Shown: piece by piece, positions 1 to 64,000 of the stretch
How positions within the stretch are numbered: the first letter of the stretch is position 1
Layout of the letters: every line of letters begins with the position of its first letter
Assembly (NCBI GenBank): GCA_026390775.1
Contig: JAPLFF010000007.1
Location: forward strand, 1,488,001 to 1,552,000
DNA from: Ignavibacteriales bacterium
GTDB taxonomy: Bacteria > Bacteroidota > Ignavibacteria > Ignavibacteriales > Melioribacteraceae
Reading direction: 5' to 3'
Length of the DNA: 64,000 bases
Translations under genes and position numbers: made by a program
The notes under the pieces: generated by a model
Told to the model about the DNA's origin: nothing
Databases searched by the model: none
The model's input: the letters and a program-made list of their open reading frames with translations, nothing else

Positions 1-120
1 CTTTCGGATATTTTAAATGATCGTGCTGGAATAGTGGGACATGGTTTGTTTATTGGATTAGCTGATCAAATTATTTGTGCTAAAGAATCCGGGATAGAGA
101 TTTTTACGGGAAATTCTTAA
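1..120 (+). CDS. rpiA: Ribose-5-phosphate isomerase A, C-terminal end (partial)
   Basis: Frame 1 is open from the window edge to TAA at 118-120 and gives 39 residues. They contain AGIVGHGLFIGLADQII followed by a G-x-EIF ending. This matches the conserved C-terminus of RpiA (GVVEHGLF-x-x-x-A followed by a G-[VI]-x-x-[IL] tail), which interconverts ribose 5-phosphate and ribulose 5-phosphate in the cytosolic pentose phosphate pathway. The catalytic part lies outside the window, so the call rests on this tail alone. No clear terminator follows. Confidence 0.6.
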   Translation, partial: LSDILNDRAGIVGHGLFIGLADQIICAKESGIEIFTGNS

Positions 121-184
121 AAAATTGGTGTCCTCCTGTCTCTGTGATATACCTCCTAAAAAGATTTTTTCTTTAAAAATTATG

Positions 185-213
185 TTGACAAGTAATATTT
201 GAATTCATATTTT
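185..213 (+). promoter_or_regulatory. Candidate sigma-70-type promoter for the adhesin transcript
   Basis: A perfect TTGACA (185-190) is followed after 17 bases by TATTTT (208-213; 4 of 6 matches to TATAAT). Transcription would start near 219-221 and give a 5' leader of roughly 315 bases before the ATG at 535. This is the best promoter-like pair I see in the 121-534 gap. Confidence 0.45.
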
Positions 214-217
214 GTTG

Positions 218-236
218 TTGTCCTTGGTAAGGACAA
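218..236. repeat. Perfect 8-bp inverted repeat at the predicted transcription start
   Basis: TTGTCCTT, spacer GGT, AAGGACAA. The arms are perfect. No T-run follows on either strand, so it is a poor terminator candidate. It lies just downstream of the predicted -10 box. It could be an operator or a stabilising 5' hairpin; which one cannot be decided from the sequence. Confidence 0.4.
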
Positions 237-441
237 AGAAAAAATATAGTGAATATGCTCAAATTATCGTTGTTGTGTGTGATGAAAATAGATGAAGATC
301 TATATTCATTTTATTTTTTTAAAGTAAAGTTGTAGATCAATTAACATAAGCATATAAAATAAATGAAGTTAAGTTTTTATCTCGACGGAGAGTGTGTGAA
401 ATTAAATAACAAAGTAATAACAAAAACAAAGGAGGATATAC

Positions 442-465
442 ATGCAAGAACTCTTACCAACTTAA
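442..465 (+). CDS. Possible 7-codon leader ORF (MQELLPT) in the adhesin 5' region
   Basis: ATG at 442 is preceded by a near-perfect Shine-Dalgarno stretch (AAAGGAGGATATAC), and the frame closes with TAA at 463-465. The ribosome site is stronger than that of the 2111-residue gene at 535. The rest of the 121-534 gap shows no other gene: one further tiny frame at 483-524 has no good ribosome site. The role as an upstream ORF is inferred only from the RBS quality and position. Confidence 0.35.
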   Translation: MQELLPT

Positions 466-534
466 GGACGTTAGAGTTTTTAATGTGTGTGTGTAAAACT
501 GAATTTGAATATTTAATTAATTAAGGAGTAACAA

Positions 535-3500
535 ATGAATTTCAAAAACCTCTTAAAATTTAGTACGCTCGCCTTTCTTTTTACGATCGTACTAAGTTCA
601 TTATCATTCGCTCAGGTTCGATATTTGAACTCGACTGATGGTGATGACAGCTATACGGGAGTGAATGAGACTAATAGCCCTCTCGGTACTGGTCCCAAAA
701 AGACCATTGAGGGTGCATATTCCGCATTCCCTACTAATAGTACTGTTTATATGAAGGCTGGCGAATATCATTACAATCAAATAACCGCAGTAGATGCCAA
801 TGGTGCTTCTGGTGGTAATGATGATAATGGTGTTCAGTTTGACAGTCCTGCTAAAAACATGACTTTTATAATCCAAACTTATAATAGTTCTAGCGTAGTT
901 TATTTGAATGGAACTGTTGCGGGTGCTTTTGTAGTTAATGCCCCTGGTAAAACAATTAAATTCCAAGGCGCAGATCCGGCCACACAATCAGTAAGCATTA
1001 ACAATGGCCCATTCTTTAATACAGCAACAAATGCTATTACTCTAACAGCAGGTACATTAGATGTTAGCGGTCTTCTTAGCTTTAATGTTGGTGGTTCTGT
1101 TACTACTATGACAAGAACGGGCGGTACCCTTGTTGGTTCATTTACTTATAGCGCAGCTGCTAGAACTATGTTATATAATAGTGCTGCAGCCGATGCACAA
1201 ACATCAGGCGGTGAATTACAGACAGCATTGAGTGGCGCAAGTGATTTAAATATTGCAAAAACTGGCGGTTCATTAAGTATTACACAAAATCTTACAATGA
1301 CAACCGGCGGTACATTAAGAAATACAGGTACAGGTTCTGCAACAATTTCCGGTACAGTTACAATTGCCGGTGCCGCTGCAGCTCCAAGTACAATCTCCTT
1401 AACAGGCACAGGTGCTTTAACTTTATCAAATACAGTTACAATCAGTTCACGGAATGAAACATGGGGAACTTTCATTAATAAAAACGGCGCAGGTACTTTA
1501 ACTATAAGCGGCGCTCTTAATATTAACCATGGCGGTACTACCGGATCAGATTTAGATGACGGAGCCGCTTACGGTGCATGGGCTGGCGGTACAAATATTG
1601 TAAAGAATAATAATACTACTGGTAAACTATCTTTATCAGGTTTAATTACATTTGGTAAATATACTGACGGTGTACCAGCCGATTGGTATGTTTACGTTAC
1701 ATTATCAAACATTGCCGGTGCTACAACTGAAATTGGTAACACAACATCAGTTTGGTATGGCAAAATAGAAAATGATGGTGCGGCTGGTAAGATCAACTTG
1801 GTTGGCAATCTTACAATGAAATCAAATGCAGGCGCTTTAGTTGGTCCTCTTTCTAATAATTCTGCTAGTGGCATAATTGCACTTGGCGGAAATACACTAA
1901 AGATTGCAACGGCTGCTGCCGGCGCAATTAGAAATGCCGGTTCTATTACAAGTACAGCTGCTGGTTTGCTTGATTTTAACAACCCCAGTACTAGTGGTAC
2001 AATTACTTTTTCCGGTACCGGTGCTGTTCCTAATATTCAAACAGACGGAACACAAAGCGTAGACATGACACCTACTACAACAGTAAACGGAAACGTTACT
2101 GTTAACGCTACAGCAGGTATATTAACCCTTAGTGGAGTAACGAGTCTTACCGGCAACATATCTTTAGTTGGCGGCCAGGCAGTAACTAATTTAGGCGGCA
2201 TTACTGCTATTGGCGGTAATGTTTCTCTTACTCTTGGTACTTTAACAATGGGTGGCAATGCTACCATAGCTGGTTCATTAACATTGAGCGGCGGTACATT
2301 CGTAATGGGTGGCAATGTAACCTTATCAGGTAATTATGTTCAAAATTCCGGCACACTCAATTTTAACGGTGCTAATACATTAGATTGTAAACAAAACTTT
2401 ACACGTACAACAGGTAATGTAACAAATGCAGCCGGTGTACTTCAATTTAGCTCAGGCGGTCAAGGTCAGATTCTTGCCGGCGGTGCTAACTTTAGAGTAT
2501 ACACCTTAACAATTACAGGTGTTGGAACCGGCGTTACTTTATCAACCGGTTCTGTTGAAGTTGTACGTGATTGTAATATTGCTGCAAATACAAGCTTACA
2601 ACTTGCATCTTTAAATATTAATATGGTTGGCGCTGGTGGTACAATAACCAACGGCGGACAGATTTTCTCTTCAGGTTTAGGCAGTGTAATATTTTCAGGT
2701 CCTGATGCTGGTGGTGTTGGTACAACCGGATCAGTTTCTACAATTGGTGGAACAGGAAAATATTCAAATATTGAAATAAGATTAACTGACGCATCCGACG
2801 TTGTAACTTGCGCTGCCAATGTTGTTTCTTGGACAGGCAGATTAGGATTTACAAGAGGCGGTATTGATAACTCAGCAGGTGGCGCTCAGCTTAACCCAAT
2901 AGATGGCGCTGCATCAATAGTTATTAATATGTCAAATTATGCAGCAACAGGTTTCCCGCAAGGTAAACCTTATGCTGGTGGTGCTAATTCATTCAATACT
3001 ACTGGTAGTTTTGATGTGTTGAATGTACCTTATGATTTAACATATTGGGGAAATATTACAACTGGCGCTAAAGTTGCCGGTAATGAATTTAAAACTCTTT
3101 ATGTTAGAGATCTTTCAGTTACTTCAACCGGTGCAACTGCAACAGATTTTGTTGAATTCGGTGCAGCTTATACAATGGTTGGTAACTTATCAATACCAGC
3201 TGGATCCCAGTTGAATTTAAATGGCAGTGTTTTAACTGCCTCAAAAACCGGCGCTGCTCATAATGTTGCAGGATTATTAAGTTCAACAGCTCTTGCTGAT
3301 GCATTTACATTAACGGGCGACGGTACTGTTACTGGTAGCACTACTGCTGCAGATGTAGCTACAATTGAAAATCTAATTGTTAATACATCAACAGTATCTG
3401 CTGCATATACTTTCAACAATTTCCATGCATTTGGTAAAACAGGTACTACTTCAACATTTAATATGACGGCTGGTACAGCTACTCTTAATATGTATCAAAC

Positions 3501-6500
3501 AGCGGCACCAGTTCCATCGCCTCTTTATAATTTTGTTCAATCAGGTGGAACTGTTGTACTTGCTAATAATGCAAGAATTTCAACCGGTATCGCTGCTTCG
3601 CAATTTTCTTTAACAGGCGGTACATTTGATTTTGCTAATTACAACTTGTGGTTCTCAGTTGCTGGTACCTTCTCTGCAACCGGCGGAACATTCTTAACTA
3701 CCGGTGCAACTACTGGCGGTTATTTACAATTTAGAACAACAGGTGCTACATTTAATAGCGGTACAGTAGCTGTTCCGAGAGTTGACATTGACCCACTTCT
3801 CGCTGGTACTATCACCGTTACTTTAGGCGGTAATAGCGTTATCAGTGATATATTTAATAACAATATGACTACAAGTACTCTTGCTACAGGCGGTAATGTT
3901 TTAACACTCTCTGGTACTGGTCCTGTTAAACAATGGAACACTTCCGGTCTTTATACTGGAGCCGCAGGCTTGTTCTATATTACTGGTCCTGTAACAATGA
4001 ATTTGGGTGTTGGTACTATCATTCCAAATCTTCAAGTTGATAACACTACCACCGGAACATTTACATTAGTTGATAATGACGGTGTAGCTGGAACAGTTCC
4101 TGACCTAACGGTAGGTCTTGGCACTGCAGGTGTATTTACAATGACTTCTGGTGTAATTAACATGCAGAACATTGACATTCTTTTAGTTGGTACTACAGCA
4201 GGTATTCCTGGTGATGCATTTAGTTACGCTGGCGGAACAATCAACGCTACTACACCAGCTGCTTCACTAACAACAGTTCCATTGGTAGATAATAGTTATG
4301 GCGAATTAACATTTGCTGCCGGTGCTGCTCAATCATTTAATACTGTTGCTGGGTTGGTCATTCCAAATCTTACAATAAATGCTGCTTCTCCAGTAACCTA
4401 TACAGGTGGCGGAGTTGCTGGCGCACCAACTTTTACTGTTTCTAAGTATTTGAAACAGGGTGCAAATATTGTAATGGGTACTGCAGGTAATTTGGTATTT
4501 AGTGATGGTGCTTGGATTGAAATGGTTGCAGGTACAATGGATTTAGTTCCTGCTTTTGGTACAAGTATTAATTATGTATATAATACTGCCGGTGCATTTG
4601 TTACCGGAAAAGAATTAACAACCAGTGCTACTAAAATCCAACAATTCTGGAACGCTCCTGGTGGTGCTAATGCAGTAACTTTAAATGCTGCAACAACAGT
4701 AAATAATGAATTAAGATTAGTAAGCGGTAACCTTTTAACAACAGCCGTAAAAACAATGACAATGGCTGCCAATACATTGGTTACAAGAGTTGATGGTAAA
4801 ATTAATGTGGCTGCTACAACGGGTGCAAACTTACTTGGCGGTCCGTATAACTTAACTTACATTAACACAGCAGCTACAACTACTCTTAGTGGAGAATACC
4901 CAACCACTAATACTATTCTTAAATTAACAGTAGCTACAAACATTGCTGTTCCTACAGTTGGTGGTGCAGCAGCTCCATTAGCGCTTCATGCTAGCAGATC
5001 ATGCGGTGATTTCGAATTAGTTACAGATGGTGCAGCAGTACCACAAAACGGAACGCAATTTGATCTTGCTGGTTTTACTTTAACAGTTACCAATGTACCA
5101 ACTGCTACATTAACACGCGGTGCTTTGGTTAGTTATGCAAATGCTGGCGGTTTTTATACTTATGGTACATTAGCAGTTGCAGGTACATTGACACAAACAG
5201 CAAATGCTAGCATTAAGAACGTTATTGTTACTGCAGCAACAGCAACTTTAGCTGGTTCATTCGGCACAGAAGACTATGAAGGTACTGGTGCAGCTCCTAA
5301 CGTTTCTGCAACTTTACCAACAATGACAGTAACAGGTAATGCAACAGTTGCTGGATTCAATGGCAACTTGACGGTTAACGGTAATACAACAATTAACGGC
5401 GCTTACACAGGCGGTTCATTAGCAGCTGGTGGCAATGTTACAGTTGGTACAGGTGGTTCTTTTGCTGCTGCTACTAATTTAACATTCTTTGGTTCTGTTG
5501 ATGCAACATTAACAATTCCAACTGCCGGTGCAACTGTTGGCGCAGTTACATTCAATAAAACAACTGGTACAATCTATAAAATTACATTAGCTGGTGGTAA
5601 TCTTGCAGCTACAGGTACAGTAACATTCACAAACGGGTTGTTCATTGTTCCTGATCCTTTGATCTTTAACATTCCAGCACCACTTCTTGGTGGTGGTCAA
5701 GGATTTACACATGTTGTTGCAGCAACTGATCTTAGTCACGTTGTTGGTTTATTATCTAAGACTCTAAGAAACACAACTGGTCTTTTAGCTGGTGCTACAG
5801 AGACAAGAAGTGAATTCCCGATTGGTAGTTTAAACAGATATCGTAAGGTTGCATTAACATTCCCATCGCAATTTGGTGTACCTACAGTTCCAAACATTAC
5901 AATAATTGCAAATCATGTAGATGCAAGCCCGACTGGTGCTGTTGAATTACCTATTACAAACGGTGTTGCTCAAGGTATTGATATAGCAAGATATCCTGCT
6001 TTCTACTGGAACATTAAAACATCTCCAACCAGTGTTAGCAATGTATTCTTCGATCTAGAACTTGGTGCTACCGGATTTTCAGATTATGATGATATTAACA
6101 ACGTAAGAATCATCCGTCGTCATGGTACAAACACTGGTGCAGATCAATCTAACCAATGGTTATTCCAGGGTGATCTAGCTGCAATGCTTGCCGGTACATT
6201 AGTTTATGATAACGAATTAAATAATGGAATTCCTTCAATCATAAACAGAAACTCTAATGCCGGTTTAAGAAGTGGTGGAGCTATCTTTACATTAGGTCTG
6301 AAGTCTAATATGAGTATTAAAACTGCAATTCCAAAACAATACTTAGTTCTTTCTGCTGGTGTAAAGAGTTATTTATTGACAAATTTATTCAAAGGAAATA
6401 TCGGTGTATTATCATACACAGCAACATCATCAAATAATACAATTGCTACTGTAGCTGTTGTTGGTTCATCATTAGCAGTTACACCGGTTGCAATTGGTGA

Positions 6501-6870
6501 TGCTGTTATAACAGTTAAAGCAAGTGATGCTGCTAATAATGATTTCTTTGCTTACAGCTTTGCAGTTAATGTTGGATTGACAGATGTTGAAGGTGAGGCT
6601 ATTCCGACAGAGTTCGCACTCTATCAAAACTTCCCGAACCCATTCAACCCGACAACCAATATTAAGTTTGCATTACCAAAAGAATCTAGTGTTACACTTA
6701 AGATCTATAACGTATTAGGTCAAGAAGTTGAAACATTGGTTAACAAAGTAATGAATGCTGGATATCATACAGTTGATTTCAATGCAACAAAACTCTCAAG
6801 CGGTATGTATATCTACAGAATCCAAGCTGGTGACTTTGTACAAGTTAAGAAGATGTTATTGATGAAGTAA
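535..6870 (+). CDS. Giant repeat-rich secreted surface protein with T9SS sorting domain
   Basis: 2111 residues, with RBS AAGGAG just upstream of the ATG. A signal peptide occupies about residues 1-27 (hydrophobic FLFTIVLSSLSFA, then Q). Residues 30-100 look like the start of a parallel beta-helix (GDDSYTGVNETNSPLGTGPKKTI). The next ~1800 residues are Gly/Ala/Thr/Asn-rich short strands (for example MGGNATIAGSLTLSGGTF), as in filamentous adhesins and polymorphic surface proteins. About 1925-2010 resembles an Ig/BIG2-like domain. Residues 2014-2111 are the T9SS type A sorting domain (NFPNPFNP, IYNVLGQEV, SSGMYIYRI, terminal KKMLLMK). Expected fate: Sec export, then T9SS secretion and cell-surface anchoring or release. 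The ligand or function is unknown. The gene appears monocistronic, ending at a strong terminator. Confidence 0.85.
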   Translation: MNFKNLLKFSTLAFLFTIVLSSLSFAQVRYLNSTDGDDSYTGVNETNSPLGTGPKKTIEGAYSAFPTNSTVYMKAGEYHYNQITAVDANGASGGNDDNGVQFDSPAKNMTFIIQTYNSSSVVYLNGTVAGAFVVNAPGKTIKFQGADPATQSVSINNGPFFNTATNAITLTAGTLDVSGLLSFNVGGSVTTMTRTGGTLVGSFTYSAAARTMLYNSAAADAQTSGGELQTALSGASDLNIAKTGGSLSITQNLTMTTGGTLRNTGTGSATISGTVTIAGAAAAPSTISLTGTGALTLSNTVTISSRNETWGTFINKNGAGTLTISGALNINHGGTTGSDLDDGAAYGAWAGGTNIVKNNNTTGKLSLSGLITFGKYTDGVPADWYVYVTLSNIAGATTEIGNTTSVWYGKIENDGAAGKINLVGNLTMKSNAGALVGPLSNNSASGIIALGGNTLKIATAAAGAIRNAGSITSTAAGLLDFNNPSTSGTITFSGTGAVPNIQTDGTQSVDMTPTTTVNGNVTVNATAGILTLSGVTSLTGNISLVGGQAVTNLGGITAIGGNVSLTLGTLTMGGNATIAGSLTLSGGTFVMGGNVTLSGNYVQNSGTLNFNGANTLDCKQNFTRTTGNVTNAAGVLQFSSGGQGQILAGGANFRVYTLTITGVGTGVTLSTGSVEVVRDCNIAANTSLQLASLNINMVGAGGTITNGGQIFSSGLGSVIFSGPDAGGVGTTGSVSTIGGTGKYSNIEIRLTDASDVVTCAANVVSWTGRLGFTRGGIDNSAGGAQLNPIDGAASIVINMSNYAATGFPQGKPYAGGANSFNTTGSFDVLNVPYDLTYWGNITTGAKVAGNEFKTLYVRDLSVTSTGATATDFVEFGAAYTMVGNLSIPAGSQLNLNGSVLTASKTGAAHNVAGLLSSTALADAFTLTGDGTVTGSTTAADVATIENLIVNTSTVSAAYTFNNFHAFGKTGTTSTFNMTAGTATLNMYQTAAPVPSPLYNFVQSGGTVVLANNARISTGIAASQFSLTGGTFDFANYNLWFSVAGTFSATGGTFLTTGATTGGYLQFRTTGATFNSGTVAVPRVDIDPLLAGTITVTLGGNSVISDIFNNNMTTSTLATGGNVLTLSGTGPVKQWNTSGLYTGAAGLFYITGPVTMNLGVGTIIPNLQVDNTTTGTFTLVDNDGVAGTVPDLTVGLGTAGVFTMTSGVINMQNIDILLVGTTAGIPGDAFSYAGGTINATTPAASLTTVPLVDNSYGELTFAAGAAQSFNTVAGLVIPNLTINAASPVTYTGGGVAGAPTFTVSKYLKQGANIVMGTAGNLVFSDGAWIEMVAGTMDLVPAFGTSINYVYNTAGAFVTGKELTTSATKIQQFWNAPGGANAVTLNAATTVNNELRLVSGNLLTTAVKTMTMAANTLVTRVDGKINVAATTGANLLGGPYNLTYINTAATTTLSGEYPTTNTILKLTVATNIAVPTVGGAAAPLALHASRSCGDFELVTDGAAVPQNGTQFDLAGFTLTVTNVPTATLTRGALVSYANAGGFYTYGTLAVAGTLTQTANASIKNVIVTAATATLAGSFGTEDYEGTGAAPNVSATLPTMTVTGNATVAGFNGNLTVNGNTTINGAYTGGSLAAGGNVTVGTGGSFAAATNLTFFGSVDATLTIPTAGATVGAVTFNKTTGTIYKITLAGGNLAATGTVTFTNGLFIVPDPLIFNIPAPLLGGGQGFTHVVAATDLSHVVGLLSKTLRNTTGLLAGATETRSEFPIGSLNRYRKVALTFPSQFGVPTVPNITIIANHVDASPTGAVELPITNGVAQGIDIARYPAFYWNIKTSPTSVSNVFFDLELGATGFSDYDDINNVRIIRRHGTNTGADQSNQWLFQGDLAAMLAGTLVYDNELNNGIPSIINRNSNAGLRSGGAIFTLGLKSNMSIKTAIPKQYLVLSAGVKSYLLTNLFKGNIGVLSYTATSSNNTIATVAVVGSSLAVTPVAIGDAVITVKASDAANNDFFAYSFAVNVGLTDVEGEAIPTEFALYQNFPNPFNPTTNIKFALPKESSVTLKIYNVLGQEVETLVNKVMNAGYHTVDFNATKLSSGMYIYRIQAGDFVQVKKMLLMK

Positions 6871-6945
6871 TCAGCAATTGGCTATAAGCTTTTAGCTATT
6901 AGCAAACAAAGCCCCGCCTATGGCGGGGTTTTGTTTTTTAAACAT
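6325..6945 (+). repeat. 3' cassette copy 1 (Ig-like domain, T9SS domain, stop, terminator)
   Basis: This stretch aligns without gaps (constant offset of 1702 bases) to 8027-8647. Similarity runs through the Ig-like and sorting domains, the stop codon, 40 bases of non-coding DNA and the terminator. It stops abruptly after the shared TTTTTTAAACAT. The non-coding part is identical, so the pair reflects recent duplication or gene conversion rather than protein-level convergence. Confidence 0.85.
6911..6939 (+). terminator. Rho-independent terminator of the adhesin gene
   Basis: Stem CCCCGCC (6912-6918), loop TAT, GGCGGGG (6922-6928), then TTTTGTTTTTT. It lies 41 bases after the stop codon. A G/C-only stem in otherwise AT-rich DNA makes this a confident call. 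Confidence 0.9.
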
Positions 6946-7063
6946 CTTTGGAATATTTGTTTGAAAGACATAAAGTATTCCCTAAATTATCTTTAGTAGA
7001 AAAAATGAACTAAAAACATTTTCATTTTTTTAGAAATACCGAATTAATTTTTAGGTGATTAAT

Positions 7064-8572
7064 ATGAAAAAATATTTTTTATTAATTTATTTTATGTCAC
7101 AATGTTTAACCGCACAGTGGGTTGCAACAAATGCAGCTTTCCCGGGTGATATTAAATGTATAGCATCTTCCGGGACAAATATTTTTATTGGGGCATATAG
7201 CGGGGGAGTATATTTATCAACAGATAATGGAAATAATTGGTCTAATGCTTCGGCGGGATTAAATAATACTCTCATTAACTCGATAGCTGTCAATAACACA
7301 AATATTTATGTGGGTACTTACGGCGGTGGTGTGAACCGCCGTTCGACAGACAATGGAGCTATGTGGGAACCTGTTCTGAGCGGAATGGAGAGTAATAAAA
7401 ATATTTATTCACTAGCGACCATAGGAACAAATGTTTTTGCTGGAACTGAAAGCGGAGGTGCTTTTATATCAACTAATAATGGTAGCAATTGGACACAAAT
7501 TATAAATGGTTTAACTGATAACCGTGTTTATTCTTTTGCAGTCAATGGCGGGAACTTATATGCTGGTACATATTACGGTGTTTTTCATACTACAAATCAA
7601 GGTACTAATTGGACAGAAGTTAGCAATAACTTGAATATAAATATTCTTGCTCTTGCTATTAGTAACTCTAAGATTTATGCAGGTACTGCAGGCGGTGGTG
7701 TTTATTTGTCTGATGACAATGGTGGCGGATGGACAAACGTAATAAATGGATTTACCAATCAAGTTCACTTAACTATAAATGCGCTTGCAGTTAGTGGTTC
7801 CAATATCTATGCGGGTACTGTTTTAGGTGGTGTTTATTTAACTATTAATAATGGGGCAAGCTGGTCACAAGTGAACACTGGATTTCCAAATAGTATTACT
7901 ATTTCATCTTTAGCCGTTATTGGTTCTTACTTATTTGCAGGATCAGGAGGCGGTTCTGGAGGAGGCGGTGGAATAATCTGGAGAAGACAATTGTCGGAGA
8001 TGCAGTCAAATATTTCTGTAAAGAATGCAATTCCAAAACAATGGTTAGTTATATCTGCTGGCTCTAAGACAATTTCCTTAACAAATACTTTCCAAGGAAA
8101 CATTGGTACATTATCATACACAGCACAATCATCAAATAATACAATTGCTACTGTAGCTATTGCTAGTTCAACATTAACAGTTACACCGGTTGCAATTGGT
8201 GATGCTGTTATAACAGTTACAGCAATTGATGCTGCTAACAATGATTTCTTTGCATACAGTTTCCCTGTTAATATTGGTTTGACAGATGTTGAAGGTGAGG
8301 CTATTCCGACTGAGTTCGCACTCTATCAAAACTTCCCGAACCCATTCAACCCGACAACCAATATTAAATTTGCATTACCAAAAGAATCTAATGTTACACT
8401 TAGGATCTATAACGTATTAGGTCAAGAAGTTGAAACATTGGTTAATAAAGTAATGCCGGCTGGATATCATACTGTTGATTTCAATGCTACAAAACTCTCA
8501 AGCGGTATGTACATCTACAGAATCGAAGCTGGTGACTTTGTACAAGTTAAGAAGATGTTATTGATGAAGTAA
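7064..8572 (+). CDS. Secreted BNR/beta-propeller protein with T9SS sorting domain
   Basis: 502 residues from ATG 7064. The in-frame GTG at 7055 is rejected because it lies inside the ribosome site AGGTGATT. A short signal peptide (KKYFLLIYFMSQCLTAQ) precedes about six repeats of the form IY-A-GT-GGGVYLSTDNG-W. These are Asp-box/BNR blades, as in sialidase-like and photosystem-assembly-factor-like beta-propellers. A Gly-rich linker (GSGGGSGGGGG) leads to an Ig-like domain and a T9SS type A sorting domain almost identical to that of the protein upstream. It should be exported by Sec and T9SS. Asp-box propellers often bind glycans or proteins; no catalytic residues can be assigned. Its 3' third is a copy of the preceding gene's end. 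Confidence 0.85.
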   Translation: MKKYFLLIYFMSQCLTAQWVATNAAFPGDIKCIASSGTNIFIGAYSGGVYLSTDNGNNWSNASAGLNNTLINSIAVNNTNIYVGTYGGGVNRRSTDNGAMWEPVLSGMESNKNIYSLATIGTNVFAGTESGGAFISTNNGSNWTQIINGLTDNRVYSFAVNGGNLYAGTYYGVFHTTNQGTNWTEVSNNLNINILALAISNSKIYAGTAGGGVYLSDDNGGGWTNVINGFTNQVHLTINALAVSGSNIYAGTVLGGVYLTINNGASWSQVNTGFPNSITISSLAVIGSYLFAGSGGGSGGGGGIIWRRQLSEMQSNISVKNAIPKQWLVISAGSKTISLTNTFQGNIGTLSYTAQSSNNTIATVAIASSTLTVTPVAIGDAVITVTAIDAANNDFFAYSFPVNIGLTDVEGEAIPTEFALYQNFPNPFNPTTNIKFALPKESNVTLRIYNVLGQEVETLVNKVMPAGYHTVDFNATKLSSGMYIYRIEAGDFVQVKKMLLMK

Positions 8573-8647
8573 TCAGCAATTGGCTATAAGCTTTTAGCTA
8601 TTAGCAAACAAAGCCCCGCCTATGGCGGGGTTTTGTTTTTTAAACAT
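8027..8647 (+). repeat. 3' cassette copy 2 (Ig-like domain, T9SS domain, stop, terminator)
   Basis: Partner of 6325-6945 at a constant 1702-base offset. Differences are scattered point changes in the coding part. The tail from the last codons through the terminator is identical as far as I can read. A homogenised module with unrelated N-terminal passenger regions suggests that passengers are swapped onto a common secretion tail. Confidence 0.85.
8613..8640 (+). terminator. Rho-independent terminator, copy of 6911-6939, possibly bidirectional
   Basis: CCCCGCC (8614-8620), TAT, GGCGGGG (8624-8630), then TTTTGTTTTT. On the other strand the hairpin is followed by TTTGTTTG. It could therefore also end the convergent peptidase transcript, which stops at 8651. 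Confidence 0.9.
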
Positions 8648-8650
8648 TAC

Positions 8651-10111
8651 TTACATCTTAGAAATATGAAGTGCAGTCTTAAAAATTAATTTCGTAATTG
8701 CCTCTAAAAGATTTTGATTTAGTGTTTCGGATTTATCGGAGAGCATGTGGAGATGTTTATAGCTATTTGTTGTAACAAAGTATAAAGTTTGTATTCCCTT
8801 TTCGAAGAATGGTTCTGCATCAGCACCGCCGCCCTTCCATGTTCTTGTTACTAAAAGTTTATCGTTCTCGTTATCAATCTGTTTTGCAATGTTCCAAAGC
8901 GCTTGTGCACTTTCTCCGCCGCCTATCTGAATACTATCTCCATAACCGACACAATCAAGATTTACCATTGCTTTAACTTTTTCTTTTGAGAATTTCATAT
9001 TTTCTGAAAAATATTTTGAACCGTACAATCCCTGTTCTTCACAAGCGAAAAAGACAAAAATTATTGAACGCTTCGGTTTTTCTTTAGTGTTAGAAAATTC
9101 ACGTGCAATTTGAAGTAAAGCAGCCGAACCTGATGCGTTATCGTTAGCGCCTGGGAAATAAATTTTACCCGCTTGACTACCAACATGATCAAGATGCGCA
9201 CCGATAATCAAATACTCGTTCTTTAGATCGGGATCGCTTCCTTCGATTATTCCAACAACATTTACTACTTCTTTTTCTTTTTCATATTTAGTGTGAACTT
9301 CAAGATCAACTTTTGGAACGAGCTGAATGGAATATGGTTTTTTTGTTGAATCAATTAATGTCTGCAAATCTTTTAATGTGCGGTTACTTCCGATAAATAT
9401 TTCATCTGCAACAGGCAGATCAATATGTATTTCCGGAAAATTTATCATTTGTTCACCTTCGCCATGTATAACACTTCCAATCGGTCTCTGAGGTTCTGCA
9501 TCGTTAGGAAATGAAACGAACAATATTCCAATAGCACCATGATTAGCCGCAACAATTGCTTTCTCACGCGGATTTCCATTTGTAAAATTTTTTCCGTCAA
9601 TATTCCATTTTGGATTGTACTTAAATGCTAAAACAATTTTTCCTTTAACATCTATTCCGGAATAATCATCATAACCCAACTCAGGCTGAGATAAACCATA
9701 CCCGCAAAAAACTACGGAAGCTATAAACTTTCCCGCACCGGTAAATCCACGATAAGCGTAATCATCACCAATTTTATAATTGGTCGTCTTTCCATCTTTA
9801 ATAATAGAAAAATGTTCGGGAGCTAATATTTCATTGTATTCAACTTTTAATTTTTGAAAATAGTTATCATCACCGCCGGGTTTGAAATTTAACTTGGCTA
9901 ATTCTCCTGCTATAAAATTCGCAGCTTTGGTGTAACCGTCGCTTCCCGACAGTCTTCCTGCAAGTTCTTTGCTTGCCAAGTAATTAACAGTTTTCATTAA
10001 TTCTTCTTTTTTGATAGCACTAACTCCACTTGATTCTTGTGCGCTAAGAAATAAAGAAGGAAGGAATACAAATGCTAATATGGCTGCTGGTAAGCGGAAA
10101 TATTTTTTCAT
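8651..10111 (-). CDS. Secreted M28-family zinc metallopeptidase (aminopeptidase-like, with PA domain)
   Basis: 486 residues from the ATG at 10111, which has AAAGGA upstream; an earlier in-frame ATG at 10135 lacks a good RBS. A signal peptide (KKYFRLPAAILAFVFLPSLFLSAQ) indicates export. A protease-associated domain spans roughly residues 120-230. The M28 catalytic set is visible: GAHLDH (zinc His and nearby Asp), PGANDNASG (bridging Asp), ACEEQGLYGS (Glu pair), NLDCVGYGD (Asp), and a late HLHMLSD (zinc His). The family removes N-terminal residues from peptides using two zinc ions. It is probably periplasmic or surface-located and acts in peptide scavenging. It is monocistronic and convergent with the T9SS gene. 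Confidence 0.88.
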   Translation of the reverse strand: MKKYFRLPAAILAFVFLPSLFLSAQESSGVSAIKKEELMKTVNYLASKELAGRLSGSDGYTKAANFIAGELAKLNFKPGGDDNYFQKLKVEYNEILAPEHFSIIKDGKTTNYKIGDDYAYRGFTGAGKFIASVVFCGYGLSQPELGYDDYSGIDVKGKIVLAFKYNPKWNIDGKNFTNGNPREKAIVAANHGAIGILFVSFPNDAEPQRPIGSVIHGEGEQMINFPEIHIDLPVADEIFIGSNRTLKDLQTLIDSTKKPYSIQLVPKVDLEVHTKYEKEKEVVNVVGIIEGSDPDLKNEYLIIGAHLDHVGSQAGKIYFPGANDNASGSAALLQIAREFSNTKEKPKRSIIFVFFACEEQGLYGSKYFSENMKFSKEKVKAMVNLDCVGYGDSIQIGGGESAQALWNIAKQIDNENDKLLVTRTWKGGGADAEPFFEKGIQTLYFVTTNSYKHLHMLSDKSETLNQNLLEAITKLIFKTALHISKM

Positions 10112-10387
10112 GATATATCCTTTGATTTTATTCATAAGTTGTAACTCTTCAATGAAGCTGTCAAACGAGAGTTCTTATGGAAAATTATAAATAATATTTT
10201 ATGAATAAAAAAGGAGATTTGCCTTCAAGCTTTATCGTACCATGGGAACCAATCAACATGATTGTGTGCTTGTTGTAAAATGTAAGGACTTTTTTCGTTG
10301 ATAAGACTGTTAGGATTTTTATTTTGTGATATCATTAAATAATACTTCTCAGATTGATCGTATAACTTTAAATATTAATAGTAGTTG

Positions 10388-10672
10388 TTATGAGTGTTGT
10401 TTACGACCTCTTGTAATTGAACCGACAACAAGTGCAAACAAAGCTGAACCAATTATCGACCAAATAACGGGAAAGTCTTTTCCTTGAATACTAATAGTAT
10501 AAAACATTGGTAATTCAAGTTCTTTAGCAATTAATGGACCGAGCCAGGCGCCGACAAATCCAACAATTATTGAAACAAAACATCCACCCAAAGAATAACC
10601 TGCAAGACTTTGACCGATTGCACCGCAAATGGAAGCAATCAACAGAAGAAGAAGAAATCCAAATAATGACAT
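10388..10672 (-). CDS. GlsB/YeaQ/YmgE-family small membrane protein
   Basis: 94 residues with three hydrophobic segments. They are rich in small residues: GFLLLLLIASICGAIGQSLAG, a Gly-rich FVSIIVGFVGAWLG, and VIWSIIGSALFALVVGSI. The protein ends in a basic TRGRKQ tail. This is the layout of the transglycosylase-associated (GlsB/YeaQ) family, which is often stress-induced and has no settled biochemical role. It stands alone. It is divergent from the thioredoxin-like gene, with about 180 bases of AT-rich DNA between them that probably hold both promoters. Confidence 0.8.
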   Translation of the reverse strand: MSLFGFLLLLLIASICGAIGQSLAGYSLGGCFVSIIVGFVGAWLGPLIAKELELPMFYTISIQGKDFPVIWSIIGSALFALVVGSITRGRKQHS

Positions 10673-10849
10673 ATAAACCTCGATGATGTTCTACAAAATT
10701 AATCTAAACAAAAAAATATTAACAATAAAGTTGTGATTGATGATTTGTTCAACATGTTTCTATTAATTAAAATAATATTATTTTTGTAATAACCAACTTA
10801 ATATTAATAATATTCAAATTAATTTTTGATTAAGAAATTAGAGGAGAAT

Positions 10850-11335
10850 ATGAAAAAAGTATCATTTATTGTTTTTGCATTAATTGTTATTCTTACGACA
10901 AATTTAATTGCTCAAGATAAATCAGAAAATACAACACCTAAATTTGATCCGGCAAGAGATTCTTTTAAGGATTTGAAAGAAGTAATAGTTGATGCGCAAA
11001 CTACAGGTAAAAGAATTTTGCTTGATGTTGGAGGGGAATGGTGTATTTGGTGTCATCGTTTAGATGGATTTTTCGATGCACACCCGGAACTCAAGAATTT
11101 TATGCATGATAATTTTGTGGTGCTTAAAGTAAATTGGAGTCCGGAAAACAAGAACGAAAAATTTCTTTCTCAGTATCCAAAGGTAGCCGGGTTTCCGCAC
11201 ATATTTATTCTAGAAATTGACGGAAAGTTTTTATTCTCTAAGAATACGGGCGAGTTAGAAAAAGAAAAATCTTATGATGCAGAAAAGATCATGAATTTCT
11301 TAAAAGAATGGGCACCAAAGAAAGAAAAATCATAA
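10850..11335 (+). CDS. Exported thioredoxin-fold protein
   Basis: 161 residues from ATG 10850, just after RBS GAGGAGA; an upstream TTG at 10826 is less likely. A signal peptide (KKVSFIVFALIVILTTNLIAQ) implies a periplasmic location. The core has GEWCIWCHRLD, a CxxC active site in the style of the DsbD-gamma/thioredoxin_7 group. VAGFPHIFIL follows with the cis-Pro loop. These proteins reduce or isomerise disulfides in the envelope. The WCIWCH motif suits a reductant-fed thioredoxin-like protein rather than a DsbA oxidase. No partner gene is adjacent. Confidence 0.82.
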   Translation: MKKVSFIVFALIVILTTNLIAQDKSENTTPKFDPARDSFKDLKEVIVDAQTTGKRILLDVGGEWCIWCHRLDGFFDAHPELKNFMHDNFVVLKVNWSPENKNEKFLSQYPKVAGFPHIFILEIDGKFLFSKNTGELEKEKSYDAEKIMNFLKEWAPKKEKS

Positions 11336-11487
11336 ATAAAAAAAAGGCACAAAAATAGTTTGTATCGCTTGTATGAAGTCATGATTCGGGGCTAATGGGA
11401 AAATATTTTTAACTATCTCTTTAAAATAAAAAGTCACGAAGCAAGTTTACACATTTTGGAATGTACAATTGAGGAAACGCTATCTGC

Positions 11488-13374
11488 TTAAAGTTTTAAT
11501 CTTTTCAGTAATCTTGGATTTGGGGTTATTCCTTTTGACCGCATAAGATCTACTTGTTCCTTTGCTTTTTTGTAATCTCCAAGCTCATTATATGAATATC
11601 CAAGATAGTTATAAATATCGGTGTACGTAGGATTAAGTTCGAATGCTTTTAAAAAATATTTTATTGCGTTCTCATGTTTCTTTGTTAGAAAGTAAACATA
11701 ACCAAGATTATAAAATGCGTCATCGTATTGATTATTGAGACCTACAGCTTTATTGAGATCATCTATTGATTTATCATAATCTCCCAAGAAAATAAATGCA
11801 AGCGCCCTATTATTATATGCTATAGGATTGTCAGGATTAATTTGTATCGCCTCATCATGATATTTAATGGCAGTTCGGTAATCCTTCTTCTCCTGGTAGG
11901 CAAGACCTAAATTATCATAGGCGAGATAGTATTTGGGATATTTGGCTATTACATTTTTGAAATCGTTAATGGCCAGATCAATTTCGTTGTTATGCAAATA
12001 CGCAAATCCTCTGTAAAAATTAGGTCTTAATTTGTCTGGGGATTGACGTATTACATCTGTCCACATTGCAATAGGATCATTCCACAAAGAATTTCTTTGA
12101 TAAGTAAGAATTGAATAGCAAAGAATGAGACATGAAAAAAGAAATAATGCTGGGATCCTGTATTTTTGAATAAATAAAAAAACCAACGAAATTAAAAGCA
12201 GAGAAAACCCGAACATCGGAAGGTAAAGACGCTGTTCAACTATTACATCTCTTATTGGTATTATACTCGATTCAACTGAAATTGTAATGAAAAACCAAAG
12301 AATAGAAAAAGAAACTAGTCTATTCCTTTTGGCAAATTTTATAGCTATAAATATGATAGCCAAAAGAATCACTAGATCTATAATTGTTCTAGTATCTAAC
12401 AAAGAATAAGTGAAAGGGAAATCATAATCAAAATTTAAGTTAATCGGTAAGATTAAAAGTTTTATATAAGTCACTAGCACATTTATTTGTGTAAGCAGAT
12501 AAACACTTCTTGGAGTGCCGTCGGCCTCAATAGGAAGGCCAATTTTAAAAAGAACTAGGATTATGGAAATTAATAGAAATAAAGATAATCCTATAACTGT
12601 TTTCCAATAAATTTTATTTTCTCTATTTCTTAAAAACATCACTTCGTATAAAATTACTATAAGGGGAAGTGTAACAACAATTTGTTTACTCCACAATCCC
12701 ATTATTGCCGCCAATAATGAGAAGGCTAATAGCAATACTATGAGTCCGTAGCGTATTATAATATTTATAGAAACATTCGCAGAAACAAACTTTGCCTTTA
12801 TATAAGAACACAATGATAGCAGATAGAATAAGGTAGCCAGTGAGGTCATTCGTTGAACAATGTAATTTACGGTTTGAGTTTGGATGGGATGGGCAACAAA
12901 AACTAAACCGACCATGAATATAAAAAGTGTTTTGGCTTGTTTATCGTACTTATCTTTTAATAACGGAGTACAAAGAGTAAGATGCGTTAAATACATTACT
13001 AAAAATGTATTAATAAGATGAATCAGAATATTTATTAGGTGATAACCCATCACATCTAAACCACCGTAATGGAAATTGAGAGCGAAACTTAAGTAAGAAA
13101 TAAATCTGGGATTTAGATCTAATATGGCAGGAAGGGTTGTGAAATTTTGCAAGTTCTTTATTAATGGATTTCTAACAACGGAATCTAAATCATCAAAATA
13201 AAACGGAATGCGAATCGTGTTTGAATAGATAAGTATTCCTAATATAGACACAGCAACAAATGACAAAAAAGGGAGCAACTTTGAATAATCTTTTTTCTCC
13301 TCAGATTTTATAACTTGTTCATTCTTTTTCTTATTTTTTTTAATATTTTGATGATGAGATTTTTTCTTACTCAT
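11488..13374 (-). CDS. Multi-spanning membrane protein with C-terminal TPR repeats (GT-C/TMTC-like)
   Basis: 628 residues. A lysine-rich cytoplasmic start (KKKSHHQNIKKNKKKN) precedes about ten membrane helices between residues 33 and 430. The first extracytoplasmic loop carries FYFDDLDS, the acidic motif typical of GT-C/PMT-type glycosyltransferases. Residues ~450-620 form about five tetratricopeptide repeats (YRGFAYLHNNEIDLAINDF, YDNLGLAYQEKKDYRTAI and similar). This layout resembles eukaryotic TMTC O-mannosyltransferases and many uncharacterised bacterial proteins. A role in transferring sugars from a lipid donor to a protein or glycan is inferred, not shown. It is divergent from the glycan cluster with only 36 bases between the starts. 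Confidence 0.7.
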   Translation of the reverse strand: MSKKKSHHQNIKKNKKKNEQVIKSEEKKDYSKLLPFLSFVAVSILGILIYSNTIRIPFYFDDLDSVVRNPLIKNLQNFTTLPAILDLNPRFISYLSFALNFHYGGLDVMGYHLINILIHLINTFLVMYLTHLTLCTPLLKDKYDKQAKTLFIFMVGLVFVAHPIQTQTVNYIVQRMTSLATLFYLLSLCSYIKAKFVSANVSINIIIRYGLIVLLLAFSLLAAIMGLWSKQIVVTLPLIVILYEVMFLRNRENKIYWKTVIGLSLFLLISIILVLFKIGLPIEADGTPRSVYLLTQINVLVTYIKLLILPINLNFDYDFPFTYSLLDTRTIIDLVILLAIIFIAIKFAKRNRLVSFSILWFFITISVESSIIPIRDVIVEQRLYLPMFGFSLLLISLVFLFIQKYRIPALFLFSCLILCYSILTYQRNSLWNDPIAMWTDVIRQSPDKLRPNFYRGFAYLHNNEIDLAINDFKNVIAKYPKYYLAYDNLGLAYQEKKDYRTAIKYHDEAIQINPDNPIAYNNRALAFIFLGDYDKSIDDLNKAVGLNNQYDDAFYNLGYVYFLTKKHENAIKYFLKAFELNPTYTDIYNYLGYSYNELGDYKKAKEQVDLMRSKGITPNPRLLKRLKL

Positions 13375-13410
13375 ACTATCTTAGTTTTTAATTTCACAAT
13401 ACTAGACTAA

Positions 13411-14481
13411 ATGATCTTTATAAATGCTCGTTTTCTTACAAAGAGAATAACCGGGGTAGAAAGATACGCTACCGAAATATCCCTTGCACTAAAAAAAATA
13501 GATAGGGAGATAATTCTTTTATCTCCTAATAGGGTATTGAAAGAATCCTGTATAGATAAATTTAATATTAAAAAAGTGGGATTTACAAACAATTATTTTT
13601 GGGAACAATTTGAATTACCTCTCTTTCTAAGGAAAAATAATAATCCTCTATTGATCAATCTCACTAATACAGCTCCGGTAATCTACAAGAATCAGATTAC
13701 CGTAATTCACGACCTGGCATTTATACATAACCCCGGATGGTATACAAAAAAAGCAGCACAGTTTTTTAAGTGGCTCGTTAAACGTTCGGCATTATCTTCA
13801 AAACATATTATTACCGTAAGTAATTTCTCGAAAGGAGAAATTGTGAAATATTTAAATATATCTTCGGAAAAAATTTCGGTAGTCCCGGAAGCAATTCCAT
13901 CGCGCATAGTTGACCTATCCCATCTTGATTATCCAAATAAATGGGGTAATTATATCCTTGCGGTATCCACATTAGAGCCGCGGAAGAATCTAGTTAGTCT
14001 CATAAAGGCTTTTCTTAAGCTTAACTTGAATTGCTATAAATTATTAATTGTTGGTGCACAAAATAAAATTGTTTTTAAGGAGCTTGAGCTTGATAGATTA
14101 AAATTGAATGATAATATTGTTTTCTTAGGTTATGTCGATGATCCAACCTTGGTAGGATTATATAAAAATGCCAAACTATTTACATATATTTCATATTATG
14201 AAGGATTTGGTATTCCGCCGCTTGAGGCCTTAGTTTGTGGTTGTCCGGTTTTAGCGTCTAACTCTAGCAGCATTCCGGAAGTTTGTGGAGAATACGCAAA
14301 ATATTGTAATCCATATGATATTAATGATATTGCTGGAAAAATGAATGACATGATCTCCCAACCATCTATTATTAGTGATAAGCAGATTAAAGATCTTCTT
14401 GATAGATACAATTGGGAAAAAACTTCGCTGTTGTTTATGAATATAGTCCGGGCGATTGAAAGTGGGAACAATAAGTCATAA
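13411..14481 (+). CDS. Glycosyltransferase, GT4 family
   Basis: 356 residues with a GT-B fold. The N-terminal acceptor half begins with the RITGVERYATEIS loop. The C-terminal donor half has STLEPRKNL, GYVDDPTLVGLYKNAKLF, and YYEGFGIPPLEALVCGCPVLAS. The last holds the EX7E-type motif that contacts the nucleotide sugar. GT4 enzymes are retaining transferases, often for mannose or a related sugar. This is the first gene of the + strand glycan operon. It starts with only 36 bases between it and the divergent TPR gene, so its promoter must be compact or lie inside that gene. Acceptor and sugar are unknown. Confidence 0.85.
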   Translation: MIFINARFLTKRITGVERYATEISLALKKIDREIILLSPNRVLKESCIDKFNIKKVGFTNNYFWEQFELPLFLRKNNNPLLINLTNTAPVIYKNQITVIHDLAFIHNPGWYTKKAAQFFKWLVKRSALSSKHIITVSNFSKGEIVKYLNISSEKISVVPEAIPSRIVDLSHLDYPNKWGNYILAVSTLEPRKNLVSLIKAFLKLNLNCYKLLIVGAQNKIVFKELELDRLKLNDNIVFLGYVDDPTLVGLYKNAKLFTYISYYEGFGIPPLEALVCGCPVLASNSSSIPEVCGEYAKYCNPYDINDIAGKMNDMISQPSIISDKQIKDLLDRYNWEKTSLLFMNIVRAIESGNNKS

Positions 14482-14505
14482 AAAATTTGGGATATAGATT
14501 TTAGA

Positions 14506-15306
14506 ATGATAATCGTTTTTAGATTTTTGAGAGAAGTTATTAACAAACGGTATTTGATCTATTCGCTTGTAAAAAGGGATTTTCAGAATCAATATACCGG
14601 CTCATACTTTGGTGTTATTTGGAATTTTATTCAACCAATTGCTTTTATTTTCATTCTTTGGTTTGTACTAAATATGGGCTTCAATTTGCGAAGTATTGAA
14701 AATACAAATCATATTTTTTGGTTAATATCCGGAATGATCTGCTGGCTCTATTTTTCTGATGTATTTTCAACTTCTACTCAAATCATTCAGCAATATTCAT
14801 TCTTAATTAAGAAAATGGATCTAAGTTTAGGAATTCTTCCGATCGCAAGAATAATAAGTGCCTCGATAAACCATCTCATATTTATTTTTTTGACCGTCGT
14901 CTTTGGATTGTTTTTGGGAATAAGCCCAAGTTTTTATTTCATTCAGATTTTTTACTACGCATTGGCTTTACAGGTACTTCTTTTAGGATTATGCTGGCTT
15001 GCATCATCAACAAGTATTTTTATCAAAGATGTAAATAATATTGTCTTAATAATTGTGCAATTTGGATTTTGGTTAACACCTGTTTTTTGGAGTATTGATA
15101 ATGTTCCGCAAAATTATCAGTGGATAGTTAAACTTAATCCGCTATATTATTTAGTAACAGGCTACAGAGATTCTTTAATTTATAAGATACCATTTTGGCA
15201 GAAACCTCTTGAAACGATTTATTTCTGGGTATTCTCACTAATTGTCCTGCTCATAGGTACTGTAGTTTTTAGAAGATTACGTCCCCACTTTGCCGAGGTT
15301 ATCTAA
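14506..15306 (+). CDS. wzm: ABC-2 type polysaccharide exporter, permease subunit (Wzm-like)
   Basis: 266 residues with an amphipathic start (LIYSLVKRDFQNQYTGSYFGVIWNFIQPI), a hallmark of the Wzm/TagG/KpsM permeases, and six hydrophobic segments. It is followed immediately by its ATPase: the stop codon ends at 15306 and the next ATG is at 15307. Wzm moves undecaprenyl-linked polysaccharide across the inner membrane. The glycan made by this locus is therefore probably exported by the ABC-dependent route rather than Wzx/Wzy; I see neither Wzx nor Wzy here. Confidence 0.9.
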   Translation: MIIVFRFLREVINKRYLIYSLVKRDFQNQYTGSYFGVIWNFIQPIAFIFILWFVLNMGFNLRSIENTNHIFWLISGMICWLYFSDVFSTSTQIIQQYSFLIKKMDLSLGILPIARIISASINHLIFIFLTVVFGLFLGISPSFYFIQIFYYALALQVLLLGLCWLASSTSIFIKDVNNIVLIIVQFGFWLTPVFWSIDNVPQNYQWIVKLNPLYYLVTGYRDSLIYKIPFWQKPLETIYFWVFSLIVLLIGTVVFRRLRPHFAEVI

Positions 15307-16695
15307 ATGGGCAGTAATATTATTGTCAAACTTGAGAATGTTTCGAAGTATTATAAATTGTATGATTCACCGAAAGGCCGGTTAAAAGAAGCTCTTCATC
15401 CATTCCGAAAAAAATATCATAAAGAATTTTACGCGTTGAATAATATCAGCTTTGAGCTAAAGAGAGGGGAGTGTTTAGGTGTTATCGGTAAGAACGGTAT
15501 GGGCAAGTCAACTCTCCTGAAACTTATTGCTCATATAATAGAACCGAGTTTCGGCACTATTCAAGTCAATGGTACAGTATCTGCACTATTAGAATTAGGG
15601 ACTGGTTTTAATCCCGAATTCACCGGACTTGAGAATATTTACTTTTATGGAACAATACTTGGTTTTAAGAAACAGGAAATCGAACGTAAAGTTAAAGAGA
15701 TAGTAGATTTTGCTGATATAGGAGAGTTTATCGATCAGCCCGTTAAAACTTACAGTAGCGGAATGTTCGTAAGATTGGCGTTTGCTGTTCAAACTAGCTT
15801 GAAGCCAGATATTTTAATTGTGGACGAAGTATTAAGTGTAGGTGATATATTTTTCCAGCAAAAATGTCATTCTAGAATTGAAAAATTATTGAGTAAAGGT
15901 GCTTCTTTAATAATTGTTTCTCACGATATGCAATTAATAGAAAAATATAGTACTAACGTTGTTCTTTTAGAAAACGGAACAAAAATATTCTTTGGGCATC
16001 CTCACAAAGCCATTCAGAAATATTTTAGTCTATCCGATAATACAGAATTCAAAATTAACTATAGTATTTCTGATGAAGATTTGTTTCCAAATAATGACAA
16101 AGAGAAAAAGGTTGATATTTTGGATAATTGGCTGCCCGCCGATTATTTTATACAGACATGGAATCTTGAACATTTTGGAAATAAAGCTTCTGCAGAAATT
16201 ACTAGGTTTTGTGTGTGTAACTCCAATAATAAACCTTCCGCTTATTTTAATATTGGTGATAAAGTATTTTTTTACTATGAGGTTGAGGTTAAAAAAGAAA
16301 TTGGAATACCCGTGGGCGCAGTGATTTTAACGAATGCACGCAATATTGTTGTTCATGGTAAAGATACTTTGCAATATCCCGATGCAAATAAAAAAGCGAT
16401 TAATTTCGTCAAAGCAAATTCCACGATTCGTTTTATCCAAGAATTCAAATTAAATATAGCTTACGGTGAGTATACTTTTTCCATTGGTTTCGGCACTGTT
16501 GATCCTAATAATATTACCAAGGTTAACACTGTAGACTATTCGGAGAGAGAAATTATCATAAACTCCTTAACAAGAATTCCTCAAGCAGGCAAATTAATTG
16601 TAAAGACAGGAAACGTAAATGCAAATCTACTTTTCCACGGTTATGCCGATCTTGAGGGTGATTTTAATGTTTTCATCAATCCATTAATTAGGTAA
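15307..16695 (+). CDS. wzt: Polysaccharide ABC transporter ATP-binding subunit with Wzt C-terminal domain
   Basis: 462 residues. The ATPase half has Walker A GKNGMGKST (61-69), signature YSSGM (~150), Walker B ILIVDEVLSVGD (~171) and H-loop VSHD (~203). Residues ~290-462 form a Wzt-type carbohydrate-binding beta-sandwich (FYYEVEVKKEIGIPVGAVI, ... GEYTFSIGFG). In characterised systems this domain recognises the terminal modification (methyl or phosphate) of the O-polysaccharide and couples chain termination to export. That is consistent with the many methyltransferases nearby. The last ~85 residues are duplicated in the small ORF that follows. Confidence 0.9.
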   Translation: MGSNIIVKLENVSKYYKLYDSPKGRLKEALHPFRKKYHKEFYALNNISFELKRGECLGVIGKNGMGKSTLLKLIAHIIEPSFGTIQVNGTVSALLELGTGFNPEFTGLENIYFYGTILGFKKQEIERKVKEIVDFADIGEFIDQPVKTYSSGMFVRLAFAVQTSLKPDILIVDEVLSVGDIFFQQKCHSRIEKLLSKGASLIIVSHDMQLIEKYSTNVVLLENGTKIFFGHPHKAIQKYFSLSDNTEFKINYSISDEDLFPNNDKEKKVDILDNWLPADYFIQTWNLEHFGNKASAEITRFCVCNSNNKPSAYFNIGDKVFFYYEVEVKKEIGIPVGAVILTNARNIVVHGKDTLQYPDANKKAINFVKANSTIRFIQEFKLNIAYGEYTFSIGFGTVDPNNITKVNTVDYSEREIIINSLTRIPQAGKLIVKTGNVNANLLFHGYADLEGDFNVFINPLIR

Positions 16696-16699
16696 CTCA

Positions 16700-16963
16700 A
16701 TGGATCTTTCCCAATTACAATCTTTTGATCTAAATATTGCTATCGGACAATATACTTTCTCTCTTGGAGTTGGTGAAATATCCAGAGAAAATTATAACCA
16801 AATCAAATTTATCAATTATTATAAAAGAGAAAGATTAATCAATGGTATTTTTAGCGCTCCTAATATTGGCGTAATTGAAGTAAAAGCAAAAACGAGGGGG
16901 GTCGTTTTTCCCTTTCACGGTTTGGTAGATTTAAAAGGGCACCATGAAATTAAAATCATATAA
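16700..16963 (+). CDS. Orphan second copy of the Wzt C-terminal subdomain
   Basis: 87 residues starting 4 bases after the wzt stop. The sequence aligns along its whole length with the last ~85 residues of Wzt: FDLNIAIGQYTFSLGVGEI versus FKLNIAYGEYTFSIGFGTV, then NYYKRERLINGIF versus DYSEREIIINSLT, then VVFPFHGLVDLKGH versus LLFHGYADLEGD. There is no ATPase part and no strong RBS, although the close spacing would allow coupled translation. It is either a partial tandem duplication that has since diverged, or the remnant of a replaced wzt. It could still act as a separate glycan-binding module; I cannot tell which. Confidence 0.6.
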   Translation: MDLSQLQSFDLNIAIGQYTFSLGVGEISRENYNQIKFINYYKRERLINGIFSAPNIGVIEVKAKTRGVVFPFHGLVDLKGHHEIKII

Positions 16964-16982
16964 ATTCAGAAGGAAAAAGTAG

Positions 16983-17564
16983 ATGCACACATATCATGCT
17001 CCTAGAGGTAAGTATAGAAAATTGTGTAAAGTAATAGCAAACTTTCTCACTCCTGTTCAACATGATTGGTCCAAGTGGGAACGCAAGAATGGTTGGTTAA
17101 GAAAAACAGGGATGAAAATTGGGAAAAAAGTAGTTATAGATCATAACTTTCATTGTCTAACCGGTCTAGAAGAGAATATTGTAATTGAGGATTTTGCTAC
17201 ATTACATTGCGGATTAAGGATATGGAATTTTAATAGGATAACAATTGGTGCATTTTGTATGTTTGCTGCCGATGTAACATTGCTCAATGGTGGTCATGAC
17301 ATTAATTCATTTGAACCCTTCTCAGGACCATTAGTAATAGGTAAGGGGTGTTGGATAGGAAATGGAGCTAGAATAGTAGGTCCATTAACTATTGGTAATA
17401 ATGCAATTATTGGTGCTGGTGCAGTAGTAATTGATGACGTACCCGAAGGTGCAGTAGTAGCAGGTGTTCCGGCACGTGTGATTCGCAATCGTGAACTTCC
17501 AGAAAAAGTATGGCATATGGAAGGAAAATATTTTTCACCCAAAACATTTGAGCTTTTAAGCTAG
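16983..17564 (+). CDS. Left-handed beta-helix O-acetyltransferase (maltose/NodL-type)
   Basis: 193 residues with RBS GAAGGAAAAAG before the ATG. Hexapeptide repeats run from about residue 60 to 160 (IGKGCWIGNGARIVG, TIGNNAIIGAGAVVIDDVPEGAVVAGVPARVI). The catalytic His is in NGGHD. Family members use acetyl-CoA to O-acetylate sugars. In this cluster it most likely decorates the glycan. The N-terminal QHDWSKWERKNGW stretch is not typical of WbpD/WlbB-type N-acetyltransferases, so I do not assign it to the diamino-uronic acid pathway. Confidence 0.8.
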   Translation: MHTYHAPRGKYRKLCKVIANFLTPVQHDWSKWERKNGWLRKTGMKIGKKVVIDHNFHCLTGLEENIVIEDFATLHCGLRIWNFNRITIGAFCMFAADVTLLNGGHDINSFEPFSGPLVIGKGCWIGNGARIVGPLTIGNNAIIGAGAVVIDDVPEGAVVAGVPARVIRNRELPEKVWHMEGKYFSPKTFELLS

Positions 17565-17571
17565 TGATACT

Positions 17572-18411
17572 ATGGTTTATGAGTTATTCTCTTTCATTTC
17601 AGGATTTCTTCCTAAAGATTGCACTTTTATAGATGTAGGCGCATATCATGGAAGTCTAACAGAAGGCTTACTAAAGGCTTTCCCTAATTCGAGAGGAATT
17701 CTCTTTGAGCCTACCTTAGATTCATTTAATTACTTAATGAAAAAATTTTCTTATACCAATAACCTAAAAATGTTTAACTCAGCGCTTGGGGATAAAATAC
17801 AGGAAGCAGAATTCTATTTATTAGAAGATGGAACCCAAAATAGTATTTTGCAGTTACTGAACAAAAACGTAAAATTTAATAAAACTAAAATAAAGGTTGA
17901 TACATTAGATTCGGTGCTAGGATCAGTAAACTTTTTGTCTCATGTCGACTTCATAAAAATAGATACACAGGGGAATGATCTTTCTGTTTTGCGCGGTGCC
18001 AAGGAGACTATTCTTAAAAATAGTCCCATAGTCTTAACCGAGGCGATCTTTATTCCATTGTATAAAAATCAGTGCTCGTACTTTGACCAATTCAATTTTA
18101 TGAATAATCTTCACTACACATTAGCTGGGATTTATAATATCCATTATTGTGAAAACGGACAAATTGCTTTTGCAGATCTTCTTTTTATCCCTCCATCAAT
18201 AAGGGAAATCGTAAATTCGAAAATTTTGTCGAAGCAGTCATTCTTTTGTGCTGATAATAATTTGTTGGCTGAAGAAAATAGAACCCTGAAATCAATATGT
18301 GAAGAAAGACTCGAATTGATTAATCGATTGAGCGAGGAAGCCGAGCGAAGATTGGAAATAATTAATCAACGGGATTCCGAAATAAAAAAGTTGAAGGATA
18401 TTCATAAGTAA
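17572..18411 (+). CDS. FkbM-family SAM-dependent methyltransferase with coiled-coil tail
   Basis: 279 residues. The FkbM core (about 10-205) shows FIDVGAYHGSLTEGLLKAFPNS (SAM loop), FEP, NSALGD, VDFIKIDTQGNDLSVLRGAKETI, and LTEAIFIPLY. The family O-methylates sugars and other substrates. Residues ~230-279 are charged and helical (NRLSEEAERRLEIINQRDSEIKKL), suggesting a coiled coil. That coil may pair with the one in the next protein, whose ATG overlaps this stop by one base. Probable role: methylating a residue of the exported glycan. Confidence 0.82.
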   Translation: MVYELFSFISGFLPKDCTFIDVGAYHGSLTEGLLKAFPNSRGILFEPTLDSFNYLMKKFSYTNNLKMFNSALGDKIQEAEFYLLEDGTQNSILQLLNKNVKFNKTKIKVDTLDSVLGSVNFLSHVDFIKIDTQGNDLSVLRGAKETILKNSPIVLTEAIFIPLYKNQCSYFDQFNFMNNLHYTLAGIYNIHYCENGQIAFADLLFIPPSIREIVNSKILSKQSFFCADNNLLAEENRTLKSICEERLELINRLSEEAERRLEIINQRDSEIKKLKDIHK

Positions 18412-20579
18412 TGGGTGCAATTAATTTTTCGTTAGATTTAAATTTAGTTAAGAATCTTAAAAAAGTACTTCCTTTAGATATTTTTGTTGAAACAGGGACA
18501 TTTGAAGGGGATACAATTGAAAATGTTAAAGACCTATTCAGCGAGATTTATTCTGTTGAACTTTCAGAAGAATATTATAACAAAGTTAAAAAGAGATTTC
18601 AGTCAAAAGATGCAATTCACCTGTATTTGGACAGTTCGGAAAAGTTTTTAAAAAAGATCCACCCGGTGCTGAAAGAAAAATCAGTTCTTTATTGGTTAGA
18701 TGCTCATTGGTGCGTTGCAGATAAAACCGCAGGAGAAAAATCTCAGTGCCCTTTGTTAGATGAGTTAGTGTCTATTCGGTCTCTCAACAAAAATAGTATA
18801 ATAATAATTGACGATGCGCGGTTGTTAATAGCCCCTCCTCCATCTCCCCATGAAATTACTCAATGGCCGGATTTTAATTCAATCATTGCGTTATTTAGAA
18901 AATTGAGTACTGTACATGAAACGATAATATTAAACGATACGATTATTTTTTATCCAAAATCAATACGCGAAACAATTAAGGATTATGCCTATGAAAATTC
19001 CATCAACTGGCTGACAGTTCTAGACAAGTCCAGAGATTATGATACTCTTCTGAAACAACAGAAAGATATGTTGAAGCAAATGCAGGAAAAGGATAAAAAA
19101 ATTATAGTTTTATCCGATGATTTGGTGGGTAAAGAAAAGGAAATAGATGATTTATTAGATGAAATAAAAGATAAAGACGATAAGATAATTTCGCTGTCAG
19201 ATGATCTAGTTGGAAAGGAGAAAGAAATAAACTCATTACTAGATGATCTGAAAGAGAAGAAACAGACTATTGTATCATTATCTGATGATCTAATAGAGAA
19301 GGACAAGAAAATATTTGCTTTATCAGATGATCTAATAGAGAAGGACAAGAAAATATTTGCTTTATCAGATGATCTAATTATTAAAGAAAACACAATTACT
19401 AAACTTTCAAGTGAATTAATTGACAAGGAAAGTGAGATTGTTTTCTTATCTGAAAGTTTAAGCATTTTGAAAAAACGTCTCTCTACTCCAATATGGGGAC
19501 TAATAACTTTGTTCCAATTTCATTTTCCAAAGCTTTGGGATTATATCTACAAAAAGAGAACAGGTATAACAGAGAAAAAAGAAACAGTTAAAAAGGAACA
19601 GGAACTAGAAGATTCAGCAATTCATGAGCCTGAACACAAGAATGTAGAAATTGACGAACCGGAAAAGAAGGGAACAAAAGCTAAAAAGAATAAGCTGAAA
19701 TTTTTTACACCAAGATTAGGCCAATTAAATCATTATGAACCCACAGAATTATTAATTTCACCAAAATATTTAAATACAAAATTAATCGGAGATCCTCTTC
19801 GACTGTCAATTGTAACTCCATCATATAACCAAGCAGAATTTTTAGAACGTACTATTAAAAGTGTTCTCGACCAAAATTATCCTGATTTGGAATATGTAGT
19901 GCAGGATGGAGGTTCTACTGATGGCAGTATTGAAATATTAGAAAAGTATAAGGCATTTCTAAAAAGTTACAGCTCTGAACGTGATAAAGGTCAGGCGGAT
20001 GCTATTAATAAAGGATTCAAACTCTCTACAAGTGATATAATGGCCTACTTGAATTCCGATGATATTTATTTACCCGGCACCTTCAATTACATTATTAATT
20101 ATTTCAATACTCATTCTTCGGTTGATGTTGTTTATGGCCATCGTATTTTAATTAATGATTGTGATAAAGAAATTGGTCGTTGGATTTTGCCAAGACATGA
20201 TAAAAAAGTTCTAGCGTGGGCAGATTTTATTCCTCAGGAAACTTTATTTTGGCGGCGCAGAATTTGGGAGAAGGTAGGCGGTAATCTTAATGATGAATTT
20301 AATTTTGCATTGGATTGGGATTTACTATTAAGATTTCAAGAAGCCGGAGCAATAATTAAAAGACTTCCGCGATTCCTGGCTGCATTTAGAGTTCATCCGC
20401 AACAAAAGACTTCTACACATATATCTTCATTGGGTGAATCAGAAATGAAAATAATAAGGGAAAAATACATCGGAAGAAATGTTTCTCATGCTGAAATAAA
20501 CAAAAATATTTTTAATTACCTGGCTAAATCGGAGGTATATCATAAACTATATCAGTCGGGGATTTTAAGGAATAAGTAA
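18411..20579 (+). CDS. Three-part protein: methyltransferase-like domain, coiled coil, GT2 glycosyltransferase
   Basis: 722 residues. Residues 1-185 look like a Rossmann methyltransferase (VETGTFEGDT, YSVELSEEYY, YWLDAHWC, IIIIDDAR). Residues ~215-345 form a coiled coil of 14-residue units (LSDDLIEKDKKIFA), two of them encoded by an exact 42-bp tandem repeat. Residues ~385-430 are a charged linker. Residues ~455-700 are a GT-A family 2 transferase (SIVTPSYNQAEFLERTIKSVLDQ, QDGGSTDGS, AYLNSDD as the DxD equivalent, DWDLLLRF). The coiled-coil spacer resembles the molecular rulers of chain-length-controlling methyltransferases such as WbdD. A role in capping or measuring the glycan is inferred from that layout. 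Confidence 0.75.
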   Translation: MGAINFSLDLNLVKNLKKVLPLDIFVETGTFEGDTIENVKDLFSEIYSVELSEEYYNKVKKRFQSKDAIHLYLDSSEKFLKKIHPVLKEKSVLYWLDAHWCVADKTAGEKSQCPLLDELVSIRSLNKNSIIIIDDARLLIAPPPSPHEITQWPDFNSIIALFRKLSTVHETIILNDTIIFYPKSIRETIKDYAYENSINWLTVLDKSRDYDTLLKQQKDMLKQMQEKDKKIIVLSDDLVGKEKEIDDLLDEIKDKDDKIISLSDDLVGKEKEINSLLDDLKEKKQTIVSLSDDLIEKDKKIFALSDDLIEKDKKIFALSDDLIIKENTITKLSSELIDKESEIVFLSESLSILKKRLSTPIWGLITLFQFHFPKLWDYIYKKRTGITEKKETVKKEQELEDSAIHEPEHKNVEIDEPEKKGTKAKKNKLKFFTPRLGQLNHYEPTELLISPKYLNTKLIGDPLRLSIVTPSYNQAEFLERTIKSVLDQNYPDLEYVVQDGGSTDGSIEILEKYKAFLKSYSSERDKGQADAINKGFKLSTSDIMAYLNSDDIYLPGTFNYIINYFNTHSSVDVVYGHRILINDCDKEIGRWILPRHDKKVLAWADFIPQETLFWRRRIWEKVGGNLNDEFNFALDWDLLLRFQEAGAIIKRLPRFLAAFRVHPQQKTSTHISSLGESEMKIIREKYIGRNVSHAEINKNIFNYLAKSEVYHKLYQSGILRNK
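19284..19367 (+). repeat. Exact 42-bp tandem repeat encoding coiled-coil units
   Basis: Two identical 42-base units, 19284-19325 and 19326-19367, each encode DDLIEKDKKIFALS (14 residues, two heptads). A third unit begins at 19368 and diverges after about 11 bases. More diverged copies of the 14-residue unit flank it from about 19100 to 19450. Exact identity at the DNA level points to recent expansion, a way of changing coiled-coil length in steps of two heptads. Confidence 0.9.
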
Positions 20580-20626
20580 TTATTGTTTTTAATAGAAAAT
20601 ATTTTTGAATTAAATCATAGGTTAGA

Positions 20627-21562
20627 ATGAATTCTCGAGTATTGGTTACAGGAGGAGCTGGATTTATCGGTTCTCATTTGGTTGATGAATTTTTGCTTCA
20701 AGGATATTCAGTTAGAGTAATTGATAATTTCTCTACAGGCAGCAGGAATAATATTAGACACGTTTTAGGTGAGGTTGAACTAATTGAAGGAGATATCCGA
20801 GATTATCAAACAGTTCTTAAAGCGGTAAAGAATATTGATATCATTGTTCATCAAGCAGCTTTACCATCAGTTCCAAGATCCGTATCTGATCCAATTACAA
20901 CCAACGATGTTAATGTAAATGGGACACTTAATTTATTATGGGCAGCTGTAGAAGCCGGTACCGAGAAATTTCTGTTTGCATCATCTTCATCAATCTATGG
21001 CAATAGTGTGGAACTTCCAAAACATGAAAAATTGTGCCCGTGTCCATTATCTCCATATGCTGTTTCTAAGTTAACAGCAGAGAATTATTGTAAGGTATTT
21101 TCGAATACGTATGGGTTGAGAACAATTTGTCTGCGATATTTTAATGTATTCGGGCCGCGACAAGATCCGGCTTCAGAATATTCTGCAGTCATTCCAAAAT
21201 TTATTAATATGATTGCTGACGATAAACAACCGATTATATATGGTGATGGATTACAATCTCGCGATTTCACTTTTGTGAAGAATGTTGTCAAAGGAAATTT
21301 ATTGGCAATTAAAAGTAGTGCTGAAAAAAATCTGATAATGAATTGTGCTTGTAATGTATCAATTACTATTAATCAACTGGTGGAAGAAATAAATGGGATC
21401 TTGGGTAAAAATGCTGCGCCTATTTACTGGGAAAGCAGAACTTCAGATGTAAAACATTCATACGCGGATATTAAATTAGCTCTGGAAAAAATTTCCTATA
21501 GACCCGAAATTCAATTTAGAGAAGGTTTGGAAATAACCGTAAATAGTATGCTTAATAAATAA
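20627..21562 (+). CDS. NAD-dependent nucleotide-sugar epimerase (UDP-GlcNAc/UDP-glucose 4-epimerase-like)
   Basis: 311 residues, extended SDR. GGAGFIGSHL is the NAD-binding glycine motif. DNFSTG, SSSIYGNS (catalytic Ser) and SPYAVSK (YxxxK pair) follow. YFNVFGPRQDP and YGDGLQSRDFTFV are typical of the WbpP/GalE group. The likely reaction is C4 epimerisation of UDP-GlcNAc or UDP-GlcNAcA, supplying a galacto-configured sugar to the cluster. Substrate specificity cannot be read from the sequence. Confidence 0.82.
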   Translation: MNSRVLVTGGAGFIGSHLVDEFLLQGYSVRVIDNFSTGSRNNIRHVLGEVELIEGDIRDYQTVLKAVKNIDIIVHQAALPSVPRSVSDPITTNDVNVNGTLNLLWAAVEAGTEKFLFASSSSIYGNSVELPKHEKLCPCPLSPYAVSKLTAENYCKVFSNTYGLRTICLRYFNVFGPRQDPASEYSAVIPKFINMIADDKQPIIYGDGLQSRDFTFVKNVVKGNLLAIKSSAEKNLIMNCACNVSITINQLVEEINGILGKNAAPIYWESRTSDVKHSYADIKLALEKISYRPEIQFREGLEITVNSMLNK

Positions 21563-21572
21563 AGAGGTGTTT

Positions 21573-22451
21573 TTGAAAAATTTGACTGTTATTATTCCAG
21601 TATATAATGAAGAAACTGCGATAGAGAAAACTTTAATGGAATTAACGATTTATTCTGAAAAGAATAATTGGGAAGTATTAGTTGTAAATGATGGTTCAAC
21701 TGATAACACAAAAAATATTCTTAACAGTATTTACTCTATTAAGGTAATTTATCACCCCTATAATAAAGGCTACGGAGCGGCTTTGAAGGCAGGAATAAAA
21801 AACGCTACAACAGATTTAATATGTTTTTATGATGCTGATGGCCAACACAATCCAAATGATGTCGAACAATTAATTCTTAATTTAGATAACTACGATATGT
21901 TGGTGGGAGAGAGACAGAAGGATTCTCATAAAGAGTGGGTTCGTAGACCGGGGAAATGGTTACTGTCCAAAGTAGCAAATTTTCTTACCGGAAGAAAAAT
22001 ACCGGATTTAAATTCTGGATTAAGACTCGTTAAGAGAAATGTAATATTAAAATTACTTCATTTATTCCCGGATGGATTTTCTTTTTCAACAACAAGTACA
22101 ATAGCTTTTTTGAATTTGGGTTTAAATGTTGGTTATTACCCCATTAAAACTAATAAAAGAATAGGCAAAAGCTCCGTTAGGCAATTAAAGCATGGTTCAA
22201 ATGTATTACTATTAATTCTGCGATTAATAATTCTTTTTAACCCCCTTAAGGTGTTTGTTCCTATTAGTTTTTTAATATTTATGCTTGGAATAATTTATGA
22301 GGTAATGCAGGGAATTGTCATGATTGAATCCGGGCATGAGAGATTAATACCCGGAGCATTTTTTTTAATGATAACAGGTATATTAATTTTCTTTTTTGGA
22401 CTTGTCGTTGATCAGGTTTCCGAGATGCGTAAGCATCAATTTTACGAGTAA
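21573..22451 (+). CDS. DPM1-like GT2 glycosyltransferase with C-terminal membrane helices
   Basis: 292 residues from TTG 21573. The in-frame GTG at 21567 is part of the ribosome site AAAGAGGTG and cannot be the start. The GT-A core has VIIPVYNEETAIEKTL, VVNDGSTDNT, YKGYGAALKAGI-like GYGAALKAG, and CFYDADGQHNP (DxD). Two hydrophobic segments end the protein. Such enzymes load a sugar onto polyprenyl phosphate, providing a lipid-linked donor for GT-C transferases such as those in this locus. Confidence 0.82.
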   Translation: MKNLTVIIPVYNEETAIEKTLMELTIYSEKNNWEVLVVNDGSTDNTKNILNSIYSIKVIYHPYNKGYGAALKAGIKNATTDLICFYDADGQHNPNDVEQLILNLDNYDMLVGERQKDSHKEWVRRPGKWLLSKVANFLTGRKIPDLNSGLRLVKRNVILKLLHLFPDGFSFSTTSTIAFLNLGLNVGYYPIKTNKRIGKSSVRQLKHGSNVLLLILRLIILFNPLKVFVPISFLIFMLGIIYEVMQGIVMIESGHERLIPGAFFLMITGILIFFFGLVVDQVSEMRKHQFYE

Positions 22452-22497
22452 AACATGCCGGCAGAGGTTCACTACTACAAACAGGTTCCATTTGTTT

Positions 22498-23520
22498 ATG
22501 CTTAATTTTATTGAAATCAATGATGAAAATTCGCGTCTTTGGAATAGTTTTATCTTTAGTCATACTGACGCATCTTACTCACATTTATATGAATGGAAAA
22601 AGATTCTGGAAGAATCCTATTCATTAAAGACAAAATATTTCGGTGCTTTAAACAATAATGATTTAACAGCTGTTCTTCCGGTCACCGTTATTAAATTGCC
22701 TTTTAACAAGTCAATAGGTTGTTCACTCCCGTTTTTAGGCTGCGCAGGTTTACTTAAGAACGAAAAATTTTTCACAATAAATGATTTTTTTCTAAACGTA
22801 ACTAAAATTCTGGATGTTAAAAGTCTTGAAGTAAGAAGGATTGATCGTAAAGTAAAAGAATCAAAAGCTGGGATATACACATTAAAATTATTGCTGCCTG
22901 GTAATTCTTCCGTTCTTTGGGAAAATTTGGATCCAAAAGTGAGAAACCAAATTAGAAAAGCTCAAAAGTCCGGATTAACCGCTGAGTGGGGTATTGACCA
23001 ACTTGATCAGTTCTATAGAGTCTATGCAAGAAATATGCATGATTTGGGTACGCCTGTTCATAGTAAAAAATTTTTTATAAAAATTATTCTTTATTTAAAA
23101 GAAAACGTTGATATTCTTTGTATTAGAAAAGATAGTAAAGTAATTGCATCAATGTTTCTTATTAAGTTCCGTGATTGTTTATCAGATCCTTGGGCATCTT
23201 CTGATAAAGAATATCTAAGCTATTGCCCGAATATGTTAATGTATTGGGAAGCACTTAAATATGGTTGTGAAAACAGGTTCATCGAATTTGATTTCGGAAG
23301 AAGTCATATTGACGCCGGTACTTATAAATTTAAAACGCAATGGGGAGCCCAACCAATACCGCTTATCTATGATTTATATTCATTTGATAATAGGGAAAGA
23401 GAATCCGCAATTACATCTTATCGCGGTAAGAAAGCTGCACTATTCAGTCATATATGGAAACATATTCCATTTAAAATTACTTTATGGCTTGGACCAAAAT
23501 TAAGAAAGTATATACCATAG
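22498..23520 (+). CDS. FemAB-like GNAT-fold acyltransferase
   Basis: 340 residues from ATG 22498; the open frame continues upstream inside the previous gene but without family similarity. It has SHLYEWKKILEESY near the start, LPVTVIK and LPFLGCAGLL in the first GNAT half, and ENLDPKVRNQIRKAQKSGL with a distal FDFGRSHIDAGTYKFKTQWGA. These features match the FemAB-related proteins of exopolysaccharide and exosortase loci. The family moves an acyl or aminoacyl group. Here it probably N-acylates an amino sugar, but donor and acceptor are unknown. The ribosome site is weak. Confidence 0.72.
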   Translation: MLNFIEINDENSRLWNSFIFSHTDASYSHLYEWKKILEESYSLKTKYFGALNNNDLTAVLPVTVIKLPFNKSIGCSLPFLGCAGLLKNEKFFTINDFFLNVTKILDVKSLEVRRIDRKVKESKAGIYTLKLLLPGNSSVLWENLDPKVRNQIRKAQKSGLTAEWGIDQLDQFYRVYARNMHDLGTPVHSKKFFIKIILYLKENVDILCIRKDSKVIASMFLIKFRDCLSDPWASSDKEYLSYCPNMLMYWEALKYGCENRFIEFDFGRSHIDAGTYKFKTQWGAQPIPLIYDLYSFDNRERESAITSYRGKKAALFSHIWKHIPFKITLWLGPKLRKYIP

Positions 23521-23585
23521 TATTACATCAGTAAAAATTTAATGTTTTCGTTTTAATAATCGTTTAGTTCATAGTGATTAGTAAT

Positions 23586-24539
23586 ATGGAGAAAAAAAAA
23601 TATATCAAATGGTTTCAAATTTTCGGAATCATTTTATTTATTATAATTCTAACAAGACTTGATTTCGGTAGAATTGAGAATCAACTAATTCATTTTAAAT
23701 GGGTATGGTTAAGCGTTTATGCATTAAGCTTGATTCTAATGTTGCTGTTCAAAGTGTTGAGATGGGGGACAGCCCTCTCGAGACAGGGGATTAATTATTC
23801 TATCAGTAAAGTTTTTGCTATTAATGCAATCACATCTTTTTGGGGAATTGTAACGCCAGGTAGACTTGGTGAGTTTGGGAAAGTATTGTTTTTGCAGAAA
23901 GATAATTATTCATTCGCGAAAAGTTCTGTCAGTATTATTATTGATAGACTATACGATATTACTATTCTTTTATTCCTAGGGATATTTTCATTGGTATATT
24001 TTTTTTCTTTATTAGATCCGAACATTGGAATTTTCGTAACTATTTTTATTTTAATAATAGGTTGTCTGATTTTAATTTATTTCCTTAAAAAAGATTTGCG
24101 GGATTTATTAAAAAAAGCAGTAAAGTTTTTTCTTTCAAAAGAGAAATATAATAAGCTAGCTAAAGAATGGAATATTTTTAAATCCGATTTTGGGACAGTA
24201 TTTTCTTCTACTATTGTACCAATGTTTTTATATTCAATATTAGCTTATTTATGTTACTATGTTCAAATTTATGTTGTTGCCTTAGGCTTTGGAGTTAACA
24301 TTTCATTTATTTATTTAGGTTTATGTTCATCTTTAGCGGCACTTATTTCATTAATTCCTATCTCAATAGGGGGTTTGGGTACGCGGGAGGTAGTATTTCT
24401 TTTCTTACTTTCTAAAGTATCCATTTCTTCCGAAACAGCGGTATTAATTTCATTTATTGACGGCGGCGTTTTTGCTGTTATTATTACGGGGTTACTAGCA
24501 TTAATCAGTCATTTTCTTTTAGAATTAAAATATAGATGA
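23586..24539 (+). CDS. Flippase-like membrane protein (UPF0104 / LPG synthase TM-domain family)
   Basis: 317 residues from ATG 23586 (an in-frame GTG at 23574 is an alternative). About eight hydrophobic segments are seen. Motifs fit the YbhN/AglD-like family: FKVLRWGTALSRQG, FWGIVTPGRLGEFGKV, SIIIDRLYDI, and a late PISIGGLGTREVVFLFLL. Members occur in glycan clusters and are thought to translocate or modify lipids, but a function is rarely shown. The end overlaps the next ATG by four bases (ATGA), so the two are translationally coupled. Confidence 0.8.
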   Translation: MEKKKYIKWFQIFGIILFIIILTRLDFGRIENQLIHFKWVWLSVYALSLILMLLFKVLRWGTALSRQGINYSISKVFAINAITSFWGIVTPGRLGEFGKVLFLQKDNYSFAKSSVSIIIDRLYDITILLFLGIFSLVYFFSLLDPNIGIFVTIFILIIGCLILIYFLKKDLRDLLKKAVKFFLSKEKYNKLAKEWNIFKSDFGTVFSSTIVPMFLYSILAYLCYYVQIYVVALGFGVNISFIYLGLCSSLAALISLIPISIGGLGTREVVFLFLLSKVSISSETAVLISFIDGGVFAVIITGLLALISHFLLELKYR

Positions 24540-25186
24540 AACACCAAAGTTTAGTTAATAAAAATATAATTAGAAAAATTATTGATGTAATTTTTTTCCC
24601 TTTAAGAGCACTTTTTATTCCCGAAGAAAGTAAGTTCTTTTTAACATCATTAAGAAATGAAAGATTTGAGAAAGTGGCTGGCTTTTGTGAAGGAAGAGTA
24701 CTTGATGTCGGATGCGGGAGAGGTAATTTGTTTATCAAAAAATACATTGGTGAAGACCGAGGAATAGGAATTGATTTATATGAATATGAGGGAGTAGAAA
24801 TTGTATTAAAAGATTTTATTGTTTTACCTTTTGGTAATGATACGTTTGACACGTTGACTTTAATCGCCGTGGGGGGTCATATACCTAAGTGTGATAGAGA
24901 TGCAGAATTTAAGGAATTTGCAAGGGTGTTAAAATCCGGCGGTAAATTAATTATGACTGAAGGAGAACCGATTACCCAATTCCTAACACATAAATGGAGA
25001 AAATTTTCGTATTTACTCGTCGGGAAAACAGATATGGATTCTGAAAGGGGGATGAAGGACGATGAGGAATTTTGTATGCCTTTCCACGATATTTTTCATT
25101 ATTTAAATAAACCTCCTCTGAAATTTTCAAAAAGAATTAAATTTATGTGGGGATTGAACAATATATATATAGCTCAAAAACATTAA
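24536..25186 (+). CDS. Class I SAM-dependent methyltransferase
   Basis: 216 residues. It has VLDVGCGRGNLFIKKYI (SAM loop), GIDLYEYEGVEIV, LPFGNDTFDTL, and FARVLKSGGKLIMTEGEP, in the order of methyltransferase type 11. The N-terminal hydrophobic stretch (IIDVIFFPLRALF) may dock the protein on the membrane. It is coupled to the flippase-like gene through an ATGA overlap. A carrier-linked sugar or lipid is a plausible substrate, inferred from context. Confidence 0.8.
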   Translation: MKHQSLVNKNIIRKIIDVIFFPLRALFIPEESKFFLTSLRNERFEKVAGFCEGRVLDVGCGRGNLFIKKYIGEDRGIGIDLYEYEGVEIVLKDFIVLPFGNDTFDTLTLIAVGGHIPKCDRDAEFKEFARVLKSGGKLIMTEGEPITQFLTHKWRKFSYLLVGKTDMDSERGMKDDEEFCMPFHDIFHYLNKPPLKFSKRIKFMWGLNNIYIAQKH

Positions 25187-25375
25187 TCCATATTGCATCT
25201 TTTTTCTTCTTAGTTTAAAAATTTTATAAAGGAATTTTACAAGGGATTATAATTAATAAAGGAAATTTGATTTTGTCAACGGATGAGGTACTGGTCAACC
25301 TCTTAATAGATAAGTTTTTTAGAGTAAATGTTATTCTTATAGTTCAAATTAAACAATTTTTATTATTTTGAAAGC

Positions 25376-26347
25376 ATGAAAAATTTTGCCCTCATTGGAA
25401 TAGCAGGTTATATAGCACCCAGGCACTTGAAAGCAATAAAGGAAACTGGAAACCATCTTGTTGCTGCCGTTGACCCGCATGATTCTGCTGGTATTTTAGA
25501 TAAGTATTTTTATGATGTTAGTTTTTTCACCGAATTTGAGAGATTTGACAGACATTTGGAGAAATTAAGAAGGAAAGATGATCCTCAAAAAGTAGACTAT
25601 ATTAGTATTTGTTCTCCCAACCATTTGCATGATGCACATATCAGATTTGCATTACGTATTGGGGCCGATGCTGTATGCGAGAAACCTTTGGTGATTAATC
25701 CATGGAATCTTGATGCATTGCAAGAGATAGAAAATGAAACGGGCAATAAGGTATATAATGTTTTACAACTAAGAGTTCATGATTCACTGAAAAATTTAAA
25801 ACAAAAACTATCAACACAAAAAGCAAATTCAAAATATGATGTTGTTCTGACCTATATTACATCAAGAGGCCCATGGTATTATTATTCTTGGAAGGGTACT
25901 ATCGAAAAATCCGGAGGAATTGCTACGAATATTGGTATCCATTTTTTTGATATGTTAATTTGGTTATTTGGAGAAGAAATATCCAGCGAAGTATATTTAT
26001 CCCAGCCGAATAAGATGAGCGGATTCTTAGAATTAAAAAATGCTAATGTAAAGTGGTTCCTGTCAATTGATCGCAAGGACTTACCAATTGAAATGGAAAA
26101 CACGGGAAATAATACTTATAGATCTGTAACAATTAATGAAGAAGAAATAGACTTTACACATGGTTTCGAGGATTTACATACTCAGATTTATAAAGATATC
26201 TTAACGGGTTGCGGATTCGGAATTGATGATGCAAGACCGTCTATAAAAGCAGCATATAATATCAGGCATGCAAAAATTTCTGAAAAGATAAAATATATAC
26301 ATCCATTGGCATTAAAAATAATTAAATCCACGAAAGGCATTATATAA
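25376..26347 (+). CDS. wlbA: UDP-N-acetyl-2-amino-2-deoxyglucuronate 3-dehydrogenase (WlbA/WbpB)
   Basis: 323 residues of the Gfo/Idh/MocA family. The N-terminus (FALIGIAGYIAPRHLKAIK, then DPHDSAGILD), FFTEFERFDRH, YISICSPNHLHDAHIRFALR and EKPLVINPWNLDAL are the sequence signature of WlbA/WbpB. This enzyme oxidises C3 of UDP-GlcNAcA to the 3-keto sugar, the second step toward UDP-2,3-diacetamido uronic acids. The preceding enzyme, UDP-GlcNAc 6-dehydrogenase, is at 52297-53640 on the other strand. The 190 bases upstream hold a perfect TATAAT (25248-25253) without a clear -35, so an internal promoter is possible. Confidence 0.92.
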   Translation: MKNFALIGIAGYIAPRHLKAIKETGNHLVAAVDPHDSAGILDKYFYDVSFFTEFERFDRHLEKLRRKDDPQKVDYISICSPNHLHDAHIRFALRIGADAVCEKPLVINPWNLDALQEIENETGNKVYNVLQLRVHDSLKNLKQKLSTQKANSKYDVVLTYITSRGPWYYYSWKGTIEKSGGIATNIGIHFFDMLIWLFGEEISSEVYLSQPNKMSGFLELKNANVKWFLSIDRKDLPIEMENTGNNTYRSVTINEEEIDFTHGFEDLHTQIYKDILTGCGFGIDDARPSIKAAYNIRHAKISEKIKYIHPLALKIIKSTKGII

Positions 26348-26423
26348 TTATTTTTTTATAAAATCCCAATTTCTGTTATTAGAGTTAAAAAAAATTTCTA
26401 TTTAATAACAACCACATTTAATT

Positions 26424-27389
26424 ATGTACAAAAAGAAAACTATTTGCGTTATAGTCCCAGCCTATAATGAGGAAACTCAAATTGGGAAAGTAATTACAAC
26501 TATGCCCGCTTTCGTTGATAAGATTGTTATTATTGACGATAAAAGTAAAGACGGTACAGTGAAAGTTGTCAAAGGTTTTAAGAAGAATAATGACAAAATT
26601 GTTTTTATCCAGCACGAAAAAAATCAAGGTGTCGGCGGCGCAATTGCAACTGGTTATAAATGGGCAAGAGATAATGAGTTTGATGTTGCCGTTGTAATGG
26701 CTGGCGATGGGCAGATGGATCCTGATGATTTGGAAAATGTTATTAATCCTGTTGTAAGTGGAGAAGTTGATTTTACAAAGGGTAACCGCCTTATTACTGG
26801 GGAAGCGTTTAAAAAAATACCCAAGATCAGATACTTTGGAAATTCAATACTCTCGTTTTTAACTAAAATTGCTTCCGGCTACTGGCATGTCGCCGATTCA
26901 CAATCTGGGTATACTGCAATCAACAAAAAAGCATTGCATATGCTTAATTGGGATTCTATGTACAAACGTTACGGACAGCCGAATGATTTATTAGTAAGAC
27001 TTAATATATATAATCTCTGTGTAAGAGATGTTGAAGTAAAACCGGTTTATAACATTGGTGAAAAATCCGGTATTAGAATCTGGAAGGTGATATTTACTAT
27101 AAGCCTGTTATTACTCAAGTTATTTTACTGGCGCTTGGCTGCAAAGTATATAATTCGTGACTTTCACCCATTGGTTTTCTTTTATGCTCTGGGATTTTTT
27201 CTTATTACCGTTTCTTTTCTCCTTGGTATAAGACTGCTCTATTTTTTCTTCGTTTTTAATACGATTCCAAGCATGAATAGCATAGCTTTTCTTTTTACTT
27301 CGGTGACCGGTCTACAAAGTATCTTCTTTGCAATGTGGTTTGACATGTTTTATAATTCTGATCTTAAGGGTAAGAAAAACGGTGAATAG
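26424..27389 (+). CDS. DPM1-like GT2 glycosyltransferase with two C-terminal membrane helices
   Basis: 321 residues. VIVPAYNEETQIGKV, IIDDKSKDGT, GVGGAIATGYKWA and VVMAGDGQMDPDD (DxD) define the GT-A core. SGYTAINKKAL matches the polyprenyl-phosphate glycosyltransferase loop. Two hydrophobic helices (about 245-310) end the protein. Probable role: transfer of a sugar from a nucleotide donor to undecaprenyl phosphate. It overlaps the deacetylase gene by 8 bases. Confidence 0.82.
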   Translation: MYKKKTICVIVPAYNEETQIGKVITTMPAFVDKIVIIDDKSKDGTVKVVKGFKKNNDKIVFIQHEKNQGVGGAIATGYKWARDNEFDVAVVMAGDGQMDPDDLENVINPVVSGEVDFTKGNRLITGEAFKKIPKIRYFGNSILSFLTKIASGYWHVADSQSGYTAINKKALHMLNWDSMYKRYGQPNDLLVRLNIYNLCVRDVEVKPVYNIGEKSGIRIWKVIFTISLLLLKLFYWRLAAKYIIRDFHPLVFFYALGFFLITVSFLLGIRLLYFFFVFNTIPSMNSIAFLFTSVTGLQSIFFAMWFDMFYNSDLKGKKNGE

Positions 27390-28281
27390 TTATAAAAATA
27401 AATTGGTAATTTCAATTGACTTGGATGAATGGTATCATGCAAGATGGGTTACAGGTTCGAATATCTCCCGGTGGCCTGATACTTTGAGTTTTTTTCGGGA
27501 TGTTTACAATCTTGATAAACCTAGGGGAGATATTGATAAGCCGACAATGGAAATACTGGAACTCTTGGATGAATTTAAAATTAAAGCTACTTTTTTCATC
27601 TTAAGTGAAGTTGCAGGTTATTACCCGCATCTTGTAAAAGAAATTGTGAAAAACGGACACGAAATTGCTTCGCACGGTAAAAAACACGTTGATCTTTGGC
27701 ATTACACACCTCCAACATTTTATGCAGATGTAAAAAATGCAAAGAATTTATTGGAAGATTTGAGTGGTGAAAAAGTAGTTGGTTACAGAGCCCCAAATTT
27801 AATAATAGAAGATTGGATTGTTCCTATTTTAAGTGAACTTGGATTTGAATATGATTCTTCTGTTTGCCCTTCAAGAAAATTAATGGGAAAGTTTAGCAAT
27901 GCAAAATCACTACCAGCATATCCGTACTTTTTATCGAAAAATTCTTTTGTGCCGGGAAACGGTCCTTTATTTGAAATTCCCATTCCAGTTTTTCCATATT
28001 TAAAATTACCGGCAGCGACAGGAATCATGACTCGAGTCGTTGGATTATGGTGGAGTAAATTTGCTTTACAGTGTGCATTACGGACCGGTGATGCAATGTA
28101 TTATTTTCATCCTTTTGAGTTAACTCCTAGACCAGATTTTCAGTTTAAGAATTTCCACGAAAAATTACATTCCAGAAGAACAGGGACTTGGATGTCAAAA
28201 GCGGTAAATAATATTTTGAATGAATTTAAAGACGTTCCAAAGGTTACTTGTTCAGAATTAATGAAAGCGTACAGAAATTAA
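27382..28281 (+). CDS. NodB-like polysaccharide deacetylase
   Basis: 299 residues from GTG 27382, which has AAGGG 11 bases upstream. The longer open frame from 27328 lies inside the preceding gene. ISIDLDEWYH supplies the first Asp pair. ATFFILSEVAGYYP, GHEIASHGKKHVD (metal-binding HxxxH) and VGYRAPN (catalytic base loop) match carbohydrate esterase family 4, in the XrtA/PEP-CTERM-associated style. It removes N-acetyl groups from GlcNAc-type residues. Lack of a signal peptide suggests action on cytoplasmic lipid-linked intermediates. The preceding GT2 may provide its substrate. Confidence 0.85.
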   Translation: MNSYKNKLVISIDLDEWYHARWVTGSNISRWPDTLSFFRDVYNLDKPRGDIDKPTMEILELLDEFKIKATFFILSEVAGYYPHLVKEIVKNGHEIASHGKKHVDLWHYTPPTFYADVKNAKNLLEDLSGEKVVGYRAPNLIIEDWIVPILSELGFEYDSSVCPSRKLMGKFSNAKSLPAYPYFLSKNSFVPGNGPLFEIPIPVFPYLKLPAATGIMTRVVGLWWSKFALQCALRTGDAMYYFHPFELTPRPDFQFKNFHEKLHSRRTGTWMSKAVNNILNEFKDVPKVTCSELMKAYRN

Positions 28282-28373
28282 CGAAGCTATTTATATATAG
28301 CTGCTATACTAATCGATATTATTTGATACTTAATTGTTTTGAAATTTCTCTAGAAGAAGGAAAAAATTAATAG

Positions 28374-29555
28374 ATGAGAATTTTGCAGTTTACTTCTTCA
28401 TTTCCTTTAGACGAACAAGATTATGGTGGGAATTTTATTCGTGAGCTTATCGAGGAACTTTCTTCTTCCTTTGAATTTTTCGTATTAACCCCCGACACTC
28501 CCACAACAAAGAATCATGAATCCATCGATAATTACGAAATTATTCGATATAAATATTTTTTCAAAAATAAACAAATTCTCGTTTGTAACGATTCAATTAT
28601 CCAGAATTTAAAGAAGAATAAATCCTACTATTTTGTTTTACCACTATTTTTTATTTCCTCGTTTATAAGTTTAATAAAAATTGTCAATCAAAAAAAAATC
28701 AATATTGTTCACGCTCACTGGATTTTTCCTCAAGGTTTTGTAGCTGTACTGGCAAGATTTTTTTCTAAGCAAAAATTCAAAATTCTAATTACATCGCATG
28801 GAACCGATCTGGAATTGTTGAATAATTTTTTTTTACGACAACTTATTAAATTTACTTTAAAAAAGTGTGAATGTATTAACCCAGTCAGTGACTATTTAAA
28901 GATGAAAATTATTGAAGTAGCTGACATAGAATCCAAAATTCACGTTATTCCTATGGGAACGAATAGGAATCTTTTCGGAAAAAAGGGAGAACAAAATCTT
29001 AAAAACATCAATGTAGATGAAAAATATATACTATCTGTAGGAAGACTTTCTGAAGGAAAGGATTTAGAGACTCTTATTAGAAGCTTTAAAGGACTTAGTG
29101 AAGGATACTCTGATTTATTTTTATATATAGTAGGCACAGGTAATGAATTAGATAAATTGAAAGAATTAGTAAATTCACTAGAACTTAGTAATAAAGTAAG
29201 ATTTTTGGGACAGGTAAAGCGCGAAAGACTTGTGGAACTGTATAACAAAGCACAAGTTCTTGTTTCCACATCACTTAGTGAAGGATTTGGTCTTGTTTTT
29301 ATTGAAGCACTATTATTAAGGTGCCCGGTTATTGCAACTAATGTCGGAGGGGTTGGTGAAATAATACTTCATCAAGAGACGGGTATTTTAATAAACACGA
29401 AACAACCTGAAGAATTGATGAATGCTGTTAAAAGTTTAATGAAAGATGAAATGTTAAGGAAAATGCTTATTGAAAATGGTTACAAACATGCAATTAATAA
29501 TTACACGTGGGAATCAGTTGCAATAAAGTTTAAATCATTATATATGTCCCTTTGA
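28374..29555 (+). CDS. Glycosyltransferase, GT4 family
   Basis: 393 residues, GT-B fold. The N-terminal half has LQFTSSFPLDEQDYGGNFIREL and IVHAHWIFPQGFVA. The donor-binding half has ILSVGRLSEGKDLETLIRSF, VRFLGQVKRERLVELYNKAQVL, and SLSEGFGLVFIEALLLRCPVIATNVGG, which includes the EX7E motif. It should be a cytoplasmic retaining transferase extending the lipid-linked glycan. The exact sugar is unknown. Confidence 0.86.
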   Translation: MRILQFTSSFPLDEQDYGGNFIRELIEELSSSFEFFVLTPDTPTTKNHESIDNYEIIRYKYFFKNKQILVCNDSIIQNLKKNKSYYFVLPLFFISSFISLIKIVNQKKINIVHAHWIFPQGFVAVLARFFSKQKFKILITSHGTDLELLNNFFLRQLIKFTLKKCECINPVSDYLKMKIIEVADIESKIHVIPMGTNRNLFGKKGEQNLKNINVDEKYILSVGRLSEGKDLETLIRSFKGLSEGYSDLFLYIVGTGNELDKLKELVNSLELSNKVRFLGQVKRERLVELYNKAQVLVSTSLSEGFGLVFIEALLLRCPVIATNVGGVGEIILHQETGILINTKQPEELMNAVKSLMKDEMLRKMLIENGYKHAINNYTWESVAIKFKSLYMSL

Positions 29556-29645
29556 AAAGAAAGATCAGAGACTTCTTTACAAACATTTTTTTTGAAAAAT
29601 ATAACTAGTTAGAATAACGGGAATATAGATAAGAACGGAATTATT

Positions 29646-30569
29646 ATGAATACATTAGTCTTAGGAGGAAATGGTTTTATAGGTTCTCATTTAGTGGATA
29701 AACTATTAAAAGAAAAACATGATGTAACCGTATTTGATCGGAATAAAGAATTTTTCCGTGAATCCTTAAAAGGAGTAAAATATATTTACGCGGACTTTGG
29801 GAATAGACAAGAATTATCAAATGCATTAAAAAACATTGATGTTGTCTTCCATCTTATAAGCACAACACTTCCGAAAACCTCAAATGAAGATCCGATATTT
29901 GATGTTTCTTCGAATGTATTGGAAACATTACATCTATTAAATGAATGTGTGCGATTAAAAATCCCGAAAATAGTCTTTCTTTCCAGTGGAGGTGTTGTAT
30001 ATGGTATTCCTAAAGTATTACCGATAGATGAAAATTGCATTGCAAATCCCCTCTGTTCATATGGAATCACAAAACAGACAATTGAGAAATATATAATATT
30101 ATATAATTATTTATACGGCATTAACTACTCAATTATCAGACCAGCAAATGCTTATGGCGAACGACAAAATCCAGCAAACAATCAGGGTATTATAAGTGTA
30201 CTTATCAAAAATATAATAGATAAAAAGCCTGTACAAATTTGGGGAGATGGAAAAGTTATCAGAGACTATGTCTGGGTTAAAGATCTTTCCGCAGGAATAT
30301 ATTCTGCAGCATTAAATCAAAATTCTGAAATTTTTAATCTTGGGAGCGGACTAGGATACACAATAAAAGACATACTTGAAATATTAAAAGAAATTACTGA
30401 AATCAATTTTGAGATAAAATATCAACCATCAAGAAATTTTGATGTGCCTGCAATCTATCTTGATATTTCTAAAGCTAAACAAATTCTTCGTTGGGAACCA
30501 ACCGTTTCGCTGAGAGAAGGAATCGAATCGTCTTGGAAATACTTTAATAATTTTTATCGTTGTGACTAA
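29646..30569 (+). CDS. NAD-dependent epimerase/dehydratase (extended SDR)
   Basis: 307 residues. LGGNGFIGSHL binds NAD(P). LSSGGVVYG (Ser/Thr position), CSYGITK (YxxxK), RPANAYGERQNP and IWGDGKVIRDYVWVKDL are GalE-like. The catalytic segment reads SSGGVVYG rather than SSS-x-YG, seen in UDP-glucose 4-epimerase-like proteins of polysaccharide loci. It probably makes or interconverts one sugar nucleotide of the glycan. Specificity is open. RBS is weak. Confidence 0.8.
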   Translation: MNTLVLGGNGFIGSHLVDKLLKEKHDVTVFDRNKEFFRESLKGVKYIYADFGNRQELSNALKNIDVVFHLISTTLPKTSNEDPIFDVSSNVLETLHLLNECVRLKIPKIVFLSSGGVVYGIPKVLPIDENCIANPLCSYGITKQTIEKYIILYNYLYGINYSIIRPANAYGERQNPANNQGIISVLIKNIIDKKPVQIWGDGKVIRDYVWVKDLSAGIYSAALNQNSEIFNLGSGLGYTIKDILEILKEITEINFEIKYQPSRNFDVPAIYLDISKAKQILRWEPTVSLREGIESSWKYFNNFYRCD

Positions 30570-30630
30570 TTTTCAAAGAATTAAATATTGTTTTATTAGT
30601 TGGTAAAAGTATTTTATAAGGAACAGAAAA

Positions 30631-31437
30631 ATGTCTGAGATCGCTGTATTAATCCCTTATTTTAATCATCCAGACTGTTTGGAAAAATCACTTTCCAGCA
30701 TCTCAGGGGCTGAAAAAGTGGATGTTATCATTGTTGATGATGGAAGTTCAGAAAAGCCATTACAAAGAAGATTGAAAGAAAAATATTCCAATATTTTTTC
30801 TGTAGAATTTATTACTCATGATATTAACAAAGGCCTATCTTATGCATTAAATACAGGTTTAGAATATATTCTATCTAAAGGGACATATAAATATGTCGCT
30901 AGACTGGATGTTGGCGATAAATGTACTTGGGATAGATTCAAAAAGCAAAAAAGTTTTTTGGATTTAAATCCTAAAATAAGTTTAGTGGGATCAAATGCAA
31001 AGATGATTGATATGGAAGGAAAATTTTTATACATAAGAAAATATCCAGAGGCAGATGCTGATATAAAAAAAAATATGTACGTATTTTCTTCATTCATGCA
31101 TCCAACAATCATGTTCCGCACGAATGTGCTTGAAGAAATAGGGCTGTATCCATACGAGGTCTGTCAAGACTATGCGTTTTTATTTAAAATCTTGAAAAGG
31201 TATAAAGCAGCAAATTTGAAGGAACCTCTTCTAGAATATGAAGTTAACCCAATAGGATTTACTTATAATAAATATCGTAGATTGCAAATTGATGGATTAA
31301 AAGTAATTTGGGCAAATTTTAAATTAAAATATATAAAATATATTTTGATTGGCACTTTAAAAAGAATCGTATGTATTCTTCTTGGACCCAAGATTATGAT
31401 GAAAATAGGTACAAAACTTAGATTAATTGGTTTCTAA
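30631..31437 (+). CDS. Glycosyltransferase, GT2 family
   Basis: 268 residues. VLIPYFNHPDCLEKSLSSI, VIIVDDGSSEKPL, GLSYALNTGLEYI, and ARLDVGDKCTWDRF (ARLD-x-GD replacing the usual DxD) define a WcaA-like GT2. HPTIMFRTNVLEEIGLYPYEVCQDYAFLFKI is the acceptor region. A cytoplasmic inverting transferase adding one sugar to the growing chain is the likely role. The downstream methyltransferase starts 13 bases after the stop. Confidence 0.84.
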   Translation: MSEIAVLIPYFNHPDCLEKSLSSISGAEKVDVIIVDDGSSEKPLQRRLKEKYSNIFSVEFITHDINKGLSYALNTGLEYILSKGTYKYVARLDVGDKCTWDRFKKQKSFLDLNPKISLVGSNAKMIDMEGKFLYIRKYPEADADIKKNMYVFSSFMHPTIMFRTNVLEEIGLYPYEVCQDYAFLFKILKRYKAANLKEPLLEYEVNPIGFTYNKYRRLQIDGLKVIWANFKLKYIKYILIGTLKRIVCILLGPKIMMKIGTKLRLIGF

Positions 31438-31450
31438 AAGGAGGATTTTA

Positions 31451-32128
31451 GTGAGATTGCCAAGAAATAAAGTTGTTGATAGATTACGAATAATTAGAAA
31501 TTTGGTTAAAGATAAAGTTGTACTTCATTTAGGATTTACAGACTCACCATTTACCGAAAAAAAATATCATGATAAGTCCTTATTTCACATACAACTTGCG
31601 GAATTGTGTAAGAAAATAGTAGGAATTGATTTGGATGAGCCCAGTATCATTTTTTTAAAATCCAAAGGAATTGAAGACATTTATACATGTGATATATACA
31701 ATCTTCAAGAACATACTGAATTACTTAAATATAAATTTGATATTATTTTATTCTCCGAAGTTATTGAACATCTACCAAATGCCGGGCTTGCTCTTCAGAA
31801 GATTTATGAATTTATCCGGAAAACAAATCCACAGACGAAATTAATAATTACAACTCTAAATGTTCATAATTTCATTTTTAGATTTACAGATGCATTTCTA
31901 AATATCGAACGTGTTCATCCCGATCATTATTATTATTTTAGTCACCATACCTTAACCAAATTAATTACAGATAACGGTTATATAATTACTGATTTCAAAT
32001 ATGTTTTATATAGAACGAAAAACCCGTTTCTTTTATTGTTACCAAAGTTCTTAAATGTTTTCAGCAGTTCGTTTATGCCGTATTTATTTTTTGAGTGTAA
32101 AATTAAATTAAACAAAGAAATTCTATAA
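31451..32128 (+). CDS. SAM-dependent methyltransferase
   Basis: 225 residues from GTG 31451, which is preceded by an excellent AAAAGGAGG at 31437-31445; the earlier in-frame TTG lies inside the previous gene. VVLHLGFTDSPF, KIVGIDLDEPSIIFLKSKG, DIILFSEVIEHLPNAG and LIITTLNVHNF match a class I methyltransferase with the VIEH post-motif. YYFSHHTLTKLITDNGY is typical of type 11/12 enzymes in O-antigen loci. Substrate: probably a sugar in the glycan. Confidence 0.8.
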   Translation: MRLPRNKVVDRLRIIRNLVKDKVVLHLGFTDSPFTEKKYHDKSLFHIQLAELCKKIVGIDLDEPSIIFLKSKGIEDIYTCDIYNLQEHTELLKYKFDIILFSEVIEHLPNAGLALQKIYEFIRKTNPQTKLIITTLNVHNFIFRFTDAFLNIERVHPDHYYYFSHHTLTKLITDNGYIITDFKYVLYRTKNPFLLLLPKFLNVFSSSFMPYLFFECKIKLNKEIL

Positions 32129-32202
32129 AACTCTAATAGCTATATAATAAGTTCCTACATCTCAACCGCAGGGAACCTTATTATCCATAGAGAATGTATC
32201 TC

Positions 32203-32997
32203 ATGAAAAAAATTCTAAAAAAAAGTTTTCTTTTAATTGAGAATCGAATTAGATATTATTTTGGAATAAGACAAGAATATTCTGGAATTCAAATTCCCAA
32301 AGAATTGCTCAACGAATATTCGATGAATGGTGAAGTTGATGTAGAATATAGTTTTCGAAATGATTTTTATTCCGATAAAACTCCAAGAGTATATACCAAG
32401 GCTATGGTAGATTCCTTAATTGAAGATGTAAAAAATGGATCAATTAATTATTATGGTAAAACAGGAAAATGGTTGATAATGGCTTTGAAAAAATATTCTA
32501 TAAAGGAGCATAACACTGTAGTTATGGGATCAGTAGCCCCACATTGTGAAAGTATTTCCTTGGCATTTGGTGCTAAAAAATGTACTGTAATAGAGTATAA
32601 TGAAATATTATCAGAACATCCATCTATAATTACTATAAAACCGACCGAGTATGATATTAATAAGATTCAGTTTGATAGCGCATTCTCAATTTCCTCATTC
32701 GAACATGATGGACTTGGAAGATATGGAGATCCTTTGGACCCCAATGCTGATTTAATTATGATGAGTAAAATGAAAATAATTCTAAAGCAACGTGGAATAA
32801 TATTTTTATCAGTTCCAATTGGTAAAGATACTTTTGTCTGGAATGAACATCGCATATATGGAAGAAAGCGACTACCATTACTTATAGAAGGATGGAAATT
32901 ACTAGATTCATTTGGTTATAAAGATAAATTGCTCGATAAACCAACATATTTTGGAAAAGATTTTATTCAACCTATCTTTGTTCTTCAAAATTTATGA
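32203..32997 (+). CDS. DUF268 family protein (methyltransferase-like)
   Basis: 264 residues from ATG 32203; an in-frame ATG at 32194 is equally possible. The segment VVMGSVAPHCESISLAFGAKKCTVIEYNE resembles a SAM-binding first half. SISSFEHDGLGRYGDPLDPNADL and LSVPIGKDTFVWNEHRIYG are the DUF268 hallmark blocks. The fold is predicted to be Rossmann methyltransferase-like, but no reaction has been established for the family to my knowledge. It often occurs in polysaccharide loci, as here. Confidence 0.75.
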   Translation: MKKILKKSFLLIENRIRYYFGIRQEYSGIQIPKELLNEYSMNGEVDVEYSFRNDFYSDKTPRVYTKAMVDSLIEDVKNGSINYYGKTGKWLIMALKKYSIKEHNTVVMGSVAPHCESISLAFGAKKCTVIEYNEILSEHPSIITIKPTEYDINKIQFDSAFSISSFEHDGLGRYGDPLDPNADLIMMSKMKIILKQRGIIFLSVPIGKDTFVWNEHRIYGRKRLPLLIEGWKLLDSFGYKDKLLDKPTYFGKDFIQPIFVLQNL

Positions 32998-33147
32998 ATC
33001 TTTAGTAATACATTATTCATATTGAAAAGATAGAAATATCTAGAGGTTTCATTCTCTATATTTTAGTAATGATATTTATTTAATTGTAAAATGTTATGAT
33101 CTTAAACTAAATTTAACAAATGTGTATCAATTCAAAATTAAGTAAAA

Positions 33148-33798
33148 ATGTTTTTTCCCCAAAAAATTAGAAATATAGAAAAAAATGATCTTGTGCTAGA
33201 GGTAGGTCCGGGTGCTGATCCATTCAAAAGATCAGACATTTTATTAGAAAAAAAATTTTCAAATGAAATTGAAACAAGATCTCAACGAGCTGATAAAGGA
33301 AAGATAAAAACAAATAAACAAATTGTTTTTTTCGACGGGAAGAATTTCCCTTTCAAAAACAAAACATTCGATTACGTGATTTGTTCCCACGTCCTTGAAC
33401 ATGTTGAGGAAGTTGATACTTTTGTTTTTGAAATAACTCGAGTTGGTAGAAAGGGTTATCTTGAATTCCCAACAATATATTATGACTATATTTATAATTT
33501 CGGGGTACATAAAACATTTCTAATATTTTACAATGGGGTTTTATGCTGGATGCCAAAATGTGAAACTAATTTAGATAACTTTTTAGGCGTTCAGACCTTC
33601 TTTTACAAGGCTAATTTAGCCGGGAGAAAAAATATAATAAAAGAGTTTAAGAAATATTTTTTCCAAGGATTTGAATGGTTTTCAACACTGAAATCTGAAC
33701 GAGTTTATGACATAAATAGAATAGTTTATCCGGAACAAGAAGTTCGTTTTAAAGCAACTATCCTCCAGAGATTAAAAAATATATTAAGAAAGAAATAA
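33148..33798 (+). CDS. SAM-dependent methyltransferase, type 11
   Basis: 216 residues. LVLEVGPGADPFKRSDILLEK is a SAM loop with the GPGADP variant seen in glycan-locus methyltransferases. It is followed by FPFKNKTFDYVICSHVLEHVEEV and GRKGYLEFPT. No membrane segment is obvious. It is preceded by 150 bases with no other gene. It probably methylates a sugar or a carrier-linked intermediate. Confidence 0.78.
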   Translation: MFFPQKIRNIEKNDLVLEVGPGADPFKRSDILLEKKFSNEIETRSQRADKGKIKTNKQIVFFDGKNFPFKNKTFDYVICSHVLEHVEEVDTFVFEITRVGRKGYLEFPTIYYDYIYNFGVHKTFLIFYNGVLCWMPKCETNLDNFLGVQTFFYKANLAGRKNIIKEFKKYFFQGFEWFSTLKSERVYDINRIVYPEQEVRFKATILQRLKNILRKK

Positions 33799-33864
33799 TA
33801 TTTTGAATAAAATTTATTTAATAAGACATACAACTATTACTATTATTTTGGTTATTATAAAGTT

Positions 33865-34752
33865 ATGATAATCATCCGACTGTGCGGAGGTTTAGGCAAT
33901 CAACTGTTCCAATATGCATTTGGGAAAAAGCTCTCATTATTTCATAATTCAAAATTACTGTTGGACTTATCGGCATTTAAAAACACGGACCGCTCATTCG
34001 AATTAGATAAATTTTTGACAAATTATGAAAAAGCGAAAAATTCTGATATAATTAAAGTTATATTAAAAAATTACAAAAGCATCGGCGAAATTCTTGAATA
34101 TATCCAATCAAGGGGAGAAAATTATTATAAGATGCCAATATTTAAGGAAAGGTCGTTATCGTATGATGATAATTACCTCCTTTCATTAAAAGATGTATAC
34201 TTCTGGGGTTATTGGCAGTCCGAAAAATATTTTAAAAGCATAGAAGGTATTTTAAGAAAGGAAATATCTTTAATAAATAAATTGGATGTCCAAAATGCAG
34301 AACTGGCAAAACTTATTGCAAATTCTGAGTCGGTCTGTGTGCATATAAGAAACGGCGATTATTTCTACGATGAAAAAATTAGAAATAATATTGGTATTCT
34401 CCCTATTGAATATTATTATATAGCAATTGATTGTATTCTCAGGGAAGTAAATAATCCCCACTTTTATATTTTTTCTAACAATATAAAGTGGGTAAATGAG
34501 AATTTTAAAATTAAACAACCCCATACTATTATTTCTAATAACAGTGAAAAAAGCCATTTGGACTTGTATTTAATGAGTCAATGTAAACATTTTATTACTG
34601 CCAATAGCAGTTTTAGCTGGTGGGGTGCCTGGTTATCTGATGCAAAAAATAAAATAGTGTATACTCCCAATCCGTGGTGTAAAAATCCTTTATACAATCC
34701 GGTTGATATTCATCCTTCAAATTGGAAGAAAATATCCGTTAATTTGCTTTAG
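33865..34752 (+). CDS. Alpha-1,2-fucosyltransferase, GT11 family
   Basis: 295 residues. The start IIIRLCGGLGNQLFQYAFGK and the motif VCVHIRNGDY (GDP-fucose-binding HxRxGD(Y)) are diagnostic. They are followed by ANSSFSWWGAWLSD, another GT11 motif. The enzyme transfers L-fucose from GDP-fucose in alpha-1,2 linkage, usually to galactose. The donor is made by Gmd and Fcl at 50179-52264. It shares one base with the next open frame at GTG 34752. Confidence 0.92.
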   Translation: MIIIRLCGGLGNQLFQYAFGKKLSLFHNSKLLLDLSAFKNTDRSFELDKFLTNYEKAKNSDIIKVILKNYKSIGEILEYIQSRGENYYKMPIFKERSLSYDDNYLLSLKDVYFWGYWQSEKYFKSIEGILRKEISLINKLDVQNAELAKLIANSESVCVHIRNGDYFYDEKIRNNIGILPIEYYYIAIDCILREVNNPHFYIFSNNIKWVNENFKIKQPHTIISNNSEKSHLDLYLMSQCKHFITANSSFSWWGAWLSDAKNKIVYTPNPWCKNPLYNPVDIHPSNWKKISVNLL

Positions 34753-34760
34753 TGGTCATA

Positions 34761-35762
34761 ATGAAATTCAAATCCTCCAGAATATTAATTAATCTCTTTT
34801 CCTTTTTGATCGCCACTATATCGTTTTATTATATCATTAATACTTTAAGCGGTTATGATCTATCTGTCTTTTTTGTAAATGGTATCTTTCTTACAATTAT
34901 TTATATTCTAATTTTCAGTCTTATTAAATGCATTTTCCTTTTAGTTAATGTTTATATTTTTCATATGATTCTTGAGTATACAAATAATAATAAAATAACT
35001 TTGTCGGCAGTTTTAAGCATATATATAAAATCTAATATCACAAAGTATATACCATCGAACATCATACCTTATATTTCAAGAATCTATTTGGGGAATAAGG
35101 TTGGCTTGGGGAAAATGAATATTACAATAAGTGGTTTTCTTGAAATATTTCTTGGACTCTCAATCACAGCATTAATTATTTTGATATTATTATTGAGTGG
35201 CTTGGCCCAATTTCCCAAAGATGTAAACTTCCAACTCAATTATTCCAAGATATTTTTATTGTGTTTATTTTTTATAATTGGCTCGCTTTTGTTATCCTCG
35301 GGATATTTGATATATCTGCATAAAAATAAACGTTTATGGAAATCTGAGATTTATAAAGATTTTAATTGGCTATTTAATAAATGTTTCAATTTCCGGTTTG
35401 CGTTGCTATACTTAAAGATATTTGTTATATCATTTGTCTCTTTTATGCTAAGCGGTATAATTTTTTACATAATGGCGTTTTTAGTTTTAAATTTACAACT
35501 AAATCCTTCTGATTTTTTTAATATTACAATTTGTCTGGGAATAGCGGGATATTCGGCAATTTTAACACCTGGCGTCCCCGGAGGTATAGGTGTAAAAGAA
35601 ACTGTTTCCGTAGTTCTTATATCGTTATATGGATATGAAAAGGCTCCTATTATTTTAGCTGTAATTCTAGCTAGAATTACGTTAATTTTTTCGGATATTC
35701 TAAGTTATTTCTTTATACAATTATTTGAAAAGTCAAAAAGAAAAAATCCAACTATTACTTAA
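34761..35762 (+). CDS. Flippase-like membrane protein (UPF0104/YbhN-like)
   Basis: 333 residues from ATG 34761; an in-frame GTG at 34752 overlaps the previous stop and is an alternative. About eight hydrophobic segments are present. Family markers are IKSNITKYIPSNIIPYISRIYLG near residue 95 and a late GYSAILTPGVPGGIGVKETVSVVLI. It is a second member of the family found at 23586-24539, though the two are clearly divergent. Probably involved in moving or modifying a lipid-linked intermediate; unproven. Confidence 0.72.
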   Translation: MKFKSSRILINLFSFLIATISFYYIINTLSGYDLSVFFVNGIFLTIIYILIFSLIKCIFLLVNVYIFHMILEYTNNNKITLSAVLSIYIKSNITKYIPSNIIPYISRIYLGNKVGLGKMNITISGFLEIFLGLSITALIILILLLSGLAQFPKDVNFQLNYSKIFLLCLFFIIGSLLLSSGYLIYLHKNKRLWKSEIYKDFNWLFNKCFNFRFALLYLKIFVISFVSFMLSGIIFYIMAFLVLNLQLNPSDFFNITICLGIAGYSAILTPGVPGGIGVKETVSVVLISLYGYEKAPIILAVILARITLIFSDILSYFFIQLFEKSKRKNPTIT

Positions 35763-35859
35763 ACAAACGGGTAATAATTTTTACAACAATTTTATTTGGT
35801 TTTTCTTTTTTTATATCATTCACTTATAAGAAATCAAAGATTATGATGTTAATAGTTAT

Positions 35860-36080
35860 TCATGTTGTCCAATGAGGATCGATGCCATCACAAGAAGTAG
35901 CATCAGTTGGAAAAATCTTGTTATTGTTTAATGTTGGAACATCATAGACGGAAAAACATAGAAAATAAGAGCTGGGTTTAAGATATTCAAATCAAAGGAA
36001 CACTTAAATTGTCCAACATGCTTTGGAATATCACTATTTCTAAGATACAAATTTAAATGAGGTACATAATTATGCAAATT
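35860..36080 (-). pseudogene. Possible decayed coding fragment in a 341-base gap
   Basis: The gap 35763-36103 has no intact gene. On the - strand a frame open from about 36080 reads ...NYVPHLNLYLRNSDIPK, HVGQFKCSFDLNILNPALIF. After a frame change near 35950 it continues as FSVYDVPTLNNNKIFP, TDATSCDGIDPHWTT and a stop at 35860. Both halves have ordinary protein-like composition and join smoothly across one frameshift. I do not recognise the family. It could also be chance in AT-rich DNA. Confidence 0.3.
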
Positions 36081-36103
36081 AGAAAAAGTTTATGGAAATC
36101 TAA

Positions 36104-37846
36104 ATGATTAGAAGAGAGCTTAGAATTATATTTATATTTCTAATAATTTTGTTTCACTGTATTATTTTCGTTCCGTTTATTTTAAACAATGGATTTACAT
36201 ATGATGATTGGGCTGCTGTATTGAAAGGGATAAACAATAAGACCTACTTAACGACTTTACAATCATGGTATCCATTCATGATATTCCGCCCATTAGTTCC
36301 CCTATTCCTTTCATTAACTTCATTTTTTCAATCAAATCCAATCCCATATAATATTTTAAATCTTATTCTCTATTTCTCTTGGATCGTGATTTTAGGTGAG
36401 ACATTAAAAAGGGTGTTTGGTTTTACTTTTTTTCTTTTTTTTCTTCTTATAACACCATTATCAGTTATTGCTAATACATGGATATTCAGCGCCCCAATGT
36501 TTTTGGGCCTCAATTTCTCCATGATAATGTGGAGTTGTTCATTACTATTGATATTGAAGTCGATTGAGCGTGATAAAAAAAAATATTTTATTATCTCATA
36601 TTTCTTAATATTCATCGGATGGCTAATTTATGATATGGTCGGATTTTTATCAATCTTTAATATATTGATGGGAACTCTTCTAACCTCAGGCACTAGTTTT
36701 TCTTTCAAATCGATATTCAGAAAGTTTCTGAAATATGGAACCCCATTATTTACTATCGGAGTCGTAATTCTTTTATTTCAGAAAATTCTAACTCCCCTAC
36801 TCGGAGGTGCAAACATGTCCCGGGTAGAAATTAATATTAACACATTGCGACTATTACCATTTTTTGTCGGCGATTATGTTTTTACGCTGCTTATTCAGTT
36901 CCCATTATTTTTAATCTCTACAGTGTTTTATCTGCCGCCGATTATTTATGATGTAATGGTTATTATCCCGGTGCTAATCCTGGTTACTTTGTTTCTTCTT
37001 TTATTTTTTTTCGAACAAGATGGAAGAGGATTAGATTTGAACTATAAAACGGGATTTCTTATTGCATCATTTTTCATGATCTTTTTCTTGAATGGACTGT
37101 TGTTTGCTGTTGCTCAAAATCGAATTGAAATAGGGGGATATAACAATAGGAACCTCCTAGAAGTTTGGATTCTTTTAAGTATCAGTCTCGCTATTATTGC
37201 ATCCCGATTATCAAGATCAAGATTATTATTTATGTTTCCTTTGATTTTTCTTTTAATGATAAGTTTTATTATTCAGGTTAATCATCGCGGTAAAGCTTAT
37301 CAATATCAATTGAAGATAACAAAAGACTGTGTCGAAAAAGTGTCTTCTAATAAAATCTTTACTAAGGGTGATATAATAGTTGGCAATATTCCCAAATTCT
37401 TAACAGAAAATTACAATAATGAACTAATTTTTGGATCACCTTGGGATTGGGGTTCGGCAATCAATATATACAGTAAAGGTAACATTGGGGGAGGAATTCC
37501 AATCACGAGTGAAGGATATTTCAGAAAAGAAGATCCTTTCACCGCCGAATTGCTGGACAAGAAAAAAATAGATGTCTGCCAAGATACTTTAATATATGAC
37601 GATTGGTTAAAGACAGAGATTAATAAGATTTGGTATTATGAATATGACATAAAATCAGGTAGATCGCAATTATTTAAATTTGGAAGTAAAGATAATGTAA
37701 ATAAAATATTATTTGAAGAAAACCGTTCCCATAAAATTAATGTTTTCACAAAACCTTTTTATGAGAGAATTAAACAGCCAATCGCAAATTTTGTTGTCAA
37801 AAACTTTTTGAAGAAAGAAACAATTTTGCCGGGTAAAAAAAAGTGA
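36104..37846 (+). CDS. GT-C-like multi-spanning membrane protein
   Basis: 580 residues with about eleven hydrophobic helices to residue ~400 and a soluble tail of ~170 residues. The first periplasmic loop has NNGFTYDDWAAVL, the acidic motif position of lipid-sugar-dependent GT-C glycosyltransferases. FRPLVPLFLSLTSFF follows, as in dolichol-phosphate-mannose-type proteins. The tail shows no known domain. Likely role: addition of a side sugar to the glycan on the periplasmic side, using a polyprenyl-phosphate sugar made by one of the DPM1-like enzymes. The function is inferred. Confidence 0.65.
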   Translation: MIRRELRIIFIFLIILFHCIIFVPFILNNGFTYDDWAAVLKGINNKTYLTTLQSWYPFMIFRPLVPLFLSLTSFFQSNPIPYNILNLILYFSWIVILGETLKRVFGFTFFLFFLLITPLSVIANTWIFSAPMFLGLNFSMIMWSCSLLLILKSIERDKKKYFIISYFLIFIGWLIYDMVGFLSIFNILMGTLLTSGTSFSFKSIFRKFLKYGTPLFTIGVVILLFQKILTPLLGGANMSRVEININTLRLLPFFVGDYVFTLLIQFPLFLISTVFYLPPIIYDVMVIIPVLILVTLFLLLFFFEQDGRGLDLNYKTGFLIASFFMIFFLNGLLFAVAQNRIEIGGYNNRNLLEVWILLSISLAIIASRLSRSRLLFMFPLIFLLMISFIIQVNHRGKAYQYQLKITKDCVEKVSSNKIFTKGDIIVGNIPKFLTENYNNELIFGSPWDWGSAINIYSKGNIGGGIPITSEGYFRKEDPFTAELLDKKKIDVCQDTLIYDDWLKTEINKIWYYEYDIKSGRSQLFKFGSKDNVNKILFEENRSHKINVFTKPFYERIKQPIANFVVKNFLKKETILPGKKK

Positions 37847-37957
37847 TTTCTCGAAAGACATATAGTATTTATTTAGATTTATACATCTACCTTTTAGGGT
37901 TTCGATCTTAGCTGTAGTTGAAAAGTAACAATTGTTATATAATTTTGGAGCAATAAT

Positions 37958-39604
37958 ATGAGTATGGTTATTGGTAATGGAATTATTGCAAATCGTTTTA
38001 TTGATTACGCTTTGCAGTCACGTTATCTGATTTTTGTGGGTAATGTTCATGATTCGACTACTTGTGACGAAATAGCAATTCGTAATGAGGAAGAGGGGCT
38101 TAAAAATGCATTACTAAACAATCAATCGTCTGTTTTTGTTTATTTTAGTCAATGCAGCATTCTTGATCCAAACAAAGCTAATTCTCTTTATGTAATGCAC
38201 AAGTTTCGTATGGAGAAGTTGATTCAAAATTCTCCAAATGAATACCACATATTTAGGTTACCGCAATTGTTTGGATTATCAAATGAAAAAACAAGCTTAG
38301 TCAACTACCTGGTGGATGCTATTGTTGAAGGTAGGAGTTTTGATCTTTGGCGGAATGTCGAAAAAAATCTAATTGATATTGATGACGTGCATCTCATTGT
38401 TGATTATATTCTCACTAAAAAAATATATTCTAATCGAATTATTAATATCGCAAGTCCATATAATACTCCTATACTTGAGCTAGTCCAATGTATGGAAAGT
38501 TATTTTGGTCATAATGCAAAGTATAGTGCAGTAGACAAAGGAACAAGTTACAAGATTGATATTTCTGAAACGCTAGAGATTATAACTAAGTTAAATATTA
38601 ACTTTAAGCAAGGCTATATACTTAAAGCGATCAACAAATATTTCCGTCATTTAATTAATAAGCCGTTGCTTTTATCGGTTATAGTGCCTACATATAACGA
38701 AGAACATGGTATAGAGGAATTCTACAGACGAACTAAGGTTGTGCTTAAAACTTTAGAACCTAGATTTGATCATGAAATTATTTTTGTCAATGACTTTAGC
38801 ACCGATAACACTTACAATAAACTTCAAGCTCTAGCTGAAATTGATCATAATATCAAATTAATCAATTTCTCGCGTAATTTTGGTTACCAGATTGCAATTA
38901 CTGCCGGCATTGACTTTTCACGTGGTGATGTTGCTGTCATTATTGATGATGATTTAGAAGATCCACCCGAGGTGATGCTTAATTTTATTGCAATGTGGAG
39001 TGCTGGATTCAAGGTTGTCTATGGTGTGCGTCCTAAAAGACAAGGCGTTAATGTATTTTTTAAGTTATTAGCTAAGATTTACTATCGTCTCATTAATATA
39101 TTAAGTGAAACTAAAATACCAAACGATACTGGCGACTTTCGCTTAATCGATAGGTTGGTGATTGATAAGTTAAAATTGATGAGAGAAGGAAATCGTTATT
39201 ATCGAGGGATGGTAGCCTGGGTTGGCTTTTCTCAGATCGGTTGTACTTATGAGCGAGATAAAAGATATGCTGGTAAGTCTACTTTTTCATTTAAAAAATA
39301 TATTAATTTTGCACTACAAGGGCTAACATCATTTACTGACAAGCCTTTATACTTTGCCAGTTTGTTAGGATTTTTAATTGCAGGAATTGGATTTTTATAT
39401 GCAATACGCCTAGTAATTTCGAAAATAATAGATCCCTCTTTCGCTATTTCTGGATGGACTTCACTTGTGGTCATAGTGTTGTTTCTTGGCGGAATGCAGC
39501 TTTTGTCCATTGGCATTATTGGAATATATATTGGCAAGATATATCAAGAAGTTAAGGGTAGACCTTTATATATTATTGACAAAACCACTAATCTAAATGA
39601 ATAA
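37958..39604 (+). CDS. Fusion of an SDR epimerase-like domain and a DPM1/GtrB-like glycosyltransferase
   Basis: 548 residues. Residues 1-230 are a short extended-SDR-like domain: the glycine motif is reduced to VIGNGIIA, YVMHK supplies YxxxK, and FRLPQLFGLS, NLIDIDDVHLIVDYI are GalE-family blocks. Residues ~238-460 are a GT-A domain (SVIVPTYNEEHGIEEF, FVNDFSTDNTY, IDDDLEDPPE as DxD, SRNFGYQIAITAGIDFSRGD). Two membrane helices follow (about 465-530), as in GtrB/ArnC. Such transferases make polyprenyl-phosphate sugars. The fusion suggests that a nucleotide sugar is processed and loaded by one polypeptide. The SDR half may be non-catalytic. Confidence 0.8.
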   Translation: MSMVIGNGIIANRFIDYALQSRYLIFVGNVHDSTTCDEIAIRNEEEGLKNALLNNQSSVFVYFSQCSILDPNKANSLYVMHKFRMEKLIQNSPNEYHIFRLPQLFGLSNEKTSLVNYLVDAIVEGRSFDLWRNVEKNLIDIDDVHLIVDYILTKKIYSNRIINIASPYNTPILELVQCMESYFGHNAKYSAVDKGTSYKIDISETLEIITKLNINFKQGYILKAINKYFRHLINKPLLLSVIVPTYNEEHGIEEFYRRTKVVLKTLEPRFDHEIIFVNDFSTDNTYNKLQALAEIDHNIKLINFSRNFGYQIAITAGIDFSRGDVAVIIDDDLEDPPEVMLNFIAMWSAGFKVVYGVRPKRQGVNVFFKLLAKIYYRLINILSETKIPNDTGDFRLIDRLVIDKLKLMREGNRYYRGMVAWVGFSQIGCTYERDKRYAGKSTFSFKKYINFALQGLTSFTDKPLYFASLLGFLIAGIGFLYAIRLVISKIIDPSFAISGWTSLVVIVLFLGGMQLLSIGIIGIYIGKIYQEVKGRPLYIIDKTTNLNE

Positions 39605-39976
39605 CTTGTTCTGTTAGCTACAACAGCATTTAATTTAAGAAAGTGGATGCGTAAACTGAAAAATTTTTTTTGACTTATTTTATAAAATTTTGAATTAGAC
39701 ATTTTTAAATTATTGGAGCCGGTTTTTTTCAAATCAAAAGTTCAGAATGCTTTTTTCGCGGTTGACCAATTAAAAGGTGAATTAGTCCTAAATTAAAAAT
39801 TAGTCGCTCAATAGGTTTTTGGGTAATATCATTTTTAAGGTGTATTTTTAATTGCACTTGCATAATAGGAGAATATCTGGGAGATGGTATTCATTATCAA
39901 GCAATAAATTTTAGTGGTTTGGTATTAAAATCAAAATAACGTAAAAACTATTATAAATATACTATAGGATACCAAT

Positions 39977-40813
39977 TTGGAAAGTCTTCTATGCAAAGTT
40001 TGTAATTCTACTACCCAAAGTAAATATGGTCTCAATAATATCACAATTTATAAATGCGCTAATTGTGGCCATTATTATTCCTTGCACCCTATAATTTCTG
40101 ATGATATCTATACAAAAGAATATTTTAATGAAAAACATAAAAATTGGTTTGCTCATCCAGACACAAAACTTTTTGATTTTATAGTAGACCATATAACTGC
40201 AAGATGCTCTTATGATGTTAGAATACTTGATGTTGGATGTGGTAATGGTAATTTATTGAGGTATCTAAAATTAAAAGGATTTACTAATCTGTTTGGACTT
40301 GATTTATATGATAACAAAATACCTGGTATTACTTTTTATAATGAAAAAATTGAAGATTTTATCTGTAATCAAAAATACGAAGTTATTGTAACAGTAATGA
40401 CAATTGAACACATTGATAATGTTCAGCAATTTTTTAAGAAAATTCGCGACCTAAGCACACCAAACACAATCTTAATAATTAATACAATTGATAGTAGTAG
40501 TTTAATCTATGGTTTAGCAAAATATCTGAAGTACTTGGGTATTGAAACCCTTTTCAAAAGATTATACGATGTTCATCATTTAAACCATTTTTCGGAAAAG
40601 TCGTTAAAATATCTTTGCCAAGCTAATGGATTTAAAATTGAAAAATTATTAAAAAAGAACTACCCCTTAAAATCTATTGATTTATCGCCGAAGATCCTGA
40701 TAATTATGGTAGCATTTCTCAACTTAATGTCCACATTATTTAATAAAGAAATTTCACAAGTACTTTTTTTGTCAAATTGTGTGTCGCCCAATAGTACAGG
40801 GAAAAAGTCATGA
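39977..40813 (+). CDS. SAM-dependent methyltransferase with N-terminal zinc ribbon
   Basis: 278 residues from TTG 39977. Residues 6-31 hold C-x2-C and C-x2-C pairs (LLCKVCNST, YKCANCGHYY), a zinc ribbon. A class I methyltransferase follows: ILDVGCGNGNLLRYLKLKG, LFGLDLYDNKIPG, VMTIEHIDNVQQF, IINTIDSSS. This architecture is shared by sugar C- and O-methyltransferases such as the TylC3 type. The 372-base gap before it (39605-39976) holds only AT-rich DNA with a few short open frames and no recognisable gene. Confidence 0.8.
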   Translation: MESLLCKVCNSTTQSKYGLNNITIYKCANCGHYYSLHPIISDDIYTKEYFNEKHKNWFAHPDTKLFDFIVDHITARCSYDVRILDVGCGNGNLLRYLKLKGFTNLFGLDLYDNKIPGITFYNEKIEDFICNQKYEVIVTVMTIEHIDNVQQFFKKIRDLSTPNTILIINTIDSSSLIYGLAKYLKYLGIETLFKRLYDVHHLNHFSEKSLKYLCQANGFKIEKLLKKNYPLKSIDLSPKILIIMVAFLNLMSTLFNKEISQVLFLSNCVSPNSTGKKS

Positions 40814-41096
40814 TTTATTAAGAAACACTTTCTGATAATCCCTAATAGATAATTGTTGGTTTATTATGTAATTAATTTTGTTTTTCCTTAACTCTAAAAT
40901 TTTTCTTTTAATTCTTATTGTTTTCGGTTTGGTAATATAAATAGTCGTTTTTGATGAGTCCGAAAAGTCATTTTTTAAAGATATTACTAAATTGGTAATG
41001 TTAATTACAGATCATAGCTGGGGGTATTTTGAACTATTCCCTATATGATTTAAAACTAAATAACATTTACAAATATAAATTTATCTGAAGGTTCAT

Positions 41097-44000
41097 ATGC
41101 TTATTGTTTTTCATTTAGTTGCAATGCTTTTTTATTCCATATTTGCCGGGTTTGGTTTTGTCGGATTTTTTTCCCTTTCTATGAAAATAGCTAAGAGAAA
41201 AGAAATTTGGTTAGTTATTCCGATTGCTGGATACGTATTGTCACAAGTCTTATTTTTTCATTTTTATAAGCTTCTCTCAAATTCCACCCTTAGTGTTCTA
41301 CTCACAACATTCACTGTCTCAATAATTAATTTCTTATATATTTTTAAGGAACGTAAGAACTTAAGTACAGTATTCTCCGATTTCAGATCCACATGGAAGA
41401 AATTTGATAAAGGAATTTTGTTAATTCTTTTTTCAATATTCATTCTTTCTTCTTGGCAATACATAATTATTGGAGAGGGTCATTATTACCATTCAGGAAA
41501 TGAGGATTATTTTGACGGAGTTTACGGCGGAGACTTATACTACAACAATGTTCCCACAAAATATATTTTTAATGATCTAGCCGGTTCGGTATTTTATACT
41601 GCAGTAATTAAATATCAATATTGCAGCCAGGCATTTTGGCGAACCCTTATTGGTCTTGGTGGGCTAGATGGATTTGTTCTTCAAGAAATATTTTGTTTAC
41701 TATTAACTTCTATCGGAGTTTTTTGGCTTTCTAAGAACGTTTTTGAAATAAAAAAATCAGTAGCATTGTGGATAACTTTCTGGAGTGTTTCAGCGAGTTT
41801 TTATTTTTCAACATTCATGACCGGTCATATTGGGTCTATAATGTATGTCTCTGTTATTCCGGTTTTTCTTGGAATATCCCTGCTTTGGATAAGAAAATCT
41901 ATAAGCTGGCTATGGATTTTATTGCTGGGTTTAATATACTATTTCATTGATAATACTTATCCGGGACCAATTAATCTTTTACTCATCCCATTAGTATTCA
42001 CTTTTATCCAGGAGCGAATTCTTGGGCCAAGAGATTTTTGGAGTAAGATTCAAAAATTCTTAGGAATCAATTCCGAGGGGAAAATCAAAACGAAAATTAA
42101 GGACATTAGTATTTTAAAAGCTCTCACCTTAACATTACTTATTATTATTGGTTTGATCGTTTCAGCTTTTTGGTTATGGGATAGGACTGAAGAGATTAGA
42201 ATTCTTGCAGTAATGAGGACAGGTGTCAGTTGGAAAATTTCTCTTTTCAAAGAAATGATAATGATATTTTGGGGGATTTACCCCCCTGGATCAGTCGGGA
42301 CGACTTCAATCCTGCCTCTTTTTATTACGAACAATTTTATAAATAATACTGCCTTGATATTCGGTATTAGTCTTTCTTTAATAGTTTTGATTGCAGCCTT
42401 TAAGCTGATAAAATCAAAAAATAAATTGTTTTTATTCCTTTATATAATGCTATTTGTCCCCTTTCTGATTGTAATGCGATTTTTTTGGGGCAGCCCCTAT
42501 TATTTCTACAAATTTCTCTATGTACACCAATTCATAATTGTAATTGTTTTATTCATCTGGTTATCCGAATATCCCCCCACGCTCAAATTGTGGAAAAGAA
42601 AATTTATATTTGTGCTCTTCACGATATTAGCTCTATTAAATGTTTTATGGAACGTTTTACTTGGAATGGATCTATTAGAGAGACCTTATCATAACAAAGA
42701 AAAAATAACAGATTTTTTTAAGAATACATCACCCGAGATCATTTCAAAATCCTATTTGGATATTCCTAACGAAGTGAATCGTCTTGCTTTTCAGGCCATA
42801 TTCTGGGAACGGAAAATCCAACTGTGCCGCAATCGAAATGAATCGGAGTATATAATAAATCTAAGAAATATTAATGTTCCTCTTTACAATTCAGTCGATA
42901 CAATAAAGGTTCTTTTCGATAATGGATTGCTAAGTATTAGTAAAAATCCCCACAAAAATATCATGACTATTACAACTGCCTATGAGCCAAATTTTTCAGA
43001 CGATATAAATATCAACTGGATAGGGAACGCGCAAAGTGTATTATACGAAAACATGAAAGATGAAATACATGGGATTTTACAGTATATAAAAAAAAATAAA
43101 TTAGAGAAGGAAACCTTTTTAGATATTACACAACCTGATATTTATTATCTTTTCTTCAGTACGTTTAAGCAACAGCAAATTAATCTTTGTTCTGATCCGG
43201 CGAAATCACGTTACTTTATTCAAATAAGGGGAGCCGCTGCAAATATAACGCTAACTAGAAGTGGTACAATGTACGCAGAAAATTTTGATCAATCGGAATG
43301 TTTCTCCAACTCCTATTTTTGTATTAAGCTATTGCCGACGAACAATCGAAAGGTAAATGAATATTGGTCTGGCAAGGATAATTATGTCCCGATCATTAAA
43401 TTCATTTCGGAACATGGTAAAAAAGTATTTTTAGATTTTCCTCGCGAAGAACCGGAATATTTGTTTTTAAAGGAAAAACTCAATGATTTGGGTATTCAAG
43501 TTTGTGAATATCCAGAAGAAACAGAACTTATTTTAAGGTTTGTGTTTTATTCACCCTTCGATGAGTATTTCACAAATACTATTAGCAATAAGAATGAGAA
43601 AATAATTGAAGTAGCAGGGCGACCTAGTTTTTGGTACTCTGGAGCATTTAATTCTCACGAGAGATTGTATGATATTGAATTAGTTTTTAGCCCTATTAAA
43701 GATAGAATAATTCAAGTGCCCTCACAATTCGAGCTTCCAACACGAGTAAGATTTTCGATGAATGACAATGATTTTAGTTTATATATTCAGAATATTTCTA
43801 AGAATGCGAAGTATTTGCGATTGCTTTTTTCCCCAGGACCGAGTATTAATTATGCAGAATTTGATTTGAAAATTAGTGATTTGGCTGGGTTTAATAAAAA
43901 ATTTCACATTTCTTATCCCAACACTCTAATTGATCTCCCCTTAGATCAATTTAAAATTAGTAACAATCAGATTCGACTCAAATTTACCGGAGAAGGTTTA

Positions 44001-45005
44001 ATTGGAAAATCATTACTTCCCTTAGATGAAAGATTTTTGAATTATTTGCTTACCAATGCGGAATTAACATCCCAGATAGATGAGTATTCATCTTTTATGA
44101 AAAAGCAATTAAATTTTAAATCACTTTCTCCGAGTATGAATTATCTAAGCAAGTTTATACAGGTACCAGAACCTAATGATATTATAAGCAATTCAGATAC
44201 AAATCGGTGCTCACTTGGATTAGGCTGGGATCGTCTGGAGACTTCAGATGGTCATCCTATGCGCTGGGCAGGAAAAGAGCCGGCAGAAATTGTATTAGAT
44301 AACATTGATAAGAAACATAATATTATACAGCTAGATCTTGAAGCGGGACCGGGCTGCGGTGGTAAACCTCTCAAATTAAAAATTTACCATAAAAACCAAT
44401 TGATTAAAGAAGAGGTTGTTTCGGGCAGAAAAAATATTGAATTGCAATTACCTGAAGAAATATACAAGGATAATAAAGAGCAAATAATCTTAAAACTGGT
44501 AGCAGAAACAGAAAATGCGAAGATTGCCTCCGATCCAAGAGTGTTGAACTTTAGAGTATTTAATATTTCCCTCAAGGAAGCGGTACCCCAACAAAAAACA
44601 ATAGTTGATAAAATGAATTTTGATAAGATAAGCCTTGGTAATGGTTGGTATCCGTTTGAAACTTATTATGGCGAATCTTTCCAATGGGTTGGAGGAAAAC
44701 CTGCTGAGATTATATTTAAAAATTCCGATAATAATTTAGGAACATTAAAACTTGATCTGGAGCCTGGTCCAAGTTGCGGTGGAGAGTCGCTAAAGCTCGA
44801 CATTTACCTAAATGATAAATTAATAAATGAAAATAAGCTTCTGACTAGAAAGATTTTCGAAATAAATCTAAAGAACTATAAGAACAACTTAAAAGATGGG
44901 AATAATGTAATAAAACTTGTTCCTTCATCTAAAAATATTAATGTACCGGGGGATCCTCGCATGCTTAATTTTAGAGTGTTTAGCATCAATTATATGCAGC
45001 AATGA
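41097..45005 (+). CDS. 1302-residue membrane protein with tandem C-terminal beta domains
   Basis: About fourteen hydrophobic helices fill residues 1-530, an arrangement like large GT-C or sugar-polymer membrane proteins. HYYHSGNEDYFDGVYGGDLYYN (about 130) is a conspicuous acidic periplasmic loop. Residues ~540-1040 are soluble with no family I recognise. Two homologous domains end the protein, at about 1045-1160 and 1185-1300. Each opens with LG-GW-x-ET-G-W-GKPAEI and has LDLE-GP-CGG-LKL and a DPR-LNFRVF close. They look like beta-sandwich modules, possibly carbohydrate-binding. The whole is probably a polymer-modifying or transfer protein facing the periplasm. The reaction is unknown. Confidence 0.6.
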   Translation: MLIVFHLVAMLFYSIFAGFGFVGFFSLSMKIAKRKEIWLVIPIAGYVLSQVLFFHFYKLLSNSTLSVLLTTFTVSIINFLYIFKERKNLSTVFSDFRSTWKKFDKGILLILFSIFILSSWQYIIIGEGHYYHSGNEDYFDGVYGGDLYYNNVPTKYIFNDLAGSVFYTAVIKYQYCSQAFWRTLIGLGGLDGFVLQEIFCLLLTSIGVFWLSKNVFEIKKSVALWITFWSVSASFYFSTFMTGHIGSIMYVSVIPVFLGISLLWIRKSISWLWILLLGLIYYFIDNTYPGPINLLLIPLVFTFIQERILGPRDFWSKIQKFLGINSEGKIKTKIKDISILKALTLTLLIIIGLIVSAFWLWDRTEEIRILAVMRTGVSWKISLFKEMIMIFWGIYPPGSVGTTSILPLFITNNFINNTALIFGISLSLIVLIAAFKLIKSKNKLFLFLYIMLFVPFLIVMRFFWGSPYYFYKFLYVHQFIIVIVLFIWLSEYPPTLKLWKRKFIFVLFTILALLNVLWNVLLGMDLLERPYHNKEKITDFFKNTSPEIISKSYLDIPNEVNRLAFQAIFWERKIQLCRNRNESEYIINLRNINVPLYNSVDTIKVLFDNGLLSISKNPHKNIMTITTAYEPNFSDDININWIGNAQSVLYENMKDEIHGILQYIKKNKLEKETFLDITQPDIYYLFFSTFKQQQINLCSDPAKSRYFIQIRGAAANITLTRSGTMYAENFDQSECFSNSYFCIKLLPTNNRKVNEYWSGKDNYVPIIKFISEHGKKVFLDFPREEPEYLFLKEKLNDLGIQVCEYPEETELILRFVFYSPFDEYFTNTISNKNEKIIEVAGRPSFWYSGAFNSHERLYDIELVFSPIKDRIIQVPSQFELPTRVRFSMNDNDFSLYIQNISKNAKYLRLLFSPGPSINYAEFDLKISDLAGFNKKFHISYPNTLIDLPLDQFKISNNQIRLKFTGEGLIGKSLLPLDERFLNYLLTNAELTSQIDEYSSFMKKQLNFKSLSPSMNYLSKFIQVPEPNDIISNSDTNRCSLGLGWDRLETSDGHPMRWAGKEPAEIVLDNIDKKHNIIQLDLEAGPGCGGKPLKLKIYHKNQLIKEEVVSGRKNIELQLPEEIYKDNKEQIILKLVAETENAKIASDPRVLNFRVFNISLKEAVPQQKTIVDKMNFDKISLGNGWYPFETYYGESFQWVGGKPAEIIFKNSDNNLGTLKLDLEPGPSCGGESLKLDIYLNDKLINENKLLTRKIFEINLKNYKNNLKDGNNVIKLVPSSKNINVPGDPRMLNFRVFSINYMQQ

Positions 45006-45067
45006 ACAATCAATTTTATTTATTGTGAGAAATATTCATTAATACTTTTAAAACGATCATTGATTAA

Positions 45068-45982
45068 GTGAAAATAAAATTTTCTAAACCGCTGATTTTT
45101 ATTATCGCAATTATTTATTGGGCCTTCTGTAGCCAATATCATGTAATTGTTACGGAAATCCTTACCGATTGGATGGAAACCCCTTATGGGAGATTCCTTC
45201 CGAGGGATTATGTTTACGAGTTTGCAGCTTTCCTTGTAATAATTCTTGTAATTTTTGTCGTCTATCGATTTATAAAAGGGACCAGAAAAACCGCAACACT
45301 TCTCTATTGGCTGTTTGTATTTATCTCAATAATATTATCATATAGATACTTAATAACCGCTCCGATTGAGATAGTTCACTACCCGCAGTATGCAATCTTG
45401 TCAATACTTTTAGCACTCTCACTTGATCCTAAGAAAGATAAATTTTTTGTCATAAGGATATTATTAATAGTAACTCTTCTAGGTATAATAGATGAGGCAT
45501 ACCAGTATTTATACCTTACAAAGAAGTCTTCAGACTATCTCGATTTTAACGATTTTTTATTAAATCAAATAGGTGCTGCAATAGGGATTATGATGTATTA
45601 TGGATTTATCAAAGAACCTGTCATAGTGGAGAGTGTATATAAAATAAGTTTTTCGATGAAAAAAATAATTATGTCACTTATAGCTTTGACTATTTTATTT
45701 ACCCTTTTGAATGCTCGAATTTATTTCCGTACTTCAAAGGAGATCGAACCCGGTGGATTTACAGTTAAGGAAGGAAAAACAGTTTTTTATTTGGAGAGAA
45801 AACCGGGAAAATATGGCAATTGGGTTGAAGATGATAAAGGTGCCGGATATTTTTTCATTTTGGATCCAATTCTAGGAATATTGTTTATGATTTTATATGG
45901 AGCCTTATTCGGAACATTTGATAATAGGTTTTACAGTAGTGTCATTGAAATTTTTGATAAGAAAAAAAAGTTCTTCAAATAA
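45068..45982 (+). CDS. VanZ-like family membrane protein
   Basis: 304 residues from GTG 45068. It has five or six hydrophobic segments with YPQYAILSILLALSL, LLGIIDEAYQYL and DFNDFLLNQIGAAIGIM in the middle. The acidic IDE..Q and DFNDxxxNxxGAxxG blocks are the VanZ-domain signature. VanZ itself gives low-level teicoplanin resistance in enterococci. In Gram-negative glycan loci the family's role is not defined. It follows the 1302-residue gene by 62 bases and is probably co-transcribed. Confidence 0.75.
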   Translation: MKIKFSKPLIFIIAIIYWAFCSQYHVIVTEILTDWMETPYGRFLPRDYVYEFAAFLVIILVIFVVYRFIKGTRKTATLLYWLFVFISIILSYRYLITAPIEIVHYPQYAILSILLALSLDPKKDKFFVIRILLIVTLLGIIDEAYQYLYLTKKSSDYLDFNDFLLNQIGAAIGIMMYYGFIKEPVIVESVYKISFSMKKIIMSLIALTILFTLLNARIYFRTSKEIEPGGFTVKEGKTVFYLERKPGKYGNWVEDDKGAGYFFILDPILGILFMILYGALFGTFDNRFYSSVIEIFDKKKKFFK

Positions 45983-46113
45983 TGTTGTTAAAGTTAAAGA
46001 ATAGGTTTTAGATTTTATAAAGTATCAAGAATTCTATTAAGACAATTTAATGTTTTACATAGAATGATCGACTTTCAAATCATTCATTCTCCCCTCAAAA
46101 GCTACTTCCATCT

Positions 46114-46188
46114 TGACCTGCCCCCATTAAGTGATCCACTTTTATGTTCGTAAAAAGTATATTTGAAGTGCACCCCGTTTCGGGTCCA
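46114..46188. mobile_element. Possible insertion-sequence end or MITE-like remnant
   Basis: TGACCTGCCCCCATTAAGTG at 46114-46133 looks like the terminal bases of IS3-family elements. The right flank read in reverse (from 46188) gives TGGACCCGAAACGGGGTGCA, which resembles it loosely with gaps. The stretch is more GC-rich than its surroundings and contains no transposase. It lies directly upstream of the toxin-antitoxin promoter. The rest of the 45983-46281 gap holds a 7-bp inverted repeat (46062-46068 with 46079-46085) and nothing else I can name. Confidence 0.3.
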
Positions 46189-46221
46189 ATATGAATGAGA
46201 ATTTAATTAACAAAATATTTC

Positions 46222-46250
46222 TTGACACTGTGTAACAATCGTGCTACATT
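46222..46250 (+). promoter_or_regulatory. Promoter of the toxin-antitoxin operon with overlapping inverted repeat
   Basis: TTGACA (46222-46227), 17-base spacer, TACATT (46245-46250). An imperfect inverted repeat, TGTAACA-ATCG-TGCTACA (46231-46248, one mismatch per arm), overlaps the spacer and -10. RelB-type antitoxins usually repress their own promoter by binding such a site. The operator role is an inference from its position. Confidence 0.65.
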
Positions 46251-46281
46251 TAAGTAGAGATTAAAAATATTAGGTGTGATT

Positions 46282-46545
46282 ATGGGAAAAACAGCAACTT
46301 TACATTCCAGAATAGATGAAAAAACAAAAATAAACGCAAAAAAAATCTTTGCTAAAGTCGGGTTATCAGAAAGCGAAGCAATAAGATTATTCTATCACCA
46401 TTCTGTATTAGCTAGAGGAATACCTTTTGATTTAAGAATACCGAATGCTGAAACACGAGCTGCAATTGAAGACGCACGGCAAGGAAATAATTTATCTAAA
46501 AAATATAAAAATGTTGATGAACTATTTGAGGATTTGAATAAGTAA
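46282..46545 (+). CDS. RelB/DinJ-family antitoxin
   Basis: 87 residues from ATG 46282, after RBS TAGGTG; the GTG at 46276 lies within that RBS. The N-terminal half (TATLHSRIDEKTKINAKKIFAKVGLSESEAIRLFYHHSVL) is the ribbon-helix-helix domain of the RelB/DinJ family. It binds DNA as a dimer and represses the operon. The tail (AIEDARQGNNLSKKYKNVDELFEDL) would wrap and neutralise the toxin. Its stop codon overlaps the toxin start by one base, the usual coupling in such modules. Confidence 0.9.
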   Translation: MGKTATLHSRIDEKTKINAKKIFAKVGLSESEAIRLFYHHSVLARGIPFDLRIPNAETRAAIEDARQGNNLSKKYKNVDELFEDLNK

Positions 46546-46814
46546 TGCTCATAGTTCGCTTTACTCACAGGTTTAAGAAGAATTATACTAAAGTTGAACG
46601 TTCAGGTAAAGACTTATCAAACGTGAAAACAATTGTTCTCGAACTGAGAAAGAGCAACCCGATAGAGAAATCTTTCAGAGATCACCCACTAAAGGGAAAT
46701 TACAAAGATTGCCGTGAGTGTCATTTAGCTTCCGACCTTCTTCTAATTTATTACATAAAAAATGATGAATTGATACTAGTGGATATTGGCCCACATACAG
46801 AATTATTTGAATAA
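46545..46814 (+). CDS. RelE/YafQ-family mRNA interferase toxin
   Basis: 89 residues. FTHRFKKNYTKVERSGKD, NPIEKSFRDHPLKGNYKDCRECHLASDLLLIYYI, and LILVDIGPHTELF fit YafQ. In that family the His of DHPL, the pair ECHLASDLLL, and the C-terminal GPHTELF carry the active-site His and Asp residues. YafQ toxins cleave mRNA on the ribosome. The pair sits inside a glycan locus, where it could stabilise the region by addiction. Key residues look intact, so the toxin is probably active. Confidence 0.9.
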   Translation: MLIVRFTHRFKKNYTKVERSGKDLSNVKTIVLELRKSNPIEKSFRDHPLKGNYKDCRECHLASDLLLIYYIKNDELILVDIGPHTELFE

Positions 46815-46867
46815 AAGATTAAGTGCATATAACTGCTATAGTTTTATAAAACTGAAAAATTACCATA

Positions 46868-47008
46868 ATGAAATACAATTTTATGATTTTGAAGAAACCT
46901 GAACAGTTTAAGGATGTGGTAATCCTTTCGGTCTGTTTGGGTTGTTTCTTATATGTTCTCACAAAAACTGAAATATCTTTAATCAAAAACCAAGTCAAGG
47001 TTTCGTAA
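46868..47008 (+). CDS. Possible 46-residue small protein
   Basis: ATG 46868 to TAA 47008 gives a 46-residue frame with one hydrophobic segment (DVVILSVCLGCFLYVL) between charged ends. No ribosome site is evident and I recognise no family. It lies in the 288-base gap between the toxin and the next glycosyltransferase, which otherwise shows nothing. It may be chance. Confidence 0.2.
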   Translation: MKYNFMILKKPEQFKDVVILSVCLGCFLYVLTKTEISLIKNQVKVS

Positions 47009-47102
47009 GTTATTGTAATTGCGAGTAGAGCAAAGGACTGTAAATAATTTGTGTAGATGAACTATCTTATCTTACTTGAGATAATTAATAATATCTAATG
47101 AT

Positions 47103-47909
47103 ATGAACGAGTCTCCTTTAGTTAGTATAATCACTATAGTATTAAACGGCGAAAAGTATTTAGAGAATGCAATCAATAGCGTACTTTCTCAATCTTATCG
47201 AAATTATGAGTACATAATTATTGACGGTTATTCTACTGATAGAACTATAGAAATAATTAAAAGGCACGAAAAAGAAATCACTTTTTGGACTAGCGAACCT
47301 GACAACGGAATAAGCGATGCATTTAATAAAGGAATTAAACTTGCTCGCGGTGAGATCATTGGGCTTTTAAATTCCGATGATTGGCTTGAACCTGAGGCAA
47401 TTAAGAAAATTGTCAAAATATTTACATCTGATAATCCGGATCTAATTTGCGGGGCAGTCAGATTCTGGGAAAAGGGGAAAGAAGTAATTGTATCGCATCC
47501 CGATCTCCAAAACCTTGATCATGAAACTTCGATTCACCATACCGGTGTTTTTATCAAAAAATCTGTTTATGAAAAATTCGGATTATTCAATACTCATTTT
47601 AAATACGCGATGGATTATGAGCTGCTTTTAAGAATGAAAATGAACAACGCAAAATATTACATGCTAAACGATGTTGTATCAAACAGAAGACTTGATGGCA
47701 TTTCTTATAAAAATAAGAGATTGGCTTTAAGAGAAACTATGTCTGCCAGAAAAAAATATTTCAATATCTGGAATGTCTGGATAATTTACTTATACGTTTC
47801 TATTAAAGATTGGGCCGGTAGATTGTTAAAAAGCAGCATTCTAAAACCTCTGTATATAACTTACTGGAAACTTAAAAACAGAAAACTTGCTAAGGATATT
47901 AAAGAATGA
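47103..47909 (+). CDS. Glycosyltransferase, GT2 family (WcaA-like)
   Basis: 268 residues. SIITIVLNGEKYLENAINSVLSQSY, IIIDGYSTDRT, TSEPDNGISDAFNKGIKLARGEIIGLLNSDDW (SDD as DxD) and HHTGVFIKKSVYEKFGLF, AMDYELLLRM define the subfamily common in O-antigen and exopolysaccharide loci. It is the same subfamily as the transferase half of the 722-residue protein. It should act in the cytoplasm. Its stop overlaps the next ATG by four bases. Confidence 0.86.
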   Translation: MNESPLVSIITIVLNGEKYLENAINSVLSQSYRNYEYIIIDGYSTDRTIEIIKRHEKEITFWTSEPDNGISDAFNKGIKLARGEIIGLLNSDDWLEPEAIKKIVKIFTSDNPDLICGAVRFWEKGKEVIVSHPDLQNLDHETSIHHTGVFIKKSVYEKFGLFNTHFKYAMDYELLLRMKMNNAKYYMLNDVVSNRRLDGISYKNKRLALRETMSARKKYFNIWNVWIIYLYVSIKDWAGRLLKSSILKPLYITYWKLKNRKLAKDIKE

Positions 47910-49033
47910 GAATATGTTATATAACCGATTCTTATCCTCCTAATATCGGAGGCGCAGAGATTGCGATCCAAAAAATAGTAGAAGGAGCTGCCGAAAATAA
48001 TATTGATGTATTTGTCATTACTTCGCAGGCAAGGGAAAATTTTTCTTTTAATTCGAAAATTCCCAAATCTGCTATACTGAGAATAAAAACGCCACGAGCT
48101 TTGCAGAGATTCTGGTTCTTGATCTTATCATTTTTTGCAATCATTAAGAAGTGTAAGGATGCTGACATTTTGCATGGAACTAGTTATGGAGGTGTTCTTC
48201 AAACTTTCATCGCCGCAAAATTATTAAGGAAGTCATGCGTTGTTACTATTCATGAATTCATGGGAAGGGAATGGAACAAATTTGCATCTAATATTATAAG
48301 TGCATATTTCTTTAGAGTATCTGAAAAAATATTCGCTTCGCTTTCATTCGACCAATTTATTGCAGTTTCAAATTATACTAAGAAACGCCTGATTGAAGCG
48401 GGGGTAACGGAAAGTAAAATAACTGTGATTACAAATGGAAAGAGTGATATAGATTTGTGTAAATTAAAAACTAAGCATGAAGTAAGAAAAGAGCTGAATA
48501 TCCCGGATGATAAATTTGTTTTTGCTGCCTTTGGAAGGACAGGATTGACCAAAGGGCTGGAATATGTCGTAGATGCCATCCCGGAGGTACTGGATAGGAT
48601 TCCGAATGCAATCTTTATTTTAATACTTTCTTTTGGTGATAAAAAAATTTGGAAAAGAATTACTAATAAAATAGAAAATTTGGATCGTAAACGTATATTA
48701 TTTTATTCCTCTCTTGAAAGATCCCGGATGTTGGATTATTTGAATTCCTCAGATGCCATCATAATTCCTTCTTTGTCTGAAGGGTTCGGATTTACGACTC
48801 TTGAAGCATGTATGTTGAATAAAATAGTAATTGCTACAAATGTCGGCGCCATTCCGGAGGTCATTTCCGGAAAACACATTCTTATAGAGCCAGCTTCAAG
48901 TGAAGCAATACTGAATGGATGTATCAATTCGGTTTCGGGTAAATACAAGAATGAGCCGAGAAAAGAATTTAATTGGGAATTATCTGTAAATAAATATATC
49001 AAAGTATATCAGGAAGTTTTACATTTACATTAG
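47906..49033 (+). CDS. Glycosyltransferase, GT4 family
   Basis: 375 residues, GT-B. ICYITDSYPPNIGGAEIAIQKI is the classical N-terminal loop. VVTIHEFMGREWNKF is in the acceptor half. The donor half has FAAFGRTGLTKGLEYVVDAI and PSLSEGFGFTTLEACMLNKIVIATNVGAIPEVI (EX7E motif). It is coupled to the preceding GT2 by an ATGA overlap, so the two probably act in consecutive steps. Donor sugar unknown. Confidence 0.86.
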   Translation: MRICYITDSYPPNIGGAEIAIQKIVEGAAENNIDVFVITSQARENFSFNSKIPKSAILRIKTPRALQRFWFLILSFFAIIKKCKDADILHGTSYGGVLQTFIAAKLLRKSCVVTIHEFMGREWNKFASNIISAYFFRVSEKIFASLSFDQFIAVSNYTKKRLIEAGVTESKITVITNGKSDIDLCKLKTKHEVRKELNIPDDKFVFAAFGRTGLTKGLEYVVDAIPEVLDRIPNAIFILILSFGDKKIWKRITNKIENLDRKRILFYSSLERSRMLDYLNSSDAIIIPSLSEGFGFTTLEACMLNKIVIATNVGAIPEVISGKHILIEPASSEAILNGCINSVSGKYKNEPRKEFNWELSVNKYIKVYQEVLHLH

Positions 49034-49054
49034 AAAAATTCTTGGATTGTAATT

Positions 49055-49792
49055 TTGGAATCAAAAAATTCAAACATCGGAAAAACACTAATTATTATTC
49101 CTGCATATAATGAAGAGGAGAGGATTCAGAATGTTATTTCCCGATGCAGGAAGTACCTATCGGACAGAGTTGATCTCATTGTTATTAATGACGGCTCGAC
49201 AGATAGAACTTTGGCTATATGCGAAGATGCCGGAGTGAATATTATATCTGTTCCTTTCAACCATGGTGTAGGGAATGCTTTGAAGACGGGATTTCTTTAT
49301 GCGCTCAAAGATAATTATGAAAATGTTATAACCATCGATGCCGACGGCCAACACAACCCTGATGATCTTCCGAAGTTCATACAAAAACTGGAGACAAAGC
49401 AGGTTGATATAGTAATCGGATCCAGATTTATAAACGGTAAAAAATATGATGGATCTATTGTTAGAGTTATCGGTAATAAATTTTTTGCATGGGTCATATC
49501 GGTCTTAATTCGTGAAAAACTCACTGATGCCACTTCAGGTTTTCGTGGAATGAATCGTGCGGTCCTCAGTTATTCGGTTGACGATCTATTTAACTTTGAT
49601 TATCCCGATGCCGATTTTCTGCTTACACTGCACCGTGCAGGCTTCCGTTTTTGTGAAATTCCGGTCGAAATGAATAAAAGAATTGGCGGAGAATCTCAGC
49701 ACAAAGGGGTTAAACCAATTTATTATATATTCAAAATGTTGCTGTCAATTTTTATTATCTTGATGAGGAAAAAAAATATTAAAAAATCATAG
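49055..49792 (+). CDS. DPM1-like GT2 glycosyltransferase
   Basis: 245 residues from TTG 49055. LIIIPAYNEEERIQNVI, VINDGSTDRTL, NHGVGNALKTGFLYAL, ITIDADGQHNPDD (DxD), GSRFINGKKYDGS and DATSGFRGMNRAVL mark a polyprenyl-phosphate glycosyltransferase-like enzyme with a weak C-terminal hydrophobic helix. It is followed immediately by a DUF2304 gene, a common pairing in which the small membrane protein is thought to assist the transferase. The stop codon lies inside the ribosome site of that gene. Confidence 0.85.
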   Translation: MESKNSNIGKTLIIIPAYNEEERIQNVISRCRKYLSDRVDLIVINDGSTDRTLAICEDAGVNIISVPFNHGVGNALKTGFLYALKDNYENVITIDADGQHNPDDLPKFIQKLETKQVDIVIGSRFINGKKYDGSIVRVIGNKFFAWVISVLIREKLTDATSGFRGMNRAVLSYSVDDLFNFDYPDADFLLTLHRAGFRFCEIPVEMNKRIGGESQHKGVKPIYYIFKMLLSIFIILMRKKNIKKS

Positions 49793-49801
49793 GAGGTAAT
49801 T

Positions 49802-50164
49802 ATTTCTACCCGTTTAAATTTGATATTGATATTTATCGGCGCCATTATTCTTATTAGTATTGTCGAATTGGTTAGAAGAAGAAAACTGAATGAAGAGTAC
49901 TCATTTCTGTGGTTGATAATCGGCTTTTTACTTTTATTAATTACATTTTTCCCCAAATTATTTTATTTTATCTCAGATTCTATTGGTACGGAACTTCCAA
50001 TAAACACATTATTTTTTGCCGGCATCATATTCTTAATGCTGCTCGGATTATTCCTTACGTTAAAGATTTCAATATTATCTAATAGGGAGAAAAAACTTAG
50101 TCAGAAAATCGCGATTCTCGAATTTGAATTGAAAAAAAATAAAGATTCCAAAAAACAAAATTAA
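49802..50164 (+). CDS. DUF2304 family small membrane protein (apparent ATT start)
   Basis: About 120 residues. RLNLILIFIGAIILISIVELVRRRKLNEEYSFLWLIIGFLLL and a later ILFLGLFLTLKIS-like region give three hydrophobic segments, the DUF2304 layout. A strong AGGAGG (49791-49796) sits five bases before ATT 49802, whereas the first ordinary start (TTG 49820) is 23 bases away and would cut off STRLNL, which matches the family's usual N-terminus. ATT is thus the best start by position, or one base is wrong in the assembly. Probably a partner of the preceding DPM1-like enzyme. Confidence 0.72.
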   Translation: MSTRLNLILIFIGAIILISIVELVRRRKLNEEYSFLWLIIGFLLLLITFFPKLFYFISDSIGTELPINTLFFAGIIFLMLLGLFLTLKISILSNREKKLSQKIAILEFELKKNKDSKKQN

Positions 50165-50178
50165 TTACAAAATTCTAC

Positions 50179-51300
50179 TTAATAACCCCGTTTGATAACT
50201 TTTTCCAGATCTGACTTAACCATAATTTTTACCAAATCACTAAACTTTGTTTCTGCGACCCAGCCAAGTTCTTTTTTCGCTTTTTCTGCGTTACCAATCA
50301 GTAAATCCACTTCAGTTGGTCTATAATAATTTGGATTAATGATAACCACTACATCGCCGACTTTTAGATTTTTTGAAAATGAAAATCTTTGATCTTTTTT
50401 CTCAATGTCAATTAATTGTTCTGCTATCGAAAGATCAAGCTTCTTAATAATTCCCTTTTCGTTTTCGGCTTTATTTTTCCACTCTAGTTCAATGCCTATT
50501 TCTTTGAACGAATTCTCAATGAACTCTCTTACAGTATGTGTCTCACCTGTTGCAAATACAAAATCATCAGCTTTTTCATAATGCAATATTTTCAACATGC
50601 CTTCACAGAATTCGGGTGCATAACCCCAATCTCGTTTAGCATTTAAATTACCAATTGATAATTCTTTTTCAATTCCGGTAATTATACGGGACACTGCACG
50701 AGTAATTTTTCTTGTAACAAAGGTCTCACCGCGACGCGGAGACTCGTGGTTAAATAAAATACCATTTGAGGCGAAAATATTATATGCTTCCCGGTAGTTC
50801 ACAATTATCCAATATCCGTACAATTTTGCTACACCATAAGGAGAGCGGGGATAGAATGGAGTCTTTTCAGATTGGGGGACTTCTTGAGCTTTCCCGAATA
50901 GTTCGCTAGTTGATGCCTGATAGAATTTTACTTTGCGCAATCCAACTTCTCTTATAGCGTCCAAAAATCGTAATGTACCTAATGCATCCACTTGAGCAGT
51001 ATAATCGGGGATTTCAAATGAAACTTTTACGTGACTTTGAGCAGCAAGATTATATATTTCATCAGGTTCAATTTTTTCAAGAAGACGGTTTAGATTGCTT
51101 GTATCTACTAAATCACCATAATGAAGGAATAATTTTTTATTCATTATCTCATGATCATTGTAGAGGTGATCAATCCTATTGGTGTTAAAAGAACTGCTCC
51201 TCCGGATAATACCATGAACTTCATATCCTTTCTCTAAAAGGATTTCAGTTAAATAACTTCCGTCTTGACCTGTGATTCCTGTTATTAGTGCTTTATGCAA
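50179..51300 (-). CDS. gmd: GDP-mannose 4,6-dehydratase
   Basis: 373 residues. [69 protein letters not shown] and [13 protein letters not shown] are diagnostic; the catalytic Thr/Ser-Glu and Tyr-xxx-Lys are intact. It converts GDP-D-mannose to GDP-4-keto-6-deoxymannose, the first step to GDP-L-fucose. It is the last gene of the - strand operon, 7 bases after fcl, and feeds the GT11 transferase at 33865. Confidence 0.95.
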
Positions 51301-51307
51301 TTTTCAC

Positions 51308-52264
51308 CTATAAATTTTTTACGTAATTATCTAAGTACCAATTATAAGTTTGTTTGATTCCATCTTCTAATGTTGTTTTGTGTTTCCAGCCGCATTGATG
51401 AAGGCGGGAAACATCCAATAATTTTCTCGGCGTTCCATCCGGTTTCGAAGAATCATAATTAATATTACCTTTAAAAGCGGTTATTTTTTTCATCAATGTA
51501 GCTAAATCAGAAATAGATATATCTTCACCTGTGCCGATATTCAGATGAGTAAGATTATTATCATAAAGATCTTTAGCGTTTATTTTATCAAACAGAAAAT
51601 AAATTGCATCGGCAAGATCATCAACAAATAAAAATTCACGGTAAGGTTTACCGGATCCCCATACTTCAACTTTATCATTATTATTAATTTTTGCTTCATG
51701 AAACTTTCTCATCAAGGCCGGTAAAACATGAGACGATTCTAAGTCAAAATTATCATTATAACCGTATAGATTAGTTGGCATAATCGAAAAATAATTGCAT
51801 CCATATTGTTTATAATAACTTTCGCAGAGTTTAATCCCGACAATTTTTGCTATTGCATATGGTTCGTTAGTGTACTCTAAATAATTAGAAAGAAGATATT
51901 CTTCTTTTAACGGTTGGGGTGCAAGTTTAGGATAAATACATGAGCTGCCAAGAAATATTAGTTTCTCAGTTCCGTTCTTATAAGCTTCGTTAATAATATT
52001 GGCTTCAATCATTAAATTGTCATAAAGGAACTCAGCGCGATATTTATTATTAGCTAAAATACCCCCAACTTTTGCTGCAGCGATAATTACAACTTCAGGT
52101 TTTTCATTCTTAAAAAAATTCTCAACTTCATTTTGTTTACGTAAATCTAATTCTTCAATAGATCTTAAAACGAAATTATCTAACCCCTCACTTCTAAACT
52201 TTCTTAATATTGCTGAACCCACCATCCCTTTATGGCCGGCTATATAAATCTTTTTGTTATTCAT
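51308..52264 (-). CDS. fcl: GDP-L-fucose synthase
   Basis: 318 residues. IYIAGHKGMVGSAILRKF (NADP-binding loop), AAAKVGGILANN, FLGSSCIYPKLAPQPLKEEYLL, EPYAIAKIVGIKLCE (Tyr-xxx-Lys), MPTNLYGYNDNFDLESSHVLPALMRKF, and WGSGKPYREFLFVDDLA are the canonical Fcl/WcaG blocks. It epimerises C3 and C5 of GDP-4-keto-6-deoxymannose and reduces C4 to give GDP-L-fucose. It sits between the UDP-GlcNAc dehydrogenase and gmd in one operon. Confidence 0.95.
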   Translation of the reverse strand: MNNKKIYIAGHKGMVGSAILRKFRSEGLDNFVLRSIEELDLRKQNEVENFFKNEKPEVVIIAAAKVGGILANNKYRAEFLYDNLMIEANIINEAYKNGTEKLIFLGSSCIYPKLAPQPLKEEYLLSNYLEYTNEPYAIAKIVGIKLCESYYKQYGCNYFSIMPTNLYGYNDNFDLESSHVLPALMRKFHEAKINNNDKVEVWGSGKPYREFLFVDDLADAIYFLFDKINAKDLYDNNLTHLNIGTGEDISISDLATLMKKITAFKGNINYDSSKPDGTPRKLLDVSRLHQCGWKHKTTLEDGIKQTYNWYLDNYVKNL

Positions 52265-52296
52265 AGAATTGGTTTATGCTCACTTAAATTTATCTT

Positions 52297-53640
52297 TTAA
52301 GATTTATAAATATGTGGACTCTTAATTCCATGACGTTCAAATGCATTACGGGTATCTACGACAAGCTTGGAATTTTTTGCAATCATTTCATAATCGAAAT
52401 TATCATGGTCTGTGCTTAAAAGAACTAGATCATAAGAAGATAAATTTTTGGCGTTAAGATCGATAGACGGTATATTATAATTATATTTTCTTGAAGGAGT
52501 TAATTGGGGAGCATAAGGGTCGCTAAAATCAACTTTCGCATCTTTGTTCTGAAATATTTCAATGAGTTTTAATGATGGAGATTCACGTTTGTCGTCAATA
52601 TTTTTCTTGTACGAGACTCCCAGAACGAGAATCTTTGCACCCTTTATTGATTTTCCATTTTGATTAAGAACATTAATGACATTTTCAGCAACATAATAAG
52701 GTTGATATGTGTTGATTTCTCCCGCGAGTTCAATGAATTTAGTATTAATATCATATTCGCGTGCTTTCCAAGTTAGGTAAAAAGGATCGATTGGAATACA
52801 ATGACCGCCAAGTCCCGGACCGGGATAAAAAGCCTGAAATCCAAATGGTTTTGTTTTTGCCGCTTCTATAACTTCCCAGACGTCAATATTCATTTTATCA
52901 AACACCATTTTAAGTTCATTCATTAGAGCAATATTTACACTGCGATAAATATTTTCTAATAATTTAGTCGCTTCAGCGACTCTAGTTGATGAAACGGGAA
53001 CAGTTTTTACAATCACATGATTGTATAACGAGCATGCTACTTCAAGGCACTCGGGAGTAGTTCCGCCAACCACTTTTGGTATTGTTGATGTTGAATAATC
53101 CGGATTATTCGGATCTTCTCTCTCAGGACTAAAAGCTAAGAAAAAATCTTTTCCAACGATGAATTTATCATTTCCTTCTTTTAGACCGCATTCTTCAAAT
53201 AATGGTAATAGAATTTCATCAGTTGTTCCAGGATAAGTAGATGATTCCAATGTTACTAATTGTCCTTTTCTTAAATATTGAGCTACGGTCCCAGCAGAAT
53301 TTTTGATATAAGTAAGATCAGGTTCGCGATGTTCATCTAGTGGAGTTGGAATACATAATAGTATTGCATCGGTTTCCTTTAGCCGTGAAAAATCCGAAGT
53401 AGCAAAAAACAATTTTGATTTCACTGCTTGGTTAATTTTTTCTGATGAAATATGCTTAATGTAACTTTGGCCGTTCATTAAGAGCGGGATTTTTTGTTTA
53501 TCAATATCAAATCCAATTGTTTTAAATCCTTTTTTTGAAAATTCTAAAGCAAGAGGTAAACCGACATAACCTAGACCGATAATTCCAACGACGGCAGTTT
53601 TTGAATTGATTTTGTTAATGAGTTGATCGCAATAATTCAT
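52297..53640 (-). CDS. wbpA: UDP-N-acetylglucosamine 6-dehydrogenase (WbpA/WecC-like)
   Basis: 447 residues. VGIIGLGYVGLPLALEFSKKGF binds NAD. IPTPLDEHREPDL, LESSTYPGTTDEIL, AFSPEREDPN, ATKLLENIYRSVNIALMNEL, and PGPGLGGHCIPIDPFYL (catalytic Cys) follow, with a third domain starting LVLGVSYKKNIDDKRESPSLKL. The pattern is of the UDP-GlcNAc 6-dehydrogenase group rather than UDP-glucose dehydrogenase. The product UDP-GlcNAcA is the substrate of WlbA at 25376-26347. A UDP-ManNAc dehydrogenase role is the main alternative. Confidence 0.87.
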   Translation of the reverse strand: MNYCDQLINKINSKTAVVGIIGLGYVGLPLALEFSKKGFKTIGFDIDKQKIPLLMNGQSYIKHISSEKINQAVKSKLFFATSDFSRLKETDAILLCIPTPLDEHREPDLTYIKNSAGTVAQYLRKGQLVTLESSTYPGTTDEILLPLFEECGLKEGNDKFIVGKDFFLAFSPEREDPNNPDYSTSTIPKVVGGTTPECLEVACSLYNHVIVKTVPVSSTRVAEATKLLENIYRSVNIALMNELKMVFDKMNIDVWEVIEAAKTKPFGFQAFYPGPGLGGHCIPIDPFYLTWKAREYDINTKFIELAGEINTYQPYYVAENVINVLNQNGKSIKGAKILVLGVSYKKNIDDKRESPSLKLIEIFQNKDAKVDFSDPYAPQLTPSRKYNYNIPSIDLNAKNLSSYDLVLLSTDHDNFDYEMIAKNSKLVVDTRNAFERHGIKSPHIYKS

Positions 53641-53672
53641 AATTAATTCTACATTTTATATACTAGTAATAA

Positions 53673-54422
53673 TCAATTAGTTAGAAGAACATATTTTGAC
53701 TGCACAACAATATTATTTATTTCAAAATTAAAAATATTTATCGCAGAAATTTTTTCAAATGGATTAAACTTCTTTTCGAATATGCTGAGAATGGAACCCG
53801 GAATTAAAAAGTGATTCAATATTACTTTGGATGAATAGGCGGATAACTCGCTTTTTTTTGATTGAAGGGTAAAAGCTGCGTATCCTTCAAGTTTATCACC
53901 GGGGATAAATTTACTTATAATTTGAGCAGTCTCCGAGGCAATTTCTTTCTGGGGTACATCGTAGAAACATTCAATGAAAGGAGGAGAAAATTTTAATCGA
54001 ATATTAACATTGTTTTTCCCGAATTCTTTTTCTTTTAAACTGAGATAATTTTGTAAGCTGTTAATCGAAAGCAGTATGGCGACTTTTTGATCAGAATAGG
54101 ATAAGAATTTAAGCTTAGCTTTATTTTTAAGGTTTTTATTGTCCAGAATTGGATAATTATACTGAATAGTAATATAGTCGGCAATGATTCCGCCTATATT
54201 AACGCCATCCATTCTGATTGCTAAATTATTTATTTTTGATGGATTATTCGAGTCCAGAATAGTTTTTACTTTGATCTCTTTACAATTGATTTCACGAGCA
54301 ATAGCTTTTTCTATTGTCTTCTCAAGATTTTCTTTATTAGTTATCTGAAATGCACTTAAAGATATTTCTCCGAAAAGGAGAAATATTAAAAAATAAGATC
54401 TAATATTTAATAAGTTTGCCAT
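53673..54422 (-). CDS. Exported DUF2993/LmeA-like protein (tentative)
   Basis: 249 residues with an N-terminal export signal (NLLNIRSYFLIFLLFGEISLSA). ENLEKTIEKAIAREINCKEIKVKT near the start and repeated beta-strand stretches (IRMDGVNIGGIIADYITIQYN, and NVNIRLKFSPPFIECFYDV) resemble the LmeA/DUF2993 lipid-binding fold. The match is from memory of the pattern and is moderate. It overlaps the gene before it by 23 bases and precedes the dehydrogenase by 32, so it belongs to the sugar operon. Probable location: periplasm. Function unknown. Confidence 0.5.
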   Translation of the reverse strand: MANLLNIRSYFLIFLLFGEISLSAFQITNKENLEKTIEKAIAREINCKEIKVKTILDSNNPSKINNLAIRMDGVNIGGIIADYITIQYNYPILDNKNLKNKAKLKFLSYSDQKVAILLSINSLQNYLSLKEKEFGKNNVNIRLKFSPPFIECFYDVPQKEIASETAQIISKFIPGDKLEGYAAFTLQSKKSELSAYSSKVILNHFLIPGSILSIFEKKFNPFEKISAINIFNFEINNIVVQSKYVLLTN

Positions 54423-54807
54423 TTCTTACTCTTAATTCTTTTAAGTTATAATTCTGTGGATTTTGTACCGAAACTTCAAAAGCAGTATCGGCAAAGACTT
54501 TGTAGCTATAATCTCCATTCATTAATGGTTCGGTCGGCAGGGTGCTAATAAATTCCGGCACCAAGTTTTTAAGAGAAGATGGATAGGATAAGTTAATTGC
54601 ATAATAAGATTCAATAGCATGTGATATGCTGATCATATCTGAAACTACTTGTCCTTCATTTGTATTCTTTTCAACTTTTGGAGGAGTATAATTTTTTTGG
54701 CCGCCTTGTGAATACAGATAAGCAATAAATCCTAAAACACAAAACAATATAATTGCTATAGTATACAACAAATATTTAAACAATCTTTTCTTTGGTTTTA
54801 AATTCAC
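54400..54807 (-). CDS. Type II-secretion-pseudopilin-like single-pass membrane protein
   Basis: 135 residues from GTG 54807 (GAGG eight bases upstream). One membrane helix (LLYTIAIILFCVLGFIAYLY) is followed by a soluble domain with VSDMISISHAIESYYAINLSYPSSLKNLVPEFISTLPTEP and YSYKVFADTAFEVSVQNP, which is the T2SG-type C-terminal pattern. A prepilin leader and Glu+5 motif are not seen, so it is not a standard pseudopilin. First gene of the - strand operon. A role in envelope or secretion is possible but unproven. Confidence 0.55.
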   Translation of the reverse strand: MNLKPKKRLFKYLLYTIAIILFCVLGFIAYLYSQGGQKNYTPPKVEKNTNEGQVVSDMISISHAIESYYAINLSYPSSLKNLVPEFISTLPTEPLMNGDYSYKVFADTAFEVSVQNPQNYNLKELRVRNGKLIKY

Positions 54808-54967
54808 AACATAATCCTCAAATTTGTTTTTGATGATTTTGGTTTATACTAATATTATTAAAGTTTATAAATACAAAAATGAGAAAAACATTTATTGTAA
54901 AATGAAATATAATTTTTTTATGTGGGATATTTTAGCTTATTTTAAGCAGTTAACGGGTTATTTGCAA

Positions 54968-55004
54968 CAAAAAAATCCCGAAGTATGTTTACATACTTCG
55001 GGAT
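54968..55004 (-). terminator. Rho-independent terminator of the RRM gene
   Basis: Perfect 14-bp arms: ATCCCGAAGTATGT (54975-54988), two-base loop, ACATACTTCGGGAT (54991-55004). On the - strand the hairpin is followed by TTTTTTTG. It lies about 94 bases beyond the stop of the RRM protein gene. The rest of 54808-55097 holds short open frames only. Confidence 0.88.
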
Positions 55005-55097
55005 GCAAGTAGTGGGAATGTCTTCCCTCAATCATGATTTATTAATATTGCCTTAACGGCATAATTAATATATGGTAATCAGAAATTAAAGAAAATA

Positions 55098-55430
55098 TTA
55101 CCAGCGTCTTCCGCCGCCGCCGCTTCCGCCGCCACGATTTCCACCGCCGCCACGATTTCCACCACCACCACCGCCGCGTCTGTTATCGGTTTTAGGGCGA
55201 GCTTCGTTAACAACAATTTTTTTACCTTTAAGTTCTTTGGTGTTAAGAGCTTCAATTGCTTTTGTTCCTGCAGTTTTGTCATTCATTTCAACAAATGCAA
55301 AACCTTTGGATTCGCCAGTGAACATATCACGAATTATTTTAACGCTTGTAACAGCGCCGAACTCTTTGAAAAGTTCTTCGAGATCTTGATCGCTTGCTTG
55401 TTGAGATAAATTACCTACATAGATATTCAT
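55098..55430 (-). CDS. Glycine-rich RRM RNA-binding protein
   Basis: 110 residues after RBS AAAGGAG. MNIYVGNLSQQASDQDLEEL (RNP-2 in IYVGNL) and GESKGFAFVEM (RNP-1, KGFAFVEM) form one RNA recognition motif. A tail of RGGGGGGNRGGGG repeats ends in RRW. Such small proteins bind single-stranded RNA and are often cold-induced in bacteria. It is probably monocistronic, ending at the 54968-55004 hairpin. It is divergent from a 26-codon frame with a good RBS at 55519-55599. Confidence 0.9.
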   Translation of the reverse strand: MNIYVGNLSQQASDQDLEELFKEFGAVTSVKIIRDMFTGESKGFAFVEMNDKTAGTKAIEALNTKELKGKKIVVNEARPKTDNRRGGGGGGNRGGGGNRGGGSGGGGRRW

Positions 55431-55518
55431 TACTACTCCTTTATGATATTATTTTTTTCCTCTGAGAAGATGTTAAGTAATCGATTTGAACGCCGCTCAA
55501 AATAACTTTAAAGGAGTA

Positions 55519-55599
55519 ATGATGTTTACGGTGATAAAAATTGATATTAGAAAAATGAGTGAATGGAGGATTTCTTTTATCGATTTTTCGAATCGCTAA
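55519..55599 (+). CDS. Possible 26-residue small protein with strong RBS
   Basis: AAAGGAGTA just upstream of ATG 55519 (second ATG at 55522). The frame ends with TAA at 55597-55599. The predicted peptide is basic (MMFTVIKIDIRKMSEW...). It sits between the RRM gene and tRNA-Asp, on the opposite strand to both. No family recognised. The RBS could also be a chance match in the shared upstream region. Confidence 0.25.
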   Translation: MMFTVIKIDIRKMSEWRISFIDFSNR

Positions 55600-55620
55600 A
55601 TAAAATAATGCTCAGAGTTG

Positions 55621-55694
55621 CGGGGCCGACGAGACTCGAACTCGCGACCTCCTGCGTGACAGGCAGGCGTTCTAACCAACTGAACTACGACCCC
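55621..55694 (-). tRNA. tRNA-Asp (GTC)
   Basis: Read on the - strand, the acceptor GGGGTCG pairs with CGGCCCC. The anticodon stem-loop is CCTGC-CTGTCAC-GCAGG with anticodon GTC. The T arm carries GTTCGAGTC, and the discriminator is G, as expected for Asp. All four arms are intact. No complete CCA is encoded at the 3' end (GCA follows). Length is 74 bases. Confidence 0.96.
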
Positions 55695-55759
55695 GAAAAG
55701 AACATGTTATTTAATAACGAGCAAAAATAAGCATTAAAACTTATCCAAAGCAAGAAAGT

Positions 55760-56054
55760 CTATAAATATTCAGTGCCAAAACTAACTCCGACAGCAATTA
55801 CAACTAATATTGCTTGATCTTTCCGCAGAACTAATTTCTGATGTGAGATCACATCTATTATTCTAACACTAGTGATTCAGAACCTATAAGAGCAATCATT
55901 CTTCCAAATTATCCCTTAATTACAAGTTGTATTGCATTTGTTCCGAACTTTGTTGATAAAATTCTATCAAAAGGGTTGGACTGAGTCTGTTTTTTAATAT
56001 CTATTCCTTTTGTAATTAATCTGCTGTTTTTTGATGAACCATTTGGAATATTTA
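55760..56054 (-). pseudogene. pfkA: Decayed 3' end of 6-phosphofructokinase
   Basis: On the - strand, directly after the RNase HIII stop, one frame reads SNPFDRILSTKFGTNAIQLVIKG, TAA at 55909-55911, then FGRMIALIGSESLVLE. This matches the conserved PFK end (GGSP-x-x-FDRILATRFG-x-x-A-x-x-L-x-x-x-G-x-FGRM-x-AL). A different frame then continues VRIIDVISHQKLVLRKDQAILVVIAVGVSFGTEYL to a stop at 55760, like the family's GISFGDE tail. At least one nonsense change, one frameshift and loss of the first ~80% make this a non-functional remnant. The call is by remembered family pattern. Confidence 0.72.
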
Positions 56055-56963
56055 TCAATTAGATTTTATTTTTTTGTATGTCTTGAAATGTAATTTAGCT
56101 AGTTCATTTAATTTTTCTTTGCCAATACTATTTAATAATTTTTTGGCGAAAACTTCAGTTTCAATTGAAGAACCTTTAGGTAAGTTCAGCCCAGTTCGCT
56201 CATTATTTTCAAACCAATCTAAAAAACTTTCTCTAGCTATAATAGACGCAGCAGCAACACCAACATATCTCTCTGCCTTTGTTTCTTGGATGAATTCCAC
56301 ATCCGAATGTTTTGATAAAGAACTGATATCCAAATCTTTATTGCTGAATTTATCCGTTATAACTGTTTTACAATCAACCTTATCGAATAAGTTGCTTAAT
56401 GCTTTTGAGTGTGCCCAGTTCAATAGGCTATTCAAATTTCCGAATTGTTCATAAACTTTGTTATACTTTTTAGGATTTATACTTACAACTGTAAAATTAT
56501 CTGCGACTATTGTTTTTATTTCTTTTGCAAGAACACAAATTTGATAATCACTTAAATCTTTGCTGTCTTTAACTCCAATTCTCAAAAGATTTTTTTTTGT
56601 ATGAACATTGACAAAAACAGCGGCAACTACTAAAGGACCAAAAAAATCTCCTTTGCCGCATTCATCCGTTCCGATATATTCTTCCGGTTCTTTTAATTCC
56701 GGATCAACCAGTTCGAACATTAGCTCGTCAGAGATAATGCCTTCCACTGTTTTGTAGAGATCTGATTTTTCATCACCTTGAAGGATAGTTTTTATTCCTT
56801 TCTTGCCAAAGTAGACAAGTACTTTTATACTTGTTTTATCTTTTTGAATATAGAACTCATAGTTGAATTCTTTTTTTGAAATATCCTCAACGTATAAATT
56901 TTGTTCAACACAATTTTTGCGTAACAGTTCAATTTTGTTTTTTGCTTTCTCTTCAAGATTCAT
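56055..56963 (-). CDS. rnhC: Ribonuclease HIII
   Basis: 302 residues. The N-terminal ~85 residues form the TBP-like substrate-binding domain of RNase HIII (YFGKKGIKTILQGDEKSDLY). The catalytic domain has YIGTDECGKGDFFGPLVVAAVFV, the DEGKGD variant with Asp-Glu, GVKDSKDLSD, LNWAHSKAL, VITDKFSN (Asp) and ETKAERYVGVAAASIIARE. It cuts RNA in RNA-DNA hybrids. DECGKGD has Cys after Asp-Glu where many family members have the shorter DEGKGD. The gene ends at the pfkA remnant. Confidence 0.9.
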   Translation of the reverse strand: MNLEEKAKNKIELLRKNCVEQNLYVEDISKKEFNYEFYIQKDKTSIKVLVYFGKKGIKTILQGDEKSDLYKTVEGIISDELMFELVDPELKEPEEYIGTDECGKGDFFGPLVVAAVFVNVHTKKNLLRIGVKDSKDLSDYQICVLAKEIKTIVADNFTVVSINPKKYNKVYEQFGNLNSLLNWAHSKALSNLFDKVDCKTVITDKFSNKDLDISSLSKHSDVEFIQETKAERYVGVAAASIIARESFLDWFENNERTGLNLPKGSSIETEVFAKKLLNSIGKEKLNELAKLHFKTYKKIKSN

Positions 56964-57008
56964 TTGAGAATAAAATAGTTTTGTTGGAGAAATATAACGA
57001 TACTCATT

Positions 57009-58037
57009 TCAAAGGCGATTACATTTAATGCATGTTCCTCGTAATATCAGATCGGTGTCTATAACAATTTGCTTACAACTGAATTTATCTTTCTTAATAA
57101 TGTTCTCTATTAATACTTCCATAGACTTTGCTGCTAATTGTTCGGTCGGTTGATTTACACAACTTAATGGAGGAGATAAAAAATTCTGTTCTTGAGAATT
57201 TCCAAAACAAATCAAGTCAATATCATTGGGAATATTCATTCCAACTTCTTTAGCCGCCATATATATACCAATTGCGGTTGGATATGTGACAGCAAGGATT
57301 AAATCGGGTAGATTCTTTTCGTGATATAATTTCATAAAAGAATCGTAACCGCTTTTTTCTCCGAAATCTCCTTCTAAGATCCAACCTTGATTAATTTCCA
57401 AACCATAATCACTCATAGCTTGTTTAAAACCGAGCATTCGTTCACGTCCAATATTAATATTAGTATAACCGGCAAAATGTGCGATCTTCTTATACCCAAG
57501 TTTTATGGCGTGATCAATCGCTTTATAAGCACCGCCGCGATCATCTACAGTGACAGTATTGCAATTAATTAAATCCGGAATGCGATCCATGAAAACTAGA
57601 GGAATTTGTCTATTCCTTGCAGTTTCAAAAATTTCAAAATTTGATGTGTCCTGAGAGATTGAAATAATTATTCCATCAACTCTCATTGAAAGAAGAGTCT
57701 GGATTTGTTTTTTCTGCAATTCAGAATTTTCTTGCGAAACAGTCAGAAAGATTTGATAATTATTTAAGGTTGCATATATATAGATATGATCAATTATCGA
57801 ACTAAAAAAATGATGCGCTATTTCAGGAAGTACAACACCAATAGTATTGGATTTTCTCGATGCAAGATTTCTAGCCATAAAATTGGGAGAATACCCTAAT
57901 TCTATTGCTGCTTTTTTGATAAGCTCGGCAGTATGACTAGATATATCAGGATGTCCGCGTAACGCCTTTGAGACAGTTATTATTGAAACACCTAACTTCT
58001 GTGCTATATCACTAAGTGTTACTTCTTTTGGTTTCAT
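57009..58037 (-). CDS. LacI-family transcriptional regulator
   Basis: 342 residues. The N-terminal helix-turn-helix and hinge (VTLSDIAQKLGVSIITVSKALRGHPDISSHT, LGYSPNFMARNLASRKSNTIGVV) and the periplasmic-binding-protein-like effector domain (MRVDGIIISISQDTS, FMDRIPDLINCNTVTVDDRGGAYKAIDHAI, IGRERMLGFKQAM) are complete. It is likely to sense a sugar. It is divergent from the parvulin/TonB-receptor genes with about 300 bases between. It may control them, but I find no clear palindromic operator. CATGTAACA at 58155 and its reverse complement at 58290 are weak candidates. Confidence 0.92.
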   Translation of the reverse strand: MKPKEVTLSDIAQKLGVSIITVSKALRGHPDISSHTAELIKKAAIELGYSPNFMARNLASRKSNTIGVVLPEIAHHFFSSIIDHIYIYATLNNYQIFLTVSQENSELQKKQIQTLLSMRVDGIIISISQDTSNFEIFETARNRQIPLVFMDRIPDLINCNTVTVDDRGGAYKAIDHAIKLGYKKIAHFAGYTNINIGRERMLGFKQAMSDYGLEINQGWILEGDFGEKSGYDSFMKLYHEKNLPDLILAVTYPTAIGIYMAAKEVGMNIPNDIDLICFGNSQEQNFLSPPLSCVNQPTEQLAAKSMEVLIENIIKKDKFSCKQIVIDTDLILRGTCIKCNRL

Positions 58038-58222
58038 ATAAAAATTTCTGTTTCTTTAATACTTATCTTGAGTATATGTAATTCTTACTACTTAACTTAA
58101 ATAATTACTGAATTAAGAGATAGTACTGGATTTCTATATTCATCAATCAATCAACATGTAACAGAATTGTACTCTTTTCTCAGAATGTTAATTCAAAAAC
58201 AAGATTTTGATTTTATTCATGA

Positions 58223-58228
58223 TATAAT
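58223..58228 (+). promoter_or_regulatory. Possible -10 box upstream of the parvulin gene
   Basis: TATAAT at 58223-58228 in AT-rich DNA between the LacI-type regulator and the isomerase. No good -35 lies at the right distance. The rest of the 58038-58339 gap shows no other feature apart from the two 9-bp inverted half-sites at 58155-58163 and 58290-58298. Confidence 0.3.
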
Positions 58229-58339
58229 TTGATTTTTTGCTATCGATTTTTGTAATTTTATGTGTGTTTCAACGATTCTATCCAAAATTTGTTACATGGA
58301 TTAGTTTATTTGATCCATGCTTTTTATTACTGTAAAAAG

Positions 58340-60013
58340 ATGGCATCACAGTATAAGACTGTCTCCATATTTATTTTTTTTATTTTATTTTTTTCCTTTC
58401 AATCAACCCACTCCCAACAGTTAGCGCTACCTAATTCTGTTATTTCAGAAATTGGGACACACAAAATCTATGTTAAAGACTTTGTAAATCGTTACAGCGA
58501 ATATCTTTTTTCTACTGGTATGAAAGATAATATAGTTGTACGGCGTTCGATTCTGAATAACATGATTAACGAAATATTGCTTTACAATTATGATGACAAT
58601 AAAAAAATATTTTCCAATCCGGAATATCAAAAAGAATTGAAATGGGCAGACAATCAAACAACTTTAGCATATCTCGAGGATCAAGAAGTTTTTGCTAAGA
58701 TCAAACCAACAGATGCAGAATTAAGAGAAGCTTATTACAGATCAAACGAACAAATTGCAGCCCGGCATTTGTTTGCTCAAACAGAAGAAGAAGCGAATAA
58801 TCTATATCAGCTTTTACAAACCGGAGCTGATTTTAACTCGCTTGCAAAACAAATTTTTACTGATTCCACATTACAGAAAAATGGCGGGTATCTCGGTTAT
58901 TTTTCTTGGGGAGACATGGATCCTGCATTCGAAGATGCCGCTTATTCATTAAATATTGGGGAAATTTCCAAACCGGTTAAAACAAAATATGGTTATAGTA
59001 TTATTAAAGTTGAAGATCGTATCCCGCATCCTTTACTAACCGAAGATGAGTATGTTAAAAGAAAACATCATATGGAAGGTGTGGTAAGATTAAGAAAGAG
59101 GAATCCTGCAGAAAATGATTTTATAAACAAACATTTTGTCCCGAATAAAGTTATGTTTAATGAAAAATCACTTGATAATGTTTTAAATAATTTATCATAT
59201 TCAACTGCGAATTCTACGGAAAAACGTAATCATAAAAGTTCTTCTGCTATTTGTTTAAAGTATGGGAACAGATCTTATAGTCAAAACGAGTTAGAAAAAA
59301 GAATAGATGAAATTCCTGCATTTCACAGAGAAAAAATAACTTCTATCGAGAAGTTGAAAACAGTTGCTGCAGGAATTGTTTTGCAAGATATTCTTATGAA
59401 AATGGCAATAGAGAAAGGTTACAATTCTGTGCAGGCTGTTCGTAATTTGATTCCTAAATATCATAACGTAATTTATTTGACTTATAAAAGAGAGGAAATA
59501 AATAACAATACGATTTTACCTGATAGTATTGTCAAAAAATTCTATGATGATAATCCCCAATACTTTAAAACTGATAACGAAATAAATGTTCAGGAAATTA
59601 TAGTTAAGAATAAATCTTTAGCTGATAGTTTGATTATGCAACTTAATAACGATGCCGACTTTGGCTCTTTAGCCGAAAAATATTCGATAAGAGAATGGTC
59701 TGCTAAAAATAAAGGTGTAATGGGTTTTTCCGAAGTATCAAAATTTGGAGTTATGAAAGACACTCTTTGGAAATCTGAAATTAATAAAATTATTGGACCG
59801 ATTAAAATTCAAGAAGTTTACGCAATATTTAAAGTGCTGGCAAAAAAAAATGGAGAGGTAAAGGATTTTGAACATTCAAAAGATCTTGCTTATCGTTTAG
59901 CCAAGAAAGAAAAATCTGCTTTGGTTGTTGATATATATATATCGAAATTAAGAAAAAAAGTTAACATAAAAATTGATGAGAACATGTTAGGAAATGCTAT
60001 AATAAGTAATTAA
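58340..60013 (+). CDS. Exported peptidyl-prolyl isomerase with two parvulin domains (PpiC/SurA-like)
   Basis: 557 residues from ATG 58340. The open frame extends to 58262, but the part before 58340 lacks signal-peptide character. A signal peptide (SIFIFFILFFSFQSTHSQ) is followed by an N-terminal helical region. Parvulin domain 1 spans about 145-250 (RHLFAQTEEEANNL, GGYLGYFSWGDMDPAFEDAAYSL, VKTKYGYSIIKVEDR). Domain 2 spans about 410-520 (VQEIIVKNKSLADSL, SIREWSAKNKGVMGF). SurA-like proteins chaperone outer-membrane proteins; the next gene encodes such a receptor. The first domain looks the more complete. Promoter candidate TATAAT at 58223. Confidence 0.85.
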   Translation: MASQYKTVSIFIFFILFFSFQSTHSQQLALPNSVISEIGTHKIYVKDFVNRYSEYLFSTGMKDNIVVRRSILNNMINEILLYNYDDNKKIFSNPEYQKELKWADNQTTLAYLEDQEVFAKIKPTDAELREAYYRSNEQIAARHLFAQTEEEANNLYQLLQTGADFNSLAKQIFTDSTLQKNGGYLGYFSWGDMDPAFEDAAYSLNIGEISKPVKTKYGYSIIKVEDRIPHPLLTEDEYVKRKHHMEGVVRLRKRNPAENDFINKHFVPNKVMFNEKSLDNVLNNLSYSTANSTEKRNHKSSSAICLKYGNRSYSQNELEKRIDEIPAFHREKITSIEKLKTVAAGIVLQDILMKMAIEKGYNSVQAVRNLIPKYHNVIYLTYKREEINNNTILPDSIVKKFYDDNPQYFKTDNEINVQEIIVKNKSLADSLIMQLNNDADFGSLAEKYSIREWSAKNKGVMGFSEVSKFGVMKDTLWKSEINKIIGPIKIQEVYAIFKVLAKKNGEVKDFEHSKDLAYRLAKKEKSALVVDIYISKLRKKVNIKIDENMLGNAIISN

Positions 60014-60058
60014 AATTTGTTTATTATTTTTAAATAAAGACTCTTAAGGGAGTATACT

Positions 60059-62740
60059 ATGAAAAAAACTTTTACTGTTTTGCTTTTATTGGTTGCTATC
60101 TTATCTGAAAGCGTATTTGCCGGTACGACTGGTAAACTTACAGGTAGAGTAACAGATAAGAAAACAGGCGAAGGCCTTCCCTTTGTTAATGTTGTTTTGG
60201 AAGGTACGTCTATAGGAGCTCAAACGGATCTGGATGGAAAGTATTTAATACTCAACATCTCGCCTGGAAAGTATAATGTGAAATATCAGTATGTTGGTTA
60301 TCAAGCAGTAGTTGTTCGAAATGTTCAAATTTCAATTGACTTAACTACAATACAAGATGCAGCACTAGTAGATACTGCTGTTGAAATGAATGCAATTGTT
60401 GTTCAAGGTAATGTTGATAAAGTTCATAAAGATATTACTTCCAGTCAGACAAGAGTAACTGCTGAAGAAATTAAAAATTTACCTGTGACAGAAATTAATG
60501 GCTTACTGCAATTGCAAGCCGGTGTTACAAGAGATGCAGGAGGCGGTTTCCATATTCGCGGCGGTCGTTCTTCTGAAATTGCTTATTGGGTAAATGGTAT
60601 TTCTGTCACTGATTCTTACGATAATAGCCGCGGTATCGAAATTGATAATTCCAGCATTCAAGAGCTTCAAGTTATCAGCGGTACGTTCAATGCAGAGTAT
60701 GGTCAAGCTCTATCTGGTATAGTGAACACTGTTACCAAAGAGGGTGGACGTAGTATTAAAGGTAATGTTAAACTTTATAGCGGAGATCACTTAAGTAATT
60801 TTACAGATTATTTTCCAGGTGTTAATAATTTTAAACCAACTAAAAATTATAACATCCAGGCAAGTTTTAGCGGGCCAATTCCTTATTCTAATAATGCCTT
60901 AACACTTTTTGCTACAGGTAGATATGTTTATGATTCCGGTTATTTAAATGGTTACAGAGATTTTCTACCTTCCGGTGCACGTGGAGATAGTTCTTTAGTG
61001 CCGATGAATTGGAGTAAACGCTGGATCGGTCAAGGCAACTTAAGCTTCTTTGCATCTTCAAGACTTAAATTCAATGCAGAAATTCTTTATTCTAAAGAAG
61101 ATTACAGAAATTATAATCATGCATTCAAATTGAATCCAGATGGAGATGCAACTGATTATACTCACAGCTACAATGCTACATTTACGATGACGCATACATT
61201 TTCCAACACATCCTTCTATACAGTAAAAGCATCTTATTTCTTTAGAGATTATAACGAATACTTATACAGCGATCCGCTAGATCCAAGATACTTGGCGCCG
61301 GATTCTTTGATTACAATCGCTTATGCTTTCCTGACGAAGGGAACAAATCTTCACAGATTCTTTAGAGAGACAAACACTGTAATTGGTAAGATTGATTACA
61401 CAAGTCAGGTAACCGATAAACACTTAATTAAGTTTGGTGTTGAGGGAAGATTGCACGATCTCAAATTCGATAATTACAATCTTCAACCGTTGTTAATTAA
61501 CGGTCTTCAAGCGAATCCTTTCGTTCCTGATATTCCATCGGAAACCTCGCCTCTTAGACAAAAATACAACGAGAAACCGATAGAACTTGCTGTATATATT
61601 CAGGATAAAATAGAATATCAGAGTGTAATAATTAATCTCGGATTAAGATTTGATTACTTCGATTCGAGAGGAAAAGTCTTAGTAGATCCCACTGACCCGA
61701 ACATCTATTTGCCATTAAGATCTGATATGCAGAATCTTTCCGTAGCGGAAAGAGAACCGTATTTCTATAAAAAAGCTGAACCTAAATGGGCATTCGGTCC
61801 TCGTTTTGGTATAGCTTATCCTATAAGCGATAAAGGTGTTTTACATTTTTCTTACGGGATGTTCTTACAAATTCCGACGTTCCAATATTTATTTAACAAC
61901 GGACCATACTATGTACCGCAAACCGGCAATTTTTATGGTCCCTATGGAAATCCGGATTTAAAACCACAGCAAACCACAATGTATGAACTCGGATTTCGTC
62001 AAGATTTCTTTGATGAATTTAATTTAGATGTTACAGGATTTTACCGCGATATCAGAAACTGGATTACAGCAGGCGCTCTTATTGTTACAAGAAATTTAGT
62101 CTCTTATTCAACATATATAAATAAAGATTACTCAAACGTTAAGGGTATAACTCTAAATCTTAATAAAAGATTTTCCCACCATTACTCAATTGATTTGAAC
62201 TACACCTATCAAGTTGCTGAAGGCAGTAATTCGAGCCCCGAAGATGCATTCTACGCACAGCAGGGAAATGCCGAACCGAAACTTTATTTGTTACCTTTAG
62301 ATTGGGATCAACGACATTTACTGAATCTTTCATTCTACGTCGGAGATGTTGATTGGGGTGTAAGTTTAATCGGACGTTATGGAACAGGTCTTCCCTATAC
62401 GCCGGCAATAACTCAGTTTACTGCTGAACGTGGAATCACTTCCGGCTTACAGCAGAACAGCAGAAGAAGGCCTGGGCAGTTTGTAGTGGATTTGAAAGCG
62501 AACAAAACATTTAAACTTGGCAGCTTTGATGTAACTGCATTCGTTCAAGTATTTAATTTATTAGATACAAAAGTTGTTGTGAATGTATTCAGTGATACAG
62601 GGCTACCAGACTTTACTACAATTGGACAAAGTGTTGGAGCAGATGCTAGAAGGCCAACTTCTGTACAGGATTACTTAAAATATCCATGGAATTATGGCGA
62701 GCCACGCAACATTCAATTTGGTATTGAATTCTCTTTTTGA
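60059..62740 (+). CDS. TonB-dependent receptor with CarboxypepD_reg-like domain
   Basis: 893 residues. Signal peptide (KKTFTVLLLLVAILSESVFA), then a CarboxypepD_reg-like domain (GRVTDKKTGEGLPFVNVVLEGTSIGAQTDLDGKY, about 25-110). A plug domain follows (about 125-240: VTAEEIKNLPV, GLLQLQAGVTRDAGGGFHIRGGRSSEIAYWVNGI, YGQALSGIVNTVTKEGG). The remainder is a 22-strand barrel type, ending in GIEFSF with a terminal aromatic residue. It imports a ligand across the outer membrane using TonB. Absence of a SusD gene next door, within the window, argues against a classical Sus pair. It sits 45 bases after the isomerase and is probably co-transcribed. Confidence 0.92.
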   Translation: MKKTFTVLLLLVAILSESVFAGTTGKLTGRVTDKKTGEGLPFVNVVLEGTSIGAQTDLDGKYLILNISPGKYNVKYQYVGYQAVVVRNVQISIDLTTIQDAALVDTAVEMNAIVVQGNVDKVHKDITSSQTRVTAEEIKNLPVTEINGLLQLQAGVTRDAGGGFHIRGGRSSEIAYWVNGISVTDSYDNSRGIEIDNSSIQELQVISGTFNAEYGQALSGIVNTVTKEGGRSIKGNVKLYSGDHLSNFTDYFPGVNNFKPTKNYNIQASFSGPIPYSNNALTLFATGRYVYDSGYLNGYRDFLPSGARGDSSLVPMNWSKRWIGQGNLSFFASSRLKFNAEILYSKEDYRNYNHAFKLNPDGDATDYTHSYNATFTMTHTFSNTSFYTVKASYFFRDYNEYLYSDPLDPRYLAPDSLITIAYAFLTKGTNLHRFFRETNTVIGKIDYTSQVTDKHLIKFGVEGRLHDLKFDNYNLQPLLINGLQANPFVPDIPSETSPLRQKYNEKPIELAVYIQDKIEYQSVIINLGLRFDYFDSRGKVLVDPTDPNIYLPLRSDMQNLSVAEREPYFYKKAEPKWAFGPRFGIAYPISDKGVLHFSYGMFLQIPTFQYLFNNGPYYVPQTGNFYGPYGNPDLKPQQTTMYELGFRQDFFDEFNLDVTGFYRDIRNWITAGALIVTRNLVSYSTYINKDYSNVKGITLNLNKRFSHHYSIDLNYTYQVAEGSNSSPEDAFYAQQGNAEPKLYLLPLDWDQRHLLNLSFYVGDVDWGVSLIGRYGTGLPYTPAITQFTAERGITSGLQQNSRRRPGQFVVDLKANKTFKLGSFDVTAFVQVFNLLDTKVVVNVFSDTGLPDFTTIGQSVGADARRPTSVQDYLKYPWNYGEPRNIQFGIEFSF

Positions 62741-62770
62741 TTTTGATAAATAGAAATACAGGAGAAATAA

Positions 62771-64000
62771 ATGACTAAATCATTACAATTAATTTTGATT
62801 ATTGTGCTCTCCATTTGTTATGCCGTTGATACTTCTGCGCAATGGGTTCCTTATGTCCCGGGTCATTATAAACCGAGCAAAGAAAGAGGTGATGTAACTC
62901 AAAGAGTCAAAGGACAGATGGAAGGAAATCAAATTAGAACAACCATCTTTAATTTCGCTTTTACAGGTCGCGAGGGAGGACAATTTCCCTACTCTGTTCA
63001 AACACCTTATGAATGGCCAAAAAACACTGGCGAAGTTTATCTCGCTCTGGAAGCCCTTATGATGGGTGCTGAAGTAACTGATAACAAAGGTGTTATTCGG
63101 CATATAATGGATGTGCCCGATTTTCGTCAATCACAAGCAGGTAAAAGTTGGAATCTTGAACCTGTCACTGGATATCACGCCGATAAAGGAGATAAATCAG
63201 AAATTGCTACGAGTGTAGATGCAACAACCTGGCCATCTTTCTGGCCCGATAGAACGAACGACAAAATAGATCCTGGATGGCGTGGTTCATGGAATGGTTA
63301 TTTCGGAAAAAATATTTTTAACGCCGATCAAGAAATGTATTATCACGCTTCGGATGATAACTACGATCGTTATCAGGATTATTTTCCTGATAGCACAGAC
63401 CTTAGAAGAAAAGGATTAGGAATTGTTGTTGAATCCAGAACTCTTGCCTGGTCGCAAGTATTGGTTGAAGATGCTTTATATCTTCTCTTCCAAATTAAAA
63501 ACGATGGCACTAAAGATATTCCGAAGTTTGGCGTTACAATGTGGCATGCCGATTTTGTCGGCGGAAATCCTGATGCACAAGAGAATATTTCCGAATACGA
63601 TATTTTAAGTGCAATTGCTTTTTCACGAACAAGATCTAATAGATCAGCGGAATTTGGCAACGACCCTGTGGGAATTGTTGGAGTTACATTCCTGGAAACA
63701 CCTGGCAATGCTCATGATAGAATTGATAACGATGGGGACAGCCCAGAGATTGGTCCAATTGTATCTGCCGATATGCTTGTTGGTGAAATTCCCGATAATG
63801 GAATTGATGATAATGGTAATGGACTTATAGATGAAAACCAAACTCACATTCCGTTCGGAACTCAAAAAGGTGTTGTCTATGCTGATGGAATTGCACAACC
63901 GCTAAAACCAGGATGGGTTTCATCACGTATAAGACCATTTCATGTTGAAGCGAACAGTCCGGTTGTAACACAAGCAATGATTGATCTTGCCGGTTCCGAC
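62771..64000 (+). CDS. Secreted protein of unknown function, 5' part (runs off window)
   Basis: 410 codons, open to the window edge; RBS GGAGAAATAA before ATG 62771. Signal peptide (LQLILIIVLSICYAVDTSAQ). No known catalytic motif is visible. WPSFWPDRTNDKIDPGWRGSWNGYFG and an Asp-rich region (DRIDNDGDSPEIG, GEIPDNGIDDNGNGLIDEN) with calcium-binding-loop style spacing are notable. It starts 30 bases after the TonB receptor and likely belongs to that operon. Similar long proteins in Ignavibacteria often end in T9SS sorting domains, but the end is outside the window. Function not known. Confidence 0.8.
   Translation, partial: MTKSLQLILIIVLSICYAVDTSAQWVPYVPGHYKPSKERGDVTQRVKGQMEGNQIRTTIFNFAFTGREGGQFPYSVQTPYEWPKNTGEVYLALEALMMGAEVTDNKGVIRHIMDVPDFRQSQAGKSWNLEPVTGYHADKGDKSEIATSVDATTWPSFWPDRTNDKIDPGWRGSWNGYFGKNIFNADQEMYYHASDDNYDRYQDYFPDSTDLRRKGLGIVVESRTLAWSQVLVEDALYLLFQIKNDGTKDIPKFGVTMWHADFVGGNPDAQENISEYDILSAIAFSRTRSNRSAEFGNDPVGIVGVTFLETPGNAHDRIDNDGDSPEIGPIVSADMLVGEIPDNGIDDNGNGLIDENQTHIPFGTQKGVVYADGIAQPLKPGWVSSRIRPFHVEANSPVVTQAMIDLAGSD

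Follow-up and report, generated by a model that had tools for sequence, protein, structure and literature searches.

The ORF at nt 18411–20579 of the window (the whole 64-kb stretch of DNA analysed here) is real and complete, and its 722-aa product would be, with a probability of roughly 70%, a single-chain terminator, ruler and glycosyltransferase for a glycan exported by the adjoining Wzm/Wzt transporter; this glycan is probably an O-polysaccharide. The protein consists, in order, of a SAM methyltransferase-like domain, a coiled coil, a hydrophobic/basic segment and a GT2 domain. An arrangement of methyltransferase, coiled coil and glycosyltransferase in one chain had been proposed in the initial annotation, and is confirmed by the ORF, the AF2 fold, the Pfam GT2 match and the coil test. 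The features of the region are as follows.

14506–15306, + strand: Wzm-like ABC-2 glycan export permease (Pfam PF01061, 4.8e-18)
15307–16695, + strand: Wzt, ABC ATPase with C-terminal Wzt_C carbohydrate-binding domain at about 16189–16563 (PF00005, 2.3e-21; PF14524, 2.6e-13)
16983–17564, + strand: hexapeptide-repeat acyltransferase, an optional partner (PF00132, 1.8e-11)
17572–18411, + strand: FkbM methyltransferase with short C-terminal coil-like tail (PF05050, 1.4e-16; TIGR01444, 3e-26)
18411–19022, + strand: N-terminal class I SAM methyltransferase-like domain, residues 1–204, proposed chain terminator (AF2, VIA, invariant motifs)
19023–19463, + strand: coiled coil, 147 residues or 21 heptads, proposed ruler (heptad tests, full-length model)
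19278–19378, + strand: 42-bp tandem repeat, 2.4 copies, 98%; exact two-copy register 19284–19367 (TRF, self-match)
19464–19562, + strand: post-coil segment, hydrophobic/aromatic then basic, possible membrane contact (hydrophobicity)
19563–19709, + strand: charged linker of low model confidence (pLDDT <50, residues 385–461)
19710–20576, + strand: PRLGxL motif and GT2 domain, proposed polymerase or polymerase subunit (PF00535, 4.2e-27)

No Pfam family matches the first 206 residues above its cut-off, and the AF2 model of the domain (pLDDT 88.7) has a class I SAM-dependent methyltransferase fold. The best VIA match is COMT (5p8w; Z 15.1, rmsd 3.0 over 152 aligned residues), with other O-methyltransferases and TrmR scoring equally, and COMT-like folds head the list; Foldseek similarity is modest, with TM-scores normalised to the query of about 0.4 to 0.5. 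A profile search of PDB sequences at E 1 returned 19 matches, none of them a WbdD chain, and 15 aligned over the SAM region (12 named methyltransferases and 3 uncharacterised proteins). Residues E27, G29, T30, E50, D97-A-H-W100 and D134-D135 are invariant in all 31 sequences compared. The metal ligands of cation-dependent (COMT-like) O-methyltransferases are an aspartate after strand 4 and a D-D/N pair after strand 5; in the model, D97 and D134-D135 sit at the ends of strands 92–96 and 130–134. The fold and the invariant motifs together bear out the SAM-type domain; structure prediction had been suggested as a check. The coil starts directly after the methyltransferase, at about residue 200–205, with no kinase between, and no kinase family is among the Pfam matches (at 0.1) to the 722-aa protein.

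Within the whole genome the N-terminal domain was found at a single place, in the Wzm/Wzt operon, and Wzt_C is likewise present at one place, in the Wzt listed above. A Wzm/Wzt_C glycan-export operon is the setting of WbdD-type terminators. The stop codon of the FkbM gene overlaps the start of the 722-aa ORF (TAATG). The coiled-coil end that had been noted in the FkbM protein is present, as a short coil-like tail. This tail was considered as a second ruler and rejected, being short and carrying a motif, C.ERL.LI, that is conserved in nine of ten proteins examined (the window's among them; the ten leave out weak FkbM matches in loci L070, L074 and L077). Judged by its sequence, it appears more like an assembly tag. 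Relatives of the acyltransferase are present in three of the fused loci described below (L025, L027, L048).

Residues 205–351 form a heptad pattern, with an a/d hydrophobicity of 0.71 vs 0.20 elsewhere that none of 2000 shuffles equalled. In the full-length model, which is of poor quality (mean pLDDT 57.9), helices run over residues 200–301 and 316–357. At a helical rise of 1.485 Å per residue, the 147 residues would span about 22 nm if fully helical. An antisense ORF (19037–19465) lies opposite the coil and was not accepted as a gene. The initial annotation was correct in reporting two exact 42-bp units in the coil, but these lie in a shifted register: nt 19284–19325 are identical, letter for letter, to nt 19326–19367, within an exact self-match of 53 bp at shift 42, while a single base separates the copies in the LSDDL register (98%). 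The remaining unit pairs within residues 234–331 have diverged to 50–71%. The repeat is more than chance, because it is the sole TRF array with a score of at least 90 in the window and because six of 14 fused loci have coil arrays with a unit of 42 bp or a multiple of it, among them L048 and L031, which are not from Melioribacter. As a control, arrays scoring at least 90 outside the target were sought in 12 loci, giving one, in L048, and in 20 loci, where they occurred in L037, L043 and one unrelated coil ORF of L079 (1442–2560). The repeats of the latter are also heptad multiples.

The search for loci encoding the fused protein used six short peptide patterns, at least two of which come from the coil, and the 14 found, which are spread over several bacterial groups, are therefore a biased sample and no census. 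The scan gave 31 loci, from which L051 and L052 were dropped as matching the GT2 region only. Both end domains are conserved among the fused loci and the linker varies about 4.5-fold, the distance from the N-terminal domain to the PRLG motif ranging from 65 to 292 residues (13 members). Wzt lies upstream in 13 of the 14, the contig of the remaining locus ending early, and Wzm is matched in 12; all ten of the fused-locus Wzts scanned have Wzt_C at E 1.4e-4 or better, eight of them over the cut-off. The N-terminal and GT2 domains are co-inherited: their pairwise distances correlate at 0.85 across 13 members (0 of 5000 permutations as good), and at 0.52 when the three other Melioribacter members are removed (6 of 5000).

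At E 1e-20 the N-terminal domain was found in 4/395, 2/347, 3/321, 3/292, 2/247 and 3/247 genomes of six samples, each count including its own seed genome, and these samples contributed one further fused member, L079. No GT2 of the window-protein family was seen in the short flanking stretches of L070–L074, L077 and L078, a search that in L072–L074 stopped before the ends of long open frames. A scan of IMG/VR gave three relatives, matching N-domain residues only. Among plasmid records none covered 80% of the L026 protein, and one matched the N-terminal domain of the window protein (28%, E 1e-15). Neither the plasmid records nor the genome samples yielded a second strain of a carrier species. 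Seven unfused loci (L032, L033, L034, L035, L037, L039, L045) encode the N-terminal domain with a coil-like tail of at least 60 residues, and within the available DNA only L033 and L035 have a Wzt match; L032 and L034 are short contigs.

Coil length had been described as variable, and it does differ between species, by whole heptads where exactly measurable. In the six members with both coil anchors it is 147, 154, 154, 196, 210 and 210 residues, all multiples of seven (21, 22, 22, 28, 30 and 30 heptads). The coil ends of the other eight could be set only roughly, and three of these spans are multiples of seven. L028 and L029 have roughly bounded spans of ~50 residues. L025, L028, L029 and L030 fail the single-register heptad test, with 67 to 1196 of 2000 shuffles scoring as well, and a long rod can accordingly not be claimed for all members. 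Lengths are equal in L022 and L023 (30 heptads each) and in L024 and L027 (22 each, at 62% N-domain identity), and length change therefore looks occasional, not fast.

The 18-mer of highest hydrophobicity in the linker starts after the coil in the window protein, at residue 359, and lies at or past the coil end in 10 of the 14 fused members, the exceptions being L025, L028, L030 and L048 (Eisenberg scale, positions judged by eye). The 30 residues ahead of PRLG have a positive net charge in 12 of the 14, and a charge of -3 in L022 and L023. These properties are suggestive of membrane contact. The GT2 match itself (residues 466–590) contains N548-S-D-D551, which, like D635-W-D637, is invariant across 11 aligned members, L024 being cut near its C-terminus. 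A polymer with a simple repeat could be made by one GT2 domain acting alone; for any other, the domain would have to cooperate with further glycosyltransferases of the locus.

The proposed mechanism is that the GT2 end, kept near the membrane by the post-coil segment, would extend a lipid-linked chain, with the coil, possibly as an oligomer, holding the methyltransferase at a distance from it. A chain long enough to reach the methyltransferase would be O-methylated at its non-reducing end and stop growing, and the terminal O-methyl group would be the mark that the exporter recognises through Wzt_C. The enzymatic activity, the product and the role as a ruler are predictions; the domains, motifs, operon, co-inheritance, six whole-heptad lengths and repeats are read from sequence. 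Coil length may evolve by in-frame duplication or loss of whole heptads, often 14 or 28 residues, and modal chain length would therefore change with it. Tentatively, the fused loci may represent horizontally spread one-chain rulers that changed in whole-heptad steps, often by 42-bp duplication, between conserved ends, and now form a dose series of 21, 22, 28 and 30 heptads. If so, related species would offer graded glycan chain lengths set by one gene.

The methyltransferase might instead decorate internal or branch sugars, with the coil an oligomerisation tether for two enzymes whose length drifts near-neutrally. The wide range of the stretch ahead of PRLG, the five of seven unfused coil-tailed proteins with no Wzt match in the available DNA and the heptad-multiple repeats of the unrelated L079 ORF would fit such a tether, which is nevertheless unlikely given the Wzt upstream of 13 of the 14 fused loci, the two pairs of equal coil length (one at 62% N-domain identity) and a layout that matches tested rulers. 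The equal coil lengths of L022/L023 and L024/L027 also speak against rapid tuning between strains by replication slippage, in which the repeats would make the gene a contingency locus for chain length. The exact two-copy repeat, and the arrays in six loci, extending beyond Melioribacter, would fit slippage, but the window repeat has only about 2.4 copies and its neighbouring units have diverged; such tuning is somewhat disfavoured, and we consider it improbable.

A further alternative concerns which enzyme polymerises, and is compatible with a ruler. The GT2 domain could serve as an adapter or initiating transferase, which would make the protein a link between initiation and termination; polymerisation would then fall to a different glycosyltransferase, encoded at the locus and docking on this protein. 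The protein has a single GT2 domain, and additional glycosyltransferases are encoded in the window (e.g. 21567–22451, 26424–27389 and 28374–29555). Against this, GT2 is a well conserved partner across the fused loci, and the C-terminal GT modules of the O7 and O12 coil proteins are described as the polymerase or part of it in PMC11231755; an adapter role is accordingly rather doubtful. The single-chain terminator, ruler and glycosyltransferase remains the preferred reading.

The likeness to WbdD-type rulers drawn in the initial annotation is well supported by the layout and by the ABC-transporter/Wzt_C context: a terminator-type domain is followed by a long coil, a glycosyltransferase lies C-terminal to the coil, and Wzm and Wzt with Wzt_C adjoin. 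The further suggestion that a single-protein ruler would be new does not hold, as Klebsiella O12 WbbB and O7 ORF6 are already one-chain terminator-coil-polymerases (PMC11231755). ORF6 of Klebsiella pneumoniae O7, a methyltransferase-kinase-CBM-coil-GT2-GT2 chain, shares with the window protein an N-terminal methyltransferase, a coil, a C-terminal GT2 and a Wzm/Wzt locus, but differs in that a kinase and a CBM-like domain separate its methyltransferase from the coil, in carrying two GT2 modules and in capping with methyl-phosphate (PMC11231755); the window protein has a single GT2, and its coil directly follows the methyltransferase, which is about 204 residues long. WbbB of Klebsiella O12 and Raoultella polymerises and terminates with a coil as ruler, roles that are proposed for the window protein, but its terminator is a beta-Kdo transferase and it has two polymerase GTs (PMC11231755). 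WbdD of E. coli O9a and O8 has the same N-terminal terminator, coil and C-terminal membrane-associated end (the last predicted here), whereas its polymerase, WbdA, is separate and the O9a protein also has a kinase (PMC11231755, PMC5082667, PMC3482155); the O9a methyltransferase-then-kinase order is absent from the window protein, and O8 WbdD is described as a methyltransferase with no kinase. In O9a, coil length sets chain length (PMC11231755, PMC5082667, PMC3482155), and engineered edits of the WbdD coil move the modal length (PMC5082667). The E. coli O101/O162 protein, also a methyltransferase with a coil but with no glycosyltransferase fused, is required for an O-methyl end-cap and was suggested by its authors to be a ruler (PMC13168486). 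In a limited search of literature available in part, no earlier report came up of rulers of this type whose coils vary naturally or through slippage, PMC5082667 being nearest; within the same limits, neither the fusion of a methyltransferase lacking a kinase to a single GT2 nor a natural series of ruler lengths in heptad steps appears to have been described. Since catalytic ends and coil anchors are conserved in this series and the rod differs by whole heptads, the relation of rod length to chain length, and the evolution of that link, could be tested by comparing species. A kinase-less methyltransferase with one GT2 would be a small form of such a machine, of use for making glycans of defined length in vitro.

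The ORF at nt 18411–20579, from a Melioribacter-type genome, is intact and encodes 722 residues, comprising a methyltransferase-like N-terminal (N) domain, a coiled coil and a GT2 glycosyltransferase domain. Its start overlaps the preceding FkbM gene (TAATG), and it belongs to a run of same-strand genes specifying Wzm and Wzt of an ABC-type glycan exporter (Wzt with its carbohydrate-binding domain, Wzt_C), a hexapeptide acyltransferase, FkbM, the 722-residue protein, an epimerase, a GT2 and further glycan functions. Two ORFs near this locus, nt 36104–37846 (580 aa) and nt 41097–45005 (1302 aa), gave no match in a Pfam scan at 0.001, and nt 55108–55171 carry G+C-rich tandem repeats of 15/18 bp (CCGCCGCCA type).

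The initial annotation would have been refuted by an N domain lacking a SAM site; fold and motifs instead predict that such a site is there. Pfam returned no family above cut-off for the window's domain, while 7 of 31 aligned members touched Methyltransf_24 (best 3.3e-4). Residues invariant in this 31-member alignment include E27, G29, T30, E50, D97-A-H-W100, C113, P114, E118, D134 and D135, and the D...DD spacing would fit a metal site like that of COMT-like enzymes. With the AF2 model of the domain (pTM 0.85, pLDDT 88.7) as query, the Foldseek matches listed, from E 1e-6, are SAM-dependent enzymes of the same fold; their TM-scores, normalised to the query length, are modest at about 0.4 to 0.5. 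The leading VIA-align matches, COMT 5p8w (Z 15.1, rmsd 3.0 across 152 residues), an Anaplasma O-methyltransferase and TrmR, are effectively tied, since all lie within 1 Z. Of 19 weak matches from a profile search against PDB sequences, 15 cover the SAM region, 12 being proteins named as methyltransferases and 3 uncharacterised, and the remaining 4, of other kinds, align elsewhere.

A pattern scan of the species-genome collection recovered 31 loci: 11 fused (N domain and GT2 in one chain), 18 unfused (N domain in a reading frame that has no GT2) and 2 GT2-only, which were left out. Adding the window, L005/L080 and L079 to the 11 fused loci (L022–L031 and L048) gives a fused set of 14 distinct loci, in which L027 ends at a contig edge just inside GT2. 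By record title the relatives belong to Melioribacter (L022 and L023 are Melioribacter sp.), Ignavibacteria, Acidobacteria, Gammaproteobacteria, Rhizobium, Myxococcales, Legionellaceae, Proteobacteria, SAR116 and Desulfobacterales, although binning errors are possible because many are MAGs. Ten fused members, a set that leaves aside L027 and the three Melioribacter loci besides the window, have a mean identity of 48% in the N domain and 56% in GT2. Distances in the two domains correlate, with r 0.85 across 13 members (0 of 5000 permutations equal or better) and r 0.52 in the ten-member set (6 of 5000). The N domain and the PRLG motif ahead of GT2 are 65 to 292 residues apart in 13 members. Distant N-domain relatives also occur on IMG/VR viral contigs (L083, L084, L085).

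Upstream of the fused gene, Wzt has a homologue in 13 of the 14 loci and Wzm in 12; L025 gave no Wzm match, and L024, whose upstream DNA spans only 2.2 kb and holds an FkbM partner, has neither. All ten Wzts scanned (the window's and nine others, those of L023, L079 and L080 being outside the set) matched Wzt_C at 1.4e-4 or better, eight passing the Pfam cut-off and L025 and L026 falling below it. The window's genome has one place for Wzt_C and one for the N domain, both in this operon. Among the unfused loci, L033 and L035 pair a long Wzt with a separate GT2, an arrangement like that of WbdD and WbdA as split proteins; the Wzt of L038 is short, L043 gave a weak ABC match, and the other 14 of 18 showed no Wzt match within the stretches examined. 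A coil-like tail of at least 60 residues occurs in 7 of the 18, with a Wzt match in two (L033, L035) and none in L037, L039 and L045 in the DNA examined, nor in L032 and L034, whose contigs measure 7.0 and 4.4 kb. The L037 coil protein follows a 1136-residue multi-glycosyltransferase. An unfused N-domain protein in L035 (nt 8001–9497) has a 293-residue coil tail with a 198-bp repeat (3.0 copies, 87%); adjoining its gene are another that encodes an N domain and several for separate GT2 proteins.

Behind Wzt, L079 encodes two fused proteins with an FkbM gene between them, a methyltransferase-coil-GT2 member and the following:
L079 nt 5533–7551, FkbM-GT2 fusion (673 aa), between Wzt and the FkbM gene preceding the methyltransferase-coil-GT2 gene.
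Both are putative terminator-like fusions. A stand-alone GT2 of the target family (L056, nt 10049–10903; plasmid of Allorhizobium, Rhizobiaceae), whose immediately preceding gene bears the annotation ABC transporter ATP-binding protein, perhaps represents the unfused state. The motif C.ERL.LI occurs near the C-terminus of 9 of the 10 examined FkbM proteins adjoining an N domain, several from other phyla and the window's included (tail at nt 18268–18408), and this tail is perhaps an assembly tag.

In the window protein, 147 proline-free residues separate the anchors DKSRD and ILKKRLSTP, with a/d hydrophobicity of 0.71 vs 0.20 (0 of 2000 shuffles equal or better). The coil is composed of 14-residue units (LSDDL...). 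The exact 42-bp repeat reported initially is borne out by identical copies at nt 19284–19367, and one unit has been duplicated recently; the remaining unit pairs (residues 234–331) have 50–71% of bases in common. Both anchors, picked with the sequences already in view, are common to six members, with spans of 147, 154, 154, 196, 210 and 210 residues (21, 22, 22, 28, 30 and 30 heptads). The spans take four different values, and the three independent differences between these are each a multiple of seven. Such spans alone are no proof of a ruler, as they are expected of any coil that keeps its register. Among the eight members without both anchors, three have spans that are multiples of seven, the ends being set roughly, and L025, L028, L029 and L030 did not pass a single-register heptad test.

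Tandem arrays (TRF score at least 90) occur inside the target gene in 6 of the 14 fused loci (window, L022, L023, L048, L031 and L080), with periods of 42 or 84 bp, and also 168 bp in L023; across 12 loci (219,915 bases) only one such array lies outside it. Heptad-multiple repeats are not special to rulers, since an unrelated coil ORF in L079, taken as a control, bears them too. The initial annotation had proposed that the window's coil can change in length by slippage at its 42-bp repeats; fast slippage is disfavoured by the equal lengths of L022 and L023 (30 heptads each) and of L024 and L027, both of 22 heptads with N domains 62% identical. Misassembly is a further possibility for long arrays in MAGs.

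A single-protein ruler, earlier thought new, is already known: according to Kelly et al. 2024 (PMC11231755), O7 ORF6 is a single methyltransferase-kinase-CBM-coil-GT2-GT2 chain, O12 WbbB combines polymerisation and termination within one enzyme, and the coil is named a characteristic marker of the strategy. Other papers describe modal chain length shifting with edits to the WbdD coil (PMC5082667), a methyltransferase-only WbdD in E. coli O8 (PMC3482155) and an O101 O-methyl end-cap that requires a methyltransferase-coil protein (PMC13168486). The portions available of the literature on coil-bearing terminators yielded no earlier description of a kinase-less methyltransferase with a coil and one GT2. 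The greatest use of the family would be as a natural length series in heptad steps with conserved ends. Beside these systems, the window protein is best read as a putative small single-chain terminator-ruler-transferase, known in principle and new in its details.
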